Shown here in pieces: positions 1 through 64,000 of a stretch of DNA of 64,000 nt. The position numbers and the translations under genes are program-made. The notes below the pieces were generated by a model. The model saw only the letters and a program-made list of their open reading frames with translations. It made no database searches and was not told the DNA's origin. Source of the DNA: an uncultured Lachnospiraceae bacterium (GTDB taxonomy: Bacteria; Bacillota; Clostridia; Lachnospirales; Lachnospiraceae); NCBI GenBank assembly GCA_902789555.1, contig CADAOF010000009.1:1-64000 (forward strand). The letters are read 5' to 3'. Positions within the stretch are counted from its first letter, which is position 1; each line of letters begins with the position of its first letter.

Positions 1-50
1 TGCCGATATAAATCGACAGCGTCTCGTTTGAACTTGTAACTGTATCGCAT
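1..50 (-). CDS. Transposase N-terminus, cut by window edge
   Basis: The minus-strand ATG at 50-48 opens a frame of 16 codons reading MRYSYKFKRDAVDLYR before the window ends. This matches the usual opening of helix-turn-helix transposase subunits (a 'YSYEFK...V.LYR' pattern) as I remember it from clostridial IS elements. It lies just inside the terminal repeat at 53-94, the expected position for an IS first gene. The rest is not visible, so neither family nor integrity can be judged. Confidence 0.45.
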   Translation of the reverse strand, partial: MRYSYKFKRDAVDLYR

Positions 51-93
51 AAATGTACCCCCTTTGCTGGTGTTGTCCAGTAAAGGGGGTACA
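1..93 (-). mobile_element. End of an insertion sequence (IS3-like), partial
   Basis: The left edge looks like one end of an insertion sequence that continues outside the window. On the minus strand the sequence begins TGTACCCCCTTTACTGG (93 downwards), and 6 bases later an inverted near-copy follows (53-70 against 77-94, one mismatch in 18). An ATG three bases further on opens a transposase-like frame. A TG-starting end just before a short helix-turn-helix transposase gene is typical of IS3-type elements. The family is a guess from 16 residues, and no target duplication can be checked because the other end is absent. Confidence 0.5.
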
Positions 94-106
94 TATCACC
101 GGGCAG

Positions 107-166
107 TCTTCTTTGCTGTATCCTGCGCCTGTGAACATTGACAATCATGGGAGAAAAGGGTATAGT
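107..166 (+). promoter_or_regulatory. Promoter module of surface operon 1
   Basis: TTGACA (138-143) and TATAGT (161-166) are separated by 17 bases, a near-consensus sigma-A promoter. Upstream lie TCTTCTTTGCT (107-117) and CTGCGC (123-128). The same blocks in the same order precede the second surface locus at 14139-14201, and 12 of 17 spacer bases match, including AAAAGGG beside the -10 box. Transcription would start near 173 and leave a leader of about 110 bases before the first gene, in which I recognise no known riboswitch. Confidence 0.75.
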
Positions 167-281
167 ATATTAATATTGTGGGGTATTGCAGCCTGCCGGA
201 AAACGGGGCGAAGAATACCGCATGATGCCTTGAATTAACCGAAATCAAAGCCGTTGGCTTAGGTTGGGATAAGGAGTAAAA

Positions 282-845
282 ATGACCGGAAAACGCTTGT
301 GGCAGACGCTTCGCCTCTGGTCGATGAAGAGCAGCGTGAAGCGCGTAAACTATCTGCGCCGGAAACATATCTTCGGAGAGATCGGGGAAAACGTTACCAT
401 CATGGACCGGAGGATCCCGCTGTATGCGCGTCTCATCCGGATCCACAATAACGTGCGCCTGGCGTCGAATGTTACCTTTGCCACGCATGATATCACGCAT
501 TTTGTCCTGAGGAAACTCCCTGGGGGAGACAGAAAGGATGCGCTTGAGACGATCGGCTGCATCGAACTGATGGACAATGTTTTCGTCGGGACCAATTCGA
601 CCATCGTGGGCGGCGTCAGGATCGGCCCGAACGCAGTGGTCGCGGCAGGCGCCGTGGTCACGAAGGATGTTCCGGCAGGGACCGTCGTCGGCGGCGTTCC
701 GGCCAGGTACATCTGCAGCTATGACGAATGGCTGGAAAGAAGAGAAGACCGGTATCCGCCTGAGCTTGCACCGAAGCATCAGGAGGTTTCGGACGAACTC
801 GTGAAATACATGTGGGAGCAGTTCGAAAACAGCCGCAGGAAATAA
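282..845 (+). CDS. Hexapeptide-repeat acyltransferase
   Basis: A left-handed beta-helix O- or N-acyltransferase of 187 residues, in the range of the maltose/CysE-like acetyltransferases that decorate surface sugars. Isoleucine/valine-led hexapeptide repeats run from about residue 35 and are clearest near 105-145 ([20 protein letters not shown], then the closing GGVPAR). The ATHDI sequence carries the likely catalytic histidine. It is the first gene after the promoter at 138-166, with AAGGAG upstream of the ATG. Position at the head of an ATP-grasp and sugar-transferase operon suggests it acylates a nucleotide sugar or lipid-linked sugar; the acceptor is not known. Confidence 0.85.
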
Positions 846-870
846 ACATGCGGTGAAGGGAAAAACTTGA

Positions 871-2055
871 ATGACAACGAATTATGATGTTTTGCTGGAG
901 AAAGTCCGCGCGCTGGGGATGGATTACCGCTGGTCGCGCATGTTCGTGAAAAAACTGCGCGACGATGAGATCGCTTTTCCCGTTGCCGATGAAGAAAAGA
1001 AGAAATGGGCAATGGAGAAAGGGTTCTTCCCGGGACGGATCGAACTGTACGGCCTGACTGAGGATAACTGGCGGGATTATGTCCCGGATTATCCTTACTT
1101 CATGCTGCATCCCCTGAACAACCATTTCCTGAAATGGCTGGATAAGACTACGCTGAAATATGTTCTGAACAGCGGCGGCTGCGAAGAAACGATGCCGGAA
1201 TACTACGTCTACGTGGAGAACGAACTCTGTGGCGGCGGTTTTACCTATCTGATGGACTGCCCGCAGGACATCCCGAAAGACAAGGATTTCCTTTGGAATC
1301 TGCTGCAGCAGAAAAAGATCCTGGCCATGAAACCGAATTCCGGTACGTCCGGAGGCCTCGGGTTCATCAAACTGGAACTCAGGGACGGCAACCTTTACGA
1401 GAACAACAAGCCGATCGGTACGGAACGCTTTGACGAGATCCAGGATATGATGCGAAATTACATCATCACGGAATACGCCAGGCAGCATCATGACCTCGCG
1501 AAGATCTGGCCGGACAGCGAATGCACGCTCCGCGTCATCATGTGCAAGGTCCCTTCGCAGGACCGTTATGCACCGGCGGAGTTTGCCGACGTGATCTCCT
1601 TTGCAAGATTCGGCGCGGCGATCTCGGGCGGGACCAGCAACCTGTCTGCCGGCGGCGTCGGCATCGGTTTTGACTTTGAAACAGGCAAATACGCACCCGT
1701 CGGTGTCCGTTACCGCCGTTTCTGTGAAGACGGCAACTGGCGGATCGACCGGCATCCGGATACCGGCATTCCGTGGAAAGACGGGCAGCTTCCGAACTGG
1801 CCTTATGTCAGGAAAATGATCCTGAAGATGTGCACCCATATGTCTTCCCTGGATTACATGGGCTTCGACATCATCATAACCGAAGAGGGAATGAAACTCT
1901 GCGAGATCAATTCCCATGCCGCGCTGGACTATTCCCAGGTCCTGTCAGGCGCTGCCCTGAAAAAACCGAAGGTCAAGGCTTTCTTTGAGAAAAAAGGTCT
2001 TTTTGCCGTCGACACGAAAGCCTTCTATGAAGCGTACGCAAGCAGCAGGGAATAA
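871..2055 (+). CDS. Sugar-transfer-associated ATP-grasp protein
   Basis: A 394-residue ATP-grasp ligase of the kind found in cell-surface polysaccharide loci (Pfam ATPgrasp_ST type). The phosphate-binding region is KPNSGTSGGLGF around residues 154-165, followed by a TLRV strand, an NLSAGGVGIGFD stretch and a C-terminal metal site MGFDII...CEINSHAALDYS (Asp, Glu, Asn). Such enzymes activate a carboxylate with ATP and join it to an amine or other nucleophile. No substrate is known. It is the first of six ATP-grasp genes in the operon and the most divergent of its subtype, with a longer N-terminus of about 150 residues before the nucleotide-binding core. Confidence 0.8.
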   Translation: MTTNYDVLLEKVRALGMDYRWSRMFVKKLRDDEIAFPVADEEKKKWAMEKGFFPGRIELYGLTEDNWRDYVPDYPYFMLHPLNNHFLKWLDKTTLKYVLNSGGCEETMPEYYVYVENELCGGGFTYLMDCPQDIPKDKDFLWNLLQQKKILAMKPNSGTSGGLGFIKLELRDGNLYENNKPIGTERFDEIQDMMRNYIITEYARQHHDLAKIWPDSECTLRVIMCKVPSQDRYAPAEFADVISFARFGAAISGGTSNLSAGGVGIGFDFETGKYAPVGVRYRRFCEDGNWRIDRHPDTGIPWKDGQLPNWPYVRKMILKMCTHMSSLDYMGFDIIITEEGMKLCEINSHAALDYSQVLSGAALKKPKVKAFFEKKGLFAVDTKAFYEAYASSRE

Positions 2056-2081
2056 GGAACACCGCAGAAGGAGAAAAAGGA

Positions 2082-2831
2082 ATGGCTGAAGCAAAGGTGC
2101 AGCAGGAGATCCGGACGGATATCCCTCACCCTAAAAATACCATATATACGCGCTGCATCAAGAGAGTGCTTGATGTCGTGCTCAGCGGTACGGCAATCGT
2201 CGTTCTGAGCCCCGTGCTGCTCGTTTTGATGCTGCTTGAACTGATCATTCACGGAAGACCGATCTTTTACATGGATAAACGTCCCGGAAAAGACGGCAGG
2301 ATCTTTGAGATGTACAAGTTCCGCTCCATGCTCAACGAGACCGAAAGAGACGGAAAGCATCTGACGCCGGCGGAAAGGATCACACCGTTCGGGCGCTTCC
2401 TGCGGAGGACCTCTCTGGATGAACTGCCGGGGCTGTTCAACGTGTTCAACGGAACGATGTCCGTGATCGGACCGCGTCCGCTGATGGTGGATTATCTTCC
2501 GCTGTACAATGAGCGGCATAAGTACCGGCATAGTGTCCGCCCGGGTCTTGCCTGCTGGAGGATCGGCGGAACGGATCAGCTGGATTCCTCGACCTGGACC
2601 TGGAACGATCAGTTTGAAAGCGACATCTACTATGTCGAACATGTCAGCTTCTGGCTGGATGTCAAAATGGTCCTGAAGACCTTTAAGATACTCTTTTCGC
2701 GAAGCGAAATGCGGACCAATTCAAACAGGGTCAAGTTTGACGGAAAGAACCTTCTGGAAACGCGGACGAAGAAGCAGATCCTGGCGGATGAAGCCGCAAA
2801 GGCCGCGGAACAGATGAAAACAGATAATTGA
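2082..2831 (+). CDS. Initiating sugar transferase (polyprenyl-phosphate sugar-phosphotransferase)
   Basis: A 249-residue bacterial sugar transferase that moves a sugar-1-phosphate from a UDP-sugar to undecaprenyl phosphate, the first step of lipid-linked polymer assembly. One hydrophobic helix (about residues 27-50, VLDVVLSGTAIVVLSPVLLV) anchors it. The family's core follows: KFRSM, RRTSLDELPGLFNVFNG, and IGPRPLMVDYLP. The C-terminal 40 residues are charged and lysine-rich. It is one of two such enzymes in the window (the other at 15580), which implies two separately initiated glycolipids. No glycosyltransferase to extend this one is present before 14 kb. Confidence 0.9.
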   Translation: MAEAKVQQEIRTDIPHPKNTIYTRCIKRVLDVVLSGTAIVVLSPVLLVLMLLELIIHGRPIFYMDKRPGKDGRIFEMYKFRSMLNETERDGKHLTPAERITPFGRFLRRTSLDELPGLFNVFNGTMSVIGPRPLMVDYLPLYNERHKYRHSVRPGLACWRIGGTDQLDSSTWTWNDQFESDIYYVEHVSFWLDVKMVLKTFKILFSRSEMRTNSNRVKFDGKNLLETRTKKQILADEAAKAAEQMKTDN

Positions 2832-2849
2832 TGAATACGGAGAGATATT

Positions 2850-4076
2850 TTGAAAGCTTTGGTAGTTGCGGGCGGGATCCCGCAGATCGAACTGATCAGG
2901 CAGCTGAAAGAAAGAGGAATCGAGACGGTGCTTGTGGACGGAAACGCTGCAGCAGTCGCGAGGCCCTTCGCTGATAAATTTTATCGAGTGGATATTTTTG
3001 ACATTCCGGCCGTGAAGATCATTGCGGAAAAGGAACAGGTCGACTTCATTCTGACCGTCTGCGCGGACCAGGTACTGCTGGTCGTGGCACAGGCCTCGGA
3101 AGAGCTGGGGCTGCCCTGCTATATCGACTATGAGACCGCACAGGCCGTGTCGGACAAGATCAAGATGAAGACTTTGTTCAAGCAGATCGGTGTCCCTACC
3201 ACGGATTATATTACGACGGACTACCTCGATGAGGAAGCCGTTTCCCGTCTGCGTTTTCCTCTGGTCGTCAAGCCAATCGATGCTTACAGTTCGAAAGGGG
3301 TACGCAAGGCGGCCAACATAAATGAGCTGCGGCGCTTTTATACGGAGGCGCGCGAGATCAGCCGCAGCGGCGGCGTGATCATCGAAGAGTATTTCCAGGG
3401 CGAGGAGATCAGCGTGGACGCGTTCGTGACCGGCGGAAAGGCGAAGATCCTGACGGTGACGAACAGCGAGAAGGTCAGGAATAAGGACCGTTTCGTGATC
3501 TTCCGCGGACGATATCCGGCCGCGGTCTCAGACACTGTATTGCAAAAGATCGAAGAAATTGCGCAGAAGATTGCGGAAGGATTCGGACTTTGGGAATCCC
3601 CGCTGCTGATCCAGCTGCTCCATGATGGCGATAAGGTTTCCGTTCTGGAATTCTGCGCGAGGACAGGCGGCGGCATGAAATGGCTCATGATAAAGCATGC
3701 CTGCGGTGTGGATGTCATTAAGGCGACGATCGACATCACCCTCGGCCTCACGCCCGATCTGAAACGGAGGGATACCGGCAACAAGATCGTGGTCAATGAT
3801 TTCATCTACTGCCGTCCCGGCATCTTCGATCACCTGGAAGGCTTTGAGGAAATGCATGAGCAGGGGCTGATCAATGAATACCGCCTGATCCGGACAAAGG
3901 GCACCGTCATGCGGGGCGTGACCAGCAGCAGCGACCGCATCGCCGGCATGAACATCGTGGCCGACAGCATTGAGGAATTTAACGAGAAAGAAAAGAAGAT
4001 TCTTGAAACGATCAAGGTGGTCGACGCGGACGGAAAGAACATCATGAGGAAAGATCTCCTTCCGCCGCTCAGATAA
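2850..4076 (+). CDS. Carbamoyl-phosphate-synthase-type ATP-grasp ligase
   Basis: A 408-residue ATP-grasp enzyme with an N-terminal Rossmann-like pre-domain (residues 1-100, opening MKALVVAGGIPQIELI) and an ATP-grasp core: FPLVVKPIDAYSSKGVRKA around 135-153, IIEEYFQGEEISVDAFV, and the metal-binding VSVLEFCARTGGG. It resembles CarB-like or D-Ala-D-Lac-type ligases used for amide or dipeptide bonds more than the ATPgrasp_ST proteins around it. The start is a TTG, supported by GGAGA seven bases upstream and by the Rossmann strand that begins at residue 2. Its partner substrates are unknown; context suggests joining an amino acid to a surface sugar. Confidence 0.8.
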   Translation: MKALVVAGGIPQIELIRQLKERGIETVLVDGNAAAVARPFADKFYRVDIFDIPAVKIIAEKEQVDFILTVCADQVLLVVAQASEELGLPCYIDYETAQAVSDKIKMKTLFKQIGVPTTDYITTDYLDEEAVSRLRFPLVVKPIDAYSSKGVRKAANINELRRFYTEAREISRSGGVIIEEYFQGEEISVDAFVTGGKAKILTVTNSEKVRNKDRFVIFRGRYPAAVSDTVLQKIEEIAQKIAEGFGLWESPLLIQLLHDGDKVSVLEFCARTGGGMKWLMIKHACGVDVIKATIDITLGLTPDLKRRDTGNKIVVNDFIYCRPGIFDHLEGFEEMHEQGLINEYRLIRTKGTVMRGVTSSSDRIAGMNIVADSIEEFNEKEKKILETIKVVDADGKNIMRKDLLPPLR

Positions 4077-4130
4077 GGAAGGCATAAGGCTGCCGGTCTC
4101 ATAAAAATTAAATCAGCAGAGGAAAGCACG

Positions 4131-5222
4131 ATGCTTTACAGATTATTATCCCATAACCGTCTGGACAGAATGTACGTTTTCGCCAGGACGATCCGTCTTT
4201 CGAGGAAGAAAAAGAAATATGCCCGGAAACGCGTGAAAATGATCGGCGGCGGTTATCGGGGAACGAACAGAGAATACCGGGAGGTCGTCTGCCGCTATTG
4301 GAAGCCGTACGGCATAAAACCGCGGAAATTCTGGTATGACCTGTACTGCAGCGGGCAGGATGCCTACGATCCGAGATACATTCCCGATTCCGTGTGGTAC
4401 CGGAAGATCCTTCCGTATTTCAACAATCTCCTGCTGCGGCAGGCTTACGTCGACAAAGGCATGTACAACCGCCTGGTGACAGGGGTCAGAAAGCCTGAAA
4501 CGATCGTTAAGAGAATCGGCGGCTACTATTACGACGGAGACGGCGAGACAGCGATCACGCGGACTGAAGCAGAAGCGCTCTGCGCAAAGGAAGAGCACCT
4601 GATCTTCAAGCCGTCTACCTATACGGGCGGCGGCGCCGGCCTTGTCTTCTTTGACAGGGAAGACCATGCACAGTCCGTGAAGGACATTTTTGACGGTTAT
4701 GTTTCCGGATTCGTGGCACAGAGGATCGTCAGGCAGCATCCTGACCTGGCCCGGATCAATAAGGGATCCCTGAACACGGTGCGTGTCGTTTCCTTCCGCT
4801 TCAACGAAGAGGTACATATCCTTTCGACGATCCTCCGGATGGGCGGCGTCGGTGCCCGCGTGGACAACATCTCCGCCGGCGGGATCTCCTGCCGGATAAA
4901 GCCGGACGGCTGGCTTGTGGAGAAAGCCGTCACGAGAAAATCCGTCTGGACGGATGAGCACCCGAGCGGCCTGAAATTTAAAGATATCAAGGTTCCCTGC
5001 TTTGAAAAGATCATAGAGACCGTGAAACGGCTTCACCTTACGCTTCCGTATTTCGATCTGATCGGCTGGGACTTTGCCGTCGATGAAGACGGTGAGCCGG
5101 TCTTCATTGAATTCAACGTGATGCCCGAACAGAACCAGATCAGCTGCGGTCCGTCTTTCGGAGAACTGACGGATGAGGTGCTGGCAGCCGTATTCGGCGG
5201 AAAACTTCCGGAACGGTTCTGA
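4131..5222 (+). CDS. ATPgrasp_ST protein, tandem copy 1 of pair A
   Basis: A 363-residue sugar-transfer-associated ATP-grasp protein. Visible motifs are LIFKPSTYTGGGAGLVFF (nucleotide loop), SLNTVRVVSF, the NISAGGISCRI block, and IGWDFAVDEDGEPVFIEFNV with the Asp/Glu/Asn metal ligands near the C-terminus. It aligns end to end with the next gene (shared stretches such as HILSTILRMGGVGARVDN), so the two arose by tandem duplication. Role inferred: ATP-dependent ligation in surface-polymer synthesis. The divergence between the copies is enough for different substrates. Confidence 0.8.
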   Translation: MLYRLLSHNRLDRMYVFARTIRLSRKKKKYARKRVKMIGGGYRGTNREYREVVCRYWKPYGIKPRKFWYDLYCSGQDAYDPRYIPDSVWYRKILPYFNNLLLRQAYVDKGMYNRLVTGVRKPETIVKRIGGYYYDGDGETAITRTEAEALCAKEEHLIFKPSTYTGGGAGLVFFDREDHAQSVKDIFDGYVSGFVAQRIVRQHPDLARINKGSLNTVRVVSFRFNEEVHILSTILRMGGVGARVDNISAGGISCRIKPDGWLVEKAVTRKSVWTDEHPSGLKFKDIKVPCFEKIIETVKRLHLTLPYFDLIGWDFAVDEDGEPVFIEFNVMPEQNQISCGPSFGELTDEVLAAVFGGKLPERF

Positions 5223-5272
5223 CGGCAGAAAATGCCGCAGACCGTTCATCAGAAAAGCAAAAGAGGTGACAT

Positions 5273-6382
5273 ATGGGTCTGATCCCTTTGCACAAACCTT
5301 CCCGCAGGAAGATGGAACAGCTGTATATCAAGGCCAGAATGCATTCTCTGTCGAATGATCAGACGAAGAATGTAAAACCGCTGCTGAAGAGCATCGGCAA
5401 CGGTTATGACGGAAGTGTTTCCGAGTTTAAAAAGACGGTGCTTCCGTATTGGGAGCCGTTCGGCCGCAAGCCGGAGAAATATTGGTTTGACCTCTTCTGC
5501 AGGGAACTGGACCATTATGAACCGAGATACATTCCGGATACGGTCTGGTATAACGACATCCTGCCTTACTTCAACTACATCGCGATCAACAAGGCATACC
5601 GGGACAAGGGTATGTACAGCCGAATCCTTGCCGACGTCAAAAAGCCCGAGACCGTAGCCAAGAACATTGCCGGCTATTATTTCAACGGCGACGGAGACCG
5701 GCCGATCTCGCTTGAGGAGGCAATAGGCATCTGTGAGAAGGAGGAGCATCTGATCATCAAGCCGTCCGTCAACAGCGGCAGCGGCAGATCGATCACCTTC
5801 TTTGACCGGGACGACCCGAAGACGGAGAAAATAGCGGATATCTTCAGCAGGTTCAAGTACAACTTTGTCGTGCAGAGACTGGTGAAGCAGCATCCCGAGC
5901 TGGCGGCGATCAATGAACGGTCGCTGAACACGATCCGCGTCGTATCCTTCTATTTCAAGGGGGAAGTCCACATCCTGTCGACGATCCTCCGGATGGGCGG
6001 CGTCGGCGCCCGCGTGGATAATTTCTCGGCCGGCGGGATCTCCTGCCGGATCATGCCGGACGGCCGGCTGGATGAGAAGGCGATCAAAGGCGACCTGAGC
6101 TGGACGGATGAGCATCCGAGCGGCATCAAATTCAGGGACATCTCAGTTCCTTCTTTTGACAAGGTCATTGATACGGTAAAACGCCTTCATCCCACTCTGC
6201 CTTATTTTGCAATCATCGGCTGGGACTATGCCGTGGATGACTGCGGGGACCCGGTTTTCATTGAATTCAATATCATGCCTGAACCGAACCAGTTCAGCTG
6301 CGGAACGACCTTCGGTGAACTGACGGACGACGTGCTGAAGGACGTATTCATCGATAAGACCAGAAAGAACGCGTTTTATTGA
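5273..6382 (+). CDS. ATPgrasp_ST protein, tandem copy 2 of pair A
   Basis: A 369-residue paralogue of the preceding gene with the same order of motifs: LIIKPSVNSGSGRSITFF, SLNTIRVVSF, NFSAGGISCRI, and IGWDYAVDDCGDPVFIEFNI. Most differences lie in the first 70 residues and around the nucleotide loop, where the two copies read GGGAG and GSGRS. The ATG is preceded by AGAGGTGAC. The gap to the next gene is only 26 bases, so it is co-transcribed with the dehydrogenase-like gene. Specific substrate unknown. Confidence 0.8.
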   Translation: MGLIPLHKPSRRKMEQLYIKARMHSLSNDQTKNVKPLLKSIGNGYDGSVSEFKKTVLPYWEPFGRKPEKYWFDLFCRELDHYEPRYIPDTVWYNDILPYFNYIAINKAYRDKGMYSRILADVKKPETVAKNIAGYYFNGDGDRPISLEEAIGICEKEEHLIIKPSVNSGSGRSITFFDRDDPKTEKIADIFSRFKYNFVVQRLVKQHPELAAINERSLNTIRVVSFYFKGEVHILSTILRMGGVGARVDNFSAGGISCRIMPDGRLDEKAIKGDLSWTDEHPSGIKFRDISVPSFDKVIDTVKRLHPTLPYFAIIGWDYAVDDCGDPVFIEFNIMPEPNQFSCGTTFGELTDDVLKDVFIDKTRKNAFY

Positions 6383-6408
6383 GACCCTCGTGCAGAAAGG
6401 AGCACCCC

Positions 6409-7497
6409 ATGAAAATAGCAATACTCGGTGCCGGAAATGCCGGCTGTGCGGTTGCTGCCGACCTGACCATGCACGGACATGATGTGACCCTGATCAAGAC
6501 GTCGCATGCGATGCATGATGATAACTTTCAGTTTCTTCTTGAAAACGAAGGGAAAATGACCCTGAATGAATTCGGCGAGATCAAATCGGCCAATATCCAC
6601 AGGCTGAGCCGTGACGTCTCGGAGATCCGCGGCGCGGAGATCGTGATCATTTACATTCAGACGAATTACCATGAACAGCTGATCGAGCGCATTGCGCCGT
6701 TCCTGGAGGACGGCCAGATCCTTCTGATCAATCCGGGGTATCTCTCCACGGCGTATGTTCTGAAGCACTGCGGGAGTAAGGATATCATCATCGCCGAGGC
6801 GGAGAGTTCCTTCATCGACGGGCGGATCATGGAACCCGGATATTTCCGGGTCGGTTTCCGCAACGTCAGGAATCCGATCGGCATTTTCCCGTCTTCCCGG
6901 AAGCAGGAGGCTGCCGCGAAGCTGGATCAGCTGGGCGAGCGCCTCGTATATCTTGACTCAGTCATCGAAGCGGCGCTTCACAACCCCAATATGGTCGTGC
7001 ATACGGTCGGTTCGGTCATGAGCATACCGCGGATCGAATCTTCCAAAGGCGAGTTCTGCCTGTACTATGAAGCTTATACCCGAAATAACCCGCATACCTG
7101 GATGGTGCTGGACGCGCTGGATAAGGAAAAGATGGACGTTCTGGGAAAACTGAACTTTGCCAGAATGCCTTACGTGGAAGCGTGCAAATACCGCAATTCG
7201 CTCGACGATACCATGGATGCCAAAGAGGTGTTCCTAAATTATGCCGAGATGCCGACGCGCGCGAAAGGCCCCACGAAGGTCGATTCCCGCTACATTTCCG
7301 AAGACGTCCCTCAGGGCCTCGTCATGCTGGAAGCTCTCGGGAAGGCCCTGGACATCGCCACCCCGATTTGTACGGCCCTCATTGAGATCGCCTCTGCCGC
7401 GTTGGGGAGAGACCTGCGCGCGGAAGGCCGCACGCCCGAAAAACTCGGACGGGAAAATATCCACAGGATCCTCAGAGACTGCGGCAAGGAGAACTGA
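6409..7497 (+). CDS. Opine/octopine dehydrogenase-family oxidoreductase
   Basis: A 362-residue NAD(P)-dependent enzyme of the octopine/nopaline dehydrogenase family. The N-terminal Rossmann domain has the dinucleotide fingerprint ILGAGNAGCAVAADLTMHG (residues 4-22). The C-terminal catalytic domain has HNPNMVVHTVG and RYISEDVPQGL, the positions where the family keeps its catalytic His and helical core. Known members reductively join an amino acid to a 2-oxo acid. The ATG at 6409 was chosen over the in-frame one 30 bases upstream because it has AAAGGAG at the right distance and starts at the Rossmann strand. Beside six ATP-grasp ligases, an N-(carboxyalkyl)amino acid substituent on the polymer is a reasonable inference. 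Confidence 0.8.
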   Translation: MKIAILGAGNAGCAVAADLTMHGHDVTLIKTSHAMHDDNFQFLLENEGKMTLNEFGEIKSANIHRLSRDVSEIRGAEIVIIYIQTNYHEQLIERIAPFLEDGQILLINPGYLSTAYVLKHCGSKDIIIAEAESSFIDGRIMEPGYFRVGFRNVRNPIGIFPSSRKQEAAAKLDQLGERLVYLDSVIEAALHNPNMVVHTVGSVMSIPRIESSKGEFCLYYEAYTRNNPHTWMVLDALDKEKMDVLGKLNFARMPYVEACKYRNSLDDTMDAKEVFLNYAEMPTRAKGPTKVDSRYISEDVPQGLVMLEALGKALDIATPICTALIEIASAALGRDLRAEGRTPEKLGRENIHRILRDCGKEN

Positions 7498-7575
7498 ACA
7501 CCGGAATAATCGGCGTCCGAACCGGATGACCGGCAAGGACGTACCTGATCTTACGTCATACTGCAGAGAGCCGTA

Positions 7576-9153
7576 ATGGGAAAAGAATCCAGAGTAAGAA
7601 ATACGATGCTAACCATGATGACCAGCTTCGGCAATGAGATGCTGGTCGTCATTCTTAAGTTTGTCACGAGGACGGTCTTCATTCGGACACTCGGCAAAGC
7701 TTATCTCGGGATCAACGGCTTATTTGCGGACGTCATTTCGATGCTGTCGCTGGCGGAACTCGGCGTGGATACGGCGATCACCTACCAGCTGTACAAACCG
7801 TTGGCGGAGCATGACGACAAGAGAGTCCGCGTGCTGCTGAAGTTTTATAAACAGGCCTATCGCGTGATCGGTACAGTGATCCTGCTGATGGGGCTGGCCA
7901 TGATCCCCCTTCTGCCGATCCTGATCCGTGATTACGAGACACTGGCGGACCTCAATATCAACGCCGTCCTTGTCTTCATGATGTTTTTGCTGCAGAGCGT
8001 GTCGAGCTACTGGTTCTTTGCCTACCGCAGCACGATCATGATCGCCAATCAGAGAAAGTATGTCCTGGACATCGCGGGCTACATCATCGCGGTCATAAGC
8101 AATGTCGCCCAGATCCTCGTTCTGGTTTTTCTGAAGAACTTTATCGCCTATACGGCAACCGTCCTGAGCTTCTCGGTCATTGCCAACCTGGTCTATGCGC
8201 TGATCGCACAGCGATATTTTCCTCAGTTTTTTACCAAGGAAGAGGACAGACTCAAGAAAGAGGAGGTCTTCAGCCTCTTCAAGGACTGCGGTGCCGTTTT
8301 CCTGTATAATGTGAACGGTGTCGTTCTGAAGGCAACGGATAATATCGTTCTCAGTTCATTTCTGGGGCTGCCGATGGTCGGCCTGTATTCCAATTATCTG
8401 CTGTTCTACACGACGATCACGAAACTGCTCGGACAGGTCTACCGCTCAGTCAGGGCCAGTATGGGAAATCTGTTCGTTGAAGCCGATATTGACAGAAAAT
8501 TTCGGATGTTCAAGGTGATGAATTTCCTCACGGTTGTCCTTTACGGGACGGCGGGGGTCGGCATCACGGTCTGCGCGGACGAACTGATCCGGGTATGGGT
8601 CTCGGACAGTTATGTCATCGCAGAGCCGTTTGCCCTGCTGATCGGTATCGAGATCTACCTGTGGGGGCTGGTCAACAACATCTATCAGATCCGCAACGTC
8701 AGCGGAACTTTCCGCAACATGTGGTACCGGCCGCTGTTCGGCGTCGTGATCAATATCGTCGTTTCGGTAGGCCTCGTGCAGGTCTGCGGGATCTACGGCG
8801 TGATCATCGGAACGCTTTCAACGCTGCTCCTGACAAATATCGCCATGGACGTGCATGTCGTTTACAGATACAGCTTCGAAGGATATAAACCGGAGATCGA
8901 TTATTATCTGAGGAACGGGCTGTATCTGCTGGTGACGGCGGGCGTGTGCCTGGCGGACCGCTGGATCTGCAGTCATGTCTGTGTCGGCCGCGGCTGGCTT
9001 TCCGTGATCGTACATATCGTGATCGTCAGCATTTCGGTTCCGGCAGTTTTCCTCCTTCTCTTCTGGAAAACGGAATCCTGCAGATATCTTGTCGGACTGG
9101 CCAAGGGGATCCTTGGCAAACTGAAGAATAAATTCCGCAGAAAAAAAGGCTGA
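7576..9153 (+). CDS. Lipid-linked polysaccharide flippase (Wzx/MVF-type)
   Basis: A 525-residue polytopic membrane protein of the oligosaccharide flippase group, about 12-14 membrane segments, with the N-terminal pattern FVTRTVFIRTLGKAYLGING and NIVLSSFLGLPMVGLYSNY mid-protein typical of the family. It would move the finished undecaprenyl-linked unit across the membrane. The C-terminal tail is basic (KLKNKFRRKK) and cytoplasmic. A flippase in an operon that has an initiating transferase but no glycosyltransferase suggests the transported unit is a small sugar carrying ligase-added groups. A second flippase, at 20919, serves the other locus. Confidence 0.88.
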   Translation: MGKESRVRNTMLTMMTSFGNEMLVVILKFVTRTVFIRTLGKAYLGINGLFADVISMLSLAELGVDTAITYQLYKPLAEHDDKRVRVLLKFYKQAYRVIGTVILLMGLAMIPLLPILIRDYETLADLNINAVLVFMMFLLQSVSSYWFFAYRSTIMIANQRKYVLDIAGYIIAVISNVAQILVLVFLKNFIAYTATVLSFSVIANLVYALIAQRYFPQFFTKEEDRLKKEEVFSLFKDCGAVFLYNVNGVVLKATDNIVLSSFLGLPMVGLYSNYLLFYTTITKLLGQVYRSVRASMGNLFVEADIDRKFRMFKVMNFLTVVLYGTAGVGITVCADELIRVWVSDSYVIAEPFALLIGIEIYLWGLVNNIYQIRNVSGTFRNMWYRPLFGVVINIVVSVGLVQVCGIYGVIIGTLSTLLLTNIAMDVHVVYRYSFEGYKPEIDYYLRNGLYLLVTAGVCLADRWICSHVCVGRGWLSVIVHIVIVSISVPAVFLLLFWKTESCRYLVGLAKGILGKLKNKFRRKKG

Positions 9154-9211
9154 GAACAGGCAGCGAAAACGGACCGTTCCGCCATGTTTGATAACGATCC
9201 GGGAGGACATC

Positions 9212-10213
9212 GTGAACATCAAAAGCAGGATCAAAGAATATTTCGAATCCTACGGCAGACACTATGACTGGCACAAAATGGGGACAGGGATCCCCGTGCT
9301 CGAAAAGCTGCGATGCTTTGAGTGCCGGCTCATTCACGGAGTCAATCCGGAGTATTATGTCGCCATGGAACTGTATAAAAAGCGCCATGCAGAGATCCGA
9401 AAGTACATGGGGACCGTGCAAAGCCGTAAGATCACCCGGAGAATGCTGAAAAATTCGGATTTGGAAGAACATCGCTCCGTCGGCAACAAGCTTTGCTTTG
9501 ATGAGTTTTACGGCGCGGCCGGATTCGTAAAGAGGGAGTTCCTGGGAACGGAGAAGGCGACCGGGGATGAGATCAGGGCATTTGTTGAAAAACACAGGGC
9601 GGTTTTTAAGAAACCGCTGTACCAAAGCGGCGGTTCAGGCATCGAACTGCTTCGCCGTGAGGACTTAAATGAAGAGGTGCTTGCGGAACTGAAGCGCCGT
9701 GCTTACGTGCTGGAGGAGAGGATCGTACAGCACCGTCAGCTGAGCGCGATCAGTCCGTCCTGCGTGAACAGCATCCGCGTCGTGACGATCCTGGACAGGA
9801 ACCGCACGCCGCAGATCGTCGGTGCCGCCCTTCGCTGCGGCGCGGCCGGAAGCATCGTGGACAACGTGCATTCCGGGGGGATCGCTTATCCGATCGATCT
9901 GAAAACGGGCAGGATCATGTGTCCGGGAAGAGACAATGAGACTGAGAGATCCTTTGACACCCATCCTGTTTCGAACACTTACATGATCGGTCTGCAGCTG
10001 CCGAACTGGGATATTCTGCTGCGGGAAGTCTGCGAAGCGGCAAAACTCTCCAAAAATATGATCTATCTCGGCTGGGACATGGCCATTACGGAAGACGGCG
10101 TCGATTTCATCGAGGCAAATTTCGGACACGGTATTGATGTGATCCAGTACGACAACGTCGGTAAAAAAGAAATCATGAGAAAATACCTGGAAGGAACCCC
10201 TTGCGCTTTCTGA
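9212..10213 (+). CDS. ATPgrasp_ST protein, tandem copy 1 of pair B
   Basis: A 333-residue ATP-grasp protein: FKKPLYQSGGSGIELL (nucleotide loop), CVNSIRVVTIL, a GSIVDNVHSGGIAYPIDL block, and LGWDMAITEDGVDFIEANFG with the acidic metal ligands. The GTG at 9212 was chosen over a TTG 24 bases upstream: GGGAGG stands 5 bases before it, and the paralogue downstream starts with GTG at the matching residue and has the same length. It lies closer to the ATP-grasp enzymes of surface loci than to amino-acid ligases of primary metabolism. Substrate unknown. Confidence 0.8.
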   Translation: MNIKSRIKEYFESYGRHYDWHKMGTGIPVLEKLRCFECRLIHGVNPEYYVAMELYKKRHAEIRKYMGTVQSRKITRRMLKNSDLEEHRSVGNKLCFDEFYGAAGFVKREFLGTEKATGDEIRAFVEKHRAVFKKPLYQSGGSGIELLRREDLNEEVLAELKRRAYVLEERIVQHRQLSAISPSCVNSIRVVTILDRNRTPQIVGAALRCGAAGSIVDNVHSGGIAYPIDLKTGRIMCPGRDNETERSFDTHPVSNTYMIGLQLPNWDILLREVCEAAKLSKNMIYLGWDMAITEDGVDFIEANFGHGIDVIQYDNVGKKEIMRKYLEGTPCAF

Positions 10214-10299
10214 CCGGGAACGGTCGGGAAGGAAGGCAGTGACCCGTTTGCCGGAGTATTGCGGTTCGGCTCCGGCTGAAGAATGATTCGGAGGACAGC

Positions 10300-11301
10300 G
10301 TGAACATATTTGGCAGGCTCAGAGAATATTTGAAGTCCTACGGCAGAAACTACAACTGGAAAAACATGGGGACCGGGATCCCCGTGATTGAAAAGCTGAG
10401 ATGCTTTGAGTGCCGGCTCATTCACGGAATGAACATGGACAATTATGTTGCCATGGAACTGTACAAAAAACGGCACGCGGAGATCCGTACGTACATGGGC
10501 TTCATTCAAAGCCAGAAAATCACCGAAAAGATGCGGAAATCGTCGGAACTCGCCGAACGCCGTTCCATCGGCAACAAGCTTCTTTTTGATCAGACTTACG
10601 GCGCAGCCGGATTCGTGAAAAGGGAGTTCCTGGGAACTGAGACCGCATCCGGGGAAGAGATCAGAGCATTTGTTGAGAAACATGAGACGGTGTTTAAGAA
10701 ACCGCTGTACCAAAGCGGCGGTGCGGGCGTCGAACTGCTTCGCCGGGAGGACTTAAACGAAGAGGAACTCGCGGAGCTGAAGCGCCGTGCTTACGTGCTG
10801 GAGGAGAGGATCCGCCAGCACAGCGTGCTGAATGAGGTCAATCCGTCCTGTGTAAATACCGTGCGTATCGTGACGATCCTGGACAAAGACCGTAATACGC
10901 AGTTTGTCGGCGCCGCTCTGCGCTGCGGTGCGGCCGGCAGTATCGTGGACAACATGCATTTCGGCGGGATCGCCTATCCGATCGACCTGAAAACGGGAAG
11001 GATCTCAGGCCCGGGCAGAGACAATGAAACCGAAAAATCCCATGATACGCATCCGTCCTCGGGCATTTTCATGATCGGCCTGCAGCTGCCGCACTGGGAT
11101 GTGCTGCTGCAGGAAGTCGGTGAAGCAGCCAAACTTTCCAAAAACATGATCTATCTCGGCTGGGACATTGCCATAACGGAAGACGGTGTCGATTTCATTG
11201 AAGCGAATTTCGGACACGGCGTGGACGTGATCCAGTACGATAACGTCGGAAAGAAAGAGATAATGAGGGAGTATCTGAAAGGTACCTCCTGTGAGTTCTG
11301 A
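10300..11301 (+). CDS. ATPgrasp_ST protein, tandem copy 2 of pair B
   Basis: A 333-residue protein of the same length as its upstream neighbour and close to it along the whole chain (for example RCFECRLIHG, AGFVKREFLGTE, SKNMIYLGWD are the same in both). The duplication is therefore recent compared with pair A at 4131/5273. The start is GTG with GGAGG upstream, like its twin. Motifs: FKKPLYQSGGAGVELL, CVNTVRIVTIL, LGWDIAITEDGVDFIEANFG. It is the last gene of the first surface operon; no clear intrinsic terminator follows before the LysR promoter at 11321. Confidence 0.8.
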   Translation: MNIFGRLREYLKSYGRNYNWKNMGTGIPVIEKLRCFECRLIHGMNMDNYVAMELYKKRHAEIRTYMGFIQSQKITEKMRKSSELAERRSIGNKLLFDQTYGAAGFVKREFLGTETASGEEIRAFVEKHETVFKKPLYQSGGAGVELLRREDLNEEELAELKRRAYVLEERIRQHSVLNEVNPSCVNTVRIVTILDKDRNTQFVGAALRCGAAGSIVDNMHFGGIAYPIDLKTGRISGPGRDNETEKSHDTHPSSGIFMIGLQLPHWDVLLQEVGEAAKLSKNMIYLGWDIAITEDGVDFIEANFGHGVDVIQYDNVGKKEIMREYLKGTSCEF

Positions 11302-11320
11302 TGATTTAATAAAATACTGC

Positions 11321-11349
11321 TTGACTTTTTTTGATTTGTGTAATATAGT
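11321..11349 (+). promoter_or_regulatory. Promoter of the LysR gene
   Basis: TTGACT (11321-11326) and TATAGT (11344-11349) are spaced by 17 bases, in the 91-base gap between the last ATP-grasp gene and the LysR gene. TATAGTCAAAACGCTATA (11344-11361) has matching ends TATAG/CTATA and could be part of an autoregulatory site, which I infer only from symmetry. Confidence 0.65.
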
Positions 11350-11392
11350 CAAAACGCTATAGATACCATTGCCTTTCGATTATAGGTGAAGC

Positions 11393-12298
11393 ATGAATAC
11401 CAAACAGTTTCAATACGTTCTGACACTTGCGCATGAAGGGTCGTTTTCCAAGGCGGCCGACCTGCTGAACATCACCCAGCCTTCGCTGTCGCAGTACGTC
11501 AAGAAGATCGAGAAGGAAATCGGTACTGAACTCTTTACCCGGACGAACGGTGATGTCAGAATTACGGATGCCGGAAGGATCTATATCGAAGCCGGCAGAC
11601 GGATCCTGGATATCGAACATCAGATGGAGAATGCGTTCAACGATATTGCAGAATGCAAGACGGGCTCTCTCATCATCGGAACATCGCCTTTCCGTTCCGC
11701 GTCCATGATGCCGGTGGTCGCCGGAAAGTTCAAGGAACTTCATCAGAACATGTATCTGGTGATCCGCGAGAAAACGACGGCTGAACTGCTGGACGGAATG
11801 GAAAAAGGGGAATTTGACCTGGCGATCACGATGCTGCCGGTTGACGGCAAGCGCTTCAGCCATGAAGAACTGCCGGAAGAAGAAATCATCCTTGCGGTCC
11901 CGGCAAAATGGGGAAAGTTCGATGCAGCGGAGTGCAGCGGCCGGAAATACCCGGCCGTGAGTACGGCGGTTCTCCGGGAACGACCGCTGGTGATGCTGAC
12001 GGAAACGCAGTACATGCAGAAACAGCTGGACGATCTGCTGTACGACGGTGAGAGCGGAGCGGTTCCCGCTGTCGTCGTAAAATCCCTGGAGGCACAGATC
12101 GAGATGGTCAAGGCCGGCGTGGGCATGGCCGTGGTGCCAAGCGGCATCGAGCGTTTCTGCCGGGACGGATCCGTCACCTTCTATTCTTTTTCCGACCGGC
12201 TGCTTAACCGGAAACCCGCCGTCATCTGGCGAAAAAGCGTTAAGCTGTCGGAAACGGCCCGGGAACTGATCTCGGTCATCAAAACCATTCAATGGTAA
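11393..12298 (+). CDS. LysR-family transcriptional regulator
   Basis: A 301-residue LysR regulator. The winged helix-turn-helix is at residues 1-60 (FSKAADLLNITQPSLSQYVK, then LFTRTNGDVRITDAGRIY); the effector-binding domain runs from about 90 to 295. The GTGAAGC context and the ATG at 11393 fit the usual length exactly. It lies 58 bases upstream of the TRAP-type permease on the same strand, so that transporter is the most likely target. The ligand cannot be predicted. Confidence 0.92.
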   Translation: MNTKQFQYVLTLAHEGSFSKAADLLNITQPSLSQYVKKIEKEIGTELFTRTNGDVRITDAGRIYIEAGRRILDIEHQMENAFNDIAECKTGSLIIGTSPFRSASMMPVVAGKFKELHQNMYLVIREKTTAELLDGMEKGEFDLAITMLPVDGKRFSHEELPEEEIILAVPAKWGKFDAAECSGRKYPAVSTAVLRERPLVMLTETQYMQKQLDDLLYDGESGAVPAVVVKSLEAQIEMVKAGVGMAVVPSGIERFCRDGSVTFYSFSDRLLNRKPAVIWRKSVKLSETARELISVIKTIQW

Positions 12299-12356
12299 AA
12301 ACGAAATAACTCGGAAGCTGATCCAAAAGCTTCAGACATAAGGAGGAAACACAATA

Positions 12357-13721
12357 ATGCCTGCTGCATTAACCTACCTGGCCATCATGCTGGCGGTGAT
12401 CATCATCTGGTTTCTGCTGCTGAAACGTCCGGTCTACGAGGCCGTGCTGATCAGCTTCATTCTGCTGCTGACGATCACGGGGACCTGGGGAAAGGTCGGC
12501 GGATATATCAATACCGGCCTGAAGACCTCGCTCCTGTATTCCATGACCGCTTTCTGTGCCATGTCGATCCTGCTGACGAAAACGAAGGTGATCGACAGCG
12601 CGATCGCGGTCATTCTTGCCCTGCTCGGCCGCGTGACCGGCGGCGCCGGCTATGTGTCCGTCGTTGCGAGCGCTTTCATGGGAGCCCTGTCCGGCTCCGG
12701 TCCCGGCAACGTCATGGCGACAGGTTCGATCACGATCCCGGCCATGAAAAAGTCCGGCTTCCCGGCTGAACTGGCGGCCAATATCGAATCGAATGCTTCC
12801 TATCTCGGCAACATGATCCCGCCTTCGGGCAACATCACGGCTGCTCTCGGCGCACTGATCGGGATGGCTGCGTACGGCGAAGGCTTCATTTCCCAGTCTG
12901 AATTCTGGATCGTTCTGTGGGGATGCTCGCTCTGGTTCATCCTGCAGCGCCTGATCATGGTCTTTGCGTTCTGCAAATACTATAAGGTCGCTCCGGTCGC
13001 GAAGGAAGACATCCCCAGCCTGAAGGAGACCTTCAAAAAAGGCTGGCAGGGACTCCTGCTTCCGCTGATCATCCTTCTGCCCTTCGTTCTGGACTATTTC
13101 TTCAAATCCACTTTCTTTACCGAAAGGCTCGGCAAGGACGGTGCGAAGTTCATGTCCAGCAGCCTGCTGATCTTCATCGGCGGTCTGGCCTCCATCTACG
13201 GCGTCCTCATTGCCAAGGATAAGAAACAGGTCACGCCGCACGCCATCGCGAAAATGTTTGCGGACGGCATCAAAACGATCGCTCCGGCCATCGGCGTCTG
13301 CGTGTTCGGCTACATGATCGGCGCGCTGTTCACCGACCTCGGCGTGACGGACGAGATGCTGACCTTCATGGAAGGTCTCAGCATGGGCAAATTCGGCCTG
13401 GTCGTCTTCGTCTGCCTGATCACCTGCCTGCTCGGCATGGTTATCCCGGGAAGTTCCCTGGTTGTCATTTTCGGCCCGGTCTTCATTACGATCCTGGCTT
13501 CCAAGGGCGTCAATCCGGTTCTGGCTGCTGCAATGCTGCCCTGCTACTGCGGCGTCATGTGCGGCATCACCCCGCCGCTCGGCCTCGGCATGTATGCAGG
13601 TATGAGCCTTGCCGGCTCCGACTTCGGCAAGACGTTCAAGAACAATCTCTGGTGGGTCGCGGCCCAGTTTGTCATGGAAGTCATCGTGCTGATGGGCTTC
13701 CTGCCGATTCTCGGCCTGTAA
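12357..13721 (+). CDS. TRAP-type transporter large permease (DctM-like)
   Basis: A 454-residue membrane protein with about 11-12 hydrophobic segments resembling the DctM subunit of TRAP carboxylate transporters. The conserved parts are GALSGSGPGNVMATGSITIP, then AANIESNASYLGNMIPPSGN, and in the second half GMVIPGSSLVVIFGPVFI and MCGITPPLGLGMYAGM. It would bring in an organic acid driven by a sodium or proton gradient. No periplasmic binding protein (DctP) gene is present here, which is unusual. AGGAGGAAAC precedes the ATG. The neighbour at 13737 follows after 15 bases. A related ion-coupled carboxylate carrier family is the main alternative. Confidence 0.7.
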   Translation: MPAALTYLAIMLAVIIIWFLLLKRPVYEAVLISFILLLTITGTWGKVGGYINTGLKTSLLYSMTAFCAMSILLTKTKVIDSAIAVILALLGRVTGGAGYVSVVASAFMGALSGSGPGNVMATGSITIPAMKKSGFPAELAANIESNASYLGNMIPPSGNITAALGALIGMAAYGEGFISQSEFWIVLWGCSLWFILQRLIMVFAFCKYYKVAPVAKEDIPSLKETFKKGWQGLLLPLIILLPFVLDYFFKSTFFTERLGKDGAKFMSSSLLIFIGGLASIYGVLIAKDKKQVTPHAIAKMFADGIKTIAPAIGVCVFGYMIGALFTDLGVTDEMLTFMEGLSMGKFGLVVFVCLITCLLGMVIPGSSLVVIFGPVFITILASKGVNPVLAAAMLPCYCGVMCGITPPLGLGMYAGMSLAGSDFGKTFKNNLWWVAAQFVMEVIVLMGFLPILGL

Positions 13722-13736
13722 AAGGAGGAACTGACG

Positions 13737-14024
13737 ATGAAAGAAACCATGCAGAAAATCGCAAGTGTTTTCAAAATGATCTTCGGCTACGGGATCATGA
13801 TCGTTCTTTTTGCCGGCGGCCTGACGTTCTTCGGATACGTTGCAGCCCTCTGCATCGGCGGAGATACGGCCGCAGCCATCTGCAAATGGATCTATAAATC
13901 CATGGTTCCCGTCATGATCTACGCGTCGACCGTGCTGATCCTGTTTGGCCTGCTGACCATGTATCTCGCGGGAGAAAAGGCACTGGTCCCCGGCATTAAA
14001 AAGAAAGAAAAAGAAAGCAAATAA
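13737..14024 (+). CDS. Small two-helix membrane protein, TRAP-associated
   Basis: A 95-residue protein with hydrophobic stretches at about 15-42 (FGYGIMIVLFAGGLTFFGYV) and 58-82 (MVPVMIYASTVLILFGLLTM), and a lysine-rich tail. It follows the permease gene by 15 bases with AGGAGG before its ATG, and a strong terminator follows, so the two form one unit. DctQ small subunits are about 150-200 residues with four helices; this has half that, so it may be a reduced partner subunit. Function is otherwise unknown. Confidence 0.6.
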   Translation: MKETMQKIASVFKMIFGYGIMIVLFAGGLTFFGYVAALCIGGDTAAAICKWIYKSMVPVMIYASTVLILFGLLTMYLAGEKALVPGIKKKEKESK

Positions 14025-14064
14025 TGAAAAGAGGGAGACAGCGAAAAGACTCCCCGATTAAAAG

Positions 14065-14098
14065 AGACCGTCTGTTTTTAGACAGACGGTCTTTTTTT
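14065..14098 (+). terminator. Intrinsic terminator after the TRAP genes
   Basis: An 11-bp perfect stem (AGACCGTCTGT at 14065-14075 with ACAGACGGTCT at 14082-14092) with a 6-base loop, followed by seven Ts in all. It closes the LysR-TRAP unit and isolates it from the second polysaccharide locus. Confidence 0.92.
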
Positions 14099-14138
14099 GG
14101 CGTCAGACATCTTATTTGCCGGGGAATGGCCAGAAGAA

Positions 14139-14201
14139 TCTTGTTTGCTCAGGCTGCGCAAAGCATAAAGCATTGACATTCACAGGGAAAAAGGGTACAA
14201 T
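14139..14201 (+). promoter_or_regulatory. Promoter module of surface operon 2
   Basis: TTGACA (14173-14178) and TACAAT (14196-14201) with a 17-base spacer. Upstream blocks TCTTGTTTGCT (14139-14149) and CTGCGC (14154-14159) repeat those before the first surface operon (107-128), and the spacer shares TCA..GG..AAAAGGG with it. The distance between CTGCGC and the -35 box is 4 bases longer here. Together this suggests common control or a duplicated promoter. Confidence 0.78.
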
Positions 14202-14269
14202 CACACATTGGAAAGTTATAGCAATCAGCGGCTTTTCAAAGATGCCGATAAAGGAGAAAGGGCACGATC

Positions 14270-15577
14270 ATGGATCGCAGAAACATCAGCTTCAGTCCGC
14301 CGGATATTTCAGAATTGGAAATAGAGGAAGTCGTACAAACTCTCAAAAGCGGATGGATCACGACCGGCCCCAGAACTAAACTTCTGGAGAGAAGGCTGGC
14401 AGCATATATTGAAACGGGAAGAACCGATATCGATACCGAAAAAGAAACAGCCCGGTGGAGCAATCGGGTGGTTTGCCTTAGCTCAGCGACTGCCGCGGAA
14501 GAGATGAATCTGCGGATCCTCGGCATAGGACCGGGGGACGAAGTCATCGTTCCTGCCTATACTTACTCGGCAAGCGCCTCTTCGGTCATTCATTGCGGGG
14601 CAACCGTTGTTTTCGTTGACATACAAAAAGACGGTGATCCGGTAACCGGCATGCCTGAGATGGACTATGATGCTTTGGAAGCGGCGATTACCGGGAAGAC
14701 TAAAGCAATCGTTCCGGTGGATCTGGGCGGACTTGTCTGCGATTATGACCGGATCTTTGAAATCGTGGAGAGAAAGAAAGATCTGTTCTCGCCTCTTCAG
14801 TCAGACGGTTCCATCCTGGGAGATCTATCTTCAAGGATCCAAAAAGCTATCGGGCGTGTTGCCGTAATGGCAGACTGCGCGCATTCCCTGGGCGGATCGC
14901 GCGTGTTCCGCGGAGAAAAGAAATACTGCGGAGCGATTGCGGATTTCACTTCATTCTCCTTCCATGCCGTGAAGAACTTTACGACGGCAGAAGGCGGCGC
15001 AAGCACCTGGCTGCCGCTCGAAGGGATTGACAATGCTGAAATCTATAAAATGTTCCAGCTGCTGTCACTGCACGGTCAGAATAAAGACGCACTGGCCAAG
15101 ACTCAGATCGGCACATGGGAATATGATATTATCGGTCCCTGGTATAAGTGCAACATGACGGATATCATGGCGGCGATCGGGCTGCGGCAGTTGGACAGGT
15201 ACCTCGGTCTTCTGGAACGCAGAAAAGCAATCATCAAACGCTACGATGCGGTTTGCGACAGTCTCGGCATCAGGCATCTGATCCATCATACTGCCGATAT
15301 GGACAGTTCAAATCATCTGTATCTCATTCGTGTTCCGGGAATGACAGCAGAAAAGCGCAATGAGTTCATCGTAAAAATGGCGGAAAAGGGCGTAGCAACG
15401 AACGTTCATTTCAAACCTCTGCCTCTGATGACAGCCTACGGCGCTGACTGTTCTGCGTACCCGAACGCATACGACTATTACCATAATCTGATCACACTGC
15501 CTCTTCATACGCTGCTCAGTGATGAAGACGTGGAATATGTCTGTGAGTCACTGAAAAAAACGCTTAAGGAGATCTGA
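14270..15577 (+). CDS. DegT/DnrJ/EryC1-family sugar aminotransferase
   Basis: A 435-residue PLP enzyme that aminates a nucleotide-linked keto sugar. Motifs include SGWITTGPRTKLLE near the N-terminus (cofactor contact), PAYTYSASASSVIHCGA, DCAHSLGG with the PLP-nitrogen Asp, and FHAVKNFTTAEGG with the Schiff-base lysine. Compared with the usual 370-390 residues it has a longer middle section (around 165-200, charged). It is the first gene of the second polysaccharide locus, with AAAGGAG upstream, so the polymer probably contains an amino sugar made from a UDP- or dTDP-4-keto sugar. The matching dehydratase is not in the window. Confidence 0.88.
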   Translation: MDRRNISFSPPDISELEIEEVVQTLKSGWITTGPRTKLLERRLAAYIETGRTDIDTEKETARWSNRVVCLSSATAAEEMNLRILGIGPGDEVIVPAYTYSASASSVIHCGATVVFVDIQKDGDPVTGMPEMDYDALEAAITGKTKAIVPVDLGGLVCDYDRIFEIVERKKDLFSPLQSDGSILGDLSSRIQKAIGRVAVMADCAHSLGGSRVFRGEKKYCGAIADFTSFSFHAVKNFTTAEGGASTWLPLEGIDNAEIYKMFQLLSLHGQNKDALAKTQIGTWEYDIIGPWYKCNMTDIMAAIGLRQLDRYLGLLERRKAIIKRYDAVCDSLGIRHLIHHTADMDSSNHLYLIRVPGMTAEKRNEFIVKMAEKGVATNVHFKPLPLMTAYGADCSAYPNAYDYYHNLITLPLHTLLSDEDVEYVCESLKKTLKEI

Positions 15578-15579
15578 AA

Positions 15580-16275
15580 ATGCTGAAAAGATGGGAAGAC
15601 CTCCCGGATTTCATGCGCATAGACGAGGTCAGACCGTATTGGCAGATTCTGGAACGTAAAAAAGGCCAGATTCTGCTGAAACGTGTCTTTGATTTTGTTC
15701 TGGCGCTGATTCTGGGAATGATTTTGTGTCTTCCCATGTTTATTATTGCCATTTTGATCAAACTTGACAGCAAAGGACCGGTTTTCTACCGACAGGAGCG
15801 GGTCACGACGTATGGCAGGCATTTTCGGATCCATAAGTTCCGTACCATGGTAACGAATGCCGACCAGATCGGCACGGCAGTCACGGTCCAGGGTGACAGC
15901 CGGATCACGAAAATAGGGGCTGTCTTAAGAAGGTTTCGTCTGGACGAGTTTCCTCAGCTGATAGACGTTTTGACCGGAGACATGTCATTTGTGGGAACCC
16001 GGCCGGAAGCGGTGAAATATGTTGAGCAGTATAAGCCGGAATATTATGCGACGCTGCTCATGCCGGCGGGAATAACAAGTGAGGCAAGCATCCGGTATAA
16101 GGATGAAAACAGATTGCTTTCGGCAGCGGACAATGTGGACGAAGTTTATATGACACAGGTCCTTCCGGCAAAGATGCAATGGAACTTGGAGAGTATTGAG
16201 AGATTCCGGTTTCTTCGGGAGATCCTGACAATGTTCAGGACGGTGCTGGCTGTACTGGGGAAGGAATACGGTTAG
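15580..16275 (+). CDS. Initiating sugar transferase
   Basis: A 231-residue polyprenyl-phosphate sugar-1-phosphate transferase: one membrane helix (about residues 28-50, FDFVLALILGMILCLPMFII), then KFRTMVTNADQIG, RRFRLDEFPQLIDVLTGDMS, and GTRPEAVKYVEQY. It begins 2 bases after the aminotransferase stop, so the two are translated together; the aminotransferase product is a plausible substrate, as in bacillosamine-type pathways. It is not a close copy of the enzyme at 2082. Confidence 0.92.
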   Translation: MLKRWEDLPDFMRIDEVRPYWQILERKKGQILLKRVFDFVLALILGMILCLPMFIIAILIKLDSKGPVFYRQERVTTYGRHFRIHKFRTMVTNADQIGTAVTVQGDSRITKIGAVLRRFRLDEFPQLIDVLTGDMSFVGTRPEAVKYVEQYKPEYYATLLMPAGITSEASIRYKDENRLLSAADNVDEVYMTQVLPAKMQWNLESIERFRFLREILTMFRTVLAVLGKEYG

Positions 16276-16292
16276 AGCTGAAGGGGACAGTA

Positions 16293-17111
16293 ATGGCAGA
16301 ATTAAGCGTACTTATGTCGCTGTATATAAAGGAAAAGCCCGAGTACGCACGTGCGTGCTTCGAAAGTCTGCTCAGACAGACCGTTCAAGCGGATGAATGG
16401 GTGGTGGTTGAGGATGGTCCTCTTTCCGATACCATGTATGCTCTGTTAGAGGAGTACCAGAAAGCGCATCCCGGACTGATAAAAAGGGTGCCTCTTGAAA
16501 AGAACCAAGGTCTTGGTACTGCGTTAAGCGTTGGAGTCCCTGAATGCCGGAATGATCTTATCGCACGTATGGATACCGATGATATTGCAAGGGAAGACCG
16601 CTTTGAGGTCCAGCTTGCAGAATTTAAAAAGGATCCGGAACTGGATATATGCGGGTCTCAAATCGACGAATTTGAGGATACCCCGGATATCATCGTTGCA
16701 CACAGGTCCGTCCCGACGGAACACAGCGAAATCATAGAATATCAGAAAAAAAGAGACGCTTTCAACCACATGACCGTCATGTATAAGAAGAAAGCCGTTC
16801 TCGACGCCGGGAATTATCAGCCCTGTCCGCTGATGGAGGATACCTATTTATGGGCAAGGATGATTATGAAAGGTGCAAAATGTAAGAATGTTGATGAGGG
16901 ACTGGTCTATGCGCGCATAGGACGTGACATGTTCGAAAGGCGCGGAGGCTGGTCCTATTACAAGAAATACAAAAGCGGACGGAAAAAACTTCTGGAATCA
17001 GGTTTTATCTCAAATTCGGACTATCTGTACACACTTGCGGTACAATTTGTAGTTGCGCTTATCCCCGGAAAGCTTAGAGGATTTGTTTTTAAAAAGATCC
17101 TGCATAAATAA
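16293..17111 (+). CDS. Glycosyltransferase family 2
   Basis: A 272-residue GT-A inverting glycosyltransferase. It starts [20 protein letters not shown], with [13 protein letters not shown], the nucleotide-sugar-binding DxD region [14 protein letters not shown] at about residues 90-103, and the acidic [13 protein letters not shown] further on. This resembles the amylovoran/AmsE-like GT2 group. It would add the second sugar to the lipid-linked unit in the cytoplasm. It ends with a hydrophobic, basic tail ([20 protein letters not shown]) that may touch the membrane. Confidence 0.88.
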
Positions 17112-17137
17112 GTTCCACTATTGCAAAGGATGCTGAA

Positions 17138-18214
17138 ATGATCATATTGCACATCGCATCGATACGAAACAATCCATTCAACGGCGTATGTGTTGTTGTG
17201 CCTGAGTATATCAAAGAACAGAAAAAACTCGGCCATAGGGTTGCTTTGTTGAATATTTCGGGTGAAGAGGTCGACGGAGTTGAGCTTCTGCAAACCGAAA
17301 ATTTAAGATTGGATCAGCTGCCGGTACCTTTTAACAGGCCTGATATTGTGATTTTTCAGGAATGCTACCGCGTAGAGTACCTGAAGATCTGGCCTCAGCT
17401 GAAGAAGAGGGGCATTCCTTATATCATTATCCCGCACGGGGAACTGGGAAAGGAAGCTCAGCAGAAGAAGCACCTGAAAAAAGTCGCCGCGAACCTGTTG
17501 TTCTTTAACAGGTTCACAGCCAATGCCGCGGCTGTCCAGTGCCTTTCGCAGCGAGAATACGACAACACATTTTTCGGGAGAAAAAAAATACTTGCCACCA
17601 ATGGCATAAACATTCCCGATGCCGTTGCGCATGTAAACGGCAGACAAAACGTAAACATGACCTATATCGGCAGACTCGATGCATATCATAAAGGCCTGGA
17701 CCTGCTCATTTCGGCAGTCAGGGAGATAAAACCGGTACTCATAGAGAGTGACGTGCGTCTCAGCATTTACGGTCCGGATTACGCAGGAAGGTTCGCCCAC
17801 CTGGAGAATCTCATAGCAGAGGCGGAGGTCGGGGATGTCGTCCTTCTTAATCATGAGGTCAGCGGAAAGGAAAAGGAAGATATCCTGATGAACACGGATG
17901 TGTTTATCCAGACGTCAAGGTTCGAAGGGATGCCCCTGGGCATTCTGGAAGCCATGAGTCTAAGCATCCCTTGCATAGTTACGGAAGGAACGACGCTTGC
18001 GGGAAAGATAAGCACTGCAAAAGCTGGATGGAACGCCGGAACCAGCGCTGCGTCAATCGCGGAGGCAATAAAGACCTGTCTTTCACAGAGAAATATGTGG
18101 CCCGAAATCGGTAAAAAAGGGCTGGATTTGGTTAAATCTGAGTATTCCTGGAACAGGATAATGATGGATACTGTTAAGCAATACGAAGAGATTCTTGAAT
18201 CTGTGAAAAGCTGA
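17138..18214 (+). CDS. Glycosyltransferase family 4
   Basis: A 358-residue GT-B retaining glycosyltransferase. The C-terminal half has the family's nucleotide-sugar signature, [16 protein letters not shown] and [20 protein letters not shown] (the E-x7-E motif). The N-terminal acceptor domain begins [20 protein letters not shown]. The ATG has AAAGGA upstream. It sits between a GT2 and an acetyltransferase, and probably adds one sugar of the repeat unit. Base use becomes more AT-rich from here onward. Confidence 0.88.
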
Positions 18215-18229
18215 AGGACAAGAAAGAAG

Positions 18230-18727
18230 ATGAAACTCATCAACGGTTGGTACAAGATAACCACCTTTTTAAAACTGAAGGAATACGATCTTCTTTTCGG
18301 AAAGAAATTTCGTCACGGAAGGATATCTTTCCGAAAAAGGTTTACCGTTCTGGTGGAAAAGGGCGGTGAGCTGCGCATTGGGAATGGGTGCTTCTTTAAT
18401 AATGATTGCTCCATAACATGCATGGGAAGGGTATCCGTAGGAGAAAATTCCATATTTGGAGAAGGTGTTAAGATCTATGATCATAACTATCATATCAATA
18501 ATGCTGGTCGATTAATCAAAAATTCCGGACACACGCTTGGAGAAGTTATTATTGGTAACAATTGTTGGATAGGCTCTAATGTTGTCATTCTAAAAGGCGC
18601 GAACATAGGAAACAACTGCGTCATAGGTGCAGGATGTGTCGTGAGCGGTACGGTCCATGATGACACACTCGTGATGCTTGATTCTGTCAACTTAAAAGCA
18701 GTTCCTTTGGAACGAAAAAGCAAATGA
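18230..18727 (+). CDS. Hexapeptide-repeat acetyltransferase
   Basis: A 165-residue left-handed beta-helix acyltransferase with hexapeptide repeats over most of its length (RIGNGCFFNNDCSITCMGRV, IGNNCWIGSNVVILKGANIG, NNCVIGAGCVVSG) and the catalytic-type YDHNYHI. It lacks the extra C-terminal segment seen in the protein at 282. Its stop overlaps the next start (ATGA at 18724-18727), so it is coupled to the polymerase gene. It likely O-acetylates a repeat-unit sugar. Confidence 0.87.
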   Translation: MKLINGWYKITTFLKLKEYDLLFGKKFRHGRISFRKRFTVLVEKGGELRIGNGCFFNNDCSITCMGRVSVGENSIFGEGVKIYDHNYHINNAGRLIKNSGHTLGEVIIGNNCWIGSNVVILKGANIGNNCVIGAGCVVSGTVHDDTLVMLDSVNLKAVPLERKSK

Positions 18728-19911
18728 GATCTTTCACTCTGAAAAATAGCATAACGATTCCTACGGAAGCGAATAAGCTGACACTGGTGATGCTTGCCTT
18801 AAACAGCATATTCGTATTTTTTAATCCCGATATGTTCATGGGCATAGCGGATTATTTCTGTTTCCTTGTACTGTTTATTATTTTTTCGGTGCTTACAAAA
18901 AAGACCTTTGCTCTTACGCATGAAATCAGGTACCTGATCGTCCTTCTGTTCTATATGTTCATAGCTCTTGCGGTAGCGGGACTTCAGGGCTTTTTTTCTT
19001 CGGGATATTTCCTGTCATATCTTATTTATCTTCTTGTATTCATACTGGCGCTGAACCAACATTATTTGAAGGAAGATATCGATTTTCTGCTCGATATGTA
19101 TATTCTTTCCGCAGTAATAATCGCAGTTTTGATAATCGTACAAAGATATGACTATTACGGCAGCGGCAGCGAGCGACACACCATTAAGATCCTCAGTCAC
19201 GACGCTTTTGATCCAAACTTCCTTGCGGCTTATCTTGTCGTTCCCGCAGTCCTGGTATTCTCGAGAATGCTTCGAAATTTTAAGGCCGGGAGACTGATTG
19301 CCTTGTTGCTTATTGTTGCCGGAACTCTTTATACGTCGTCGCGCGGCGCGGCAGTATCCATGGCCCTGGGAATGGCCATAGTGGTCTTTGGGTTCTGCAA
19401 AGGCAGAAAGAAAGCCCGCAGGATCCTGACCATAGTGCTGATTTTGGGTTCAGGCATATTACTGGCGAAAGAATTCATTCCGGGCAATGCCCTGATCCGT
19501 TTGCTTAACTTCAAGGCATACACCACGGACGGAAGCAACTCGAAACGCTTTTTGGACTGGCAGTACGGACTTCAGGCCTATATTAGGAGGCCGTTATTTG
19601 GATATGGTTTGATGGGCGAACTTACGATTATCAAAGGTGCATTGAATGTAGAGTATATTTCTCACAATACGTTCATTGCCTTTTTACTGCAGTTTGGTGC
19701 AGTTGGCTTCCTGCTTATTTTAGCGGGACTGGCAGATTTGCTCTGGAGAATAAGACGCAATGCCACACTTGTGGCTTGCCTGCTGTCCGCATTGGCGGTA
19801 TCATTCTTTGTGAGCGCGGAAGTAACATTGTTCTTCTGGATGCCGATAATATATGTCACTGTTATTTCAGCATATGAGAAGCAGAACGGCTGTATGTTTG
19901 ATTTTGGTTAA
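18724..19911 (+). CDS. O-antigen ligase/polymerase-like membrane protein (Wzy)
   Basis: A 395-residue membrane protein with about 10-11 hydrophobic helices and one large loop (roughly 265-315) containing RFLDWQYGLQAYIRRPLFGY and YISHNTFIAFLLQFG, the pattern of the Wzy_C / O-antigen ligase family. The conserved arginine and histidine of that loop are present. In a locus with a flippase and a Wzz-like protein, polymerisation of repeat units outside the membrane is the likely role. It overlaps the preceding acetyltransferase gene by 4 bases. Confidence 0.82.
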   Translation: MRSFTLKNSITIPTEANKLTLVMLALNSIFVFFNPDMFMGIADYFCFLVLFIIFSVLTKKTFALTHEIRYLIVLLFYMFIALAVAGLQGFFSSGYFLSYLIYLLVFILALNQHYLKEDIDFLLDMYILSAVIIAVLIIVQRYDYYGSGSERHTIKILSHDAFDPNFLAAYLVVPAVLVFSRMLRNFKAGRLIALLLIVAGTLYTSSRGAAVSMALGMAIVVFGFCKGRKKARRILTIVLILGSGILLAKEFIPGNALIRLLNFKAYTTDGSNSKRFLDWQYGLQAYIRRPLFGYGLMGELTIIKGALNVEYISHNTFIAFLLQFGAVGFLLILAGLADLLWRIRRNATLVACLLSALAVSFFVSAEVTLFFWMPIIYVTVISAYEKQNGCMFDFG

Positions 19912-19938
19912 GGAAGTCTAAAAAAGACGGTAACGGAG

Positions 19939-20913
19939 ATGCAGAAAGACCTGATTAGTGTAATAGTACCTGTATACAATGTCGAGGCGTATGTTGAGCG
20001 GTGCGTTAAGTCCATCCTTGGTCAGACATACCCTCAGATTGAAGTTGTCCTGGTTGACGACGGTTCAAAGGATTCCTCCGGCCGGATCTGTGACGAACTG
20101 GCCAGGGCAGACAGCAGAATCAAGGTCATCCATCAGGAAAACCAAGGGCTCGGACCAGCAAGGAATACCGGGTTGGATAACGCTTCCGGTGAATTCGTCA
20201 CATTTGTAGACAGCGACGACTGGGTCGAGCCCGATTCGTACAGGACCATGCTTGAGAGTCTGGTGGAACACAACTGTGATATAGCAACCTGCGGACGAAG
20301 CGTGGTCAGTGATACCAGATTGATCAAGAACTTTTTCTGCCTGCCAGAAGGCATCAGAATAGAAAAGCCTGAATCAATAAAAAGGTTCCTTCTGCAACAG
20401 GATTTGAACATGTCCGCTTGCGATAAGTTATACAGAGCATTCTTGTTCAAGGACGTAAGATTTCCCGGTGACCATCTTGTTTCTGAGGATATCGTGCCTA
20501 TCTATACTGTGCTTAAAAAGGCCTCAGGTGTCTATCTTACGGGAAAGCCGTTTTACAATTACTATTACCGCGAGGGATCGTTGTCAAAATCGGCGTTCAA
20601 CCGCAAGCTTTTCGGCGCATATATATATTCAAAGTGTGCGTGTGACGACGTAAGGAAAGAATTCCCGGAACTTAAAAAAGCTGCCGAATATTTTGAAATG
20701 GATATAAAGATAACCATATATCGCAACATGAGAGGCAGCAGATATACAGGAGAGGAGGCTGAACAAATATATTCCGAACTGAAGAGGGACTGTCCGGCTG
20801 CCATGAAAAACAGATATCTTTCTTATAAACAGAAAATTTATCTCCTTCTGGCGATTCTTAAGATGGACAGAATTCCAAATGCGATTTACGGAAAATATAA
20901 GCAACGGAAATAG
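19939..20913 (+). CDS. Glycosyltransferase family 2
   Basis: A 324-residue GT2 enzyme opening with LISVIVPVYNVEAYVERCVK, then VVLVDDGSKDSSG, GPARNTGLDNASGEF, and the DxD motif FVDSDDWVEPDS at about residues 92-103. A KLYRAFLF ... HLVSEDI motif follows. It is a typical cytoplasmic enzyme adding a sugar to the lipid-linked repeat unit. The C-terminal 100 residues are helical and basic. Only 5 bases separate it from the flippase gene. Confidence 0.9.
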   Translation: MQKDLISVIVPVYNVEAYVERCVKSILGQTYPQIEVVLVDDGSKDSSGRICDELARADSRIKVIHQENQGLGPARNTGLDNASGEFVTFVDSDDWVEPDSYRTMLESLVEHNCDIATCGRSVVSDTRLIKNFFCLPEGIRIEKPESIKRFLLQQDLNMSACDKLYRAFLFKDVRFPGDHLVSEDIVPIYTVLKKASGVYLTGKPFYNYYYREGSLSKSAFNRKLFGAYIYSKCACDDVRKEFPELKKAAEYFEMDIKITIYRNMRGSRYTGEEAEQIYSELKRDCPAAMKNRYLSYKQKIYLLLAILKMDRIPNAIYGKYKQRK

Positions 20914-20918
20914 GTTTT

Positions 20919-22331
20919 ATGGACAGCAGATTTAAATATCTGATAAAGAACACGAGTGTTCTGACTATAGGAAGTTTTTCTTCCAAGATTCTGGTATTCC
21001 TCTTAGTTCCACTTTATACAAGTATCCTGAGCACAGAGGAATACGGACAGTATGATCTCATTGCGACAACGATACAGATGCTGATGCCTGTACTGGCAGT
21101 AAGCATGTATGAAGGAGCGATGCGTTTTATAATGGACAAGAGTAAACCGAATGGACAGGTGGTTTCCATAGGATTTCGGTTTGCGATGATTGGCATAGTT
21201 ATATTCACAGCACTGGTTCTGCTGAACAAGTTTTTTCGTTTTTGGGATTTTGCGGCAGACTTCTGGTTGTATATCATTTTTTATTTTACATTCAGCCTTT
21301 TGAATCAGTATGCAAACCAACTGGCGAGAGGATTTGAACAGGTCAGGACCATAGCAATATCTGGAGTCATCAGCACAGTAATCGTTGTCGGATGCAATAT
21401 CCTGTTTCTACTGGTGTTAAAGCTGGGACTTAAAGGATTCTTTCTGGCTTACATCCTCAGTTATATAGTTACCGGTCTGTATGTTTTCAATAAACTCAAG
21501 ATAACAAAGTATTTCGAAAAAGTTACGGATACGGGGCTGCAGAGGGAGATGCTTTCGTACTCCGCACCTCTGATCCTTAATACCATAGGCTGGTGGGCAA
21601 ACAATTCTCTGGATAAATACGTCGTCACATGGCTGTGCGGAGTAGCGGTTAACGGAGTGTTCTCAGTATCTTATAAGATCCCGAGCATTCTGAATGTCCT
21701 GCAAGGTATTTTTATCCAGGCGTGGCAGATTTCTGCGATTAGAGAAACCGATTCGAAAGATTCCGCAGCCTTCTACGGAGGCATACTGGATGCGGTCAAT
21801 ATTTTGATGAGCTTTTGCTGCATGGTCTTAATCGCGCTGACCATACCTATTGCAAAACTGCTGTTTGCAAAGGAATTCTTTTATGCATGGCAGTATGCAC
21901 CGTTTCTTCTTTTAAGCAGCGTCATCAACGCTGCAGGAGGTATATTGGGACCGGTTTTAAGCGCAAGAAGGGATTCCAAATCGATGGGGCTTGCAGCACT
22001 GTACGGAGCTCTTTCAAATCTGATTCTGAATGTGTTGCTTGTATATCTTATAGGGGTTCAAGGCGCTGCTATAGCCACGGCAATTTCCAGTTTTGTGATT
22101 TTCCAGTTCAGACTGAAAGCGGTCGGAAAAGAAGGGATAACAATCAATTACGTGAAAGTCGTAGCACCGTGGGTTATGATGGCGGTGCAGAGCATGTTGA
22201 TGATTTATACGAAGATGTACTATCTTCAGGCGATAACGATACTTCTTTACTGCATCATCATCCGAAAGGATTTGAAAGAACTGATGCTGAAGGTTAAGAT
22301 ATTTGTATTCTCCGGGAAGAAAAAGGTGTAA
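20919..22331 (+). CDS. Wzx-type polysaccharide flippase
   Basis: A 470-residue polytopic membrane protein (about 12-14 helices) of the MATE-like polysaccharide exporter group: KNTSVLTIGSFSSKILVFLL at the N-terminus, LILNTIGWWANNSLDKYVVT mid-protein, and a basic C-terminus. It would flip the undecaprenyl-linked repeat unit of the second locus. The gene is clearly AT-richer than the lysine genes downstream, as are its two neighbours, which suggests acquisition by transfer. The following LicD gene starts 2 bases after this stop. Confidence 0.9.
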   Translation: MDSRFKYLIKNTSVLTIGSFSSKILVFLLVPLYTSILSTEEYGQYDLIATTIQMLMPVLAVSMYEGAMRFIMDKSKPNGQVVSIGFRFAMIGIVIFTALVLLNKFFRFWDFAADFWLYIIFYFTFSLLNQYANQLARGFEQVRTIAISGVISTVIVVGCNILFLLVLKLGLKGFFLAYILSYIVTGLYVFNKLKITKYFEKVTDTGLQREMLSYSAPLILNTIGWWANNSLDKYVVTWLCGVAVNGVFSVSYKIPSILNVLQGIFIQAWQISAIRETDSKDSAAFYGGILDAVNILMSFCCMVLIALTIPIAKLLFAKEFFYAWQYAPFLLLSSVINAAGGILGPVLSARRDSKSMGLAALYGALSNLILNVLLVYLIGVQGAAIATAISSFVIFQFRLKAVGKEGITINYVKVVAPWVMMAVQSMLMIYTKMYYLQAITILLYCIIIRKDLKELMLKVKIFVFSGKKKV

Positions 22332-22332
22332 A

Positions 22333-23037
22333 ATGATGACATCAATAAAAAACAAACTAAAGCAAAACAAATTAATCGTTGCTATTTATATGAAACTGTA
22401 CGGGCATAAAAAGGAAGTCCGAAGGGTGCAGATTGCAAAAGATACATTGCGGAATGAAGGCTTTGATTATCTTGTGATGGTAGAGGACGCTCTTACAAAT
22501 GCAGGTGCGAGATACTTTGTCAACTTCGGAAGTCTGCTCGGACTTCTTCGCTCAGGAGAGTTCATTTCTTGGGATTTTGATATCGATTACGGAATCTATA
22601 TTGACGACAGTTTTTCCTGGGAAGATCTCAGAAAGGCCATGAATGGAATAGGAATGACTTTGGCAAGGCAGTTCTCTTTTGACGGCTTGGTTACGGAGCA
22701 GACATACAAGACTGAAAAACTCACCATCGATTTCTTTGCGCATTCAGAGGACGAAAACAATTCTTACGAATATGTATACTTTAAGAAAAAAGAATACAAA
22801 TACGATTCACTTGACGATGCGCATGTCTGCAGACTTAAAATGTATAAGTTCCCGGGCATTACGAAGCGTAAGATTACAAACAGAGACATAGATATTTCGG
22901 TCCCTGTCGATGCTGAAAAATATTTGGCGAGTATCTACAGGGAGGACTGGATGATTCCGAATCCAAACTGGATATCTGCGGAAGGCCCCGCATGGAACGA
23001 ACTTGATAATGTAATAGGACACGGTGAGTTTTTCTAA
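22333..23037 (+). CDS. LicD-family transferase, divergent
   Basis: A 234-residue protein related to LicD/fukutin transferases, which move phosphocholine or a similar phospho-group from a CDP carrier to a sugar. The core FGSLLGLLRSGEFISWDFDID (about residues 65-85) matches the nucleotidyltransferase-fold motif, but the middle of the acidic run is Phe (WDFDID for WDDDID). The ATG at 22333 sits directly after the flippase stop; an in-frame start 30 bases upstream would overlap the flippase. The N-terminal 50 residues are basic and helical. Acceptor and donor are unknown. Confidence 0.7.
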   Translation: MMTSIKNKLKQNKLIVAIYMKLYGHKKEVRRVQIAKDTLRNEGFDYLVMVEDALTNAGARYFVNFGSLLGLLRSGEFISWDFDIDYGIYIDDSFSWEDLRKAMNGIGMTLARQFSFDGLVTEQTYKTEKLTIDFFAHSEDENNSYEYVYFKKKEYKYDSLDDAHVCRLKMYKFPGITKRKITNRDIDISVPVDAEKYLASIYREDWMIPNPNWISAEGPAWNELDNVIGHGEFF

Positions 23038-23062
23038 TTATTCAATAGAACAGGAACGAACG

Positions 23063-23878
23063 ATGAATTCAGATCAGGTAAAAACCGAGGTGTTAAAGAT
23101 ACTGGTGGCATTCGATAACTTTTGCACCAAACACGATATTAAGTATATCATCGGATACGGAACCATGCTCGGAGCAATACGGCACAAGGGTTTTATACCC
23201 TGGGACGATGATATCGACGTAGTATTAACAACAAAAGAATACTATAAGTTTAGGAAGATTGCCAGGGAATTGAGGTTTTTGGATGACGAAAAAAGATACC
23301 GTGTGATGATCCCTGGGGATGATGATTTTTGCTATTCCTTTATGAAGATAGTAGATACCCATACCAGAGTCAAAGAAAAGAACATCGACAGCAGGTATAA
23401 CATAGGGCTGTTCGTTGATGTGTTCCGGGTGGATTATTGGCCTGAGTCTAAGTTGGTTGAATTCTTTGCCTTGAAAAAATCACGGCTCATTTTGAAAATA
23501 AATGAAATACTTATCCGCGGGAATTTAGAGCCGAATAGCAAGCTTGCCTCTTTAGACAAGGCATTAAAGCCTGTGGACCTTGTCCTGAAACTCTTAGGGA
23601 TCAGATCCAAGGATCTGTGTCTCAAACTTGAAAAGACCGGCTCAAAGCGCAGAAAAAGCCGTTATATGGGGAACATGATGTCTGGGTACGGACGAAGTTC
23701 TGAAAGGCTTTCTGCGGAAATATTTGACAACTATATCCTTGCGGAGTTTGAAGGTCTTAGATTTCCTGTGCCGAAAAACTATGACGGATATTTGAAGTCG
23801 ATCTACGGTGACTATATGAAGCTTCCTGATGTCTCTAAGCGCATTGGTCATGAGTATGATGTTGAGAAGATAAACTGA
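23063..23878 (+). CDS. LicD-family phosphotransferase
   Basis: A 271-residue LicD protein with the canonical motif YGTMLGAIRHKGFIPWDDDI at residues 32-51. Family members transfer phosphocholine (or ribitol-phosphate-like groups in fukutin) from CDP-activated donors to glycans. The ATG at 23063 was preferred over one 39 bases upstream that lies inside the preceding gene; AGGAACG stands before it. Its donor is probably made by one of the three nucleotidyltransferases downstream. A pair of different LicD genes suggests two decorated positions or two donors. Confidence 0.88.
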   Translation: MNSDQVKTEVLKILVAFDNFCTKHDIKYIIGYGTMLGAIRHKGFIPWDDDIDVVLTTKEYYKFRKIARELRFLDDEKRYRVMIPGDDDFCYSFMKIVDTHTRVKEKNIDSRYNIGLFVDVFRVDYWPESKLVEFFALKKSRLILKINEILIRGNLEPNSKLASLDKALKPVDLVLKLLGIRSKDLCLKLEKTGSKRRKSRYMGNMMSGYGRSSERLSAEIFDNYILAEFEGLRFPVPKNYDGYLKSIYGDYMKLPDVSKRIGHEYDVEKIN

Positions 23879-23934
23879 AGCAGCAATTGATTGTTTTTCC
23901 AGAACAATCTATTTCATCACAAAGGAGAACGAAA

Positions 23935-25743
23935 ATGCAGGCCATTATACTTGCAGCCGGAATGGGCAAACGCTTAAAAGAATTGACCCAGAATAATACA
24001 AAGTGCATGATCAAAGTCAACGGAGTGACCCTGATTGACAGAATGCTTCACCAAATCGAAAGGCTTCACCTTTCGAGAATCGTTATCGTTGTCGGATATG
24101 AAGGCCAGAAATTGATCGATTATATCGGTACGTTAGGCATTGAGACGCCGATCGTTTTTATCGATAACCCGATTTATGATAAGACGAACAATATCTATTC
24201 CCTGGCGCTCGCCAAAGATTGGCTGCTTCAAGAGGATACGCTGTTGTTTGAATCGGACCTTATCTTTGAGGACTCGGTTCTGGACGCGCTGGTTTCCGAC
24301 CCACGGGACACTCTGGCATTGGTCGATAAATATGAATCATGGATGGATGGAACCTGCGTTAAGCTCGGTGATGATGACAGTATCGAGGCGTTTATCCCCG
24401 GAAAGAAGTTTAAGTTTGCCGAGATCAAGGACTACTACAAAACTGTCAATCTTTACAAATTCAGCAAACATTTCAGTGAAACGCATTATGTGCCCTTTTT
24501 AGATGCTTATCAGGCAGCTTTGGGGGAAAACGAATACTACGAACAGGTACTTCGCGTAATCACCATGCTTGATGAGCCGGTCATCAAAGGAAAACGCCTT
24601 AACGGGCAAAAATGGTATGAGATCGATGATATTCAGGATCTGGATATCGCAGAATCCATTTTCACGCCTGATGAGGATGAACGGGTGCGTCTTCTGCAGG
24701 GACGCTACGGCGGTTACTGGCGTTATCCGAAACTGCTGGATTTCTGCTATCTGGTCAATCCTTATTTCCCGCCGGAGAAGATGAAGGACGAACTGAGAGC
24801 GAATTTTGATACGCTTCTTACGGAGTATCCTTCGGGGATGCGCGTCAACAGTCTCCTGGCTGCAAAGAATTTCTCCGTCCATCAGGAGAACATTCTGGTC
24901 GGCAACGGCGCCGCGGAACTGATCAAGAGCTTAATGCATTATTTGTCCGGGAAAGTCGGCTTCATTCGTCCTACGTTTGATGAGTACCCGAACCGCTATG
25001 ACAGAGAGCATTCAGTGGATTTCATCCCCGATAATCGGGATTACAGTTATACGGCGGGGGACTTGATGACTTACTTCGGTGAACATCCGGTAGACACACT
25101 GATCCTGGTCAATCCTGATAATCCCAGCGGGAATTATATCCCCAAAGCCGATCTTCTTCGCCTGATAGATTGGACAAAGGACGTCGGGATGAAATTGGTC
25201 GTTGACGAGTCGTTTGTAGACTTTGCTGATGAAGCGGACAGTTCAATCATTGACCAGAGCATTCTTGCCGCAAATACGCACCTGTATGTGATGAAGAGCA
25301 TTTCAAAATCTTATGGCGTACCGGGGCTGCGGCTTGGCGTCCTTGCTTCCGGTGATGCGGAAACCATTGCAAAAATGAAGAAAGATGTGGCTATCTGGAA
25401 CATTAATTCATTCGGCGAGTTCTATATGCAAATCGCAGAAAAGTATAAGAAAGACTATGCCGCGGCTTTGGTTAAACTCAGAACAGAGCGCGCAAGGTTC
25501 CAGCAGGAACTTGCCGGAATCAAAGGCGTAAGGGTGATTCCGTCTCAGGCCAATTATGTGATGGTTGAGCTGGAAGAGGGGATCAGCCCCAAAGAACTGC
25601 TTAAGCGGCTTCTGGTCAGGCATAATCTGTTGATCAAAGAACTGACGACGAAGACGAACGGAAGAAATTATCTGAGGCTTGCGGTGCGGGATATGGCAGA
25701 TAATAATACCTTGGTTGCCGCGATGAAAGAGGAACTGGAATAA
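23935..25743 (+). CDS. Nucleotidyltransferase-aminotransferase fusion (LicC-like + fold-type I PLP enzyme)
   Basis: A 602-residue two-domain enzyme. Residues 1-235 form a sugar/choline-phosphate nucleotidyltransferase: LAAGMGKRLKELTQNNTKCM with the catalytic Lys, NPIYDKTNNIYSLALAKDWL, and FESDLIF as metal site. Residues about 250-602 form a class I/II PLP enzyme resembling HisC and CobD: VGNGAAELIKSLM, VNPDNPSGNY, VVDESFVDFAD, and SISKSYGVPGLRLG with the Schiff-base Lys at 458. One chain could therefore make an amino-phosphate (by transamination or by CobD-like decarboxylation) and activate it with CTP. AAAGGAGAAC precedes the ATG at 23935. The AEP-transaminase fusion PntC is an analogue, but that PLP domain is a different class. 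Confidence 0.85.
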   Translation: MQAIILAAGMGKRLKELTQNNTKCMIKVNGVTLIDRMLHQIERLHLSRIVIVVGYEGQKLIDYIGTLGIETPIVFIDNPIYDKTNNIYSLALAKDWLLQEDTLLFESDLIFEDSVLDALVSDPRDTLALVDKYESWMDGTCVKLGDDDSIEAFIPGKKFKFAEIKDYYKTVNLYKFSKHFSETHYVPFLDAYQAALGENEYYEQVLRVITMLDEPVIKGKRLNGQKWYEIDDIQDLDIAESIFTPDEDERVRLLQGRYGGYWRYPKLLDFCYLVNPYFPPEKMKDELRANFDTLLTEYPSGMRVNSLLAAKNFSVHQENILVGNGAAELIKSLMHYLSGKVGFIRPTFDEYPNRYDREHSVDFIPDNRDYSYTAGDLMTYFGEHPVDTLILVNPDNPSGNYIPKADLLRLIDWTKDVGMKLVVDESFVDFADEADSSIIDQSILAANTHLYVMKSISKSYGVPGLRLGVLASGDAETIAKMKKDVAIWNINSFGEFYMQIAEKYKKDYAAALVKLRTERARFQQELAGIKGVRVIPSQANYVMVELEEGISPKELLKRLLVRHNLLIKELTTKTNGRNYLRLAVRDMADNNTLVAAMKEELE

Positions 25744-25769
25744 GATTTACTGAAGACAGAGGAAAGCGT

Positions 25770-26849
25770 ATGAAGATCACGATTGTCGGAGGGGGGAATA
25801 TCGGGACTCAGTTTGCCGTGCATTGTGCGGAAAAAGGCCATGAGGTCACCGTCTATACGTCAACCCCCGAACTATATGATGGATATCTGAATATTGTCGA
25901 TGAAAACGGTGTGACGACACATGAGGGGAAAATCAAACAAGCGACCGCAGATCCGGAAACAGCGTTCAGAACGGCAGATTTCATTATGGTCACCGTACCG
26001 GCAACAATGATGTTGAAAACCGCCGATACGATCTATGAACACACTGACGCGTTACCGCTCATCGGTGTTGTTCCCGGAAATGGTGGAAGTGAATGTGCTT
26101 TTAGGCAGTGTATCGAAAGAGGAAACATATTTTTCGGTATCGAGCGTGTGCCAGCAATCGCCAGACTGGTGGAGAAGGGCAAAACAGTGCGATCGACCGG
26201 TTATCGGGAAGAACTCCATGTAGCAGCGATGCCGAAGAAAAATGCAGGAAACTGCGCAGCGCTGATAGAAGAGATCTTCGGCATCAGAACGACGGTTATC
26301 CCGACTTTTCTGAATCTGACTATGACTCCGTCCAATCCCATCCTACATACAACCAGACTGAAATCGCTCTTTTGTGACTGGCACGAAGGTGTGATATATG
26401 ACTCGGTCCCGTTGTTCTATGAGGAATGGGATGATGCATCTTCGGAACTGCTTATAGCCTGTGATCAGGAGGTGCAGGAAATTTGCGGAGCTTTGCCGGA
26501 ATTTGACCTTCGGTTTGTAAAGTCTCTTCGTGTCCATTATAACAGTCCAACAGTTGAAGCGATGACAAAGAAGATTTCTTCAATTGCGGCGTTTAAGGGG
26601 CTTACTACGCCTACCGTAAAAGTGGACGGAGGCTTTATTCCAGACCTGCATTCCCGCTATTTTACAGCAGATTTCTCATATGGTCTGACGATTATCAAAC
26701 AGGTGGCAGTATTTGCGGGGGTTAAGACGCCAAATATTGATGCGACATTAAGCTGGTATAAAAACATAGCAGTGGAAACGGATGAATTCAGATTTTCTGA
26801 TTACGGAATAATTAACAAAACCAGTTTCGAAAAATTCTATCTGATGTAA
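25770..26849 (+). CDS. Opine/octopine dehydrogenase-family oxidoreductase
   Basis: A 359-residue enzyme of the octopine/nopaline dehydrogenase family: Rossmann fingerprint IVGGGNIGTQFAVHCAEKG (residues 4-22), then SNPILHTTRLKSL with the catalytic-type His, and the C-terminal RYFTADFSYGL block, which is closer to classical opine dehydrogenases than the protein at 6409. Expected chemistry is NAD(P)H-dependent joining of an amino acid and an oxo acid, or reduction of a related keto acid. It lies 26 bases after the LicC-aminotransferase fusion and 20 bases before a second nucleotidyltransferase, so it probably works on the same decoration. Confidence 0.8.
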   Translation: MKITIVGGGNIGTQFAVHCAEKGHEVTVYTSTPELYDGYLNIVDENGVTTHEGKIKQATADPETAFRTADFIMVTVPATMMLKTADTIYEHTDALPLIGVVPGNGGSECAFRQCIERGNIFFGIERVPAIARLVEKGKTVRSTGYREELHVAAMPKKNAGNCAALIEEIFGIRTTVIPTFLNLTMTPSNPILHTTRLKSLFCDWHEGVIYDSVPLFYEEWDDASSELLIACDQEVQEICGALPEFDLRFVKSLRVHYNSPTVEAMTKKISSIAAFKGLTTPTVKVDGGFIPDLHSRYFTADFSYGLTIIKQVAVFAGVKTPNIDATLSWYKNIAVETDEFRFSDYGIINKTSFEKFYLM

Positions 26850-26869
26850 TATGCGTCGCGGGGGACAAT

Positions 26870-27778
26870 ATGGCACTGACCCGATATGATTTTGAAGTGT
26901 TGAGCTATTTGGAGAGGGTAGAGAAAAGCCCATATTCTGTGCGGCAATTAGGCGATGCTCTGTGTATCTCAGGAACAGCCGTGATGAAAAGCATAGAAGA
27001 ACTGGTTGCTCGGGAAATGGTGCGTGCCACAGCGGAAACACTATCAATCACTGAAAAAGGCAGAACAGCATTAGAACCATATAGAGTGCGGAGAGCAATC
27101 ATCCTTGCGGCCGGATTCGGCTCCCGAATGATGCCGGCTACGGCAGACCGACCTAAACCGATGGTTCGCGTCAACGGCGTGCGGATCATCGACACACTGC
27201 TGGATTCACTCACGGCGGTAGGGATCAGGGAAATTACGATCATAGGCGGATATCAGTTCGAAAAGTTGAAAGAATTGCAGGAAAAATATCCTTATGTCAA
27301 GCTGATTGAGAACAAGGAATACGCTGTCACAAATAATATTTCCTCAGCCCTCTTATCATTTGATGCGCTGCACGACGGATGCTATTTCTGTGAGGCTGAC
27401 CTCTATATCACAAACCCGCGGATTATCACAAAATATCAGTATGCCAGCAACATTCTGGGGTCTTATTCATTGGAGACCGATGACTGGAGCTTTAAAATGG
27501 CAGACGGATATCTGACGGATTACCGAAAGGGAAATACTTACTGCTACAACTATTACGGGATATCCTATTGGACACCCGAGGATTGTGAGAAACTGAAGCA
27601 GGACTTTGCTGAGGTTTATCAGGATCCCAACGGAGGAAAAGATTATTTTTGGGAGTTCATTCCGTTCGTCCTGAGGAAGGACAGGTACCGGGTGGAGATC
27701 CGGCCTTGCAGAAAACAGGACATTATGGAAATAGATAATTATTACGAATTGGCACAGTTGGATGCTGGCTATCGGTGA
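26870..27778 (+). CDS. Winged-helix + LicC-like nucleotidyltransferase
   Basis: A 302-residue protein. Residues 1-66 form a MarR-like winged helix (FEVLSYLERV, SVRQLGDALCISGTAVMKSI, LSITEKGRTALEPY). Residues 70-302 are a nucleotidyltransferase: AIILAAGFGSRMMPATADRP, then KPMVRVNG with the catalytic Lys, and CYFCEADLYI at the metal site. LicC-type enzymes make CDP-choline from phosphocholine. The EKG..ALEPYRV linker is also found in the protein at 29386, so the two share an origin. Whether the N-terminal domain binds DNA or only packs against the enzyme is not visible. Confidence 0.8.
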   Translation: MALTRYDFEVLSYLERVEKSPYSVRQLGDALCISGTAVMKSIEELVAREMVRATAETLSITEKGRTALEPYRVRRAIILAAGFGSRMMPATADRPKPMVRVNGVRIIDTLLDSLTAVGIREITIIGGYQFEKLKELQEKYPYVKLIENKEYAVTNNISSALLSFDALHDGCYFCEADLYITNPRIITKYQYASNILGSYSLETDDWSFKMADGYLTDYRKGNTYCYNYYGISYWTPEDCEKLKQDFAEVYQDPNGGKDYFWEFIPFVLRKDRYRVEIRPCRKQDIMEIDNYYELAQLDAGYR

Positions 27779-27797
27779 AGAAGGAGTGTGATGCGCG

Positions 27798-29369
27798 ATG
27801 AAGTGCTATGAAGGCGCGATACTTTCGGTGAACGGAAACAATGATGTTTTTCATTATCTGGTAGAGGACGGCGGAAAGATTATTTATGTGGGAAACACAC
27901 TGCCCGAGCAATATTCCGGCGCTGAAACGGTGAAACTGGGGAAAAGTGCTCTGATTCCGGCGTTTGTCGATTCTCATCAGCATTTTGCCTCGTTTTCAAC
28001 TTTCCAGGCTGGGCTTAACGTGATGGAAGCAAGCTCTAATGCAGAAATTTCGGAAATGATCCGGCAGTTTGCGGCGCGGTCGAAGAAAAAGACATTGATT
28101 TGTTTCGGAGCGTCTCCTTATTCCGTGAGAGAAGGCCGTCTGATCAGTCGGACAGAACTTGATGCGGTGTGCCCGGACAAAGAAATAATGGTCGTCAAAT
28201 ACGACGGGCATGCCTGCATTGTCAATACAAAGCTTCTGAACAAAATGAATGATAAGGTAAAGGGTCTGCGCGGGTATCATCCTGATACGGGAGAAATGAA
28301 TCAGGAAGCGTTTTTTACCTTCTCCGATTACATTTCCGGATCCCTGTCACTGATTGAACTCTTCAGCAATATGATGGACGCGGTGGATTTTATGGCACGG
28401 CACGGGATCGGTATGGTCCATACCGTGAGCGGAGTCGGATTTGCCATGAACCTGGATATAACTTTAGAGAAGATCTTTGCCAAATCTCTTCAAAACGGCT
28501 TTCAGCTCCGCGTATTTCCTCAGCCGATGAATATCAAGGTCGCGGCCAAAAGAAAACTGCCGCGTATCGGCGGTTGTTTTGAGAGCGCGTTGGATGGCTG
28601 CTTTGGATCGCATGATGCTGCAATGCGGGAACCTTATATTGATGAGGAGGGAGGCAGAGGCGTTCTGTATTACAGCGACGAGAAAGTAACGGAATTTTGT
28701 AAAGCCGCAAATCGCGCCGGGCTTCAGATCGAGATGCATGCAATCGGTGACAAGGCGTTTGATCAGGCTACAAAAGCACTGAAAGCGGCACTGGATGATT
28801 ATCCGCGTAAGGATCATCGGCACGGGATCATCCATGATTGCCTTCCAACGGAAGACGGCATCAGGATTTGTAAAGAATACGGCATACTGATGCCGGTACA
28901 GAGTGCTTTTATCAATTGGAAACAGGAGCCTAATGAATATTTGGAGTCTATCATGGGAAAAGATCGCTGTGACAGACTGAATCCAATCAAAACGTTCCGG
29001 GACAACGGAATCGTTGTCTCATTTGGTTCCGATGCCCCTTGTACATCGCCGGATCCAATCGTATGGATCGATAAGGCGGTCAATAATGACAATGCAGCGG
29101 AAGCAATCAGTGTACAGGATGCTCTTCGTATGTGCACATACAATGGTTGTTTTACGACGTTTGATGAGAATAAGCGCGGAAGCCTTGAGGTGGGAAAAGT
29201 CGCGGATATGGTTATTCTTTCCGCAAATCCTTATGTAATTCCCGCAGAACAATTGAAGGATACGAAGGTTGAAAAACTCATCCTTGCCGGGAAGGAATAC
29301 AAATCAGCAAAGCGCCCTGTGATGAAAGCGATTTTAGATGGCGTAACAAGTAAAAGCAAAGAATATTAA
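27798..29369 (+). CDS. YtcJ-like amidohydrolase
   Basis: A 523-residue metal-dependent hydrolase of the amidohydrolase superfamily, YtcJ / N-substituted formamide deformylase group. It has the N-terminal metal site DSHQHF (H60, H62), EMHAIGDKAF and HGIIHDCL for further His ligands, GSDAP for the catalytic Asp, and the closing GSLEVGKVADMVIL typical of the beta-sandwich return. It would cleave an amide or related C-N bond in the cytoplasm; no signal peptide is present. Such an enzyme in a polysaccharide operon is unusual. Spacing of 19 bases on one side and 16 on the other shows it belongs to the operon. Confidence 0.82.
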   Translation: MKCYEGAILSVNGNNDVFHYLVEDGGKIIYVGNTLPEQYSGAETVKLGKSALIPAFVDSHQHFASFSTFQAGLNVMEASSNAEISEMIRQFAARSKKKTLICFGASPYSVREGRLISRTELDAVCPDKEIMVVKYDGHACIVNTKLLNKMNDKVKGLRGYHPDTGEMNQEAFFTFSDYISGSLSLIELFSNMMDAVDFMARHGIGMVHTVSGVGFAMNLDITLEKIFAKSLQNGFQLRVFPQPMNIKVAAKRKLPRIGGCFESALDGCFGSHDAAMREPYIDEEGGRGVLYYSDEKVTEFCKAANRAGLQIEMHAIGDKAFDQATKALKAALDDYPRKDHRHGIIHDCLPTEDGIRICKEYGILMPVQSAFINWKQEPNEYLESIMGKDRCDRLNPIKTFRDNGIVVSFGSDAPCTSPDPIVWIDKAVNNDNAAEAISVQDALRMCTYNGCFTTFDENKRGSLEVGKVADMVILSANPYVIPAEQLKDTKVEKLILAGKEYKSAKRPVMKAILDGVTSKSKEY

Positions 29370-29385
29370 CAGGAGAGAAGCAAGC

Positions 29386-31143
29386 ATGACGCGAGAAGAG
29401 TTCTGCATTCTGAATAATTTGTATGAAGCCTCTGTCGGCAGAGCCAAATGCACTGCAGATTTATTCTTGAATCATGCGCTTCAAAACAAGGAAATCTATT
29501 TAAAACTTGTCGATTGCGGGTATATTGACGATCGAAACGAAGGAATAACCGAAAAAGGAGTAGCTGCCCTTGAACCATATCGGGTTAACGGTGCAGTCAT
29601 TCTTGCGGCAGGATCTGCGACTCGTTTTATTCCGCTTTCTTTAGAGCGGCCGAAAGGATTATATGAGGTTCGCGGAGAGAGGTTGATCGAACGTCAGATC
29701 CAGCAACTGAAAGAAGCGGGAATCTCAAATATTACAGTTGTTCTCGGATATAAGAAGGATATGTTCTCTTACCTGGCGGATAAGTACGGAGTTCGATTAC
29801 TGTTTAATCCTGCTTATAATGTGAAGAACAATATTGAAAGCCTTTTAGTTGCTCGTGAATACCTGCATAACAGTTATATCTGCGTTTGCGACAGCTTTTT
29901 TACGGAAAATCCTTTTCACCAATATGAATATCGTTCTTTCTATGCCGGATACAGCACATGTGACGAAGAAAATGAGATGTACGCGCATATCAGTGATGAT
30001 GGGCGGATCATACAGATGGTGATGGCTGAAAAAGGCGGCTTAATGCTTTTGGGACATGCTTTCTGGACGAAAGCATTTTCGCAAAAATTCGTTGAGCTTG
30101 CACTGTCGACGAACGGAGAATACGATAGCAAGTATTGGGAATGGTTGGTAAAAGATCATCTTAAAGATCTTCCTCCTCTTTGCTATAAGGAATATGCTCC
30201 CGGAACTATATTTGAATTTGATTATTTCGAACAACTGCGGCAGTTTGATCCCGGATATGTCGCTCATGCACATAGTGACATCATAAGGAATATAAAATTG
30301 GTTTTTCGCTGCGATGAGGAAAACATAGTCGACTTCCGTACAGTTAGTGAAGGCCTGACAAATACTTCTTTTATCTTCCGAATCGACGGTGAGGACTATA
30401 TTTATCGGCATCCGGGAGACGGAACAGAGAAAATTATCAGCAGACGCAATGAAAAAGCATCTTTGATAAAAGCTAAGGAATTTGGCATTGATCCTACCTT
30501 CATCTATATGGATGTCGTAGAGGGCTGGAAAATATCGAGATTTGTTAGCGACTTTCGAGAACCGGACTACAGTAATTTTGAGGATTCAAAAAAGATCATT
30601 AAGGTGCTGCAGAAACTGCATGGGCTCCCGGTCGTGATGAATTACGGATTAAAGCCGTTTGAAGATGCCGTGACGATCGAGCATCTTCTTAGAGAAAAGG
30701 ATGTCCGTTGCTTTAATGCGTATGAAGGACTGAAAAAGAAAATAGAAGCATTGTACGAGAAAACGAAAGGCGACGGAATTGAAAAATGTTTCTGCCACGG
30801 CGATACATATAAGCCCAACTGGATGCTCAAGCCCGACGGAGAGGTAATTCTGATTGACTGGGAATACTCCGGATATTCCGATCCGGGCATAGACGTTGGC
30901 TATTATATTGTTGACGCGATGTATGATTTTGAAGATGCAAAGAGGTTTATTCGGGAGTATCTTGGGAGTCAGTGGTCTGAACAGAAAGAATTCCATTTTA
31001 TGGCGTATACGGCGATAATTGCCTATTATTGGTTCGTTTGGGCGATGTATAGGGAGTCTTGCGGAGCCAATATGGGAGATGCCCTTCATAATTGGAGAGA
31101 GATGGCAATAAAATACTCGAATTATCTGTTTGACCGGATTTGA
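29386..31143 (+). CDS. Winged-helix + nucleotidyltransferase + LicA-like kinase fusion
   Basis: A 585-residue three-part protein. Residues 1-65 are a winged-helix-like region ending EKGVAALEPYRV. Residues 66-300 are a LicC-like nucleotidyltransferase (AVILAAGSATRFIPLSLERP, catalytic KGLYEVRG, VCDSFFTEN). Residues about 305-585 are a choline-kinase/APH-type phosphotransferase with HGDTYKPN (H471-N478) and IDWEYSGYSDPGIDVGYY (D491). Kinase and cytidylyltransferase in one chain would phosphorylate and then CDP-activate a small alcohol, choline or something like it. It is the last gene of the decoration module. Substrate identity is open because no choline transporter gene is nearby. Confidence 0.87.
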   Translation: MTREEFCILNNLYEASVGRAKCTADLFLNHALQNKEIYLKLVDCGYIDDRNEGITEKGVAALEPYRVNGAVILAAGSATRFIPLSLERPKGLYEVRGERLIERQIQQLKEAGISNITVVLGYKKDMFSYLADKYGVRLLFNPAYNVKNNIESLLVAREYLHNSYICVCDSFFTENPFHQYEYRSFYAGYSTCDEENEMYAHISDDGRIIQMVMAEKGGLMLLGHAFWTKAFSQKFVELALSTNGEYDSKYWEWLVKDHLKDLPPLCYKEYAPGTIFEFDYFEQLRQFDPGYVAHAHSDIIRNIKLVFRCDEENIVDFRTVSEGLTNTSFIFRIDGEDYIYRHPGDGTEKIISRRNEKASLIKAKEFGIDPTFIYMDVVEGWKISRFVSDFREPDYSNFEDSKKIIKVLQKLHGLPVVMNYGLKPFEDAVTIEHLLREKDVRCFNAYEGLKKKIEALYEKTKGDGIEKCFCHGDTYKPNWMLKPDGEVILIDWEYSGYSDPGIDVGYYIVDAMYDFEDAKRFIREYLGSQWSEQKEFHFMAYTAIIAYYWFVWAMYRESCGANMGDALHNWREMAIKYSNYLFDRI

Positions 31144-31151
31144 AGGCGAAG

Positions 31152-31180
31152 TTGATTTTAGCGTATTACTGTATTATAAT
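31152..31180 (+). promoter_or_regulatory. Promoter of the Wzz-like gene
   Basis: TTGATT (31152-31157) and a perfect TATAAT (31175-31180) with a 17-base spacer lie in the 86-base gap before the chain-length gene. This gene can therefore be expressed separately from the long polysaccharide operon upstream. No terminator is visible between the two. Confidence 0.72.
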
Positions 31181-31229
31181 ATTTTAGTTTAGTGTTATTG
31201 ATACCTGAGCATCAAAGGAGATTTATTCC

Positions 31230-32627
31230 ATGCAGGAAAAACAATATCAGGAAGAATATGTTGAAGTTAATATCAAGGACCTCTTTTGGTCCGTACTGCG
31301 CCATTGGCGTGTACTCCTGGCGGCCTTGCTTATCGGCGGCGTTTTGCTTGGGGCATACAAGGGGTATAAGGAACTGAAGGTCATTCGTGATGCCGACGAA
31401 GTCAAAGCCCGTCAAGAAGCCTACCAAGAAGAGGTGTTAAAATATGAAAAGCAGAAAAGTCAACTGGAGTCCGATCTGAAGAATCTTCGTGATTCTCAGA
31501 ATCAGCAGCAGTATTATAAGGACCATGCGTTGATGCTGCAGATGGATCAGTATAATGTTCGGATTATTTCCGCATCCTACTTCATGGAAATCAGCCAGCA
31601 GGCTGATATGGACAAGGAGTGGGTCATCAACTACGGGCAGGCACTCGTGAGACGGTATCAGGCAGCATTAGGTCAGTTGGATCTTGACAAGCTGATTGCA
31701 ACGGCAGAGCAGCCTGACCTGACCGTTACCAACCCGGCAGGAAGCAGCCGGAAACTTCTGGAAACGTTCACGGATGATAAAGTGAGTGTTCTTTACGTAA
31801 CGGTCCGTGCGGATAGTGAAGAGAGAGCAGCGAAAATCTATGCAGCAGTCGAGAAAACGCTGGCGGAACAGGAGATGGCGCTTTCCGGCGCTGACGGACG
31901 CTACCGTCTGAGCAAGATCTCAGAGATACGCTATTCTGATGTCGATGCAGAAATAGGTAAGGTCCAAACGAACTTTGAGAAGAGCGTACAAAGCACTATT
32001 GATTCTATCACTGACAAGGAGAAAACCCTTTCTGAGCTGAAAGCACCGACGAACTCCACGCCGACCATGAAGTCTGCAATCAAGAGTGCTGTAAAATACG
32101 GCATTATCGGTGCCGTCGCCGGACTGTTTGCAGCAGCATTCATTGACCTTGTCCGTATCGTGCTGCAGGACCGCCTGAACAGTACGGATGAGGTGACCAG
32201 ACGCTACGGGCTGCCGATGCTCGGGACGATTGCTGAAGAGGCGAAGAAGAAGTCCAAATTGGACACGTATCTCGAAAAATGCCTGGGCTTCAATTCACAC
32301 GGCTCCGCTGAGGCGGCAGCAGACTATGCTGCATCCAACATCCGATTCCAGATAAAGGACAGCAGCAAGGTGCTTCTGGTCGGCAATTGCAGACCGGAAA
32401 AACTGAGCGCTCTGAGGGAGCAGCTGGCTTCACGCCTGGAAGGTATTGAAATCATTGCTGCCGGCAACGTGAATGAAGATCCTGCGGCTGTCAATGCGCT
32501 GCGCAGTGAGACGGCAGTCGTCTGTGTGGAAGAATGGAAGAAGACTCAGCATAAGGCCATCCGCCGCGAACTGCAGACGGTTGCGGATTCCGGCAACAGA
32601 AATCTGGGATTCATCGCTGTGCGCTGA
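31230..32627 (+). CDS. Wzz-type polysaccharide co-polymerase with extra C-terminal domain
   Basis: A 465-residue chain-length regulator. Membrane helices lie at about 27-45 and 289-310, with a periplasmic-side coiled-coil region between (long charged helices 60-110 and around 245-275). This is the usual Wzz plan. A C-terminal cytoplasmic part (311-465) resembles the BY-kinase partner in layout (GLPMLGTIAEEAKKK, then SNIRFQIKDSSKVLLVG) but the Walker A glycine-lysine-threonine is missing (GNCRPEKLS). It may thus be a fused, ATPase-dead CpsD-like domain. The start has CAAAGGAG upstream. It controls the length of the polymer made by the Wzy at 18724, by inference. Confidence 0.82.
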   Translation: MQEKQYQEEYVEVNIKDLFWSVLRHWRVLLAALLIGGVLLGAYKGYKELKVIRDADEVKARQEAYQEEVLKYEKQKSQLESDLKNLRDSQNQQQYYKDHALMLQMDQYNVRIISASYFMEISQQADMDKEWVINYGQALVRRYQAALGQLDLDKLIATAEQPDLTVTNPAGSSRKLLETFTDDKVSVLYVTVRADSEERAAKIYAAVEKTLAEQEMALSGADGRYRLSKISEIRYSDVDAEIGKVQTNFEKSVQSTIDSITDKEKTLSELKAPTNSTPTMKSAIKSAVKYGIIGAVAGLFAAAFIDLVRIVLQDRLNSTDEVTRRYGLPMLGTIAEEAKKKSKLDTYLEKCLGFNSHGSAEAAADYAASNIRFQIKDSSKVLLVGNCRPEKLSALREQLASRLEGIEIIAAGNVNEDPAAVNALRSETAVVCVEEWKKTQHKAIRRELQTVADSGNRNLGFIAVR

Positions 32628-32721
32628 AATATGAAATGAAACAGTCCCCGCCGTGTGCTGTGTGCAGCGGGGACCGGTTATGTCCGGAGCTTTCTTAACG
32701 GACGGAAGAGGTGACTTTTTC

Positions 32722-33729
32722 ATGAAGAAGATCTGTCTGATCTATACCGGCGGGACAGTCGGGATGGTCAAGAGTGAGCAGGGCTATGTTCCCGACAGCG
32801 CAAGGTTCGCGGCGGAGCTGGCAGCGATCCCGGACCTGGGTTCTCCGGATGCGCCGGCTTATGACGTGGTGGTCTTTGATCCGCTTCTGGATTCGAGCGA
32901 CATTGCCGTTCATGAGTGGAACAAGATCGGCAGCGCAATTGCGGAGCGCTATGATGCCTATGACGGCTTCGTGGTGCTGCACGGGACGGACACCATGGCT
33001 TACAGCGCAAGCGCGCTTTCCTTCATGTTGGAGGGACTGGCGAAGCCGGTGATCTTCACCGGAGCGCAGATCCCGCTGTATGAGATGCGCAGCGACGGCC
33101 GTGACAATATCGTGACCGCAATGATGATCGCGGCCGAAGGCCGCGTACGCGAGGTGGGCCTGTATTTTGGCGGAAAACTGCTGCGGGGCTGCCGGGCGAC
33201 AAAGAGTTCATCGGATGCGCTGGAGGCTTTCGAATCGCCGAACGCGCCGCTTCTCGCCGAGGCGGGCATCCGCATCCGCTACCTGCAGGATCCGGACGGG
33301 ACGCTTCCGAAAAGTCCATTCCGCTTTCAGCCGTTTGCGGATGTTCCCATCGGCGTGATCAAGGTGTTCCCTGGGATCCAGTTCGAGTTTTTTGAGCAGG
33401 TCATGACCGATAAGCTGAAAGGCGTCGTGCTCGAGACCTTCGGGACGGGGAACGTTCCCAGTTCGCAGAAAGCGCTGCTGCACATTATCGCGAAGGCACA
33501 TAAGAGCGGGAGCGTCATCGTGGCACGGTCGCAGTGCGCGCAGGGGCAGGTCTCTCTGGGGACCTACGCGACCAGTCGGGCTCTCGTGGATATCGGCGCG
33601 GCAAACGGCGGAGACATGACGACGGAGGCAGCACTGACCAAACTTTACTACCTCTTCAGCAAGGGGCTGGACATTGCGCAGATCAAGAAACTGGTGGAAA
33701 AGAATCTAAGAGGCGAACTGAGCGAGTAG
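32722..33729 (+). CDS. ansA: L-asparaginase, type I-like
   Basis: A 335-residue L-asparaginase, hydrolysing asparagine to aspartate and ammonia. The catalytic threonine motifs are both present: YTGGTVG (T12) and HGTDTMAYSASAL (T89-D90). No signal peptide, so a cytoplasmic type I enzyme. The ATG at 32722 has AGAGGTGAC upstream and begins at the family's first strand; an in-frame upstream start would add 23 residues of unrelated sequence. It stands alone between the chain-length gene and a terminator and fits an amino-acid-fermenting lifestyle. Confidence 0.92.
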   Translation: MKKICLIYTGGTVGMVKSEQGYVPDSARFAAELAAIPDLGSPDAPAYDVVVFDPLLDSSDIAVHEWNKIGSAIAERYDAYDGFVVLHGTDTMAYSASALSFMLEGLAKPVIFTGAQIPLYEMRSDGRDNIVTAMMIAAEGRVREVGLYFGGKLLRGCRATKSSSDALEAFESPNAPLLAEAGIRIRYLQDPDGTLPKSPFRFQPFADVPIGVIKVFPGIQFEFFEQVMTDKLKGVVLETFGTGNVPSSQKALLHIIAKAHKSGSVIVARSQCAQGQVSLGTYATSRALVDIGAANGGDMTTEAALTKLYYLFSKGLDIAQIKKLVEKNLRGELSE

Positions 33730-33749
33730 ATGCGTCAAAAGATACGATA

Positions 33750-33782
33750 AAAGCCGGCAGGTGAAGGCCTGCCGGCTTTTTG
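33750..33782. terminator. Bidirectional intrinsic terminator
   Basis: An 11-bp GC-rich stem (AAGCCGGCAGG at 33751-33761 with CCTGCCGGCTT at 33768-33778), a 6-base loop, and five Ts on the plus side. On the minus strand four Us follow. It separates the asparaginase gene from the convergent HAD-hydrolase operon and can serve both. Confidence 0.9.
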
Positions 33783-33795
33783 CTGCATCTGAAGC

Positions 33796-34479
33796 TTACA
33801 GCGAAGGGATCAGGGTGATGAGTTCCCGGATGTCGTCGATATGATGATCGGCAAAAGGTTCGATCAGGGCGCGGGTCTCCGCATCCTTTTTCTGCAGGTA
33901 TTCGGTCCAGACCGTGGTCAGGCCGACGGCTTTTGCCCCGTCCAGTTCGTGATCGCCGCCGTCGCCGACGAAGACCGCCTCTGCGGGACTGACCTTCAGG
34001 TCAGCCAGCGCCTTTCGGTAGATCTCCGGCTCAGGTTTGACCATCCCGACACTGCAGGAAAAGATGACCGTATCGAACAGTTCGGCCAGGGGACTCCTGT
34101 CCCAGGCTTCGATGTCGATGATGTCGGCATTGCTGACGACAGCAAGCTTAAGACCGCGCGCGCGGAGCGCCTTCACGGTTTCGAGGATGCCCGGCTGCAG
34201 CTCGGTAAGCGCTTTGGTCATCCGGGTCAGCCTTCCTTCCAGAACGGCAGTTTTCTGCGCCTCAGTGACCGGAAAGGGCAGGAGAGCACAGACGGTGCCG
34301 ATCAGTTCCGCACCGCTCTCAAATTCACCGAGAGCCCGCCTGCGGCCGATTTCCGGTGTCCAGAAATACTGCGCCCATTCCCTCGGACTCAGGCCGAGCG
34401 GCCCGCACTCCAACGTTTCCAGCAGAGTACGCGGATCAGCCAGAGTAAAGAACATGTCGAACAGAACAGCTTTTTTCAT
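33796..34479 (-). CDS. HAD-family hydrolase
   Basis: A 227-residue haloacid-dehalogenase-like phosphatase. All four motifs are visible: I VLFDMFFTL (nucleophile Asp), II VVSNAD, III KPEPEIYRKAL, IV FVGDGGDHELDGAKAVG. The cap domain lies between motifs I and II. Such enzymes dephosphorylate small metabolites; the substrate cannot be read from sequence. It is the last gene of a seven-gene minus-strand run and overlaps its upstream neighbour by 4 bases. Confidence 0.88.
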   Translation of the reverse strand: MKKAVLFDMFFTLADPRTLLETLECGPLGLSPREWAQYFWTPEIGRRRALGEFESGAELIGTVCALLPFPVTEAQKTAVLEGRLTRMTKALTELQPGILETVKALRARGLKLAVVSNADIIDIEAWDRSPLAELFDTVIFSCSVGMVKPEPEIYRKALADLKVSPAEAVFVGDGGDHELDGAKAVGLTTVWTEYLQKKDAETRALIEPFADHHIDDIRELITLIPSL

Positions 34480-35360
34480 TCGTGTTTTTTCTCCGCGTTC
34501 ATTCCGCGGCTGCTGACCAGATTGGCCCGGTCCGCGAGGGAATTTCTGCGCGGCCTGCGGCCGGAGTCCTCGGCAGCTGCATTTGCCTCCGCGGCGGCTT
34601 CGGCTTCTTCGGCTGCATTTTCCTCCGCAGCAGATCCGGCTTCCTCAGCCGCGTTGGTTTCTTCGGCTGTCTTTGCTTCCTCCGCCGGAAGGTCACGGCC
34701 TTCTTTCCTTGCTTCGCGCACAGCTTTCCTGTGAGCTTTCACGGCTTCTCTTGCCGCCGCTTTCTCCTCGGCTTGCTGCTGCTTTATCTTTTCGGCTTCA
34801 AACTCAGCAGCAATCGGAATATGCGGCGCGTGCTTGTTGTAACGGCTCGCCAGCCGGTCGCCCATCGCCTTGATGAGGATGTTCCGGAAGCCTTCCAGCT
34901 TTTCCCTGGTGAAGGCGCGGCGCGGGATCAGGAAAAGATCCGTGCCTGAGGTGTAGACCAGAAACGACCTCCGCGTTTCAAAAGCGGCAGGATAATCCGC
35001 AAACAGGCCGGAAGAGCTGAAGGCGATCTCCGGGATCTTCATGGTCATCCTGGTATCGGTATAGCGCAGGATGCTCTTTTTTCCCAGGATGTTGGAAGAT
35101 GATTTGGAATAGCGCCGTATGGTCATTTCCAGCTTAGTGATCTGCAGCAGCAGCCAGAAAACGGCAGCGCCGGTGATGTAGACGCTCGGTGCCCAGAGTT
35201 CAAGCGCGCTGTACTGAACGACCGTCCTGTAGATCATGAACGCGATAAGCACGCCGAGCGAGACGTACAGAAAGATCGTCCGGCTCATGAAGTGGATGTA
35301 GTAATTCGCGGCACGGTAGTCCTGTTTCGTGACGGTAAAGCTAACTTCCTGTGTCTGCAT
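34476..35360 (-). CDS. YcxB-like membrane protein with Ala/Glu-rich tail
   Basis: A 294-residue protein. Two hydrophobic helices lie at about residues 28-50 (TIFLYVSLGVLIAFMIYRTV) and 58-75, followed by a YcxB-like cytoplasmic domain (IAFSSSGLFADYPAAFETRR, YTSGTDLFLIPRRAF). From about residue 190 it becomes a low-complexity helix rich in Ala, Glu and Lys (AEEAGSAAEENAAEEAEAAA), and ends basic. The domain's function is unknown. It is translationally coupled to the HAD gene and follows the ABC permeases by 36 bases. Confidence 0.7.
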   Translation of the reverse strand: MQTQEVSFTVTKQDYRAANYYIHFMSRTIFLYVSLGVLIAFMIYRTVVQYSALELWAPSVYITGAAVFWLLLQITKLEMTIRRYSKSSSNILGKKSILRYTDTRMTMKIPEIAFSSSGLFADYPAAFETRRSFLVYTSGTDLFLIPRRAFTREKLEGFRNILIKAMGDRLASRYNKHAPHIPIAAEFEAEKIKQQQAEEKAAAREAVKAHRKAVREARKEGRDLPAEEAKTAEETNAAEEAGSAAEENAAEEAEAAAEANAAAEDSGRRPRRNSLADRANLVSSRGMNAEKKHE

Positions 35361-35396
35361 GCGTTTTCCTTTCAGTAGAGGCTATCGGAGCGCGGA

Positions 35397-36755
35397 TCAG
35401 GCTTTGCCGAAAATGATCTTCAGCATTTCGCCCGGCTTGGGCACGCTGCCCTTGTACAGGCTCATCAGGCTGTAGACCTTGCCGGCAAGATAGGTGACCA
35501 GGATTGCAAGGATCACGGTGATGCCGAGGCAGGCAGCGCCGGCCCAGACCGGAATGACGCCCATGAGGAGCCGCACCGGCGTGACCATCATGGCCGTGAA
35601 CGGAACGAAATCATACCAGGCGATGCCCTGCGGAGCAGAAGAGATGTTCCGGAGCGAAGTCAGCAGAACGACCAGGTAACTGGCGACCAGGACCAGTTGA
35701 AAGATCTGCATGGAGGAAGCCAGTTCTTCAGGCTTCGAGACGAAACTCCCGGCAAGACCGGCAAGCGAGCAGTAGAGCAGGAAGCCGCCGGCGATGATCA
35801 GCAGGGCGATCAGGATCCGGAGCGGCGAGTAGAAGTTCATCACGGTACCCAGGAAAGAGAAGAACCTGAGGATGCCCATGGTGCTGTTCGGATGGATGCT
35901 GCGGGCGAGGAACGAGCCGAGGCTGCAGCCGCCGACAAGCGCCGCGATCCACAGGCCGAGCTGCAGCAGCGAGGTGCACCAGGCGGCGAGGACCTTCCCC
36001 ATGACCATGGCCTTCGGCTTCACGGAGATCAGGAAGGTATCCATCAGCTTGGAGGTCTTTTCCAGAATGACCTGATTGGCGACGGTGTTGCCGTAAAAGA
36101 GCACCAGGAAATAGATCAGCATGATGTTGAGGTAAGGCAGCGCAATGTTTGCGACCTCGCGCAGCGCGGCATTGGCGTCGCTTTCTTCCGCTTCGGGATA
36201 AACGATCCCGATCGGGTCGAGGAGCGCAGCCACCTGCTCAGGCGAGGCGGCCATTTTCGAGACAAGGATCCGCGGGAACAGGTTCGCGAAGGTGTTCGCG
36301 CACGCCATGGCCGTATTGAGATCCTCAGTCTCCGCGTCATCGGGCATGAGGGCATTTACGCTGTAGCGGCCGTTATCCTGACGGATCAGGAGCGCGTAAG
36401 CGCCCTTGCCGTATTCTTCGGCGGCGCGGAGCGCTTCTTTTGCGCCGGCATAGCGCGTGCAGGGAAAAGCATCACGGACAAGCAGCACATCCAGATCATC
36501 CCAGTCATATCCGTCCCCGGTACTTACGGCATAGAAGACCGCCTTCACGCGGGCGAGGTAGTCTTCTTCGCTGCGCGGGGAGTCGGATTCATGGCCGGCT
36601 TCATCCGGATCCGGACGGTTCCGTTCGGAAAGCGGCATCAGAATGGCGGGGATGAGGAAGAATAACAGGGCAAGGACCACGGTCCAGCCTTTGTAGTTCT
36701 TTCCGCCCATGATCTGACGGCAGGTAAAGGAGAAAACTTTGGAAAGACCTTTCAT
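35397..36755 (-). CDS. ABC-2-type exporter permease (NatB-like), subunit 2
   Basis: A 452-residue ABC-2 permease with one N-terminal helix (about 30-48), a large external domain (50-215) and five or six C-terminal helices, the plan of NatB/YhaP proteins. The conserved EKTSKLMDTFLISVKPKAMV follows the second helix, as in its upstream neighbour. Start overlaps the neighbour's stop by 4 bases. The two permeases differ in sequence, so the exporter is probably a heterodimer over the ATPase encoded at 38052. Sodium or peptide export is the usual suggestion for this family; the substrate here is unknown. Confidence 0.8.
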   Translation of the reverse strand: MKGLSKVFSFTCRQIMGGKNYKGWTVVLALLFFLIPAILMPLSERNRPDPDEAGHESDSPRSEEDYLARVKAVFYAVSTGDGYDWDDLDVLLVRDAFPCTRYAGAKEALRAAEEYGKGAYALLIRQDNGRYSVNALMPDDAETEDLNTAMACANTFANLFPRILVSKMAASPEQVAALLDPIGIVYPEAEESDANAALREVANIALPYLNIMLIYFLVLFYGNTVANQVILEKTSKLMDTFLISVKPKAMVMGKVLAAWCTSLLQLGLWIAALVGGCSLGSFLARSIHPNSTMGILRFFSFLGTVMNFYSPLRILIALLIIAGGFLLYCSLAGLAGSFVSKPEELASSMQIFQLVLVASYLVVLLTSLRNISSAPQGIAWYDFVPFTAMMVTPVRLLMGVIPVWAGAACLGITVILAILVTYLAGKVYSLMSLYKGSVPKPGEMLKIIFGKA

Positions 36756-38062
36756 TTGCCTGCCTCCTTTCCGATGGCGAGGCGCAGGATGCGGCCGAAG
36801 CTCAGGCGCTTGCCCTTATAAATGATGAGGCTGGAGTAGACCTTCGCGGCAAGCAGCAGCAGGAGAACGACTAAAGCGAGGTGAGCGAGCCAGCCGAGCG
36901 CGACCGTGGCGATCCCCACGGAACCGTACATGTAGAGTGTCGGCGCGGCGAACATGGACAGCACCGGAACGATGCTGAGCGTTTTCGCGAGACCTCCTTC
37001 GGGAACGCGGACGGCCATCGTCATGATGGAGACCATGTAGCCGCCCATGATGAGGAAGAGGCAGAGGCTCATGGCGCCGCCGCTTTCCTCTACGCTCGAG
37101 CATCCGGCGCCGGAGAGGCCGCTCAGGATGCCAAAGACCAGGAGCCCGATCACGGAGGTGACGATCAGGACCAGCAGGACGCGGGGCGAGAGGTTCAGCT
37201 TCAGGATGCCGCCGAGGTAACTGTCGACGCCGGACATGTCCATGAAGAGCCCGAAGATCGTGCGGGAAAGGAGAGCGCCGCCCAGAAGGCAGGTGAAATA
37301 CAGCAGCGAGTAGATCAGGGAAGCCAGGACCTTGCCCAGAAGGAGAGCGCCGGGCTTTACGGAAACGAGCAGGAGGTCGACCAGCTTGGAGGTCTTTTCC
37401 TCCACGACGGAGCGGATGACGAAGTTGACCGAGATCATGGAGATCATGATAAGGAGGACCGAGAAGCCGAGCTGGACCGTATAGGCCCCGGACAGGCCGC
37501 CTTCATTGCTCACGTCAGCCTCTTCGGGCTCGGTGCCTTCAGGCCCGGGTTCGGCGGGAGCAGGTGCCTTGTCAAGTTCGGATGCATAGATCATGTTGCT
37601 CTCCGCCGCAGTCAGCTGATCCGCCTGTTCAGGCGTAAAGCCCGCGTTCAGCAGAAGTTCACGGCGCAGATAGGCGGCGGTCAGTTCGGCAGCCCAGTAA
37701 CTCCGGGAGGCATCGCCGGCAATCTCGACCGAAAGGCCGTTTTGACCTTTTGCGAGGCGCAGTGCCGCTTCTTTCTCGGGCTTTTCGGGGAGTCCGATTT
37801 TCACGGTGACATCTCCGAGGCCGGCATCCTTCAGGTAGGCCTCCAGGCCTTCCAGGGAGAGCCCGGACTGATTGTCGACATAGACCGCGGAAGGTTCGCT
37901 TTTACCGGATCCGCCGCCCCTGATCAGGGACAGCAGGGGAGTTGAGCAGAGGCCCATCAGCAGAACGATGACCAGGGCGCGGATATTGGCCTTGGATTTC
38001 AGCAGCTGGGCCAGCGTGAAGCGAAAGACCTTCCCGGTTCCGGAAAAGGTTTCAAACTTCAT
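36752..38062 (-). CDS. ABC-2-type exporter permease (NatB-like), subunit 1
   Basis: A 436-residue permease with the same layout: N-terminal helix (about 26-46), external domain (50-205, with a Pro/Glu-rich stretch APAPAEPGPEGTEPEEADV), and a C-terminal six-helix block. VVEEKTSKLVDLLLVSVKPG is the shared motif. The ATG at 38062 was chosen because it lies 11 bases inside the ATPase gene's end with GAGGAT before it; the longer frame would start deeper in the ATPase gene. It forms an exporter with the ATPase and the second permease. Confidence 0.8.
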   Translation of the reverse strand: MKFETFSGTGKVFRFTLAQLLKSKANIRALVIVLLMGLCSTPLLSLIRGGGSGKSEPSAVYVDNQSGLSLEGLEAYLKDAGLGDVTVKIGLPEKPEKEAALRLAKGQNGLSVEIAGDASRSYWAAELTAAYLRRELLLNAGFTPEQADQLTAAESNMIYASELDKAPAPAEPGPEGTEPEEADVSNEGGLSGAYTVQLGFSVLLIMISMISVNFVIRSVVEEKTSKLVDLLLVSVKPGALLLGKVLASLIYSLLYFTCLLGGALLSRTIFGLFMDMSGVDSYLGGILKLNLSPRVLLVLIVTSVIGLLVFGILSGLSGAGCSSVEESGGAMSLCLFLIMGGYMVSIMTMAVRVPEGGLAKTLSIVPVLSMFAAPTLYMYGSVGIATVALGWLAHLALVVLLLLLAAKVYSSLIIYKGKRLSFGRILRLAIGKEAGK

Positions 38063-39047
38063 GAGGATGCTCCTCTCCGACCTTCTCAACGAAGATCTCA
38101 TGCAGCGACGGTTCGCGGAGGTCGTAGGTGATGATGGGGATGCCCGCGTCGATCAGGGTTTTCAGCAGACCGCCGGCCTGTTCCTCGCCGCTCACCTTCA
38201 GTTCATATTCGTTTTCTTTCTCGGAAATGACTGCAGCGCCGGCTGCCTCAATGTAAGGCATGGCGTCGGCTTCGCATTTTAAGTGCAGATGCACGCGGCC
38301 GTAGCTCTTCTTGATGTCGTTCAGGTTCCCCTGCAGGACGGCGTGCGAGCGGTCGAGAATGGTGATGTCCGTGCAGAATTCCTCCACGGTCGCCATCTGG
38401 TGCGAGCTCATGATCAGATATTTGCCCTTCGCGATCTCGTCACGGATGACGTCGCGGATGAGGTCCGTGTTCACCGGGTCGAGGCCGGAAAGCGGTTCGT
38501 CCAGGACGATCAGTTCGGGATCGGACAGGAGAGCGGTCATGAACTGGATCTTTTGCTGGTTGCCCTTGGAAAGCTGTTCCGCGAGCTTCGGCTTTTCCTT
38601 CTTCACTCTGCCGCCGACACCGAAGCCGCCCTTCTTTTGACCGAGCATGTTCTGCGAAGGCGCAAACATGTTCGGATACAGATATTCCTCGACTTCAAGG
38701 CGTTTCGCGAGAGATTTGATGCGGACTTTAGCCTCTTCTTTCGGAACGCCGCGCAGACCGGCAAAATAGATCAGCTGGTCCATCAGGGCGTATTTCGGAT
38801 ACAGCCCGCGCTCCTCGGCGAGGTAGCCGATGTTGCAGGAGTCGGTGGTGAGCGGCGCCCCGTTCCAGAGGACCTCACCGCCGTCCTTGGCCAGCATGCC
38901 GAGCATCATGCGGATGGAAGTGGTTTTGCCGGCGCCGTTCGTACCGAGCAGAGCATAGACACCGGGACGGTCCATCGAGAAGGAAAGGTCCTCCACGACG
39001 ACTTTGTTCCCGTATTTTTTGTGCAGATGAGAAACGATCAGACTCAT
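38052..39047 (-). CDS. ABC transporter ATP-binding protein
   Basis: A 331-residue ABC ATPase for the two permeases downstream. Walker A LLGTNGAGKTTSIRM (about residues 33-47), signature LSKGNQQKIQF, Walker B LIVLDEPLSGLDP, and the switch His in MSSHQM. The C-terminal 80 residues match the accessory domain found in NatA-like exporters. It has an insert of glycine/lysine-rich residues around 140-155 (GQKKGGFGVGGRVKKEK) before the signature. The gene is 49 bases downstream of the PAP2 gene on the same strand. Confidence 0.92.
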   Translation of the reverse strand: MSLIVSHLHKKYGNKVVVEDLSFSMDRPGVYALLGTNGAGKTTSIRMMLGMLAKDGGEVLWNGAPLTTDSCNIGYLAEERGLYPKYALMDQLIYFAGLRGVPKEEAKVRIKSLAKRLEVEEYLYPNMFAPSQNMLGQKKGGFGVGGRVKKEKPKLAEQLSKGNQQKIQFMTALLSDPELIVLDEPLSGLDPVNTDLIRDVIRDEIAKGKYLIMSSHQMATVEEFCTDITILDRSHAVLQGNLNDIKKSYGRVHLHLKCEADAMPYIEAAGAAVISEKENEYELKVSGEEQAGGLLKTLIDAGIPIITYDLREPSLHEIFVEKVGEEHPHEV

Positions 39048-39096
39048 TTGATATCTCCTTCAGGGATTCATGATGAAAAGCCGGCAGGCCGGCGGA

Positions 39097-39753
39097 TCAG
39101 ACTTTGCCGAGGGCATGGTCCTGCAGCGCGCTGAACGCAAGGAGCAGGGCAGTGCCGATGAGGATGCCGCCGATCACGTCGGTAAACCAGTGCCAGCCGC
39201 AGAAAAGGCGGAGCAGGACGATCAGCAGGACCAGACCCTGACAGGCAAGGACCACGATGCGGCGCAGTTTCGCGTCGTTCAGGCGGCTTCGGAATTCCAG
39301 GGCGGCGGCGCCGAGGAAGGTGATGCCGAGCATCGTATGGGAAGAGGGGAAAGAGGCCGCAAGCTGACCGTCCTCGAGGATCGGACGGTAATTGATCACG
39401 AACTTCTCAAAGAGAAGGTAAAAAGCCAGTACGACGACGTAATAGGCACCGAGAAGATAGATGTCCTTATCGACCGCAGAGAGCTTTTTGCCCTTGATCA
39501 GCTGCAGCAGGCCCAGGAAAGCGAAAAACACGGCGGACAGGAGTGCGATGTAGCCGATGATCTCCGACAGTTTGTAAAGGACGTTGATCTGACCGGTCAG
39601 TTTGAAAAAGGCTCCGTTCAGCGCGGCAAGGCCGATGTAGGACCCGTTCGGACCGATCGCTTTGACGTCCACGGTCTTCAGGAGCAGGATCAAAACCAGG
39701 AACAGGCCGCAGAGCACGGCGGCTGCGAAGGTTTTCTTAAGAGATTTATCCAT
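39097..39753 (-). CDS. PAP2-family lipid phosphatase
   Basis: A 218-residue membrane phosphatase. Five to six helices, with the three PAP2 motifs: KFVINYRP (Lys and Arg), SFPSSHTML (His), and RLFCGWHWFTDVIGG (Arg, His, Asp). Enzymes of this kind dephosphorylate undecaprenyl pyrophosphate or phosphatidic acid on the outer face of the membrane. With two undecaprenyl-using polymers in the window, lipid-carrier recycling is plausible, but the gene is not in those operons. It lies between the cobalamin adenosyltransferase and the ABC exporter. Confidence 0.87.
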   Translation of the reverse strand: MDKSLKKTFAAAVLCGLFLVLILLLKTVDVKAIGPNGSYIGLAALNGAFFKLTGQINVLYKLSEIIGYIALLSAVFFAFLGLLQLIKGKKLSAVDKDIYLLGAYYVVVLAFYLLFEKFVINYRPILEDGQLAASFPSSHTMLGITFLGAAALEFRSRLNDAKLRRIVVLACQGLVLLIVLLRLFCGWHWFTDVIGGILIGTALLLAFSALQDHALGKV

Positions 39754-39798
39754 GGCAGTACCTCCTAAATATGCAAATCCTTGTCATGTCGTGTTGTT

Positions 39799-40317
39799 TC
39801 AGTATTCGATCCCCTTCCGGCCCATGACGCCTTCGTCATAAGGGTGGCGGATCTTCCGCATCTCCGTGATGTAGTCGGCAGCGTCGGAGAGGGCAGGGGA
39901 AGGGTCGCGGCCGCTAAGGACGATCTCCAGGTTTTCCGGCCGGCAGACGAGAAAGTCCAGCAGCTCACGTTCCGGAACGATGCCGCAGTTCACTGCGGAA
40001 ATGATCTCGTCCAGGACCAGGAGACCGTAACCGTCAGAGGCTTCCTTTTCCGCGTTCAGCAGGAGATCCGTGTAAGCCTTTTTTGCGCGGGCGAGTTCTT
40101 CGTCGTCCATGTTCCAGATAAAGCCGAGGTTCTCCGTGATCACCCGGACTTCGATGCCGAGGCGGCGGAGCGGTTCGATCTCCGAACTCGTTCCGTCCTT
40201 GAAGAACTGCACGAAGAGAACTTTCCGTCCGGCACCTGCAGCACGTACGGCAAGGCCGGCAGCAGCCGTCGTTTTTCCTTTGCCGTCGCCGCAATAGATA
40301 TGGATCAGACCTCTCAT
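39799..40317 (-). CDS. cobO: Cob(I)alamin adenosyltransferase (CobO/BtuR type)
   Basis: A 172-residue enzyme that adenosylates cob(I)alamin to adenosylcobalamin. N-terminal P-loop IYCGDGKGKTTAAAGLAVRA (residues 7-26), then VLFVQFFKDG, GLLVLDEIISAVNCGIV, and the closing VVLSGR-like EIVLSGRDPS. The ATG at 40317 is chosen because the P-loop strand follows at once; a frame extending 23 codons further would include the promoter. It is divergent from kamB, and its product is the cofactor of lysine 5,6-aminomutase (KamDE), so location and function agree. Confidence 0.93.
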   Translation of the reverse strand: MRGLIHIYCGDGKGKTTAAAGLAVRAAGAGRKVLFVQFFKDGTSSEIEPLRRLGIEVRVITENLGFIWNMDDEELARAKKAYTDLLLNAEKEASDGYGLLVLDEIISAVNCGIVPERELLDFLVCRPENLEIVLSGRDPSPALSDAADYITEMRKIRHPYDEGVMGRKGIEY

Positions 40318-40353
40318 GACGCCTCCTGTTTTTGCAGTGATTATCAACCATTT

Positions 40354-40382
40354 ATTATATGGCTTATGGCGCGCATTGTCAA
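40354..40382 (-). promoter_or_regulatory. Consensus promoter of the cobO operon
   Basis: On the minus strand a perfect TTGACA (40382-40377) and a perfect TATAAT (40359-40354) are spaced by 17 bases. This is the best promoter in the window and drives a run of seven minus-strand genes down to the terminator at 33750. No cobalamin riboswitch fits in the 36-base leader. Confidence 0.85.
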
Positions 40383-40486
40383 ACATCCGCGGCGTTTTAC
40401 AGACGTTTTTTCGGCAGGGGAGCGTCTCTCTTTTTCAGCCCGCGGGGGTGGACGGAGACGGTAAAAAATGCTATGCTGAGAGCGTC

Positions 40487-41500
40487 ATGAAGAACGCGAG
40501 ACTGAAAGGACTGATCGGGGACGCGAAGACCGTGGTCATGCTGGGCATGTGCAAGAATGCCGGCAAGACGACGGCTCTTTGCCGTCTGATCCGGGAACTG
40601 GCTGAAGAGGGCGGCGCGCCGGCTGCCCTCACCAGCATCGGGCGGGACGGCGAGAGCCGCGACCTCGTGACCGGTACGGATAAGCCGCCGATCTACATGT
40701 ACGAAGGCATGCTGGCGGCGACAGCGAAGGAACTCCTGCCGCTTTCGGACGTTTCCCGCGAGATCCTGGCGGGGACCGGACTGTACACGAGCCTCGGTGA
40801 GGTCATGATCTTCCGGGCGAGGAGCGACGGTTTCGTGCAGCTCGCAGGCCCGGCGATCGTAGGGCATCTGGAGCCGCTGAAGGAAATGCTCCGGGGGCTC
40901 GGTGCCGGGCGGCTGCTGATCGACGGAGCGCTTTCCCGCAGGAGCCCGGCAGCCGCGGCAAAAGACGGCGCCGTCATTTTGTCGACCGGAGCGTCGCTTG
41001 ACCGCAGCATGGAGCGGACGGTCACGGAAACGGCCTATGCCGCAAGGATCCTCTGTTTGCCGCAGGAAGCAGCTCCGGGAGAGGAAAAGGGCCATTTTAC
41101 CCTGTTCGGCGAAGATAAGAACGGCAGACCGGCGGAAGATTTGAACGCGCTTCAGCGCGGCATGGGAGAGGAGACGCTTCTGATCAGCGGCGCGCTCACC
41201 GAATCGCAGGCAGCCGGCCTGCTGAGAAGCCCCGTGCGGAAGGAAGGTCTGACGCTGCTTGTGCGTGACGCGGGCTGTCTGATGCTGCAGCGGGAGACCT
41301 TCGAGGGACTCTCGCGGCGCGGCGTAAAGTTTGCCGTAAGGAACGCGGTACGCCTGGCGGCAGTTACGGTCAATCCGGTCTCAGCCGGCGGCTGGCATTT
41401 TCCGGAGGACGAATTCCGGGAGAGGATGCAGGAGGCGGTCGGCGTACCGGTCCTCAATGTGATGACGGGGGAGGAAAGCCATGATCCGGCTGACATTTGA
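40487..41500 (+). CDS. kamB: Lysine 5,6-aminomutase reactivase subunit KamB
   Basis: A 337-residue P-loop protein (VVMLGMCKNAGKTTALCRLI, Lys27) always found next to a MutS-like partner in lysine-fermenting bacteria. Together they exchange damaged cobalamin on lysine 5,6-aminomutase at the cost of ATP. Its 20-base overlap with the MutS-like kamC, and kamDE further on, support this. The ATG at 40487 begins just before the P-loop; the ribosome site is weak (GCTGAGAG). The frame stays open 57 codons further upstream, into the cobO promoter region, so the start is less certain than the function. Confidence 0.8.
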   Translation: MKNARLKGLIGDAKTVVMLGMCKNAGKTTALCRLIRELAEEGGAPAALTSIGRDGESRDLVTGTDKPPIYMYEGMLAATAKELLPLSDVSREILAGTGLYTSLGEVMIFRARSDGFVQLAGPAIVGHLEPLKEMLRGLGAGRLLIDGALSRRSPAAAAKDGAVILSTGASLDRSMERTVTETAYAARILCLPQEAAPGEEKGHFTLFGEDKNGRPAEDLNALQRGMGEETLLISGALTESQAAGLLRSPVRKEGLTLLVRDAGCLMLQRETFEGLSRRGVKFAVRNAVRLAAVTVNPVSAGGWHFPEDEFRERMQEAVGVPVLNVMTGEESHDPADI

Positions 41501-42932
41501 ACAGAAAGAAGAGCTGGGATACAATACGGTGCGCAGCTGGCTGCAGCCGGCTTCTCCCTACGGCGCCGCAAGGCTGAAGGAAGAGGGTTTTTACGGTCCG
41601 GACAGGCGGGAAGAACTGGAACAGGAATTCGACAATGTGGCCGTCCTGCTGGAGGCGCTTGCGGATGGCGAGGCGGCGGTCCTTTCCCTGCAGCAGGCAC
41701 TTTCCGGTCTTAAGGAGGTCCGCGGAACGCTGGCCGCCTGCCGGGAGCGGAGCCTTACCGAAGCGGAACTGTATGAACTGACGGCTTTCTGCCTGCGCCT
41801 TCGGGACTGCATCCGCAGGGCGGAGGCGCTGCCGGGACATGAGCGGCTGCACGGCGCGGGATTCATTTCACCGGATCCTGCGATCCGCATCCTGCATCCC
41901 GAAGACAGCAGCCGCGTCAGTTTTTATGTTGAGGACGCCCGCACGCCTGCGCTGCAGGAGGCGCGCAGCGAAAAGCGGGAGATCGAACTGCGCCTGCGTA
42001 CGGAGGCGGAAGCCGGCCGCCCGGCACTGCTGGAAGCAAGGCAGGAAGCTGTACGGAAGGAAGAAGATGCCCTAAGTGAGATCTACCGGGACATGAGCGA
42101 AGCGCTGAGACCGCTGCTGGCGGTTCTGGAACAGGATGCTGAAGCCGTCGGCCGCCTGGATGCTGCGATCGCCAAGGCACTGCTCGCACGGCGCTTTGGC
42201 TGCAGCCGGCCGGTCATCGGCGGGGAGAGCCTGGTCCTGGAGGACGCGGTGCATCCGCAGGTCGCGGAAGCGCTGAAAACGCGCGGCAGAGCCTTCGTCC
42301 CCATCAGCGCGGAGCTTCCCCGCGGCGTGACCGTGATCACCGGCGCCAACATGGGCGGCAAGAGCATTGCTCTGAAGACGGTCGTCCTGAACACGCTTCT
42401 CGCCCTCAGCGGCTGCTATGTGTTCTGCCGCAGGACTGCGGTGCCGTTGTTTGAAAACATCGAACTCATCAACCGCGACTTCTCGAACGCGGAGCGCGGC
42501 CTTTCCAGCTTCGGCGGCGAGATCCTGCGCTTCAACGAGGCGGTCTCAAGGCTGGGAGACGGCCTTTCCTTCATTGCGATGGATGAATTTGCCCGCGGGA
42601 CCAATACCGAGGAGGGGGAAGCGATCGCGCGGGCGGCAGTTTCTTTCCTGTCGAAACAAAGTGCGGTGACCCTGCTGACGACGCATTACGACAATACGGC
42701 GGCGCTCGCGGTGCGGCACTATCAGGTAAAGGGACTGAAAAAACTGGAGGAACTGCCGGAAGGCACGGTCTCCGGTACGGGAACGGACCGACTGCGGCTC
42801 ATCGAACAGGCCATGGATTACGGGCTGATGGAGGTCGAGCCGGGGACGAAATGTCCGCGGGACGCGGTCCGGATCAGCCGGCTGCTCGGTCTTCCGGAAG
42901 AGATCCTGCAGGAGGCGGAGAAAGCACGCTGA
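41481..42932 (+). CDS. kamC: Lysine 5,6-aminomutase reactivase ATPase KamC (MutS-like)
   Basis: A 483-residue protein built like the core and ATPase parts of MutS but without the mismatch-reading domains. Walker A GANMGGKSIALKT (Lys294), the GLSSFGGEILRF and Walker B FIAMDEFARGTNTEEG segments, and a TLLTTHYDNT switch. Residues 45-215 are helical lever-like. It lacks the Smr endonuclease of MutS2. Its overlap with kamB and presence with KamDE fit the known reactivase rather than DNA repair. Confidence 0.87.
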   Translation: MIRLTFEQKEELGYNTVRSWLQPASPYGAARLKEEGFYGPDRREELEQEFDNVAVLLEALADGEAAVLSLQQALSGLKEVRGTLAACRERSLTEAELYELTAFCLRLRDCIRRAEALPGHERLHGAGFISPDPAIRILHPEDSSRVSFYVEDARTPALQEARSEKREIELRLRTEAEAGRPALLEARQEAVRKEEDALSEIYRDMSEALRPLLAVLEQDAEAVGRLDAAIAKALLARRFGCSRPVIGGESLVLEDAVHPQVAEALKTRGRAFVPISAELPRGVTVITGANMGGKSIALKTVVLNTLLALSGCYVFCRRTAVPLFENIELINRDFSNAERGLSSFGGEILRFNEAVSRLGDGLSFIAMDEFARGTNTEEGEAIARAAVSFLSKQSAVTLLTTHYDNTAALAVRHYQVKGLKKLEELPEGTVSGTGTDRLRLIEQAMDYGLMEVEPGTKCPRDAVRISRLLGLPEEILQEAEKAR

Positions 42933-42998
42933 CAAACCGCAGTCCGGCAGAGACGGTCTGCTGAGCGGTTTGACATTCCGCAGAACGGAAAGGAGGCA

Positions 42999-44387
42999 GT
43001 GAAAATGATTTTGGCCGGATTCATGGTCCCTCATCCGCCCCTGATCATTCCCGAGATCGGAAAGGGCGAAGAGGAAACGATCCGCGAAACGATAAACGCT
43101 TATGAACGCGCAGCCGAGGAGATCGCGGCGCTCACACCGGAAACGATCATCATCACCAGCCCGCACAGCGTGATGTACGGGGATTATTTTCATATTTCTC
43201 CCGGAAAGGGGGCAAAGGGATCCTTCCGCCGCTTCGGTGCGGGAAGAGTCCGTTTTGAGGAGGATTACGATACCCTGCTTCGCGACCGCATTTGCACGCT
43301 TGCCGACGCAGCAGGCTTTCCGGCCGGAACGCTCGGGGAAAGGGACGCGGAGCTGGATCACGGGACCATGGTCCCGCTGTGGTTCATCCGCCGGAAATAC
43401 CTCGGGGGAAGGATCGTCCGGATCGGCCTTTCGGGGCTTCCCCTGAGCGACCACTACCGGCTGGGACAGCTGATCGCCCGCGCCGCGGAGGATACCGGCA
43501 GGCGTGCCGTGTTCGTTGCGAGCGGTGACCTTTCCCACAAGCTGCAGCCTTACGGACCTTACGGCTACGCGCCGGAGGGACCGGCGTATGACCAACGGAT
43601 CATGGACGTCTGCGGCCGGGCTGCCTTCGGAGAACTGTTTGATTTTGACGAAACCTTCTGTGATAAGGCCGCGGAGTGCGGCCACCGCTCCTTCGTGATC
43701 ATGGCGGGTGCCTTCGACGGCGTCCGCGTGAAGGCGGAGGCATTTTCGCACCAGGACGTGACCGGCGTCGGCTACGGGATCTGCAGCTTCTATCCGGAAG
43801 GGTCGGATGAGGGGCGGCATTTCCTGCAGGCGTATGAGGCGCGGATCGAGAAGGAAATGCGTGAGAAAGCCGAAAAGAGCGACGCTTTCGTGAAGCTTGC
43901 GCGGGCTTCCGTGGAAAGCTGGGTGAGGGACCGGCGCGTCCTTCCCCTGCCTGCGGATCTGCCGGCGGAACTGCGCGCGCGGCGCGCGGGCGCCTTCGTT
44001 TCCATCCACAAGAACGGGCAGCTGCGCGGCTGCATCGGAACGATTTCCGCGGCGGAAGACTGCCTCGGTCAGGAGATCATTCAGAATGCGATCAGCGCTT
44101 CGTCGCGCGACCCGCGCTTTTCCCCGATCACTCCGGACGAATTGAGATATCTGGAGATCAGCGTGGACGTCCTGGGTGACGCCGAACCGGTCGATTCGCC
44201 GGATAAGCTGGACGCAAAGCGCTACGGCGTGATCGTCACGCGCGGCCGGAAACGGGGGCTTCTCCTTCCGGACCTTGACGGCGTGGATACCGTGGAAGAA
44301 CAGATCCGGATCGCGAAGAAGAAGGCCGGCATCCGGGAAGATGAAGACTGCAGCCTGGAACGTTTTGAGGTCGTGCGGCATTACTGA
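42999..44387 (+). CDS. MEMO-AMMECR1 fusion (AmmeMemoRadiSam proteins B and A)
   Basis: A 462-residue fusion. Residues 1-265 are a MEMO domain, a class III dioxygenase-like fold (GFMVPHPPLIIPEIGKGEEE, TIIITSPHS, DHGTMVPLWF, FVASGDLSHKL). Residues about 285-462 are an AMMECR1 domain with its hallmark QLRGCIGTI and SVDVLGDAEPV. Proteins of this pair occur with a radical SAM enzyme, encoded next at 44414. The biochemical role of the trio is not settled. AGGAGGCAG precedes the ATG. It follows kamC by 66 bases and is probably in the same transcript. Confidence 0.9.
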   Translation: MKMILAGFMVPHPPLIIPEIGKGEEETIRETINAYERAAEEIAALTPETIIITSPHSVMYGDYFHISPGKGAKGSFRRFGAGRVRFEEDYDTLLRDRICTLADAAGFPAGTLGERDAELDHGTMVPLWFIRRKYLGGRIVRIGLSGLPLSDHYRLGQLIARAAEDTGRRAVFVASGDLSHKLQPYGPYGYAPEGPAYDQRIMDVCGRAAFGELFDFDETFCDKAAECGHRSFVIMAGAFDGVRVKAEAFSHQDVTGVGYGICSFYPEGSDEGRHFLQAYEARIEKEMREKAEKSDAFVKLARASVESWVRDRRVLPLPADLPAELRARRAGAFVSIHKNGQLRGCIGTISAAEDCLGQEIIQNAISASSRDPRFSPITPDELRYLEISVDVLGDAEPVDSPDKLDAKRYGVIVTRGRKRGLLLPDLDGVDTVEEQIRIAKKKAGIREDEDCSLERFEVVRHY

Positions 44388-44413
44388 GACGCTTTGGGCA
44401 GGAAGGGGATCCG

Positions 44414-45262
44414 ATGGCGGTATGTGAAGTCTGTTTCAGACACTGCAGATTAGAGGAAGGGCAGCTTGGCTTCTGCGGCGCAAGGACCGCCCGGAACGGA
44501 CGGGTGGTGGCTTATAACTACGGACGGATCACTGGTCTCGCCCTGGATCCGGTCGAAAAGAAACCTCTCGCGCGCTTTTGCCCGGGAAGCCTGATCCTCT
44601 CTGCGGGGAGTTTCGGCTGCAATCTGCGCTGCCCTTTCTGCCAGAATTACGACATTTCCTGGTCGGAGGAGGCGAAGCGATATGCTGAAACAGCGGAGAT
44701 TTTCAGCCCGGAGGAACTGGTGGAGATCGCGCTGCGGACTAGGAGCCGCGGCAATATCGGCATTGCCTATACCTACAATGAGCCGCTGGTCGGGTACGAA
44801 TTCGTGCGGGATACGGCGCGTCTTGCCCGGGAATACGGTTTGAAGAACGTCCTGGTCACGAACGGGACGGCCGAACTTTCCGTCCTCCGCGAGATCGCCC
44901 CGTACATCGATGCGATGAACATCGACCTGAAGGGCTTCACCGACCGCTATTACCGTGAGGTCCTGGGCGGGGACCGCGCGATGACCATGGCTTTCATCGA
45001 AGAAGCCGTCAGCACAGCGCACGTGGAACTGACGACCCTGATCGTTCCCGGAGAAAATGACAGCGAGGACGAGATGCGCGAGCTTTCCGCGTGGATAAGT
45101 ACGCTGAGGGAACCGGACGGAGAAAGCGTTCCGCTGCACATTTCCCGCTTTTTCCCGCGCTTTCACATGACCGACCGGAAGGCGACTCCCGTCCGCTTGA
45201 TCTATCGCCTGGCCGAGATCGCCCGCGAAAAACTGGACTATGTTTACCCGGGCAACTGCTGA
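44414..45262 (+). CDS. amrS: AmmeMemoRadiSam system radical SAM enzyme
   Basis: A 282-residue radical SAM enzyme. The cluster motif is FGCNLRCPFCQNYD (CxxxCxxC at about residues 74-81), preceded by an N-terminal cysteine set CEVCFRHCRLEEGQLGFC that may hold a second metal site. GNIGIAYTYNEPLVGYEF and the MNIDLKGFTDRYYREVLGG segment are typical of the AmrS/PflA-like group. It acts with the MEMO and AMMECR1 domains of the preceding gene, 26 bases upstream. Its substrate is unknown. Confidence 0.9.
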   Translation: MAVCEVCFRHCRLEEGQLGFCGARTARNGRVVAYNYGRITGLALDPVEKKPLARFCPGSLILSAGSFGCNLRCPFCQNYDISWSEEAKRYAETAEIFSPEELVEIALRTRSRGNIGIAYTYNEPLVGYEFVRDTARLAREYGLKNVLVTNGTAELSVLREIAPYIDAMNIDLKGFTDRYYREVLGGDRAMTMAFIEEAVSTAHVELTTLIVPGENDSEDEMRELSAWISTLREPDGESVPLHISRFFPRFHMTDRKATPVRLIYRLAEIAREKLDYVYPGNC

Positions 45263-45358
45263 GGGGGACAAGTTACAGCATTTGCGCGGACAAAGCCCTG
45301 CTTTGCTTGCTGTCGGCAGCTTTTTGGACTATTCTGCCGTCGAAGGGAGGCGGAAAAC

Positions 45359-46033
45359 ATGAACACGATAGGTCAACATCTCAGAAACATCCGTCAGGAG
45401 AAACAGATCAGTCAGGAGGAACTGGCAGAAAAGGTATTTACCACGAGGCAGACCATTTCCAATTATGAGACAGGAAAATCGTCGCCGGACCTCGGGATGA
45501 TCGAAGCGCTCGCCAAAGCACTGGAGGTCGACAGTGAGGCCATTCTTTACGGAGACGGGAAAGATGAGCAAAAGCGGCATGCCTGGACACTGTGGATCGG
45601 TGCGCTGATCCTGATAGTCCTGATCCTGATCCTAGCGTCCGCAAGCATGGAGTGGATTCCTGCTGCCGATGATTTTAAGCGGATCCTGGTATACTGCTTC
45701 TGGAAAACGGTCCTGCTTTGCCCTGCCGTTTTTCTTCTTGGCTGGAGCACGGCCGGCGTCGTTCTTCTCTATGTTCCGCCGGAAGAACGCCTTTTCCGGC
45801 AAAACCGGAGGATCATGGTCGGAACGGTCCTGATTACGGGACTCTTTGCGGCGGCAGCGCTGCTTACGGTTCTTTCGGCCACGGGAACGCCGCTTGCGGG
45901 ACCGAGATACGGCGTACTGGGAAAGGGCATTTTCAGCCTTGTGTACACGGTCGCGCACCGTTTCTGGCCAAATATCCTCTTTGTTCTTCTCGGCGCCGCC
46001 GGCTGCGTGTGCGCACGGGGAAAAGATGCGTAA
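45359..46033 (+). CDS. XRE-family regulator with membrane domain
   Basis: A 224-residue protein with an N-terminal XRE helix-turn-helix (residues 1-62; SQEELAEKVFTTRQTISNYE) and four hydrophobic helices after residue 75 (ALILIVLILILASASMEWIP, LLCPAVFLLGWSTAGVVLLY, then 150-170 and 190-215). Membrane-bound XRE regulators of this kind are common in Bacillota, often without a known signal. GGGAGGCGG stands before the ATG. It lies just upstream of the riboswitch-controlled lysine operon, but nothing in the sequence ties the two. Confidence 0.85.
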   Translation: MNTIGQHLRNIRQEKQISQEELAEKVFTTRQTISNYETGKSSPDLGMIEALAKALEVDSEAILYGDGKDEQKRHAWTLWIGALILIVLILILASASMEWIPAADDFKRILVYCFWKTVLLCPAVFLLGWSTAGVVLLYVPPEERLFRQNRRIMVGTVLITGLFAAAALLTVLSATGTPLAGPRYGVLGKGIFSLVYTVAHRFWPNILFVLLGAAGCVCARGKDA

Positions 46034-46059
46034 AAACCACGCTTTCTTTCGAAAAACGC

Positions 46060-46088
46060 TTGCATTTTAGCGGAATTTTTATTATTCT
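46060..46088 (+). promoter_or_regulatory. Promoter of the lysine operon
   Basis: TTGCAT (46060-46065) and TATTCT (46083-46088) with a 17-base spacer. Transcription from here would begin near 46095 and run through the lysine riboswitch. The boxes are only partial matches, but position and spacing fit. Confidence 0.55.
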
Positions 46089-46132
46089 ATGAATGGAAAA
46101 ACGCGTGACGGTTCTTTTTTACGTGAAAATAA

Positions 46133-46303
46133 CATCAAATAGAGGCGCGAAGCGAAGGGTAGTCTTTTTCCTGCGGGAACAGGCAGTTCCGGAGAAAGAT
46201 GAAGGGTCGTTTCGCCGAAGGGAAGCGGAGTGCCTGCCCGCTTTCCTGGCAGTCCGAGTCCAGCACCGGCTGCTGTCATGCCGTGCATGAAGCGCTATTG
46301 AGA
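46133..46303 (+). promoter_or_regulatory. Lysine riboswitch (L box)
   Basis: The leader carries the lysine aptamer core in order: AGAGGCGCGAAGC (46141-46153), the AGTAGTC-like GGGTAGTC, GGAGAAAGATGAAGGGTCG (46191-46209), CGCCGAAG (46213-46220), CTGGCAGTC, and CACCGGCTGCTGTCATG (46264-46280), followed by a short P5 hairpin CATGCCGTGCATG (46278-46290). P1 forms from TCAAATAG (46135-46142) with CTATTGA (46295-46301), with one bulged A. The 3' strand of P1 lies inside the 5' arm of the terminator hairpin at 46290-46322. Ligand-stabilised P1 should therefore prevent termination, making this an ON switch for lysine breakdown. The gap between the XRE gene and kal (46034-46340) holds only the promoter, this element and its terminator. 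Confidence 0.9.
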
Positions 46304-46329
46304 AAAGATCTCGATAGCGCTTAATTTTT
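46290..46329 (+). terminator. Riboswitch expression-platform terminator
   Basis: A 14-bp stem (AAGCGCTATTGAGA at 46290-46303 with TCTCGATAGCGCTT at 46309-46322, one G-T pair) and 5-base loop, followed by AATTTTT. It ends just before the kal ribosome site (GGAGGG at 46330-46335). Its 5' arm contains the P1 3' strand of the lysine aptamer, so the two structures exclude each other. Confidence 0.82.
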
Positions 46330-46340
46330 GGAGGGAAAAC

Positions 46341-46727
46341 ATGAAATCTTTGATCCGGGTCCGCATGGGAGCGGAAGACGCACATTACGGCGGGAACCTC
46401 GTGGACGGTGCGCACATGCTGCATCTGTTCGGCGACGTGGCGACCGAACTGCTGATCAGGAATGACGGCGACGAAGGCCTGTTCTGCGCCTACGACAGCG
46501 TGGAGTTCCTGGCACCGGTCTTTGCCGGCGACTACATCGAAGCGGAAGGTGAGATCGTAAAGATCGGCAATACCTCCCGCAAAATGAAATTCGAGGCGCG
46601 CAAGGTGATCGTGCCGCGCCCGGACATCAATGAATCTGCCTGCGACGTGCTTGCGGAACCGATCGTGGTCTGCCGCGCGAGCGGGACCTGCGTGGTGCCG
46701 AAGGACAAGCAGAGAATTGCGCATTAA
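46341..46727 (+). CDS. kal: 3-aminobutyryl-CoA ammonia-lyase
   Basis: A 128-residue hotdog-fold enzyme that removes ammonia from L-3-aminobutyryl-CoA to give crotonyl-CoA, the last lysine-specific step of the fermentation. The hotdog pattern is visible ([20 protein letters not shown] with the acid/base region, then [20 protein letters not shown]). Length equals that of known Kal proteins. It is the first gene behind the lysine riboswitch, with GGAGGG upstream, and kce follows after 12 bases. Confidence 0.92.
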
Positions 46728-46739
46728 CAGGAGTCGGAT

Positions 46740-47558
46740 ATGGAAAAACTGATCATTACGGCGGCCATCTGCGGCGCGGAAGTGACCAAGGCGCAGAATC
46801 CCGCCGTCCCCTATACGGTCGAAGAGATCGTCCGCGAGGCAAAGAGTGCCTATGACGCAGGCGCGGCGATCGTGCACCTGCACGTCCGCAGGGACGACGG
46901 CACGCCGACCCAGGACCGTGAACGCTTCCGCGAATGCATTGACGCAATTAAGCGTGTCATCCCGGACGTGATCCTCATTCCGTCTACGGGCGGAGCCGTC
47001 GGCATGAGCGCCGAAGAGCGCCTGCAGCCGACCGAACTCTTCCCGGAGATGGCGACGCTTGACTGCGGTACCTGCAATTTCGGCGATGAGATCTTCGACA
47101 ATACCATGCCGATGATGCGGATCTTCGGCCGGCGGATGATGGAAAACCGCATCAAGCCGGAGTACGAGTGCTTCGAAATGGGGCATCTGGATACCATCCT
47201 GAACATGGCGAGGAAAGGTGAGGTGCCCGGCGCGCCGATGCAGTTCAATTTCGTGCTGGGCGTTCCCGGCTGCACACCGGCAACGGTCGGAAATCTGGAC
47301 TGGATGGTGCGGCAGATCCCCGCGGGGAGCACCTGGACCGTGACCGGGATCGGGCGGCATGCCTTTACGATGGCGGCGGCCGGGATCGTGATGGGCGGAA
47401 ACGTCCGCGTGGGTTTTGAGGACAATCTGTACCTCTCCCGCGGCGTGCTCGCGAAGACCAACGGAGAACTGGTAGACAAGGTCGTGCGGCTTTCGCGCGA
47501 GCTCGGCCGTGAGATCGCCTCACCGGCGGAAGCAAGACGGATACTGGGGCTGCAATAA
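46740..47558 (+). CDS. kce: 3-keto-5-aminohexanoate cleavage enzyme
   Basis: A 272-residue BKACE-family (DUF849) TIM-barrel enzyme: 3-keto-5-aminohexanoate plus acetyl-CoA gives L-3-aminobutyryl-CoA and acetoacetate. Seen are the opening LIITAAICGAEVTKAQNP, the zinc-binding IVHLHVRRDDG (HLH near residue 45), ILIPSTGG, and late VRVGFEDNLYLSRG. Genome context with kal, kdd and the aminomutases makes the substrate assignment secure within this large family. Confidence 0.93.
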   Translation: MEKLIITAAICGAEVTKAQNPAVPYTVEEIVREAKSAYDAGAAIVHLHVRRDDGTPTQDRERFRECIDAIKRVIPDVILIPSTGGAVGMSAEERLQPTELFPEMATLDCGTCNFGDEIFDNTMPMMRIFGRRMMENRIKPEYECFEMGHLDTILNMARKGEVPGAPMQFNFVLGVPGCTPATVGNLDWMVRQIPAGSTWTVTGIGRHAFTMAAAGIVMGGNVRVGFEDNLYLSRGVLAKTNGELVDKVVRLSRELGREIASPAEARRILGLQ

Positions 47559-47560
47559 AG

Positions 47561-47650
47561 TGCCTCGCAGACAGACGAAAGCTTTCTTAGAATGATTCAC
47601 TTTGTTCATATGTTCTTCGAAAGCACTGTCTGCTCTGCTCGGCGGGGACA
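47561..47650. repeat. 90-base dispersed repeat, copy 1
   Basis: About 90% identical over its length (one single-base gap) to the copy at 48820-48910 on the other side of kdd. The core can fold: GCAGACAG near the left with CTGTCTGC at 47646-adjacent right, and GCTTTC with GAAAGC inside, around a CATATG centre. This looks like a small mobile or processed RNA element. It lies wholly in the kce-kdd gap (47559-47755), which holds no other recognised feature. Confidence 0.8.
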
Positions 47651-47755
47651 GGCGGAAAAAGCGCGCAGCTGTACAGCGCCGGCGGCTCACGCCGGACAGC
47701 GCGACGTCGCACTCGCAGGATAAGAAAAGTAAATTTGTTCTGAAGGAGATAAAGA

Positions 47756-48799
47756 ATGGAACAGTTAAAGGGTGATAAGTACGGGGCGCACCGCGTGATC
47801 GAGCCGAAGGGCGTGCTCACGCAGGCGGCGTGGAAGATCGACAACGACATGTCGAAGCATTACAGCAACGAGATCATCTGCGACGTGATCTCGCTCAACA
47901 TCGACTCGGCGTCGTTTACGCAGATCGAAGAGGCCTGCGGCGGCGACGAGAAGAAGATCGGGGAGATGATCCTCTCGATCGTGGGCGAGCGCGGCAAGCA
48001 GCAGAATCCCGTGACCGGTTCGGGCGGCATGTTCATCGGCAGGGTCGCCTACATCGGCGATGACCTGAAAGACCGCGACCTCAGGGTCGGCGACCGCATC
48101 GCATCGCTTGTCTCCCTGTCCCTGACCCCACTGAAGATCGACAGGATCCTGGCCATCCACAAGGAGATCGACCGCGTGGACATCGTCGGCCAGGCCGTGC
48201 TCTTCGAAAGCGGTCTGTACGCGAAACTCCCGGATGACATGTCCGAAGCCCTTGCCCTCGCGGCGCTCGATGTTGCCGGCGCGCCTGCCCAGGCGAGACG
48301 CCTCCCGAAGGAAGGCGACAGCGTGCTGATCCTCGGCGCGAACGGTAAATCCGGTGTCCTCTGCGGCTACGAAGCCATGAAAAAGGTCGGCCCGAAGGGG
48401 AACGTCGTCGGCGTGGTCCGCAATCCGAAGCAGGTCCCTGCCCTCATGGAACTCGGTGTCTACAACAAGGTCATCGTGGCCTCAGCGACTGAACCGGTCG
48501 CCGTCCTGAATGAGGCGCTCGCAGCCAATGACGGTAAGGAATACGATATTTCCATCTGCTGCGTGAACGTGGAAGCCTGCGAAATGAGCGCCATCCTGCC
48601 GGTCCGCGAAGGCGGCATCGTCTATTTCTTCTCCATGGCAACGAGCTTTACCCGTGCGGCGCTGGGCGCCGAGGGCGTGGGCAAGGACATCACGATGATC
48701 ATCGGCAACGGATACGCGAAGAATCATGCCGAGATCACGCTGAACGTGCTGCGTGAGAATAAGAAACTGAGGGAGCTGTTTGACAGGAAATACGTGTAA
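47756..48799 (+). CDS. kdd: L-erythro-3,5-diaminohexanoate dehydrogenase
   Basis: A 347-residue NAD(P)-dependent dehydrogenase that oxidises 3,5-diaminohexanoate to 3-keto-5-aminohexanoate with release of ammonia. It has an alcohol-dehydrogenase-like plan: N-terminal part with GMFIGRVAYIGDDLKDRDLR, and Rossmann segment SVLILGANGKSGVLCGYEAM around residues 183-202. The zinc ligands of medium-chain dehydrogenases are not evident. AAGGAG precedes the ATG. It lies between two copies of a 90-base repeat. Confidence 0.93.
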   Translation: MEQLKGDKYGAHRVIEPKGVLTQAAWKIDNDMSKHYSNEIICDVISLNIDSASFTQIEEACGGDEKKIGEMILSIVGERGKQQNPVTGSGGMFIGRVAYIGDDLKDRDLRVGDRIASLVSLSLTPLKIDRILAIHKEIDRVDIVGQAVLFESGLYAKLPDDMSEALALAALDVAGAPAQARRLPKEGDSVLILGANGKSGVLCGYEAMKKVGPKGNVVGVVRNPKQVPALMELGVYNKVIVASATEPVAVLNEALAANDGKEYDISICCVNVEACEMSAILPVREGGIVYFFSMATSFTRAALGAEGVGKDITMIIGNGYAKNHAEITLNVLRENKKLRELFDRKYV

Positions 48800-48819
48800 G
48801 GCGGGGAGATGATGCTTCC

Positions 48820-48910
48820 TGCCTCGCAGACAGACGCAAGCTTTCTCAGAACGATTTACTTCGTGCATATGTTCTTCGAAAGCTCGGTCTGCTCTGCTCG
48901 GCAGGGGACA
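48820..48910. repeat. 90-base dispersed repeat, copy 2
   Basis: Second copy of the repeat at 47561-47650, same orientation, with about eight substitutions and one extra A. The symmetric core around CATATG is kept, while the outer pair is weaker here. It occupies the kdd-kamA gap. The changes on both arms do not clearly compensate each other, so a conserved RNA fold is possible but not proven. Confidence 0.8.
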
Positions 48911-48987
48911 TGCTCTGCCCGGTCTGTTTACTGAAGATTTACTGACATCACATCTCGTCATGAGAGGGAAAGGGAAAAATAAAAACC

Positions 48988-50259
48988 ATGAAGACCCGTA
49001 ACGGATTGTTTGCCGACGTACCGGCAGAACTCTGGAACGACTGGCACTGGCAGGTCAGAAACCGCATCGAAACGGTCGAGGACCTGAAAAAATACATTGA
49101 GATCACACCGGAAGAGGAAGAAGGCATCCGGAAATGCCTGGGCGTGCTGCGCATGGCGATCACGCCGTATTATCTTTCCCTGATCGATCTCTCCGACCCG
49201 CACGACCCGATCCGCCGCCAGGCCATCCCGACGGCTGCGGAACTGCATCAGTCGAAGGCCGACCTGCTCGATCCCCTGCATGAGGACACCGACTCGCCGG
49301 TCAAGGGGCTGACGCACCGCTATCCGGACCGCGTGCTCCTGCTCGTGACGGATCAGTGCTCCATGTACTGCCGCCACTGCACGCGCCGCCGCTTTGCCGG
49401 CCAGACCGATCAGGCCGTTCCCGTGGACAGGATCGACGCCTGCATCGAATACATTAAGGCGCATGAGGAGGTTCGCGATGTCCTGATCTCCGGCGGCGAC
49501 CCGCTCGTCATGAGTGACGAACGGCTGGAATACGTTCTTTCCCGCGTCCGTGCGATCGAGCACGTCGAGATCGTCCGTATCGGCAGCCGCGCGCCGGTGG
49601 TCATGCCGCAGCGCGTTACGCCCGAACTCTGCGCGATGCTGAAGAAATACCATCCGCTGTGGCTGAATACTCACTTCAACCATCCGAAGGAAGTGACCGA
49701 GGAGTCGAAGCGCGCCTGCGAAATGCTGGCCGATGCCGGGATCCCGCTCGGCAACCAGAGCGTGCTGCTTGCCGGCGTGAACGACTGCGTCTTTACCATG
49801 AAGAAACTCGTGCATGAACTCGTGAAAATGCGCGTCCGTCCGTATTACATTTATCAGTGCGACCTGTCCATGGGGCTGGAGCATTTCAGGACTCCCGTGG
49901 GCAAGGGCATCGAGATCATCGAAGCGCTGCGCGGCCATACCTCAGGCTTCTGCGTACCGACTTTCGTGGTCGACGCACCCGGCGGGGGCGGCAAGATCCC
50001 GGTCATGCCGGACTATGTCATTTCCCAGACGCCGCGCAAGGTCATCCTGCGCAACTTCGAAGGCGTGATCACGACCTACACCGAACCGGAAAACTATAAG
50101 GAGACCTGTCAGTGCGAGTACTGCCGCGGCGAGAAGGAAGGGAAACTTGTCGGCGTGGCCGGACTGGAACGCGGCCAGGCACTTAGCCTCGAACCGAGGG
50201 ACCTTGCCCGAACGAAGCGCTGCAGCTGCAAAAAGAAAGGAAGCGCTGATGAAGAGTAA
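48988..50259 (+). CDS. kamA: Lysine 2,3-aminomutase
   Basis: A 423-residue radical SAM, PLP-dependent enzyme converting L-alpha-lysine to L-beta-lysine. Cluster motif CSMYCRHC (Cys124, 128, 131), PLP lysine in PGGGGKIPV (Lys336), and a C-terminal zinc-like cysteine group CQCEYC. A further CSC motif ends the protein. Length and motif positions match the clostridial enzyme. Start: ATG at 48988 with GGGAAAGGG upstream. Its last 11 bases overlap kamD. Confidence 0.96.
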   Translation: MKTRNGLFADVPAELWNDWHWQVRNRIETVEDLKKYIEITPEEEEGIRKCLGVLRMAITPYYLSLIDLSDPHDPIRRQAIPTAAELHQSKADLLDPLHEDTDSPVKGLTHRYPDRVLLLVTDQCSMYCRHCTRRRFAGQTDQAVPVDRIDACIEYIKAHEEVRDVLISGGDPLVMSDERLEYVLSRVRAIEHVEIVRIGSRAPVVMPQRVTPELCAMLKKYHPLWLNTHFNHPKEVTEESKRACEMLADAGIPLGNQSVLLAGVNDCVFTMKKLVHELVKMRVRPYYIYQCDLSMGLEHFRTPVGKGIEIIEALRGHTSGFCVPTFVVDAPGGGGKIPVMPDYVISQTPRKVILRNFEGVITTYTEPENYKETCQCEYCRGEKEGKLVGVAGLERGQALSLEPRDLARTKRCSCKKKGSADEE

Positions 50260-51808
50260 ACTGGGACTTGACGAAGCGCTGGTCGGGCGTGCCCGGGCTT
50301 CCGCGATGAAGGTCGCGGAGGATACGCAGCGCTTTATCGACCGGCATACCACGGTCGCCGTGGAACGGACCGTCTGCCGCCTGCTCGGCATTGACGGCGT
50401 GAATGACGTTGGCGTGCCGCTGCCGAATGTTGCCGTGGACCATCTTTCAGCGAAGGATATTCTGAGCGACGGCGCGGCGCTCCGCATCGGAAACGCCATG
50501 GCAGAACTCGGCCTTTCTCCGCAGGAGATCGCCGAAGGCATCGACCGCGGGGAGATCGACCTTGCGGCCATGCCGGTCAGGAGTGAAGAGGAGATCCGCG
50601 CGGCGCTCGCACCGGTCGTGGAGGAAACGCTCGGGCGGATCCGCGGGAACGTTGCAAGACGGCAGGAGTATCTTGCCGAATTCGGCGAAAAGCAGGGACC
50701 GTACATCTACCTGATCGTTGCGACGGGCAACATTTACGAAGACATTACGCAGGCGAAGGCTGCGGCAAAGCAGGGGGCAGACATCATCGCCGTCATCCGT
50801 ACGACGGGCCAGAGCCTGCTGGATTTCGTGCCCTTCGGTGCGACGACCGAAGGCTTCGGCGGCACCTACGCGACGCAGGAGAATTTCCGCCTGATGCGCG
50901 CGGCGCTCGACGAGGTCGGTGAGGAACAGCACCGTTACATCCGCCTCTGCAACTACTGCTCGGGCCTGTGCATGCCGGAGATCGCCGCCATGGGCGCCCT
51001 GGAGCGCCTTGACGTGATGCTGAACGACGCACTCTACGGCATCCTCTTCCGCGACATCAACATGCAGCGGACGATCATCGACCAGTATTTCTCCCGCGTC
51101 ATCAACAGCTTCGCGGGGGTCATCATCAATACCGGCGAGGACAACTACCTGACGACCGCCGATGCCTACGAAGAGGCGCATACGGTGCTGGCCAGCCAGT
51201 TCCTGAACGAAGCCTTCGCAAAATGTGCCGGCCTTCCGGAGGAGCAGATGGGCCTCGGCCACGCCTTTGAAATGGATCCGGACCTGCCGAACGCGTTTTT
51301 ATACGAACTCGCGCAGGCACAGATGGCTCGGGAAATATTTCCCAATGCGCCGCTGAAATATATGCCTCCGACTAAGTTCATGACGGGAAATATCTTCCGC
51401 GGCCACGTGCAGGACGCTCTCTTCAACATGGTCACGATCCTGACCGGCCAGAAGATCCACCTTCTCGGCATGATGACCGAGGCCATCCATACCCCGTTCA
51501 TGAGCGACCGTGCTCTCGCCATTGAGAACGCGCAGTACATTTTCCGGACCATGGCGGATTTCGGCAGCGAAATCGAATTTAAGGAGGGCGGGATCATCCG
51601 CAGCCGTGCGGCGGAGGTGCTGCAGAAGGCGGCCGATCTCCTCGGCGAGATCGAGCAGATGGGCCTCTTCGCCACTCTGGAGAAGGGGGTCTTCGCCGAC
51701 ATCAAACGGCCGCTCGACGGCGGCAAGGGTCTGGAGGGTGTCGTCCGCAAGGCCGACGGCTATTTCAACCCCTTCATTGAGGAAATGCGGAAGGAGGAGA
51801 AAGCATGA
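50249..51808 (+). CDS. kamD: Lysine 5,6-aminomutase alpha subunit
   Basis: A 519-residue TIM-barrel subunit of the adenosylcobalamin- and PLP-dependent mutase that turns L-beta-lysine into 3,5-diaminohexanoate. Recognised from full-length features such as YLIVATGNIYEDITQAKAAA, FGATTEGFGGTYATQENFRL, and FMTGNIFRGHVQDALFNMV. The ATG at 50249, with GAAAGGAAG upstream and an 11-base overlap with kamA, gives the usual length; the open frame continues 34 codons upstream without a ribosome site. The beta subunit gene overlaps its stop. Confidence 0.96.
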   Translation: MKSKLGLDEALVGRARASAMKVAEDTQRFIDRHTTVAVERTVCRLLGIDGVNDVGVPLPNVAVDHLSAKDILSDGAALRIGNAMAELGLSPQEIAEGIDRGEIDLAAMPVRSEEEIRAALAPVVEETLGRIRGNVARRQEYLAEFGEKQGPYIYLIVATGNIYEDITQAKAAAKQGADIIAVIRTTGQSLLDFVPFGATTEGFGGTYATQENFRLMRAALDEVGEEQHRYIRLCNYCSGLCMPEIAAMGALERLDVMLNDALYGILFRDINMQRTIIDQYFSRVINSFAGVIINTGEDNYLTTADAYEEAHTVLASQFLNEAFAKCAGLPEEQMGLGHAFEMDPDLPNAFLYELAQAQMAREIFPNAPLKYMPPTKFMTGNIFRGHVQDALFNMVTILTGQKIHLLGMMTEAIHTPFMSDRALAIENAQYIFRTMADFGSEIEFKEGGIIRSRAAEVLQKAADLLGEIEQMGLFATLEKGVFADIKRPLDGGKGLEGVVRKADGYFNPFIEEMRKEEKA

Positions 51809-52593
51809 GTTCCGGACTTTACGACATGTCTGCGAAGGACTTTGACAAGACGCTCGACCTGACGATGTTAAAGCCCTACGGCGACACAATGAACGACGGC
51901 AAGGTCCAGCTTTCCTTCACGCTTCCCGTCCCGAACGACGACCGCGGCATGGAGGCGGCGCGGCTCATCAGCCGCCAGATGGGATTGTCCGAGCCGAACG
52001 TAGCCTACGCCCGCGCCCTCGATAAGGAATTTACCTTCTATGTCGTCTACGGATCCTGCACGCACAGCGTCGACTATACGAAAATCAAGATCCACGCGAT
52101 CGAAGACAAGGCCATGGAGATGGACGAGGTCGACGAGTACATCCGCGAGCACATCGGACGGAAGATCGTCGTGATCGGCGCGTCGACCGGTACGGATGCG
52201 CACACCGTCGGTATCGATGCGATCATGAACCGCAAGGGCTTCGCGGGACACTACGGATTGGAACGCTACGAGATGATCGAAGCGCTGAACATGGGCAGCC
52301 AGGTCCCGAATGAGGAATTCCTGGCCAAGGCGCGCGAGATAAACGCAGACATCCTGCTGGTCAGCCAGACGGTCACGCAGAAGAACATCCACATCCAGAA
52401 CCTGACTGAACTCATTGAGCTGGCGGAGGCCGAGGGCATGCGCGAGAATCACGTGATCTGCTGCGGCGGCGCCCGTATCACGCACGAGCTGGCCAAGGAA
52501 CTGGGCTTCGACGCCGGCTTCGGCCCCGGCAAGTTTGCCAACGACGTCGCTACCTTCTGCGTGAAGGAAATGGTACGGCGGGGAATCAGATAA
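51805..52593 (+). CDS. kamE: Lysine 5,6-aminomutase beta subunit
   Basis: A 262-residue subunit with the cobalamin-binding domain. The B12 motif DAHTVG (Asp131, His133, Gly136) and the PLP lysine expected at 144 (MNRKGFAG, Lys144) are both in place. An N-terminal dimerisation part runs to about residue 110. ATGA overlap with kamD (51805-51808) couples translation of the two subunits. Its reactivation partners KamB and KamC are encoded 10 kb upstream. Confidence 0.96.
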   Translation: MSSGLYDMSAKDFDKTLDLTMLKPYGDTMNDGKVQLSFTLPVPNDDRGMEAARLISRQMGLSEPNVAYARALDKEFTFYVVYGSCTHSVDYTKIKIHAIEDKAMEMDEVDEYIREHIGRKIVVIGASTGTDAHTVGIDAIMNRKGFAGHYGLERYEMIEALNMGSQVPNEEFLAKAREINADILLVSQTVTQKNIHIQNLTELIELAEAEGMRENHVICCGGARITHELAKELGFDAGFGPGKFANDVATFCVKEMVRRGIR

Positions 52594-52605
52594 GGGTAGG
52601 TAATC

Positions 52606-54561
52606 ATGCAGAAAGTTCTTTGGACACCTTCGGATGAAGTGAAAAACGGCTGCCGCATGGCGGATTTCATGCGTTTCGTGAACGCACGCCGCGGTACGAA
52701 TTTTCATGAATATAAGGAACTGTATCAGTGGTCGGTCACGGAGATCCCGGCTTTCTGGGCCGAACTCTGGCACTACTTTGACATCGTCTGCGCAAGACCG
52801 TACGACGCGGTCGTCGACGATCTGAACCGCTTCCCCGGCGCAAAATGGTTCGTGGGCGCGAAGCTGAACTATGCGGAGAACATCCTCCGTTACTGTGACC
52901 GTGAAGGCACGGCAATCACCTTCCGCGGGGAGGACTTCGAGCGCCGCGAGATGACCCGCCGCGAACTGCTGCGGCAGGTAAAAGACATGGCGGCCGCGTT
53001 CAGGAAGGAAGGCGTGAGGCCCGGCGATGCTGTTGCGGGCTACATGCCGAACCTTCCGGAGACGATCATCGCGATGCTTGCGGCAGCTTCCGTCGGGGCC
53101 GTCTGGTGCTCCTGCGCGACCGATATCGGGGCGATAGCGGCGACCGACCGCGTCGGCCAGGTAAAGCCGAAGATCCTTGTCACCGCGGACGGCTACCGTT
53201 ACAAGGGGAAGACCTTCTCCACGCATGACAACGTACGGGAGATCGCGAAAAACATCCCCTCGCTTGAACGAGTCGTCGTGGTGCACTATGCCGGAGAGGA
53301 CGATTTCAGCGACATCCCGGATACGGTCCGCTATGAAGACTACCTCGTCCCGGCGCCTGCGGATTTCGCTTTTGAGCAGGTAGAAGCCTCCCATCCGCTG
53401 GTCGTCATGTTCTCTTCCGGAACGACCGGCAAGCCGAAATGCATGGTCCAGTCGCACGCAGGCATCCTGATGAACCAGCTGAAGGAACTGATCCTGCACT
53501 GCAACATTCAGGAGGGAAGCAAACTCCTCTACATCACGACCTGCAGCTGGATGATGTGGAACTGGATGGCGGCAGCCCTCGGCGCCGGCGCCGAACTGGT
53601 CCTGTACGACGGCAATCCGTCCTACCCGGACGATGCCGCGATCTGGAAGGTCCTGGAAGAAGAGAAGGTCACCGATTTCGGCCTGTCTGCCAGCTACATC
53701 CATATGCTGATCTCCCACGGATTCAGTCCGAAGGAGCATGCGGATCTTTCCGCACTCCGCGCCATTTCCCAGACGGGCTCGGCGCTTTCGGATGCCGGCT
53801 GGGAGTTCGTCTACCGTGAGATCAAGAAGGATTACCACTTCAATTCGATCGCCGGCGGCACCGACATCAACGGCTGCTTCGGCATCGGCAACATGATGAT
53901 CCCGGTCGTGGCGGGCGAACTGTCCGCTCTCGGTCTCGGCGAGAAGGTGGAATGCTACGATGACGACGGGCACCCGATCCGCGACAGGGAGGGCGAGCTC
54001 GTCTGCGAAAAGCCCATCCCTTCCATGCCGATCTGTTTCTGGGACGATCCCGACGGACAGAGATATTTCAATGCCTACTTCACGGTCTACCCGGGTGTCT
54101 GGCGCCACGGCGACTACGTGATCCTGCACGGAAACACCGGCGGGCTCACTTTCTGCGGGCGGAGCGACTCCATCCTGAAGCCTTCGGGCGTGCGCATCGG
54201 CACCGCGGAGATCTACAATCAGGTGAATTCACTGCCCGAGGTGGAGGATTCGCTCGCGGTCGGCCAGAACATTGCCGGCGACCAGCGGATCGTGCTCTTC
54301 GTGAAGTGCCAGCCCGGCTGCAAAATGGACGACGCCCTGGTCAGGAAGATCAAGACGACGCTCCGCACCAAGGCTTCGCCGCGCCACGTACCGGCAGTGA
54401 TCCTGGAGACACCGGAGATCCCGACGACGCTGAACGGCAAGAAGGTCGAAAGCTCGGTCACCGCGATCCTGAACGGAAGACCGGTCGGGAACCGGGATGC
54501 TCTGTCGAACCCGGAGAGCCTGAAGTTCTACGAAGACATTCTGCCGCAGCTTAAGGCGTAA
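52606..54561 (+). CDS. Acetoacetyl-CoA synthetase
   Basis: A 651-residue adenylate-forming ligase: acetoacetate + CoA + ATP gives acetoacetyl-CoA + AMP + PPi. AMP-binding P-loop VMFSSGTTGKPKCMVQSH, TQTGSALSD-like QTGSALSDAGWEF, and the C-terminal catalytic lysine in TTLNGKKVESSV. N-terminal cap LWTPSDEVKNGCRMADFMRF is characteristic of this enzyme rather than acetyl-CoA synthetase. Acetoacetate is released by Kce, so the gene completes the pathway. In well-studied lysine fermenters this step is a CoA transfer (AtoDA), which is not present here. It is the last gene before a terminator. Confidence 0.9.
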   Translation: MQKVLWTPSDEVKNGCRMADFMRFVNARRGTNFHEYKELYQWSVTEIPAFWAELWHYFDIVCARPYDAVVDDLNRFPGAKWFVGAKLNYAENILRYCDREGTAITFRGEDFERREMTRRELLRQVKDMAAAFRKEGVRPGDAVAGYMPNLPETIIAMLAAASVGAVWCSCATDIGAIAATDRVGQVKPKILVTADGYRYKGKTFSTHDNVREIAKNIPSLERVVVVHYAGEDDFSDIPDTVRYEDYLVPAPADFAFEQVEASHPLVVMFSSGTTGKPKCMVQSHAGILMNQLKELILHCNIQEGSKLLYITTCSWMMWNWMAAALGAGAELVLYDGNPSYPDDAAIWKVLEEEKVTDFGLSASYIHMLISHGFSPKEHADLSALRAISQTGSALSDAGWEFVYREIKKDYHFNSIAGGTDINGCFGIGNMMIPVVAGELSALGLGEKVECYDDDGHPIRDREGELVCEKPIPSMPICFWDDPDGQRYFNAYFTVYPGVWRHGDYVILHGNTGGLTFCGRSDSILKPSGVRIGTAEIYNQVNSLPEVEDSLAVGQNIAGDQRIVLFVKCQPGCKMDDALVRKIKTTLRTKASPRHVPAVILETPEIPTTLNGKKVESSVTAILNGRPVGNRDALSNPESLKFYEDILPQLKA

Positions 54562-54578
54562 GCAGCGTCCGGACATGC

Positions 54579-54617
54579 AAAAAGGGAAGCCGCCCCGGCC
54601 GGAGCGGCTTCCCTTTT
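54579..54617. terminator. Bidirectional terminator after the lysine operon
   Basis: A stem of about 14 bp (AAAAGGGAAGCCGC ending at 54593 with GCGGCTTCCCTTTT at 54604-54617), GC-rich at the top, with four Ts on the plus side and As on the other. It ends the synthetase transcript and could also stop the convergent TauE transcript, whose stop codon is at 54667. Confidence 0.88.
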
Positions 54618-54666
54618 GCTTATGTCATCGTGAGCGACCGGTCTGTCAGCTGACCGGCCTGGTTGA

Positions 54667-55449
54667 TTACGCAAGAAGATCATACAGCATCTTGGCAAAG
54701 AGCAGACCGAGCACGACGAAGATCATTCCGCGGACGCGTTTCGATCCGCCGCGGATCGCGTAGCGTGCACCGAGATAATTCCCGGCAAGGCTGCAGGCCG
54801 CAGCCGGCAGCACGAGCCGCCAGGCAACGTGGCCGTTCAGCGCCCAGACGGCGGCAGCCGAAAGATTGGCGGTCAGGTTCGTGATCCGTGAACTGCCTGC
54901 GGCAGTGACCAGATCCATGGACAGGAATGCCGTAAAAGCCATGATCATGAAGGTCCCGGTACCCGGCCCGACCAGCCCGTCATAGCAGCCGAGCGCAAGC
55001 CCGATGAGAAGCGAGACGATATCCTGCTTTCGCTGTGAAACGGCCGCCTGCTGCTCAGGCGAAACCGATTTCTCCGCGCCGAAATCCCGCTTTACTGCAA
55101 GGAAAACGGCGACGGCCGGAAGCGCTGCCAGCAGGATCGTCTTGAAGACGGCTTCCGGCATCTTCGCGGCGAGGGACGCACCGGCTGCCGACCCTGCGAT
55201 CGCGCCGACGACGCCGAAGAGGACCGGCCGAAGCTGGAATTTCCCGCTGCGGACGTACTTGACACCGGAGATGACGGAGCCGCAGCCTGCCGTGAGCTTA
55301 TTGGTCCCCGCGGCAAGCTGGGCCGGCAGGCCGGCCAGCAGATAGGCAGGGATCGCAATGAGCCCGCCTCCTCCGGCAACGGAATCAACGAAGCCCGCGA
55401 GAAAAACGAGCGGACAGACGATCAGCAGTTCTTTCAGCAGTTCCGGCAT
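54667..55449 (-). CDS. TauE/SafE-family exporter
   Basis: A 260-residue membrane protein of the TauE/SafE group, about eight helices in two similar halves (LVFLAGFVDSVAGGGGLIAI in the first, GLALGCYDGLVGPGTGTFMI in the second, both with the family's conserved glycine-rich loops). Members export sulfite, sulfoacetate or other organic anions. It lies 33 bases downstream of hutH on the same strand and may be carried in the hut transcript; a role in exporting an acid product is possible but not shown. Confidence 0.87.
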   Translation of the reverse strand: MPELLKELLIVCPLVFLAGFVDSVAGGGGLIAIPAYLLAGLPAQLAAGTNKLTAGCGSVISGVKYVRSGKFQLRPVLFGVVGAIAGSAAGASLAAKMPEAVFKTILLAALPAVAVFLAVKRDFGAEKSVSPEQQAAVSQRKQDIVSLLIGLALGCYDGLVGPGTGTFMIMAFTAFLSMDLVTAAGSSRITNLTANLSAAAVWALNGHVAWRLVLPAAACSLAGNYLGARYAIRGGSKRVRGMIFVVLGLLFAKMLYDLLA

Positions 55450-55482
55450 GGATCAGTTCCTTTGCAGCAGGATGGCTGCGCA

Positions 55483-57006
55483 TCATTCCAGTTCTCCGCA
55501 CACGCTTTCGGCAGCCTGCAGGATGCTTCCGTCCCTTACCATCTTTTCCGCGGCATTCATGAGCGGATGCATCACCACGTCCTTTTCGACCGGCGGGACC
55601 TTGGTGCGGATGCGGTCATAGACCGCGCGGGTCGCCGGCGCGAGTTTCTCTTCGCCGCGCAGCCACAGCGCCTGCGCTGCCGCAAAGAGTTCGAGCGAGA
55701 CCACCTTGCGCGAATTGTCGAGGATCATCATGGCTTTCCGGGCTGCGGTCGTTCCCATGCTGACGTGATCCTCCTGTCCGGCGGAAGAGGGGATCGAATC
55801 CACCGAGGCCGGGTGTGCGTAGACCTTGTTTTCAGAAGTCATTGAAGCCGCTGCGTACTGGACGATCATGAAGCCCGAATTCAGGCCGCCGTTTTTCGTA
55901 AGGAAAGCGGGAAGGCCCGAGAGGTTCGGGTTGACCAGGCGTTCAATGCGGCGTTCCGAAACGTCGGCGTATTCCGCGAGCGCGATCCCGAGGAAATCCA
56001 TGGCGAGCGCGATCGGCTGGCCGTGGAAGTTGCCGCCGGAAATGGCTTCGTCCTCATCCGGGAAGATGATCGGATTGTCGGTCACGGCATTGATCTCGCG
56101 GCTCACCGCATCCCAGACATAGGCTATGGCGTCGCGGCTCGCCCCGTGGATCTGCGGCGTGCAGCGGACCGTATAGGCGTCCTGCACCTTGTCCGGCTGC
56201 AGATCCGCGGCAAGGCCGCTCCCTTCCAGAAGCCGCAGGAGATTGGCAGCAGTCTTCATCTGGCCGGTCTGTCCGCGCAGGGCGTGAAGCTTCGGATCAA
56301 AAGCTTTTTTGATGCCGAGCTGGGCTTCGCAGGTCATCGCAGCGGCGATGTCCGCCGTCTTTGCGAGCTGCAGGGCATCGTACACTGCATTGCAGGCAAT
56401 GGCGGTCATGATCTGCGTGCCGTTGATGAGAGCGAGTCCTTCTTTCGCGGCGAGCTGCACCGTGGGGATCCCGGCGGCCTTCATGGCTTCCGCACCGGGC
56501 ACGGTCTTTCCCTGATACTCCGCTTCGCCTTCGCCGAGCATGACGAGGACCATGTGGGCAAGAGGTGCCAGATCGCCGCTCGCGCCGAGGGAGCCCTTTT
56601 CGGGGATGACCGGGTGCACGCCCGCATTCAGCATGGCGGCAAGAGTCTCCAGCGTGGACAGGCGGATGCCGGAATTGCCCCGCGAGAGGGCGTTGATCCT
56701 GAGCAGCATCGCCGCGCGCACGACCTCTGTCGGCAGCGGATCGCCCATGGCACAGGCGTGGGAGCGGATCAGGTTGACCTGCAGTTCGGCGGTCTCGTCC
56801 TCAGGAATATAGCGGTCCGAGAATCTTCCGAAACCGGTGGTGAGGCCGTACACGACGGCCTGCTGTTCGAGTTTTTTGTCCACGAAGGCGCGGGCTTTGC
56901 CGACCGCGCGGCGGGACGCTTCGGAGAGTTGAACGGGTTCATGTTCCCGCGCGACCTTGATCACGTCGGGGATGGTAAGATGAGTGCCGTCAAGGACGAT
57001 CATCAC
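55483..57006 (-). CDS. hutH: Histidine ammonia-lyase
   Basis: A 507-residue lyase that removes ammonia from histidine to give urocanate. The self-forming MIO cofactor triad ASG is at residues 142-144 in GSLGASGDLAPLAH. Tyr in VYGLTTGFGRFSD (residue 53) and the QVNLIRSHACAMGDP segment complete the active site. It is the third hut gene in the transcription order hutU-hutI-hutH. Length and motif positions match the family well. Confidence 0.96.
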   Translation of the reverse strand: MMIVLDGTHLTIPDVIKVAREHEPVQLSEASRRAVGKARAFVDKKLEQQAVVYGLTTGFGRFSDRYIPEDETAELQVNLIRSHACAMGDPLPTEVVRAAMLLRINALSRGNSGIRLSTLETLAAMLNAGVHPVIPEKGSLGASGDLAPLAHMVLVMLGEGEAEYQGKTVPGAEAMKAAGIPTVQLAAKEGLALINGTQIMTAIACNAVYDALQLAKTADIAAAMTCEAQLGIKKAFDPKLHALRGQTGQMKTAANLLRLLEGSGLAADLQPDKVQDAYTVRCTPQIHGASRDAIAYVWDAVSREINAVTDNPIIFPDEDEAISGGNFHGQPIALAMDFLGIALAEYADVSERRIERLVNPNLSGLPAFLTKNGGLNSGFMIVQYAAASMTSENKVYAHPASVDSIPSSAGQEDHVSMGTTAARKAMMILDNSRKVVSLELFAAAQALWLRGEEKLAPATRAVYDRIRTKVPPVEKDVVMHPLMNAAEKMVRDGSILQAAESVCGELE

Positions 57007-57043
57007 TAAAGGCTCCTTTGGTTTATGGTTTAGAGAGGATTGT

Positions 57044-58294
57044 TCAGGCTTCTGCCGGTACTGCGATCCGGCCGTCTTTCACGACGGTCCGGACAAGGTT
57101 GCTGCCGAAGCGGTAGCAGATGAAATCGAGATCGGAAGCGTTCCAGATGAGAAGGTCGGCCTTCTTTCCGGCTTCGATGCTGCCGTGCGAGGCCGCGCGC
57201 CCGACTGCTGCCGCGCCGTTTAAGGTGACGGCGGTCAGGACTTCCTCCGGCGTCATGCGGTCCTTCAGGCAGGCGAGGTTCATCACGAACTGCAGGTTCA
57301 GGCTCGGGCAGGACCCCGGGTTGTAGTCCGTGGCGAGCGCGACCGGGACGCCGGCTTCGATGAATTTCCGCGCCGGGGCATAGTCCGCGCCCAGATAGAA
57401 GCTGGTCGCCGGCAGGAGGCAGGCGATCGTGCCGCCCTTTGCCATGCTTTCGATGCCCTTCTCCGTGACCGCGATCAGGTGCTCCGCGCTGACGGCGCCG
57501 AGTTCTCCGGCGAGCTGTGCTCCGCCGAGGGCGTCGATCTCATCGGCGTGGATCTTCGCCTTAAGGCCGAACTCCAGGCCACGCGCAAGGATCCTGCGGC
57601 TTTCCTCCACGGTGAAGACACCGGTCTCACAGAAGACGTCGCAGTACTCCGCAAGGCTTGCGGCAGCGACGGCCGGGATCATTTCCTCGCAGATGAGCTT
57701 CACGTAGCCTTCGTGATCGTCCCTGTATTCCGGCGGGAAGGCGTGCGCGCCGAGGAAGGTGGAGACCAGTTCCACGGGCTGCGCGCCCTGCAGGTTCCGG
57801 ACGACGCGGAGCTGCTTCAGTTCTTCTTCGAGGGAGAGGCCGTAGCCGCTTTTCGCTTCGCAGAGGGTGACGCCGAAGGAGAGCATCTCACGGAGAGCAG
57901 TCAGCGCCTTTGCGGTCAGTTCGCCCTCGGAAGCCGCCCTTGTTGCCTTGAGCGTCGAGAGGATCCCGCCGCCTGCGGCAAGGATCTCCAGATAGGTCTT
58001 CCCGCGGAGCTTGTCGGCCAGTTCGTGCTGCCGGAAGCCGCCGAAGACGAGATGGGTGTGCGCATCGACGAGGCCGGGCGTGACCAGGCGTCCGCCGGCA
58101 TCCAGCACTTCATAGCAGTTCTCAAGATCCATCACCGGCGGCTCGCCGCTCCCGACTTCGAGAATCACGCCGTCCTCCGTGAGGATCCAGGCGTTTTCCC
58201 GTTTCAGGATATCGCCCTGCGCGGCGCCGGCCTTCGCTTCTTTGCCCGTCGGCGTTGCCAGCAGGCCGATATTGGAAATCAGTAATTTTGACAT
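57044..58294 (-). CDS. hutI: Imidazolonepropionase
   Basis: A 416-residue amidohydrolase that opens imidazolone propionate to N-formimino-L-glutamate. Metal ligands: H79 and H81 in DAHTHLVFGG, further His in HADEIDALGG, and the catalytic Asp in LATDYNPGSCPS. It starts 1 base after the hutU stop, so the two are translationally coupled. The next step (formiminoglutamase or formiminotransferase) is not encoded in the window. Confidence 0.96.
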   Translation of the reverse strand: MSKLLISNIGLLATPTGKEAKAGAAQGDILKRENAWILTEDGVILEVGSGEPPVMDLENCYEVLDAGGRLVTPGLVDAHTHLVFGGFRQHELADKLRGKTYLEILAAGGGILSTLKATRAASEGELTAKALTALREMLSFGVTLCEAKSGYGLSLEEELKQLRVVRNLQGAQPVELVSTFLGAHAFPPEYRDDHEGYVKLICEEMIPAVAAASLAEYCDVFCETGVFTVEESRRILARGLEFGLKAKIHADEIDALGGAQLAGELGAVSAEHLIAVTEKGIESMAKGGTIACLLPATSFYLGADYAPARKFIEAGVPVALATDYNPGSCPSLNLQFVMNLACLKDRMTPEEVLTAVTLNGAAAVGRAASHGSIEAGKKADLLIWNASDLDFICYRFGSNLVRTVVKDGRIAVPAEA

Positions 58295-58295
58295 C

Positions 58296-60311
<2,016 letters not shown>

Positions 60312-60397
60312 GTGATTCCTCCTTATGAGAGGGCCGCGGCCGGATGGCCCGGGCGGCCGGCAGTTTACGTTCGGGGGCAGTGCCCTTTCCAAAACAA

Positions 60398-60425
60398 ATT
60401 ATAGCACTGCGGCGGGCAAAGTCCA
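60398..60425 (-). promoter_or_regulatory. Likely hut operon promoter
   Basis: On the minus strand TGGACT (60425-60420) and a perfect TATAAT (60403-60398) are spaced by 16 bases, about 90 bases before hutU. GGGCAGTGCCC (60375-60385), a short palindrome, lies just downstream of the predicted start and might bind a regulator. This is inference from symmetry only; no hut regulator gene is in the window. Confidence 0.5.
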
Positions 60426-60481
60426 CTGCATCTCGGTAAAGCACTTTCGCGCCCGAAAGCGGAACGCTATGCAAAAAATGC

Positions 60482-60536
60482 TTGACAAAGGCGGTTTATC
60501 CCGATAAACTAAAGACAAAGGTTTATCGGGATAAAC
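60482..60536 (+). promoter_or_regulatory. BlaI-type promoter with two palindromic operators
   Basis: TTGACA (60482-60487) and TAAACT (60505-60510), 17 bases apart, form the promoter of the repressor gene. Two perfect 7-base-arm palindromes, GTTTATCCCGATAAAC (60494-60509) and GTTTATCGGGATAAAC (60521-60536), cover the -10 region and the start point, with centres 27 bases apart. This is the arrangement expected for a BlaI/CopY dimer repressing its own operon. The arm sequence would define the regulon. Confidence 0.85.
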
Positions 60537-60588
60537 CCGCAGGGCGCTTGCAGCCTGACGAAAAATGTCTCTGAAGGAGGGAGATTCC

Positions 60589-60960
60589 ATGATCAATATT
60601 GAACTCGGCGCCGTGCAGGAGCGGTTCGCGGACCTTGTCTGGGCAAATGAACCGATTGCTTCCGGCGAACTTGTCCGGATCTGCGAAAAGGAACTGCAGT
60701 GGAAGAAACCGACGACTTATACCGTGCTGCGCAAACTCTGCGAAAAAGGACTCCTGCGGAATGCGGACGGGATCGTCACCGCCCGGATCTCGCGTGATGA
60801 ATTCTATGCGAAGAAAAGTGAACAGATCGTACAGGGCTCCTACCAGGGGTCGCTGCCGGCCTTCGTTGCGGCCTTCGTTTCCCGGAACGGCCTGAGCGCC
60901 GGGGAGGCGGACGAGATCCGGCAAATGATCGACGCGTTCCGAAAAGGAGAGCAGTCATGA
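60589..60960 (+). CDS. BlaI/MecI/CopY-family repressor
   Basis: A 123-residue winged-helix repressor: helix-turn-helix and wing at residues 5-75 (ELVRICEKELQWKKPTTYTV, GIVTARISRDEF) and a short dimerisation tail with the region usually cut on induction. The ATG at 60589 has AAGGAGGGAG upstream and gives the usual length; an ATG 24 bases before has none. It should bind the two operators at 60494-60536. Its stop overlaps the start of the M56 protease gene by 4 bases (ATGA). Confidence 0.9.
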   Translation: MINIELGAVQERFADLVWANEPIASGELVRICEKELQWKKPTTYTVLRKLCEKGLLRNADGIVTARISRDEFYAKKSEQIVQGSYQGSLPAFVAAFVSRNGLSAGEADEIRQMIDAFRKGEQS

Positions 60961-63077
60961 GCAAGGTATTCCTGAAGATTCTGAACATGAGCATTGCGGC
61001 AGGGTGGCTGATCCTGGCAGCGGTTTTTCTGCGCCTGCTGCTTCGGAAAGCGCCGCGGAAGATCGTATGCCTTTTCTGGGGGCTTGCAGGACTGCGGCTC
61101 GTCCTTCCTGTTTCGATAAGAAGCCTTTTCAGTCTGATCCCGAGCCGTGATACCGTGCCGGCGGATATTGCGCTTTCGCCGGCGCCCGCGATCGATTCGG
61201 GCATCCCCGCCGTCAATTCTGCGGTCAATCCCATCATCGGTTCCTTTGCACCGGATCCGCAGACCGTGGCAAGCGTCAACCCGCTGCAGGTCATCATCCC
61301 GGCTGCCGCGATCATCTGGCTGGCAGGCGCCTGTGCCATGCTGCTTTACACGCTGATCTCATATCTGAAAATGAGAAGGACCGTTACCGCTGCGGTGCCG
61401 GCAGGAGGCCGTGTCTATGCCTGCGATGAAGTGGATTCGCCTTTCATTCTCGGCGTTTTCCGTCCGCGGATCTATATTCCTTCCGCGATGGAAGGGGAAA
61501 CGCTTGCTGCGGTCCTTGCCCACGAAGAGATGCATCTGAAGCGTCGGGACCATGTCTGGAAGCCGCTTGCGTTCCTGCTCCTTTCCGTCTACTGGTTCAA
61601 TCCGCTGTGCTGGCTGGCCTTCATCCTGCTTTCCCGCGATCTTGAGGCGGCCTGCGACGAGGCGGTCATCCGCGGCATGGATAAGGAGAGCCTCGCGGCC
61701 TATTCTCAGGCGCTGCTCGACTGCAGTTTCCCGCGCAGACGCATCGCAGCATGTCCGCTGGCTTTCGGCGAAGTCGGAGTAAAAGGTAGGATAAAGAACG
61801 TCCTGAATTATAAGAAACCGGCCTTCTGGCTGATCATCATCGCCGTCCTTGCCTGCATCGTGCTGACGGTCTGCTTCCTGACGGATCCGAAGAAACAGGG
61901 GGAAGAGCCGACCTCCGCTTTTTCGCAGGGCTTCTATATACGGGAGATCTGGGAGAGCGAACAGCTGCAGCCGTACATTCATTTTCAGGACGGCGTAAAC
62001 TGGTGGTGCGGCGCAAGTGTTGAGATGTCTTTCGGACTCTCCGGAAAGTACACGGTCAGCGGTGACCGCGTGAGAGTGATGCAGACGCAGGGGACCGAGA
62101 TCCGGGAAAACACATATATCGAACTGCAGGTCCTTTCAGAGACACGGCTGAAAGTGACGGCCGTCTCAGAAGACTTTTTTGATCCGGGAGCGGTATGGCT
62201 TAAGGAGGGAGACGTGCTCAGAAAGATGGAGTTTGCCGTTCCTGAAATGTATGAGGACTCTCCGCTGCTGACGCAGGGCAGTGCCTGTGCCGTTCTTGCG
62301 CAGTATAACCCGTATGCCCTGCTCTTTCCTGATGAGATCGATCCCGGCAGAGCCGTCTTTCTTCAGATAAGCGGCGCGACGGAAGGTGTTCTGACCGGAG
62401 ACGATACCTCTTTTGCCCTTCAGAAGAATGAGGGTGACGGATGGAAAACGGTCTATGATGCGATCTCGGATGACGCTTCCGTGGATATCTCCGGGGGAAC
62501 GACGGTCTTTCAGGGACTGGACTGCGGGGATACGTTCGAAGTGCACGGAGACGGACATTACCGCGTCATCAAGCGGATCTATGTGCAGGAAGGCGTGCAG
62601 TACTACACTTCGGATTTTTACGTTCTGAAGCACGCCGATCCGAAAAACTATCAAAAGAGCAGTTTTGAAGTCAATCCCCGGGAGGAACTGACCCTCAGCA
62701 TCCGGTACCCGTCGGTGCAGCTGCTCGGTCCTGCACCCGTTGCGCCCGGATATGTTGACGTCACGCTTTCCCTCCTTAGGGATACGGGAATCGAGCCGAT
62801 CTGCGGAAATTCGGCAGACTGCATCATCGAAGAACTTATCGGAGGGGAGTGGTACACGGTGCCGCGGCCGAGCATTGTCATGACCCTCGAGGGATACATG
62901 CCCACGCTCGAAGAGCCAGTCGTCCAGTTGTTTTTCCTCGGAGGAAGGGTGCAGCATCCCGGCCATTACCGGCTGCTGAAACCGGTAAACATCGTCGACA
63001 GAGAGGCTGGGAACACGGCTGAGTATTACGCCGCTGAATTTGACGTGACCGCTGAACTGCCGGCGGCTGGGAAATAA
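60957..63077 (+). CDS. M56 (BlaR1-like) sensor metalloprotease
   Basis: A 706-residue membrane protein. Helices lie near residues 13-28, 38-52, 110-135, and after the protease at about 205-225 and 285-308. The zinc protease motif HEEMH is at residues 189-193 (VLAHEEMHLKRRDH), as in BlaR1. The external domain (about 315-706) does not show the SxxK/SxN penicillin-binding motifs of BlaR1; it has repeated beta-rich segments of no family I recognise. Likely role: sense an unknown outside signal and inactivate the repressor encoded just upstream. Confidence 0.82.
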   Translation: MSKVFLKILNMSIAAGWLILAAVFLRLLLRKAPRKIVCLFWGLAGLRLVLPVSIRSLFSLIPSRDTVPADIALSPAPAIDSGIPAVNSAVNPIIGSFAPDPQTVASVNPLQVIIPAAAIIWLAGACAMLLYTLISYLKMRRTVTAAVPAGGRVYACDEVDSPFILGVFRPRIYIPSAMEGETLAAVLAHEEMHLKRRDHVWKPLAFLLLSVYWFNPLCWLAFILLSRDLEAACDEAVIRGMDKESLAAYSQALLDCSFPRRRIAACPLAFGEVGVKGRIKNVLNYKKPAFWLIIIAVLACIVLTVCFLTDPKKQGEEPTSAFSQGFYIREIWESEQLQPYIHFQDGVNWWCGASVEMSFGLSGKYTVSGDRVRVMQTQGTEIRENTYIELQVLSETRLKVTAVSEDFFDPGAVWLKEGDVLRKMEFAVPEMYEDSPLLTQGSACAVLAQYNPYALLFPDEIDPGRAVFLQISGATEGVLTGDDTSFALQKNEGDGWKTVYDAISDDASVDISGGTTVFQGLDCGDTFEVHGDGHYRVIKRIYVQEGVQYYTSDFYVLKHADPKNYQKSSFEVNPREELTLSIRYPSVQLLGPAPVAPGYVDVTLSLLRDTGIEPICGNSADCIIEELIGGEWYTVPRPSIVMTLEGYMPTLEEPVVQLFFLGGRVQHPGHYRLLKPVNIVDREAGNTAEYYAAEFDVTAELPAAGK

Positions 63078-63245
63078 AGAACGTCCGGCGGACCGCCGGA
63101 ATTGAAGCCTTTCGGGTTTGCCGGACTGCGACTCGCTTCGCTCGCTGCATAAGTTCCGGCAGCCATGTTTCTTCGCGCTGCGCGCTCGAAGCATGGGCCG
63201 TCACTTATCGAACCGGTACCCGGTTCTCGCCCAGAATATGCGCAG

Positions 63246-63277
63246 AAAAAAAGACCCTCAAACGAGGGCCTTTTTTC
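63246..63277 (-). terminator. Terminator of the tRNA transcript
   Basis: Read on the minus strand: a 7-bp stem (GGCCCTC with GAGGGTC, one G-U pair), a GTTT loop, and a run of seven Us. It begins directly after the tRNA-Leu 3' end. The G-U pair is a mismatch on the plus strand, which shows the minus strand is the intended one. Confidence 0.88.
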
Positions 63278-63361
63278 TGCGGGTAGCCGGACTCGAACCG
63301 GCACGGCATCGCTGCCGACGGATTTTAAGTCCGTTGCGTCTACCTATTCCGCCATACCCGC
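63278..63361 (-). tRNA. tRNA-Leu (UAA)
   Basis: An 84-base minus-strand tRNA with acceptor GCGGGTA/TACCCGC, discriminator A, T-loop GGTTCGAGTCC, anticodon stem ACGGA/TCCGT with loop CTTAAAA (anticodon TAA), and a long variable arm (CGGCAGCGATGCCG), as class II leucine tRNAs have. CCA is not encoded. It follows the CAU tRNA after 3 bases and ends at the terminator at 63246. Confidence 0.95.
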
Positions 63362-63364
63362 GCG

Positions 63365-63438
63365 TGGACCTTCAGGGACTCGAACCCGGGACCGATCGGT
63401 TATGAGCCGACTGCTCTGACCAACTGAGCTAAAGGTCC
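63365..63438 (-). tRNA. tRNA with CAU anticodon (Met elongator or Ile2)
   Basis: A 74-base minus-strand tRNA: acceptor GGACCTT/AAGGTCC, discriminator A, D-loop AGCTCAGTTGGTCAGAGC, anticodon stem TCGGCTCATAACCGA with anticodon CAT, T-arm CCCGGGTTCGAGTCCCTG (slightly imperfect). CCA is not encoded. The A-U/G-C first pair and the lack of the initiator's three G-C pairs rule out initiator tRNA. Sequence alone does not tell elongator Met from lysidine-modified Ile; the body resembles Bacillus tRNA-Ile(CAU) as I recall it. Confidence 0.9.
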
Positions 63439-63494
63439 GCGACCTCCCGATTCTAACAAAATCAGGAAAAGGTGTCAATGACTTTCGTGAAGAG

Positions 63495-63565
63495 AAGATC
63501 CTTCGCTCCGCTCAGGATGACAAAGACCTGTCATCCTGAGCGAGCGAAGCGAGTCGAAGGATCTT
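63495..63565. repeat. Mobile-type inverted repeat
   Basis: Left arm AAGATCCTTCGCTCCGCTCA... (63495-63522) and right arm TGTCATCCTGAGCG...AAGGATCTT (63529-63565) are inverted copies, the right arm 9 bases longer inside (an extra CGAAGCGAG step). The 'TCATCCTGAGCGAAGCGAGTCGAAGGATC' type of sequence recurs in many unrelated bacteria as a short palindromic unit. It lies between the tRNAs and the gene at 63564 and even enters that gene's stop region. Confidence 0.75.
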
Positions 63566-63998
63566 ACCCCTTCGGCGGTTCGACCTCGCCGGCGGCGATG
63601 TGCTTCAGCGCGTTTCTCGCGCAGAGCGTCACATAGTGCTCCGCAAAATACGCGGGGCTGCCTTCCGTCACCGGAACGCTGCGGCCGTACTCGGAGAGGA
63701 GATGGCAAACGTGGCTGAAGACCGCCTGATATTTCAGGGAAGACGTGACGCACAGATAGTACACGTTGTACTTGGGCTGCCAGTACAGCGCCGTATGGAC
63801 GCCGCGCGGGTCCTCCTTCAGTTCCGGAGGCAGCACAAGAACGCGGCGCGCATCGAAACTGAACGCGGCGACGGGCGCCGGGATTCTTTCCTTGCGGTCG
63901 TTTTCCTTTGCCATGTTGACGATGGCCTGCAGGGCCCTCATCAGATGGTCTGCCTGCGCGGAGATCGGGATCTCGTCCATGGAATTCACCTTCGTCAC
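63564..63998 (-). CDS. Unrecognised protein, possibly cut by window edge
   Basis: A minus-strand frame of 144 residues from a GTG at 63998, or 138 from the ATG at 63980 (MDEIPISAQADHLMRALQAI). I do not recognise the family. The sequence is soluble and mixed alpha/beta, with ALYWQPKYNVYYLCVTSSLK in the middle and CARNALKHIAAGE near the end. No membrane helix or signal peptide. The frame stays open to the window edge, so it may start outside. The last codons overlap the mobile inverted repeat at 63495-63565, suggesting insertion close to the gene's 3' end. Confidence 0.5.
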   Translation of the reverse strand: MTKVNSMDEIPISAQADHLMRALQAIVNMAKENDRKERIPAPVAAFSFDARRVLVLPPELKEDPRGVHTALYWQPKYNVYYLCVTSSLKYQAVFSHVCHLLSEYGRSVPVTEGSPAYFAEHYVTLCARNALKHIAAGEVEPPKG

Positions 63999-64000
63999 GG

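Follow-up and report, generated by a model that had tools for sequence, protein, structure and literature searches.

Ten genes on the + strand occupy positions 282 to 11301 of the window, the 64,000-nucleotide stretch of DNA analysed here. They are separated by gaps of -4 to 86 bp, which leave no space for an extra gene between members of the operon. The genes encode a hexapeptide acyltransferase (HexAT), a PglC-like phosphosugar transferase (PGT), six ATP-grasp ligases (AGa to AGf), an opine-type dehydrogenase (ODH) and a flippase (Flip). Together with their flanking features they are as follows.

53 to 94, no strand: 18-nt inverted repeat at the contig end, to the left of the part that L040 shares
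138 to 166, + strand: promoter-like site TTGACA-17-TATAGT (11/12; motif score)
282 to 845, + strand: HexAT, hexapeptide acyltransferase (PF00132, E 8e-10)
871 to 2055, + strand: AGa, divergent ATPgrasp_ST ligase (Pfam E 8e-26; catalytic columns retained)
2082 to 2831, + strand: PGT, PglC-like phosphosugar transferase to undecaprenyl phosphate (PF02397, E 2e-54)
2850 to 4076, + strand: AGb, ATP-grasp_4 ligase (Pfam/NCBIfam, solved relatives)
4131 to 5222, + strand: AGc, ATPgrasp_ST ligase (Pfam E 2e-33)
5273 to 6382, + strand: AGd, ATPgrasp_ST ligase (Pfam), overlapping ODH by 4 bp
6379 to 7497, + strand: ODH, opine-type dehydrogenase (Octopine_DH, PF02317, 132 bits vs cut-off 30)
7576 to 9153, + strand: Flip, Wzx-like flippase (Polysacc_synt, PF01943, E 3.5e-7, just above cut-off)
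9188 to 10213, + strand: AGe, ATPgrasp_ST ligase, tandem copy (Pfam)
10300 to 11301, + strand: AGf, ATPgrasp_ST ligase, tandem copy of AGe (Pfam)
11393 to 12298, + strand: LysR-type regulator, the right neighbour here and likewise in L040 and L082

Domains of the ten operon proteins were called with Pfam at E <= 0.01, with NCBIfam as a second set. None of the ten matched a glycosyltransferase (GT) or Wzy family in Pfam, and among the NCBIfam matches listed (the best 25 for three proteins) GT-named models were matched by the PGT only, these being of the PGT type and below cut-offs. The inventory of the first-pass annotation, with genes running in a single direction at short gaps and neither GT nor Wzy in the operon, is borne out by Pfam and the coordinates. 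Pfam also found no NRPS adenylation, carrier or condensation domains in the ten proteins, and the NCBIfam match of HexAT to NRPS_term_dom lies far below its cut-off (36 vs 423 bits). TupA, which is present in L041 and L082, was not among the operon genes by Pfam, and neither were a PgsB-type synthetase and CapA (PGA_cap), the latter being found in relatives.

Five of the ligases (AGa, AGc, AGd, AGe and AGf) score 91-144 bits against ATPgrasp_ST (PF14397; curated cut-off 31.4), a cut-off reached in 2 of 14 control genomes. We know of no proven function for this family. Residues K112, K163, R222, N250, D318, E331 and N333 (numbered as in AGd) are the same in all 13 ATP-grasp proteins aligned and presumably have the catalytic roles of conserved ATP-grasp residues. 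The predicted model of AGd (pLDDT 91; that of AGf, 80) has the ATP-grasp fold and, at its N-terminus, a helical region. Its many fold matches include D-Ala-D-Lac ligase, RimK, ArgX and L-amino-acid ligase, but since acyl-CoA carboxylase chains are the best by E-value, the AGd fold alone is no proof of amide ligation. The best solved relative of AGb is 4dim, named phosphoribosylglycinamide synthetase (E 8e-18), followed by the L-amino acid ligases 4wd3 and 3vot and by PylC (4ffl). Because AGe and AGf are 78% identical (a single gene corresponds to both in L040, L041 and L082) and AGc and AGd 59% identical, the six genes represent four clearly different ligase types. ATPgrasp_ST was present in 45 of 391 genomes of the class at E <= 1e-8, and only G000 had more than three matches, so the wider survey, in which four stretches (L115-L118) were examined, yielded few further clusters. 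One of these, L116, was free of GT-like genes over 19 kb, with eight of its genes scanned, but it also had no PGT.

The PGT has PglC (8g1n, E 1.9e-46) as its best solved relative, with the SLDELP stretch retained. A PF02719 dehydratase and/or a DegT aminotransferase lies in the PGT gene run of L041 and L082 (by Pfam) and of L042, L049, L067 and L070 (by similarity); in L041, L042, L049 and L070, candidates for the PglF dehydratase and the PglE aminotransferase share the run with the PGT. Neither DegT nor a dehydratase occurs inside the window operon, and a PF02719 enzyme is encoded on contig C4 of G000. HexAT possibly N-acylates the primer sugar. GTs from other loci could contribute in trans.

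ODH matches CENDH (1bg6) at E 1.6e-29, and its His208 and Asp309 align with CENDH His202 and Asp297, which we take to be the catalytic pair; the enzyme is predicted to condense an amino acid and a keto acid reductively. In 36 of the 45 ODH loci that we compared, the gene immediately upstream of ODH encodes an ATP-grasp protein (30 AGc/d, 3 TupA, 3 AGa-like), so that the two make up a conserved pair. Stand-alone ATP-grasp-ODH pairs also exist, and thus the pairing needs no lipid-carrier operon. The ODH is also found in Ruminococcus turbiniformis, where its contig is short.

The left edge of the window is the end of contig C9, so the left flank had to come from relatives. L040, a 90%-identical relative, is collinear from window base 135; HexAT leads the gene run there as well, and the next long gene leftward is an acyltransferase on the opposite strand. 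To judge from L040, the operon starts within the window, and the possibility of GT genes cut off by the left contig edge was set aside on the same comparison. The left flank of L041 contains LCP, dehydratase and DegT genes, and in L082 a GT2 gene lies left of DegT, immediately after a gene that matches Halogen_Hydrol. The first-pass annotation had named conserved GTs next to the cluster in relatives, for example on its left, as evidence against its reading; none is among the left-flank genes identified in L040 and L041, and L082 does have one there. The site at 138 to 166 may be the operon promoter, for which its position and score alone speak, because such sites were no more numerous than in shuffled sequence (8 in 14.3 kb vs 9.9 expected). 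The inverted repeat at 53 to 94 may mark where a mobile element ends, and the LysR-type regulator probably lies outside the pathway. Right of the operon, from 14.03 kb, runs a GT-bearing pathway that is missing at the corresponding place in L040 and L082 on comparison of the loci. It is a separate insertion, and since the operon occurs without it in both relatives, the operon stands on its own. The idea that the ligases serve the right-hand pathway was set aside for this absence.

Of the 45 ODH loci, 14 contain a PGT or have one immediately next to them, and 6 of these 14 look GT-free. In L040, L041, L083, L048, L049 and L070, no PF00535 or PF00534 match lies within 12 kb of the PGT (the full 12 kb is on the contig for L041, L048 and L049), and no other GT family was found among the scanned proteins of these clusters. 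L082, L067 and L042 each have one GT within 12 kb, and L045 has two. Four of the 10 ATPgrasp_ST-rich PGT loci (L040, L083, L070 and L042) have a contig end within 12 kb, and their GTs could thus be missed. Two unannotated proteins considered as hidden GTs, of 324 aa in L083 and 350 aa in L070, have no Pfam match and resemble PLP-aminotransferase relatives by eye only; the L048 cluster includes a DUF1919 gene, a candidate hidden GT.

Across 12 hand-chosen, partly related genomes, 6 of the 10 PGT loci with at least two ATPgrasp_ST ligases were free of GT2/GT4, vs 1 of 13 without (Fisher p 0.019). This count took in 11 of the 14 PGT-bearing ODH loci plus L073 and excluded the window genome; leaving out L046, L050 and L081 favours a GT-poor reading, because all three have GT-like genes (L046 weakly, 13 bits). 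Of the 89 rows for PF00535, 86 entered the count; two of the three dropped rows fell short of the cut-off, the third repeated a match within one frame, and no contig carrying a counted PGT was affected. For PF00534, 48 of 50 rows were kept (the other two did not reach the cut-off), and for PF14397, 40 of 41. The single PF14397 row dropped, also below cut-off, is at the PGT locus of L044; without it, L044, which combines ODH with TupA- and AGb-like ligases and one GT4, falls in the group without ATPgrasp_ST. The absence of GTs at ATPgrasp_ST-rich PGT loci is a tendency, not a rule. The first-pass question whether GTs are consistently missing in relatives is answered in the negative by the GTs or GT-like genes of L082, L067, L042, L045, L046, L050, L081 and L112; operons of the same logic in several relatives yielded no GT. 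Several relatives combine such GT-free-looking operons with further amino-acid-polymer genes, the extra genes of relatives being a PylC-like ligase, PALP, ornithine-cyclodeaminase-like, GNAT/FemAB-like, Beta_elim_lyase, CapA, TupA and LCP.

Gene content, gene order, conservation, predicted fold and catalytic residues underlie a reading with a single sugar. We give an even chance to a pathway in which undecaprenyl phosphate receives one amino sugar, ATP-grasp ligases extend it with amino acids and an opine, and the result is exported. The PglC-like PGT would put a sugar phosphate on the undecaprenyl carrier, the sole sugar added, probably a bacillosamine-like 6-deoxy amino sugar. The four ligase types encoded by the six ATP-grasp genes would activate carboxylates with ATP, and these would be joined as amides to the sugar amine or the growing chain. 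ODH would supply an opine building block from an amino acid and a 2-keto acid, to be ligated by its coupled partner AGd/AGc, and the lipid-linked sugar-pseudopeptide would leave the cell interior through the flippase. Polymerisation of the units by a Wzy-like enzyme and anchoring of the product by an LCP enzyme may then follow in several relatives. We infer the substrates, bond types, order of steps and product of the operon, the last of which we expect to be peptide-like.

An ordinary surface polysaccharide or teichoic-acid-like polymer with its GTs elsewhere, in which the ATP-grasp ligases and ODH do no more than attach amino acids and an opine to the sugars, seems to us rather unlikely. PGTs and flippases normally travel with their GTs, and this operon has a PGT and a flippase of its own; the six PGT loci without PF00535 or PF00534 within 12 kb likewise argue against decoration. 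Speaking for it are L112, where AGb-type, AGa-type and other ATP-grasps share a cluster with four GT-like genes, so that AGa/AGb-type ligases can be mere decorators; L113, where such ligases also occur with GT-like genes; L073, where an ATP-grasp-ODH group lies next to LicD and GT-like genes; and the GT-bearing pathway to the right of the operon. Known O-antigens with amide-linked amino acids and opines, as described in PMC10609480, point the same way.

Wzy_C scores above its cut-off in L048, L049, L067 and L070 and weakly in L082 and L044; the claim that Wzy is missing thus stands for the window operon by Pfam and falls as a general statement. In the close relatives L082 and L041, a Wzy-like gene lies inside the corresponding operon, and alignment places the L082 gene between PGT and AGb, a position vacant in the window operon. 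Since the window operon does not encode a polymerase, its product may be monomeric or short, or a neighbouring Wzy may be borrowed. That the pathway makes a non-polymeric lipid-linked glyco-amino acid, a lipid-I-like headgroup or signal that stays monomeric, we consider improbable: the operon indeed lacks Wzy, and nothing in genomes G000 and G145 matches the L082 Wzy-like protein, but against this stand the Wzy-like genes of L082 and L041 and, in G000, another Wzy at 18724-19911 with LCP genes elsewhere. There is also little probability that ODH uses a keto acid for reductive alkylation of the amine on an amino sugar bound to lipid or nucleotide, the ligases then extending the resulting carboxylate; ODH does sit in a sugar operon and its family requires no substrates beyond an amine and a keto acid, but CENDH-type enzymes use free amino acids, and no sugar genes were recognised among the few neighbours scanned beside stand-alone ATP-grasp-ODH pairs.

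Beyond this operon, the single-sugar pathway may represent a Clostridia class of GT-free undecaprenyl pathways with a primer sugar, ATP-grasp elongation, Wzx flipping, Wzy polymerisation and LCP anchoring, a generalisation to which we give somewhat less than an even chance. We propose with the same reserve that the class would build, from a primer sugar with amino acids and opines, a pseudo-peptide wall polymer without GTs, Mur ligases or NRPS. If true, surface assembly on a lipid carrier would be uncoupled from glycosyl transfer and repeat units could be mostly peptide-like, the tight pairing with ODH would give the ATPgrasp_ST family a concrete substrate context, and opine-containing wall polymers in Clostridia would be indicated.

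Several known systems share parts of this logic. Peptidoglycan lipid I synthesis uses MraY, Mur ligases and MurJ; there too, one sugar is placed on undecaprenyl phosphate, ATP-dependent ligases build a chain and a flippase follows, whereas the window operon has ATP-grasp in place of Mur ligases, PF02397 in place of MraY and no MurG-type GT. The PglC-like PGT recalls the bacillosamine (Pgl) primer pathway. With the Wzx/Wzy-dependent capsule pathway the operon shares PGT and flippase, and some relatives also Wzy and LCP, but GTs are absent or few and the window operon has no Wzy. Iyer et al. 2009 reportedly predicted that ATPgrasp_ST/TupA operons make peptide-bearing capsular polymers and teichuronopeptides; the ATP-grasp families, the surface-polymer context and the predicted amide ligation are the same, whereas the window operon differs in its six ligases, its coupled ODH and the lack of a GT. 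The teichuronopeptide of Bacillus halodurans (TupA) is, according to PMC8153356, an acidic polymer that consists of amino acid and sugar acid; a TupA-type ATP-grasp is present in L041 and L082, but not in the window operon. Opines already occur in amide linkage to amino sugars, an example being alanopine on Qui4N in Providencia alcalifaciens O35 (PMC10609480). In this O-antigen and that of P. rustigianii O14, according to the same paper, an opine is amide-linked to a surface sugar, as proposed here, but as a side group on a multi-sugar repeat.

The window covers bases 1-64000 of a contig of 77,284 bases, from a genome of 2.26 Mb, and carries the ten-gene operon, with intergenic gaps of -4 to 86 bp:

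282-11301, one strand: hexapeptide acyltransferase (HexAT), ATP-grasp ligase AGa, PglC-like phosphosugar transferase (PGT), ligases AGb, AGc and AGd, opine-type dehydrogenase (ODH), Wzx-like flippase (Flip), ligases AGe and AGf, in this order

Pfam placed five of the ten proteins above the ATPgrasp_ST cut-off and the sixth ligase, AGb, in ATP-grasp_4, with solved relatives that include L-amino-acid ligases and PylC. As none of the ten matched a glycosyltransferase (GT) or Wzy family, the first-pass description of an ATP-grasp-rich operon lacking both was borne out. AGe and AGf (78% identity) both correspond to a single gene in the related loci L040, L041 and L082; AGc and AGd share 59% identity.

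Our best reading is that of a single-sugar lipid-carrier pathway extended by amide ligation, with substrates and product that we infer. PGT would place a single amino sugar onto undecaprenyl phosphate, ODH would make an opine as one of the carboxylates for ligation, the ATP-grasp ligases would attach these carboxylates, opine included, through amide bonds, and Flip would export the lipid-linked unit, which Wzy-like and LCP enzymes in several relatives would polymerise and anchor. The nearest solved relatives are PglC for PGT (8g1n, E 1.9e-46; SLDELP stretch conserved) and CENDH for ODH (1bg6, E 1.6e-29). In the alignment, ODH H208 and D309 occupy the positions of the catalytic CENDH residues H202 and D297. 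The AGd model, predicted from 31 sequences (pLDDT 91), shows an ATP-grasp fold; by E-value, acyl-CoA carboxylase chains matched it best, ahead of D-Ala-D-Lac ligase, RimK, L-amino-acid ligase and ArgX (TM ~0.4). Across all 13 aligned ATP-grasp proteins, seven columns presumed to be catalytic do not vary.

Judged by ODH, the closest named relative is uncultured Lachnospiraceae bacterium RUG10682 (L040), whose protein is 99% identical, and 4 of 15 other same-genus genomes encode ODH at least 77% identical. An ODH scan yielded 45 loci, 36 with an ATP-grasp gene immediately upstream (30 AGc/d, 3 TupA, 3 large AGa-like proteins); three of the remaining nine start at or near a contig end and six have no upstream ATP-grasp. 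ODH and the gene upstream of it share 4 bp in the window and at 6 of the 45 loci. A tree of 51 ODH proteins groups the window with support in a set of 15, of which 11 come from loci labelled by us as PGT-bearing; a second set (n=27) contains the free-standing ATP-grasp-ODH pairs.

Other layouts were seen. One of the six exceptions (L051:9011-12012) has ODH flanked by BacA and an undecaprenyl-phosphate translocase-like gene with no adjoining ATP-grasp, as does L059, judged from gene lengths. ODH-ATPgrasp-ODH groups occur outside any recognised polysaccharide cluster in L055, L056, L057, L060, L076 (ATP-grasp gene read as two pieces) and L078. L046:7809-9983, L054:5789-8869 and L077:3540-6923 encode proteins of 724-1127 aa with an AGa-like part immediately upstream of ODH, and a TupA-like gene downstream of it. 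A second ODH relative in the window genome (contig C12:33074-34135) is 41% identical and has one in-frame TGA; genome G005 has it too.

The first-pass annotation proposed testing whether GTs are consistently missing in relatives; there is a deficit, but not a consistent one. In 12 genomes of our choosing, 24 PF02397 (PGT family) matches made up 23 loci, one holding two matches; PF00535 (GT2) and PF00534 (GT4) were scored within 12 kb, and other GT families only among scanned proteins. Neither family occurred at 6 of 10 loci with at least two ATPgrasp_ST within 12 kb, four of the ten having a contig end nearer than 12 kb, versus 1 of 13 loci where no ATPgrasp_ST passed the cut-off (p 0.019 by Fisher's test and 0.005 by Mann-Whitney, both optimistic because the genomes are related). 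The other four ATPgrasp_ST-rich loci had one GT match (three loci) or two (one locus). This count omitted L046, L050 and L081, all with GT-like genes; when all 14 ODH loci with PGT were counted, six looked GT-free, the window being additional. At L112, four GT-like genes adjoin AGb- and AGa-type ligases. We regard the GT deficit as a trend that has exceptions.

DNA collinear with L040 (90% identity) starts at base 135, and a promoter-like site lies at 138-166, such sites being no more frequent in the region than expected by chance. Two stretches of L082 are missing from the window. The one between PGT and AGb (~1.4 kb) holds a Wzy-like gene that matches PF04932 weakly (E 0.0048); the other, ~1 kb long and situated between ODH and Flip, holds a TupA-type ATP-grasp. 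Because 14.03-32.71 kb has no DNA counterpart in L040, and L082 shares from it solely a relative, at the protein level, of the final gene (31230-32627), the GT-bearing pathway from 14270 onward is an insertion separate from the operon:

14270-31143: DegT, PGT, two GT2, GT4, Wzy, flippase, two LicD-like genes, NTP-transferase/aminotransferase fusion, opine-DH-like gene, amidohydrolase, NTP-transferase/choline-kinase fusion

It seems to make a polymer of the phosphocholine type or one with similar decoration.

Recurring genes in PGT-bearing relatives (assigned by Pfam scans, partly by similarity)
L041, L042, L049, L070: PF02719 dehydratase and DegT
L067, L082: DegT
Recurring in PGT-bearing loci: GNAT or hexapeptide acyltransferase
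L042, L049, L067: PALP
L048: ornithine-cyclodeaminase-like
L042, L049: PylC-like ATP-grasp
L049: Beta_elim_lyase
L083, L048: GNAT/FemAB-like
L042, L045, L048, L049, L067, L070, L083: CapA
L048, L049, L067, L070: Wzy_C
L041, L049, L083 (left side): LCP

The PALP and ornithine-cyclodeaminase-like enzymes are reminiscent of SbnA and SbnB in 2,3-diaminopropionate synthesis, but no single locus was seen to hold both. L116:2870-18711 holds two ATPgrasp_ST, an AGb-like ligase, two acyltransferases, an amino acid permease, a C-C bond lyase, MmgE/PrpD, a flippase and nucleotide-sugar genes, with no GT-like gene seen. In L117:285-5845, a gene for a 751-aa protein that matches ATPgrasp_ST twice is flanked by a MatE transporter on one side and a GH3 family gene on the other.

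In 2009, Iyer and colleagues reportedly predicted a role for ATP-grasp ligases in making capsular polymers and teichuronopeptides. Our literature search found no paper that combines ATP-grasp, polysaccharide and opine dehydrogenase, none on ATPgrasp_ST and none on octopine dehydrogenase in a gene cluster for polysaccharide biosynthesis, and the arrangement is not described in those parts of the literature on ATP-grasp and undecaprenyl that we examined. Given that earlier prediction and the negative search, we class the operon as a variant of a predicted general type, with no earlier account of this arrangement in the literature searched. A chemical precedent for the proposed opine ligation comes from Providencia (PMC10609480): P. 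alcalifaciens O35 carries alanopine bound to Qui4N through an amide, and P. rustigianii O14 has an amide of N-(carboxyethyl)lysine. The proposed logic of the operon would resemble that of lipid I synthesis, but without MurG.
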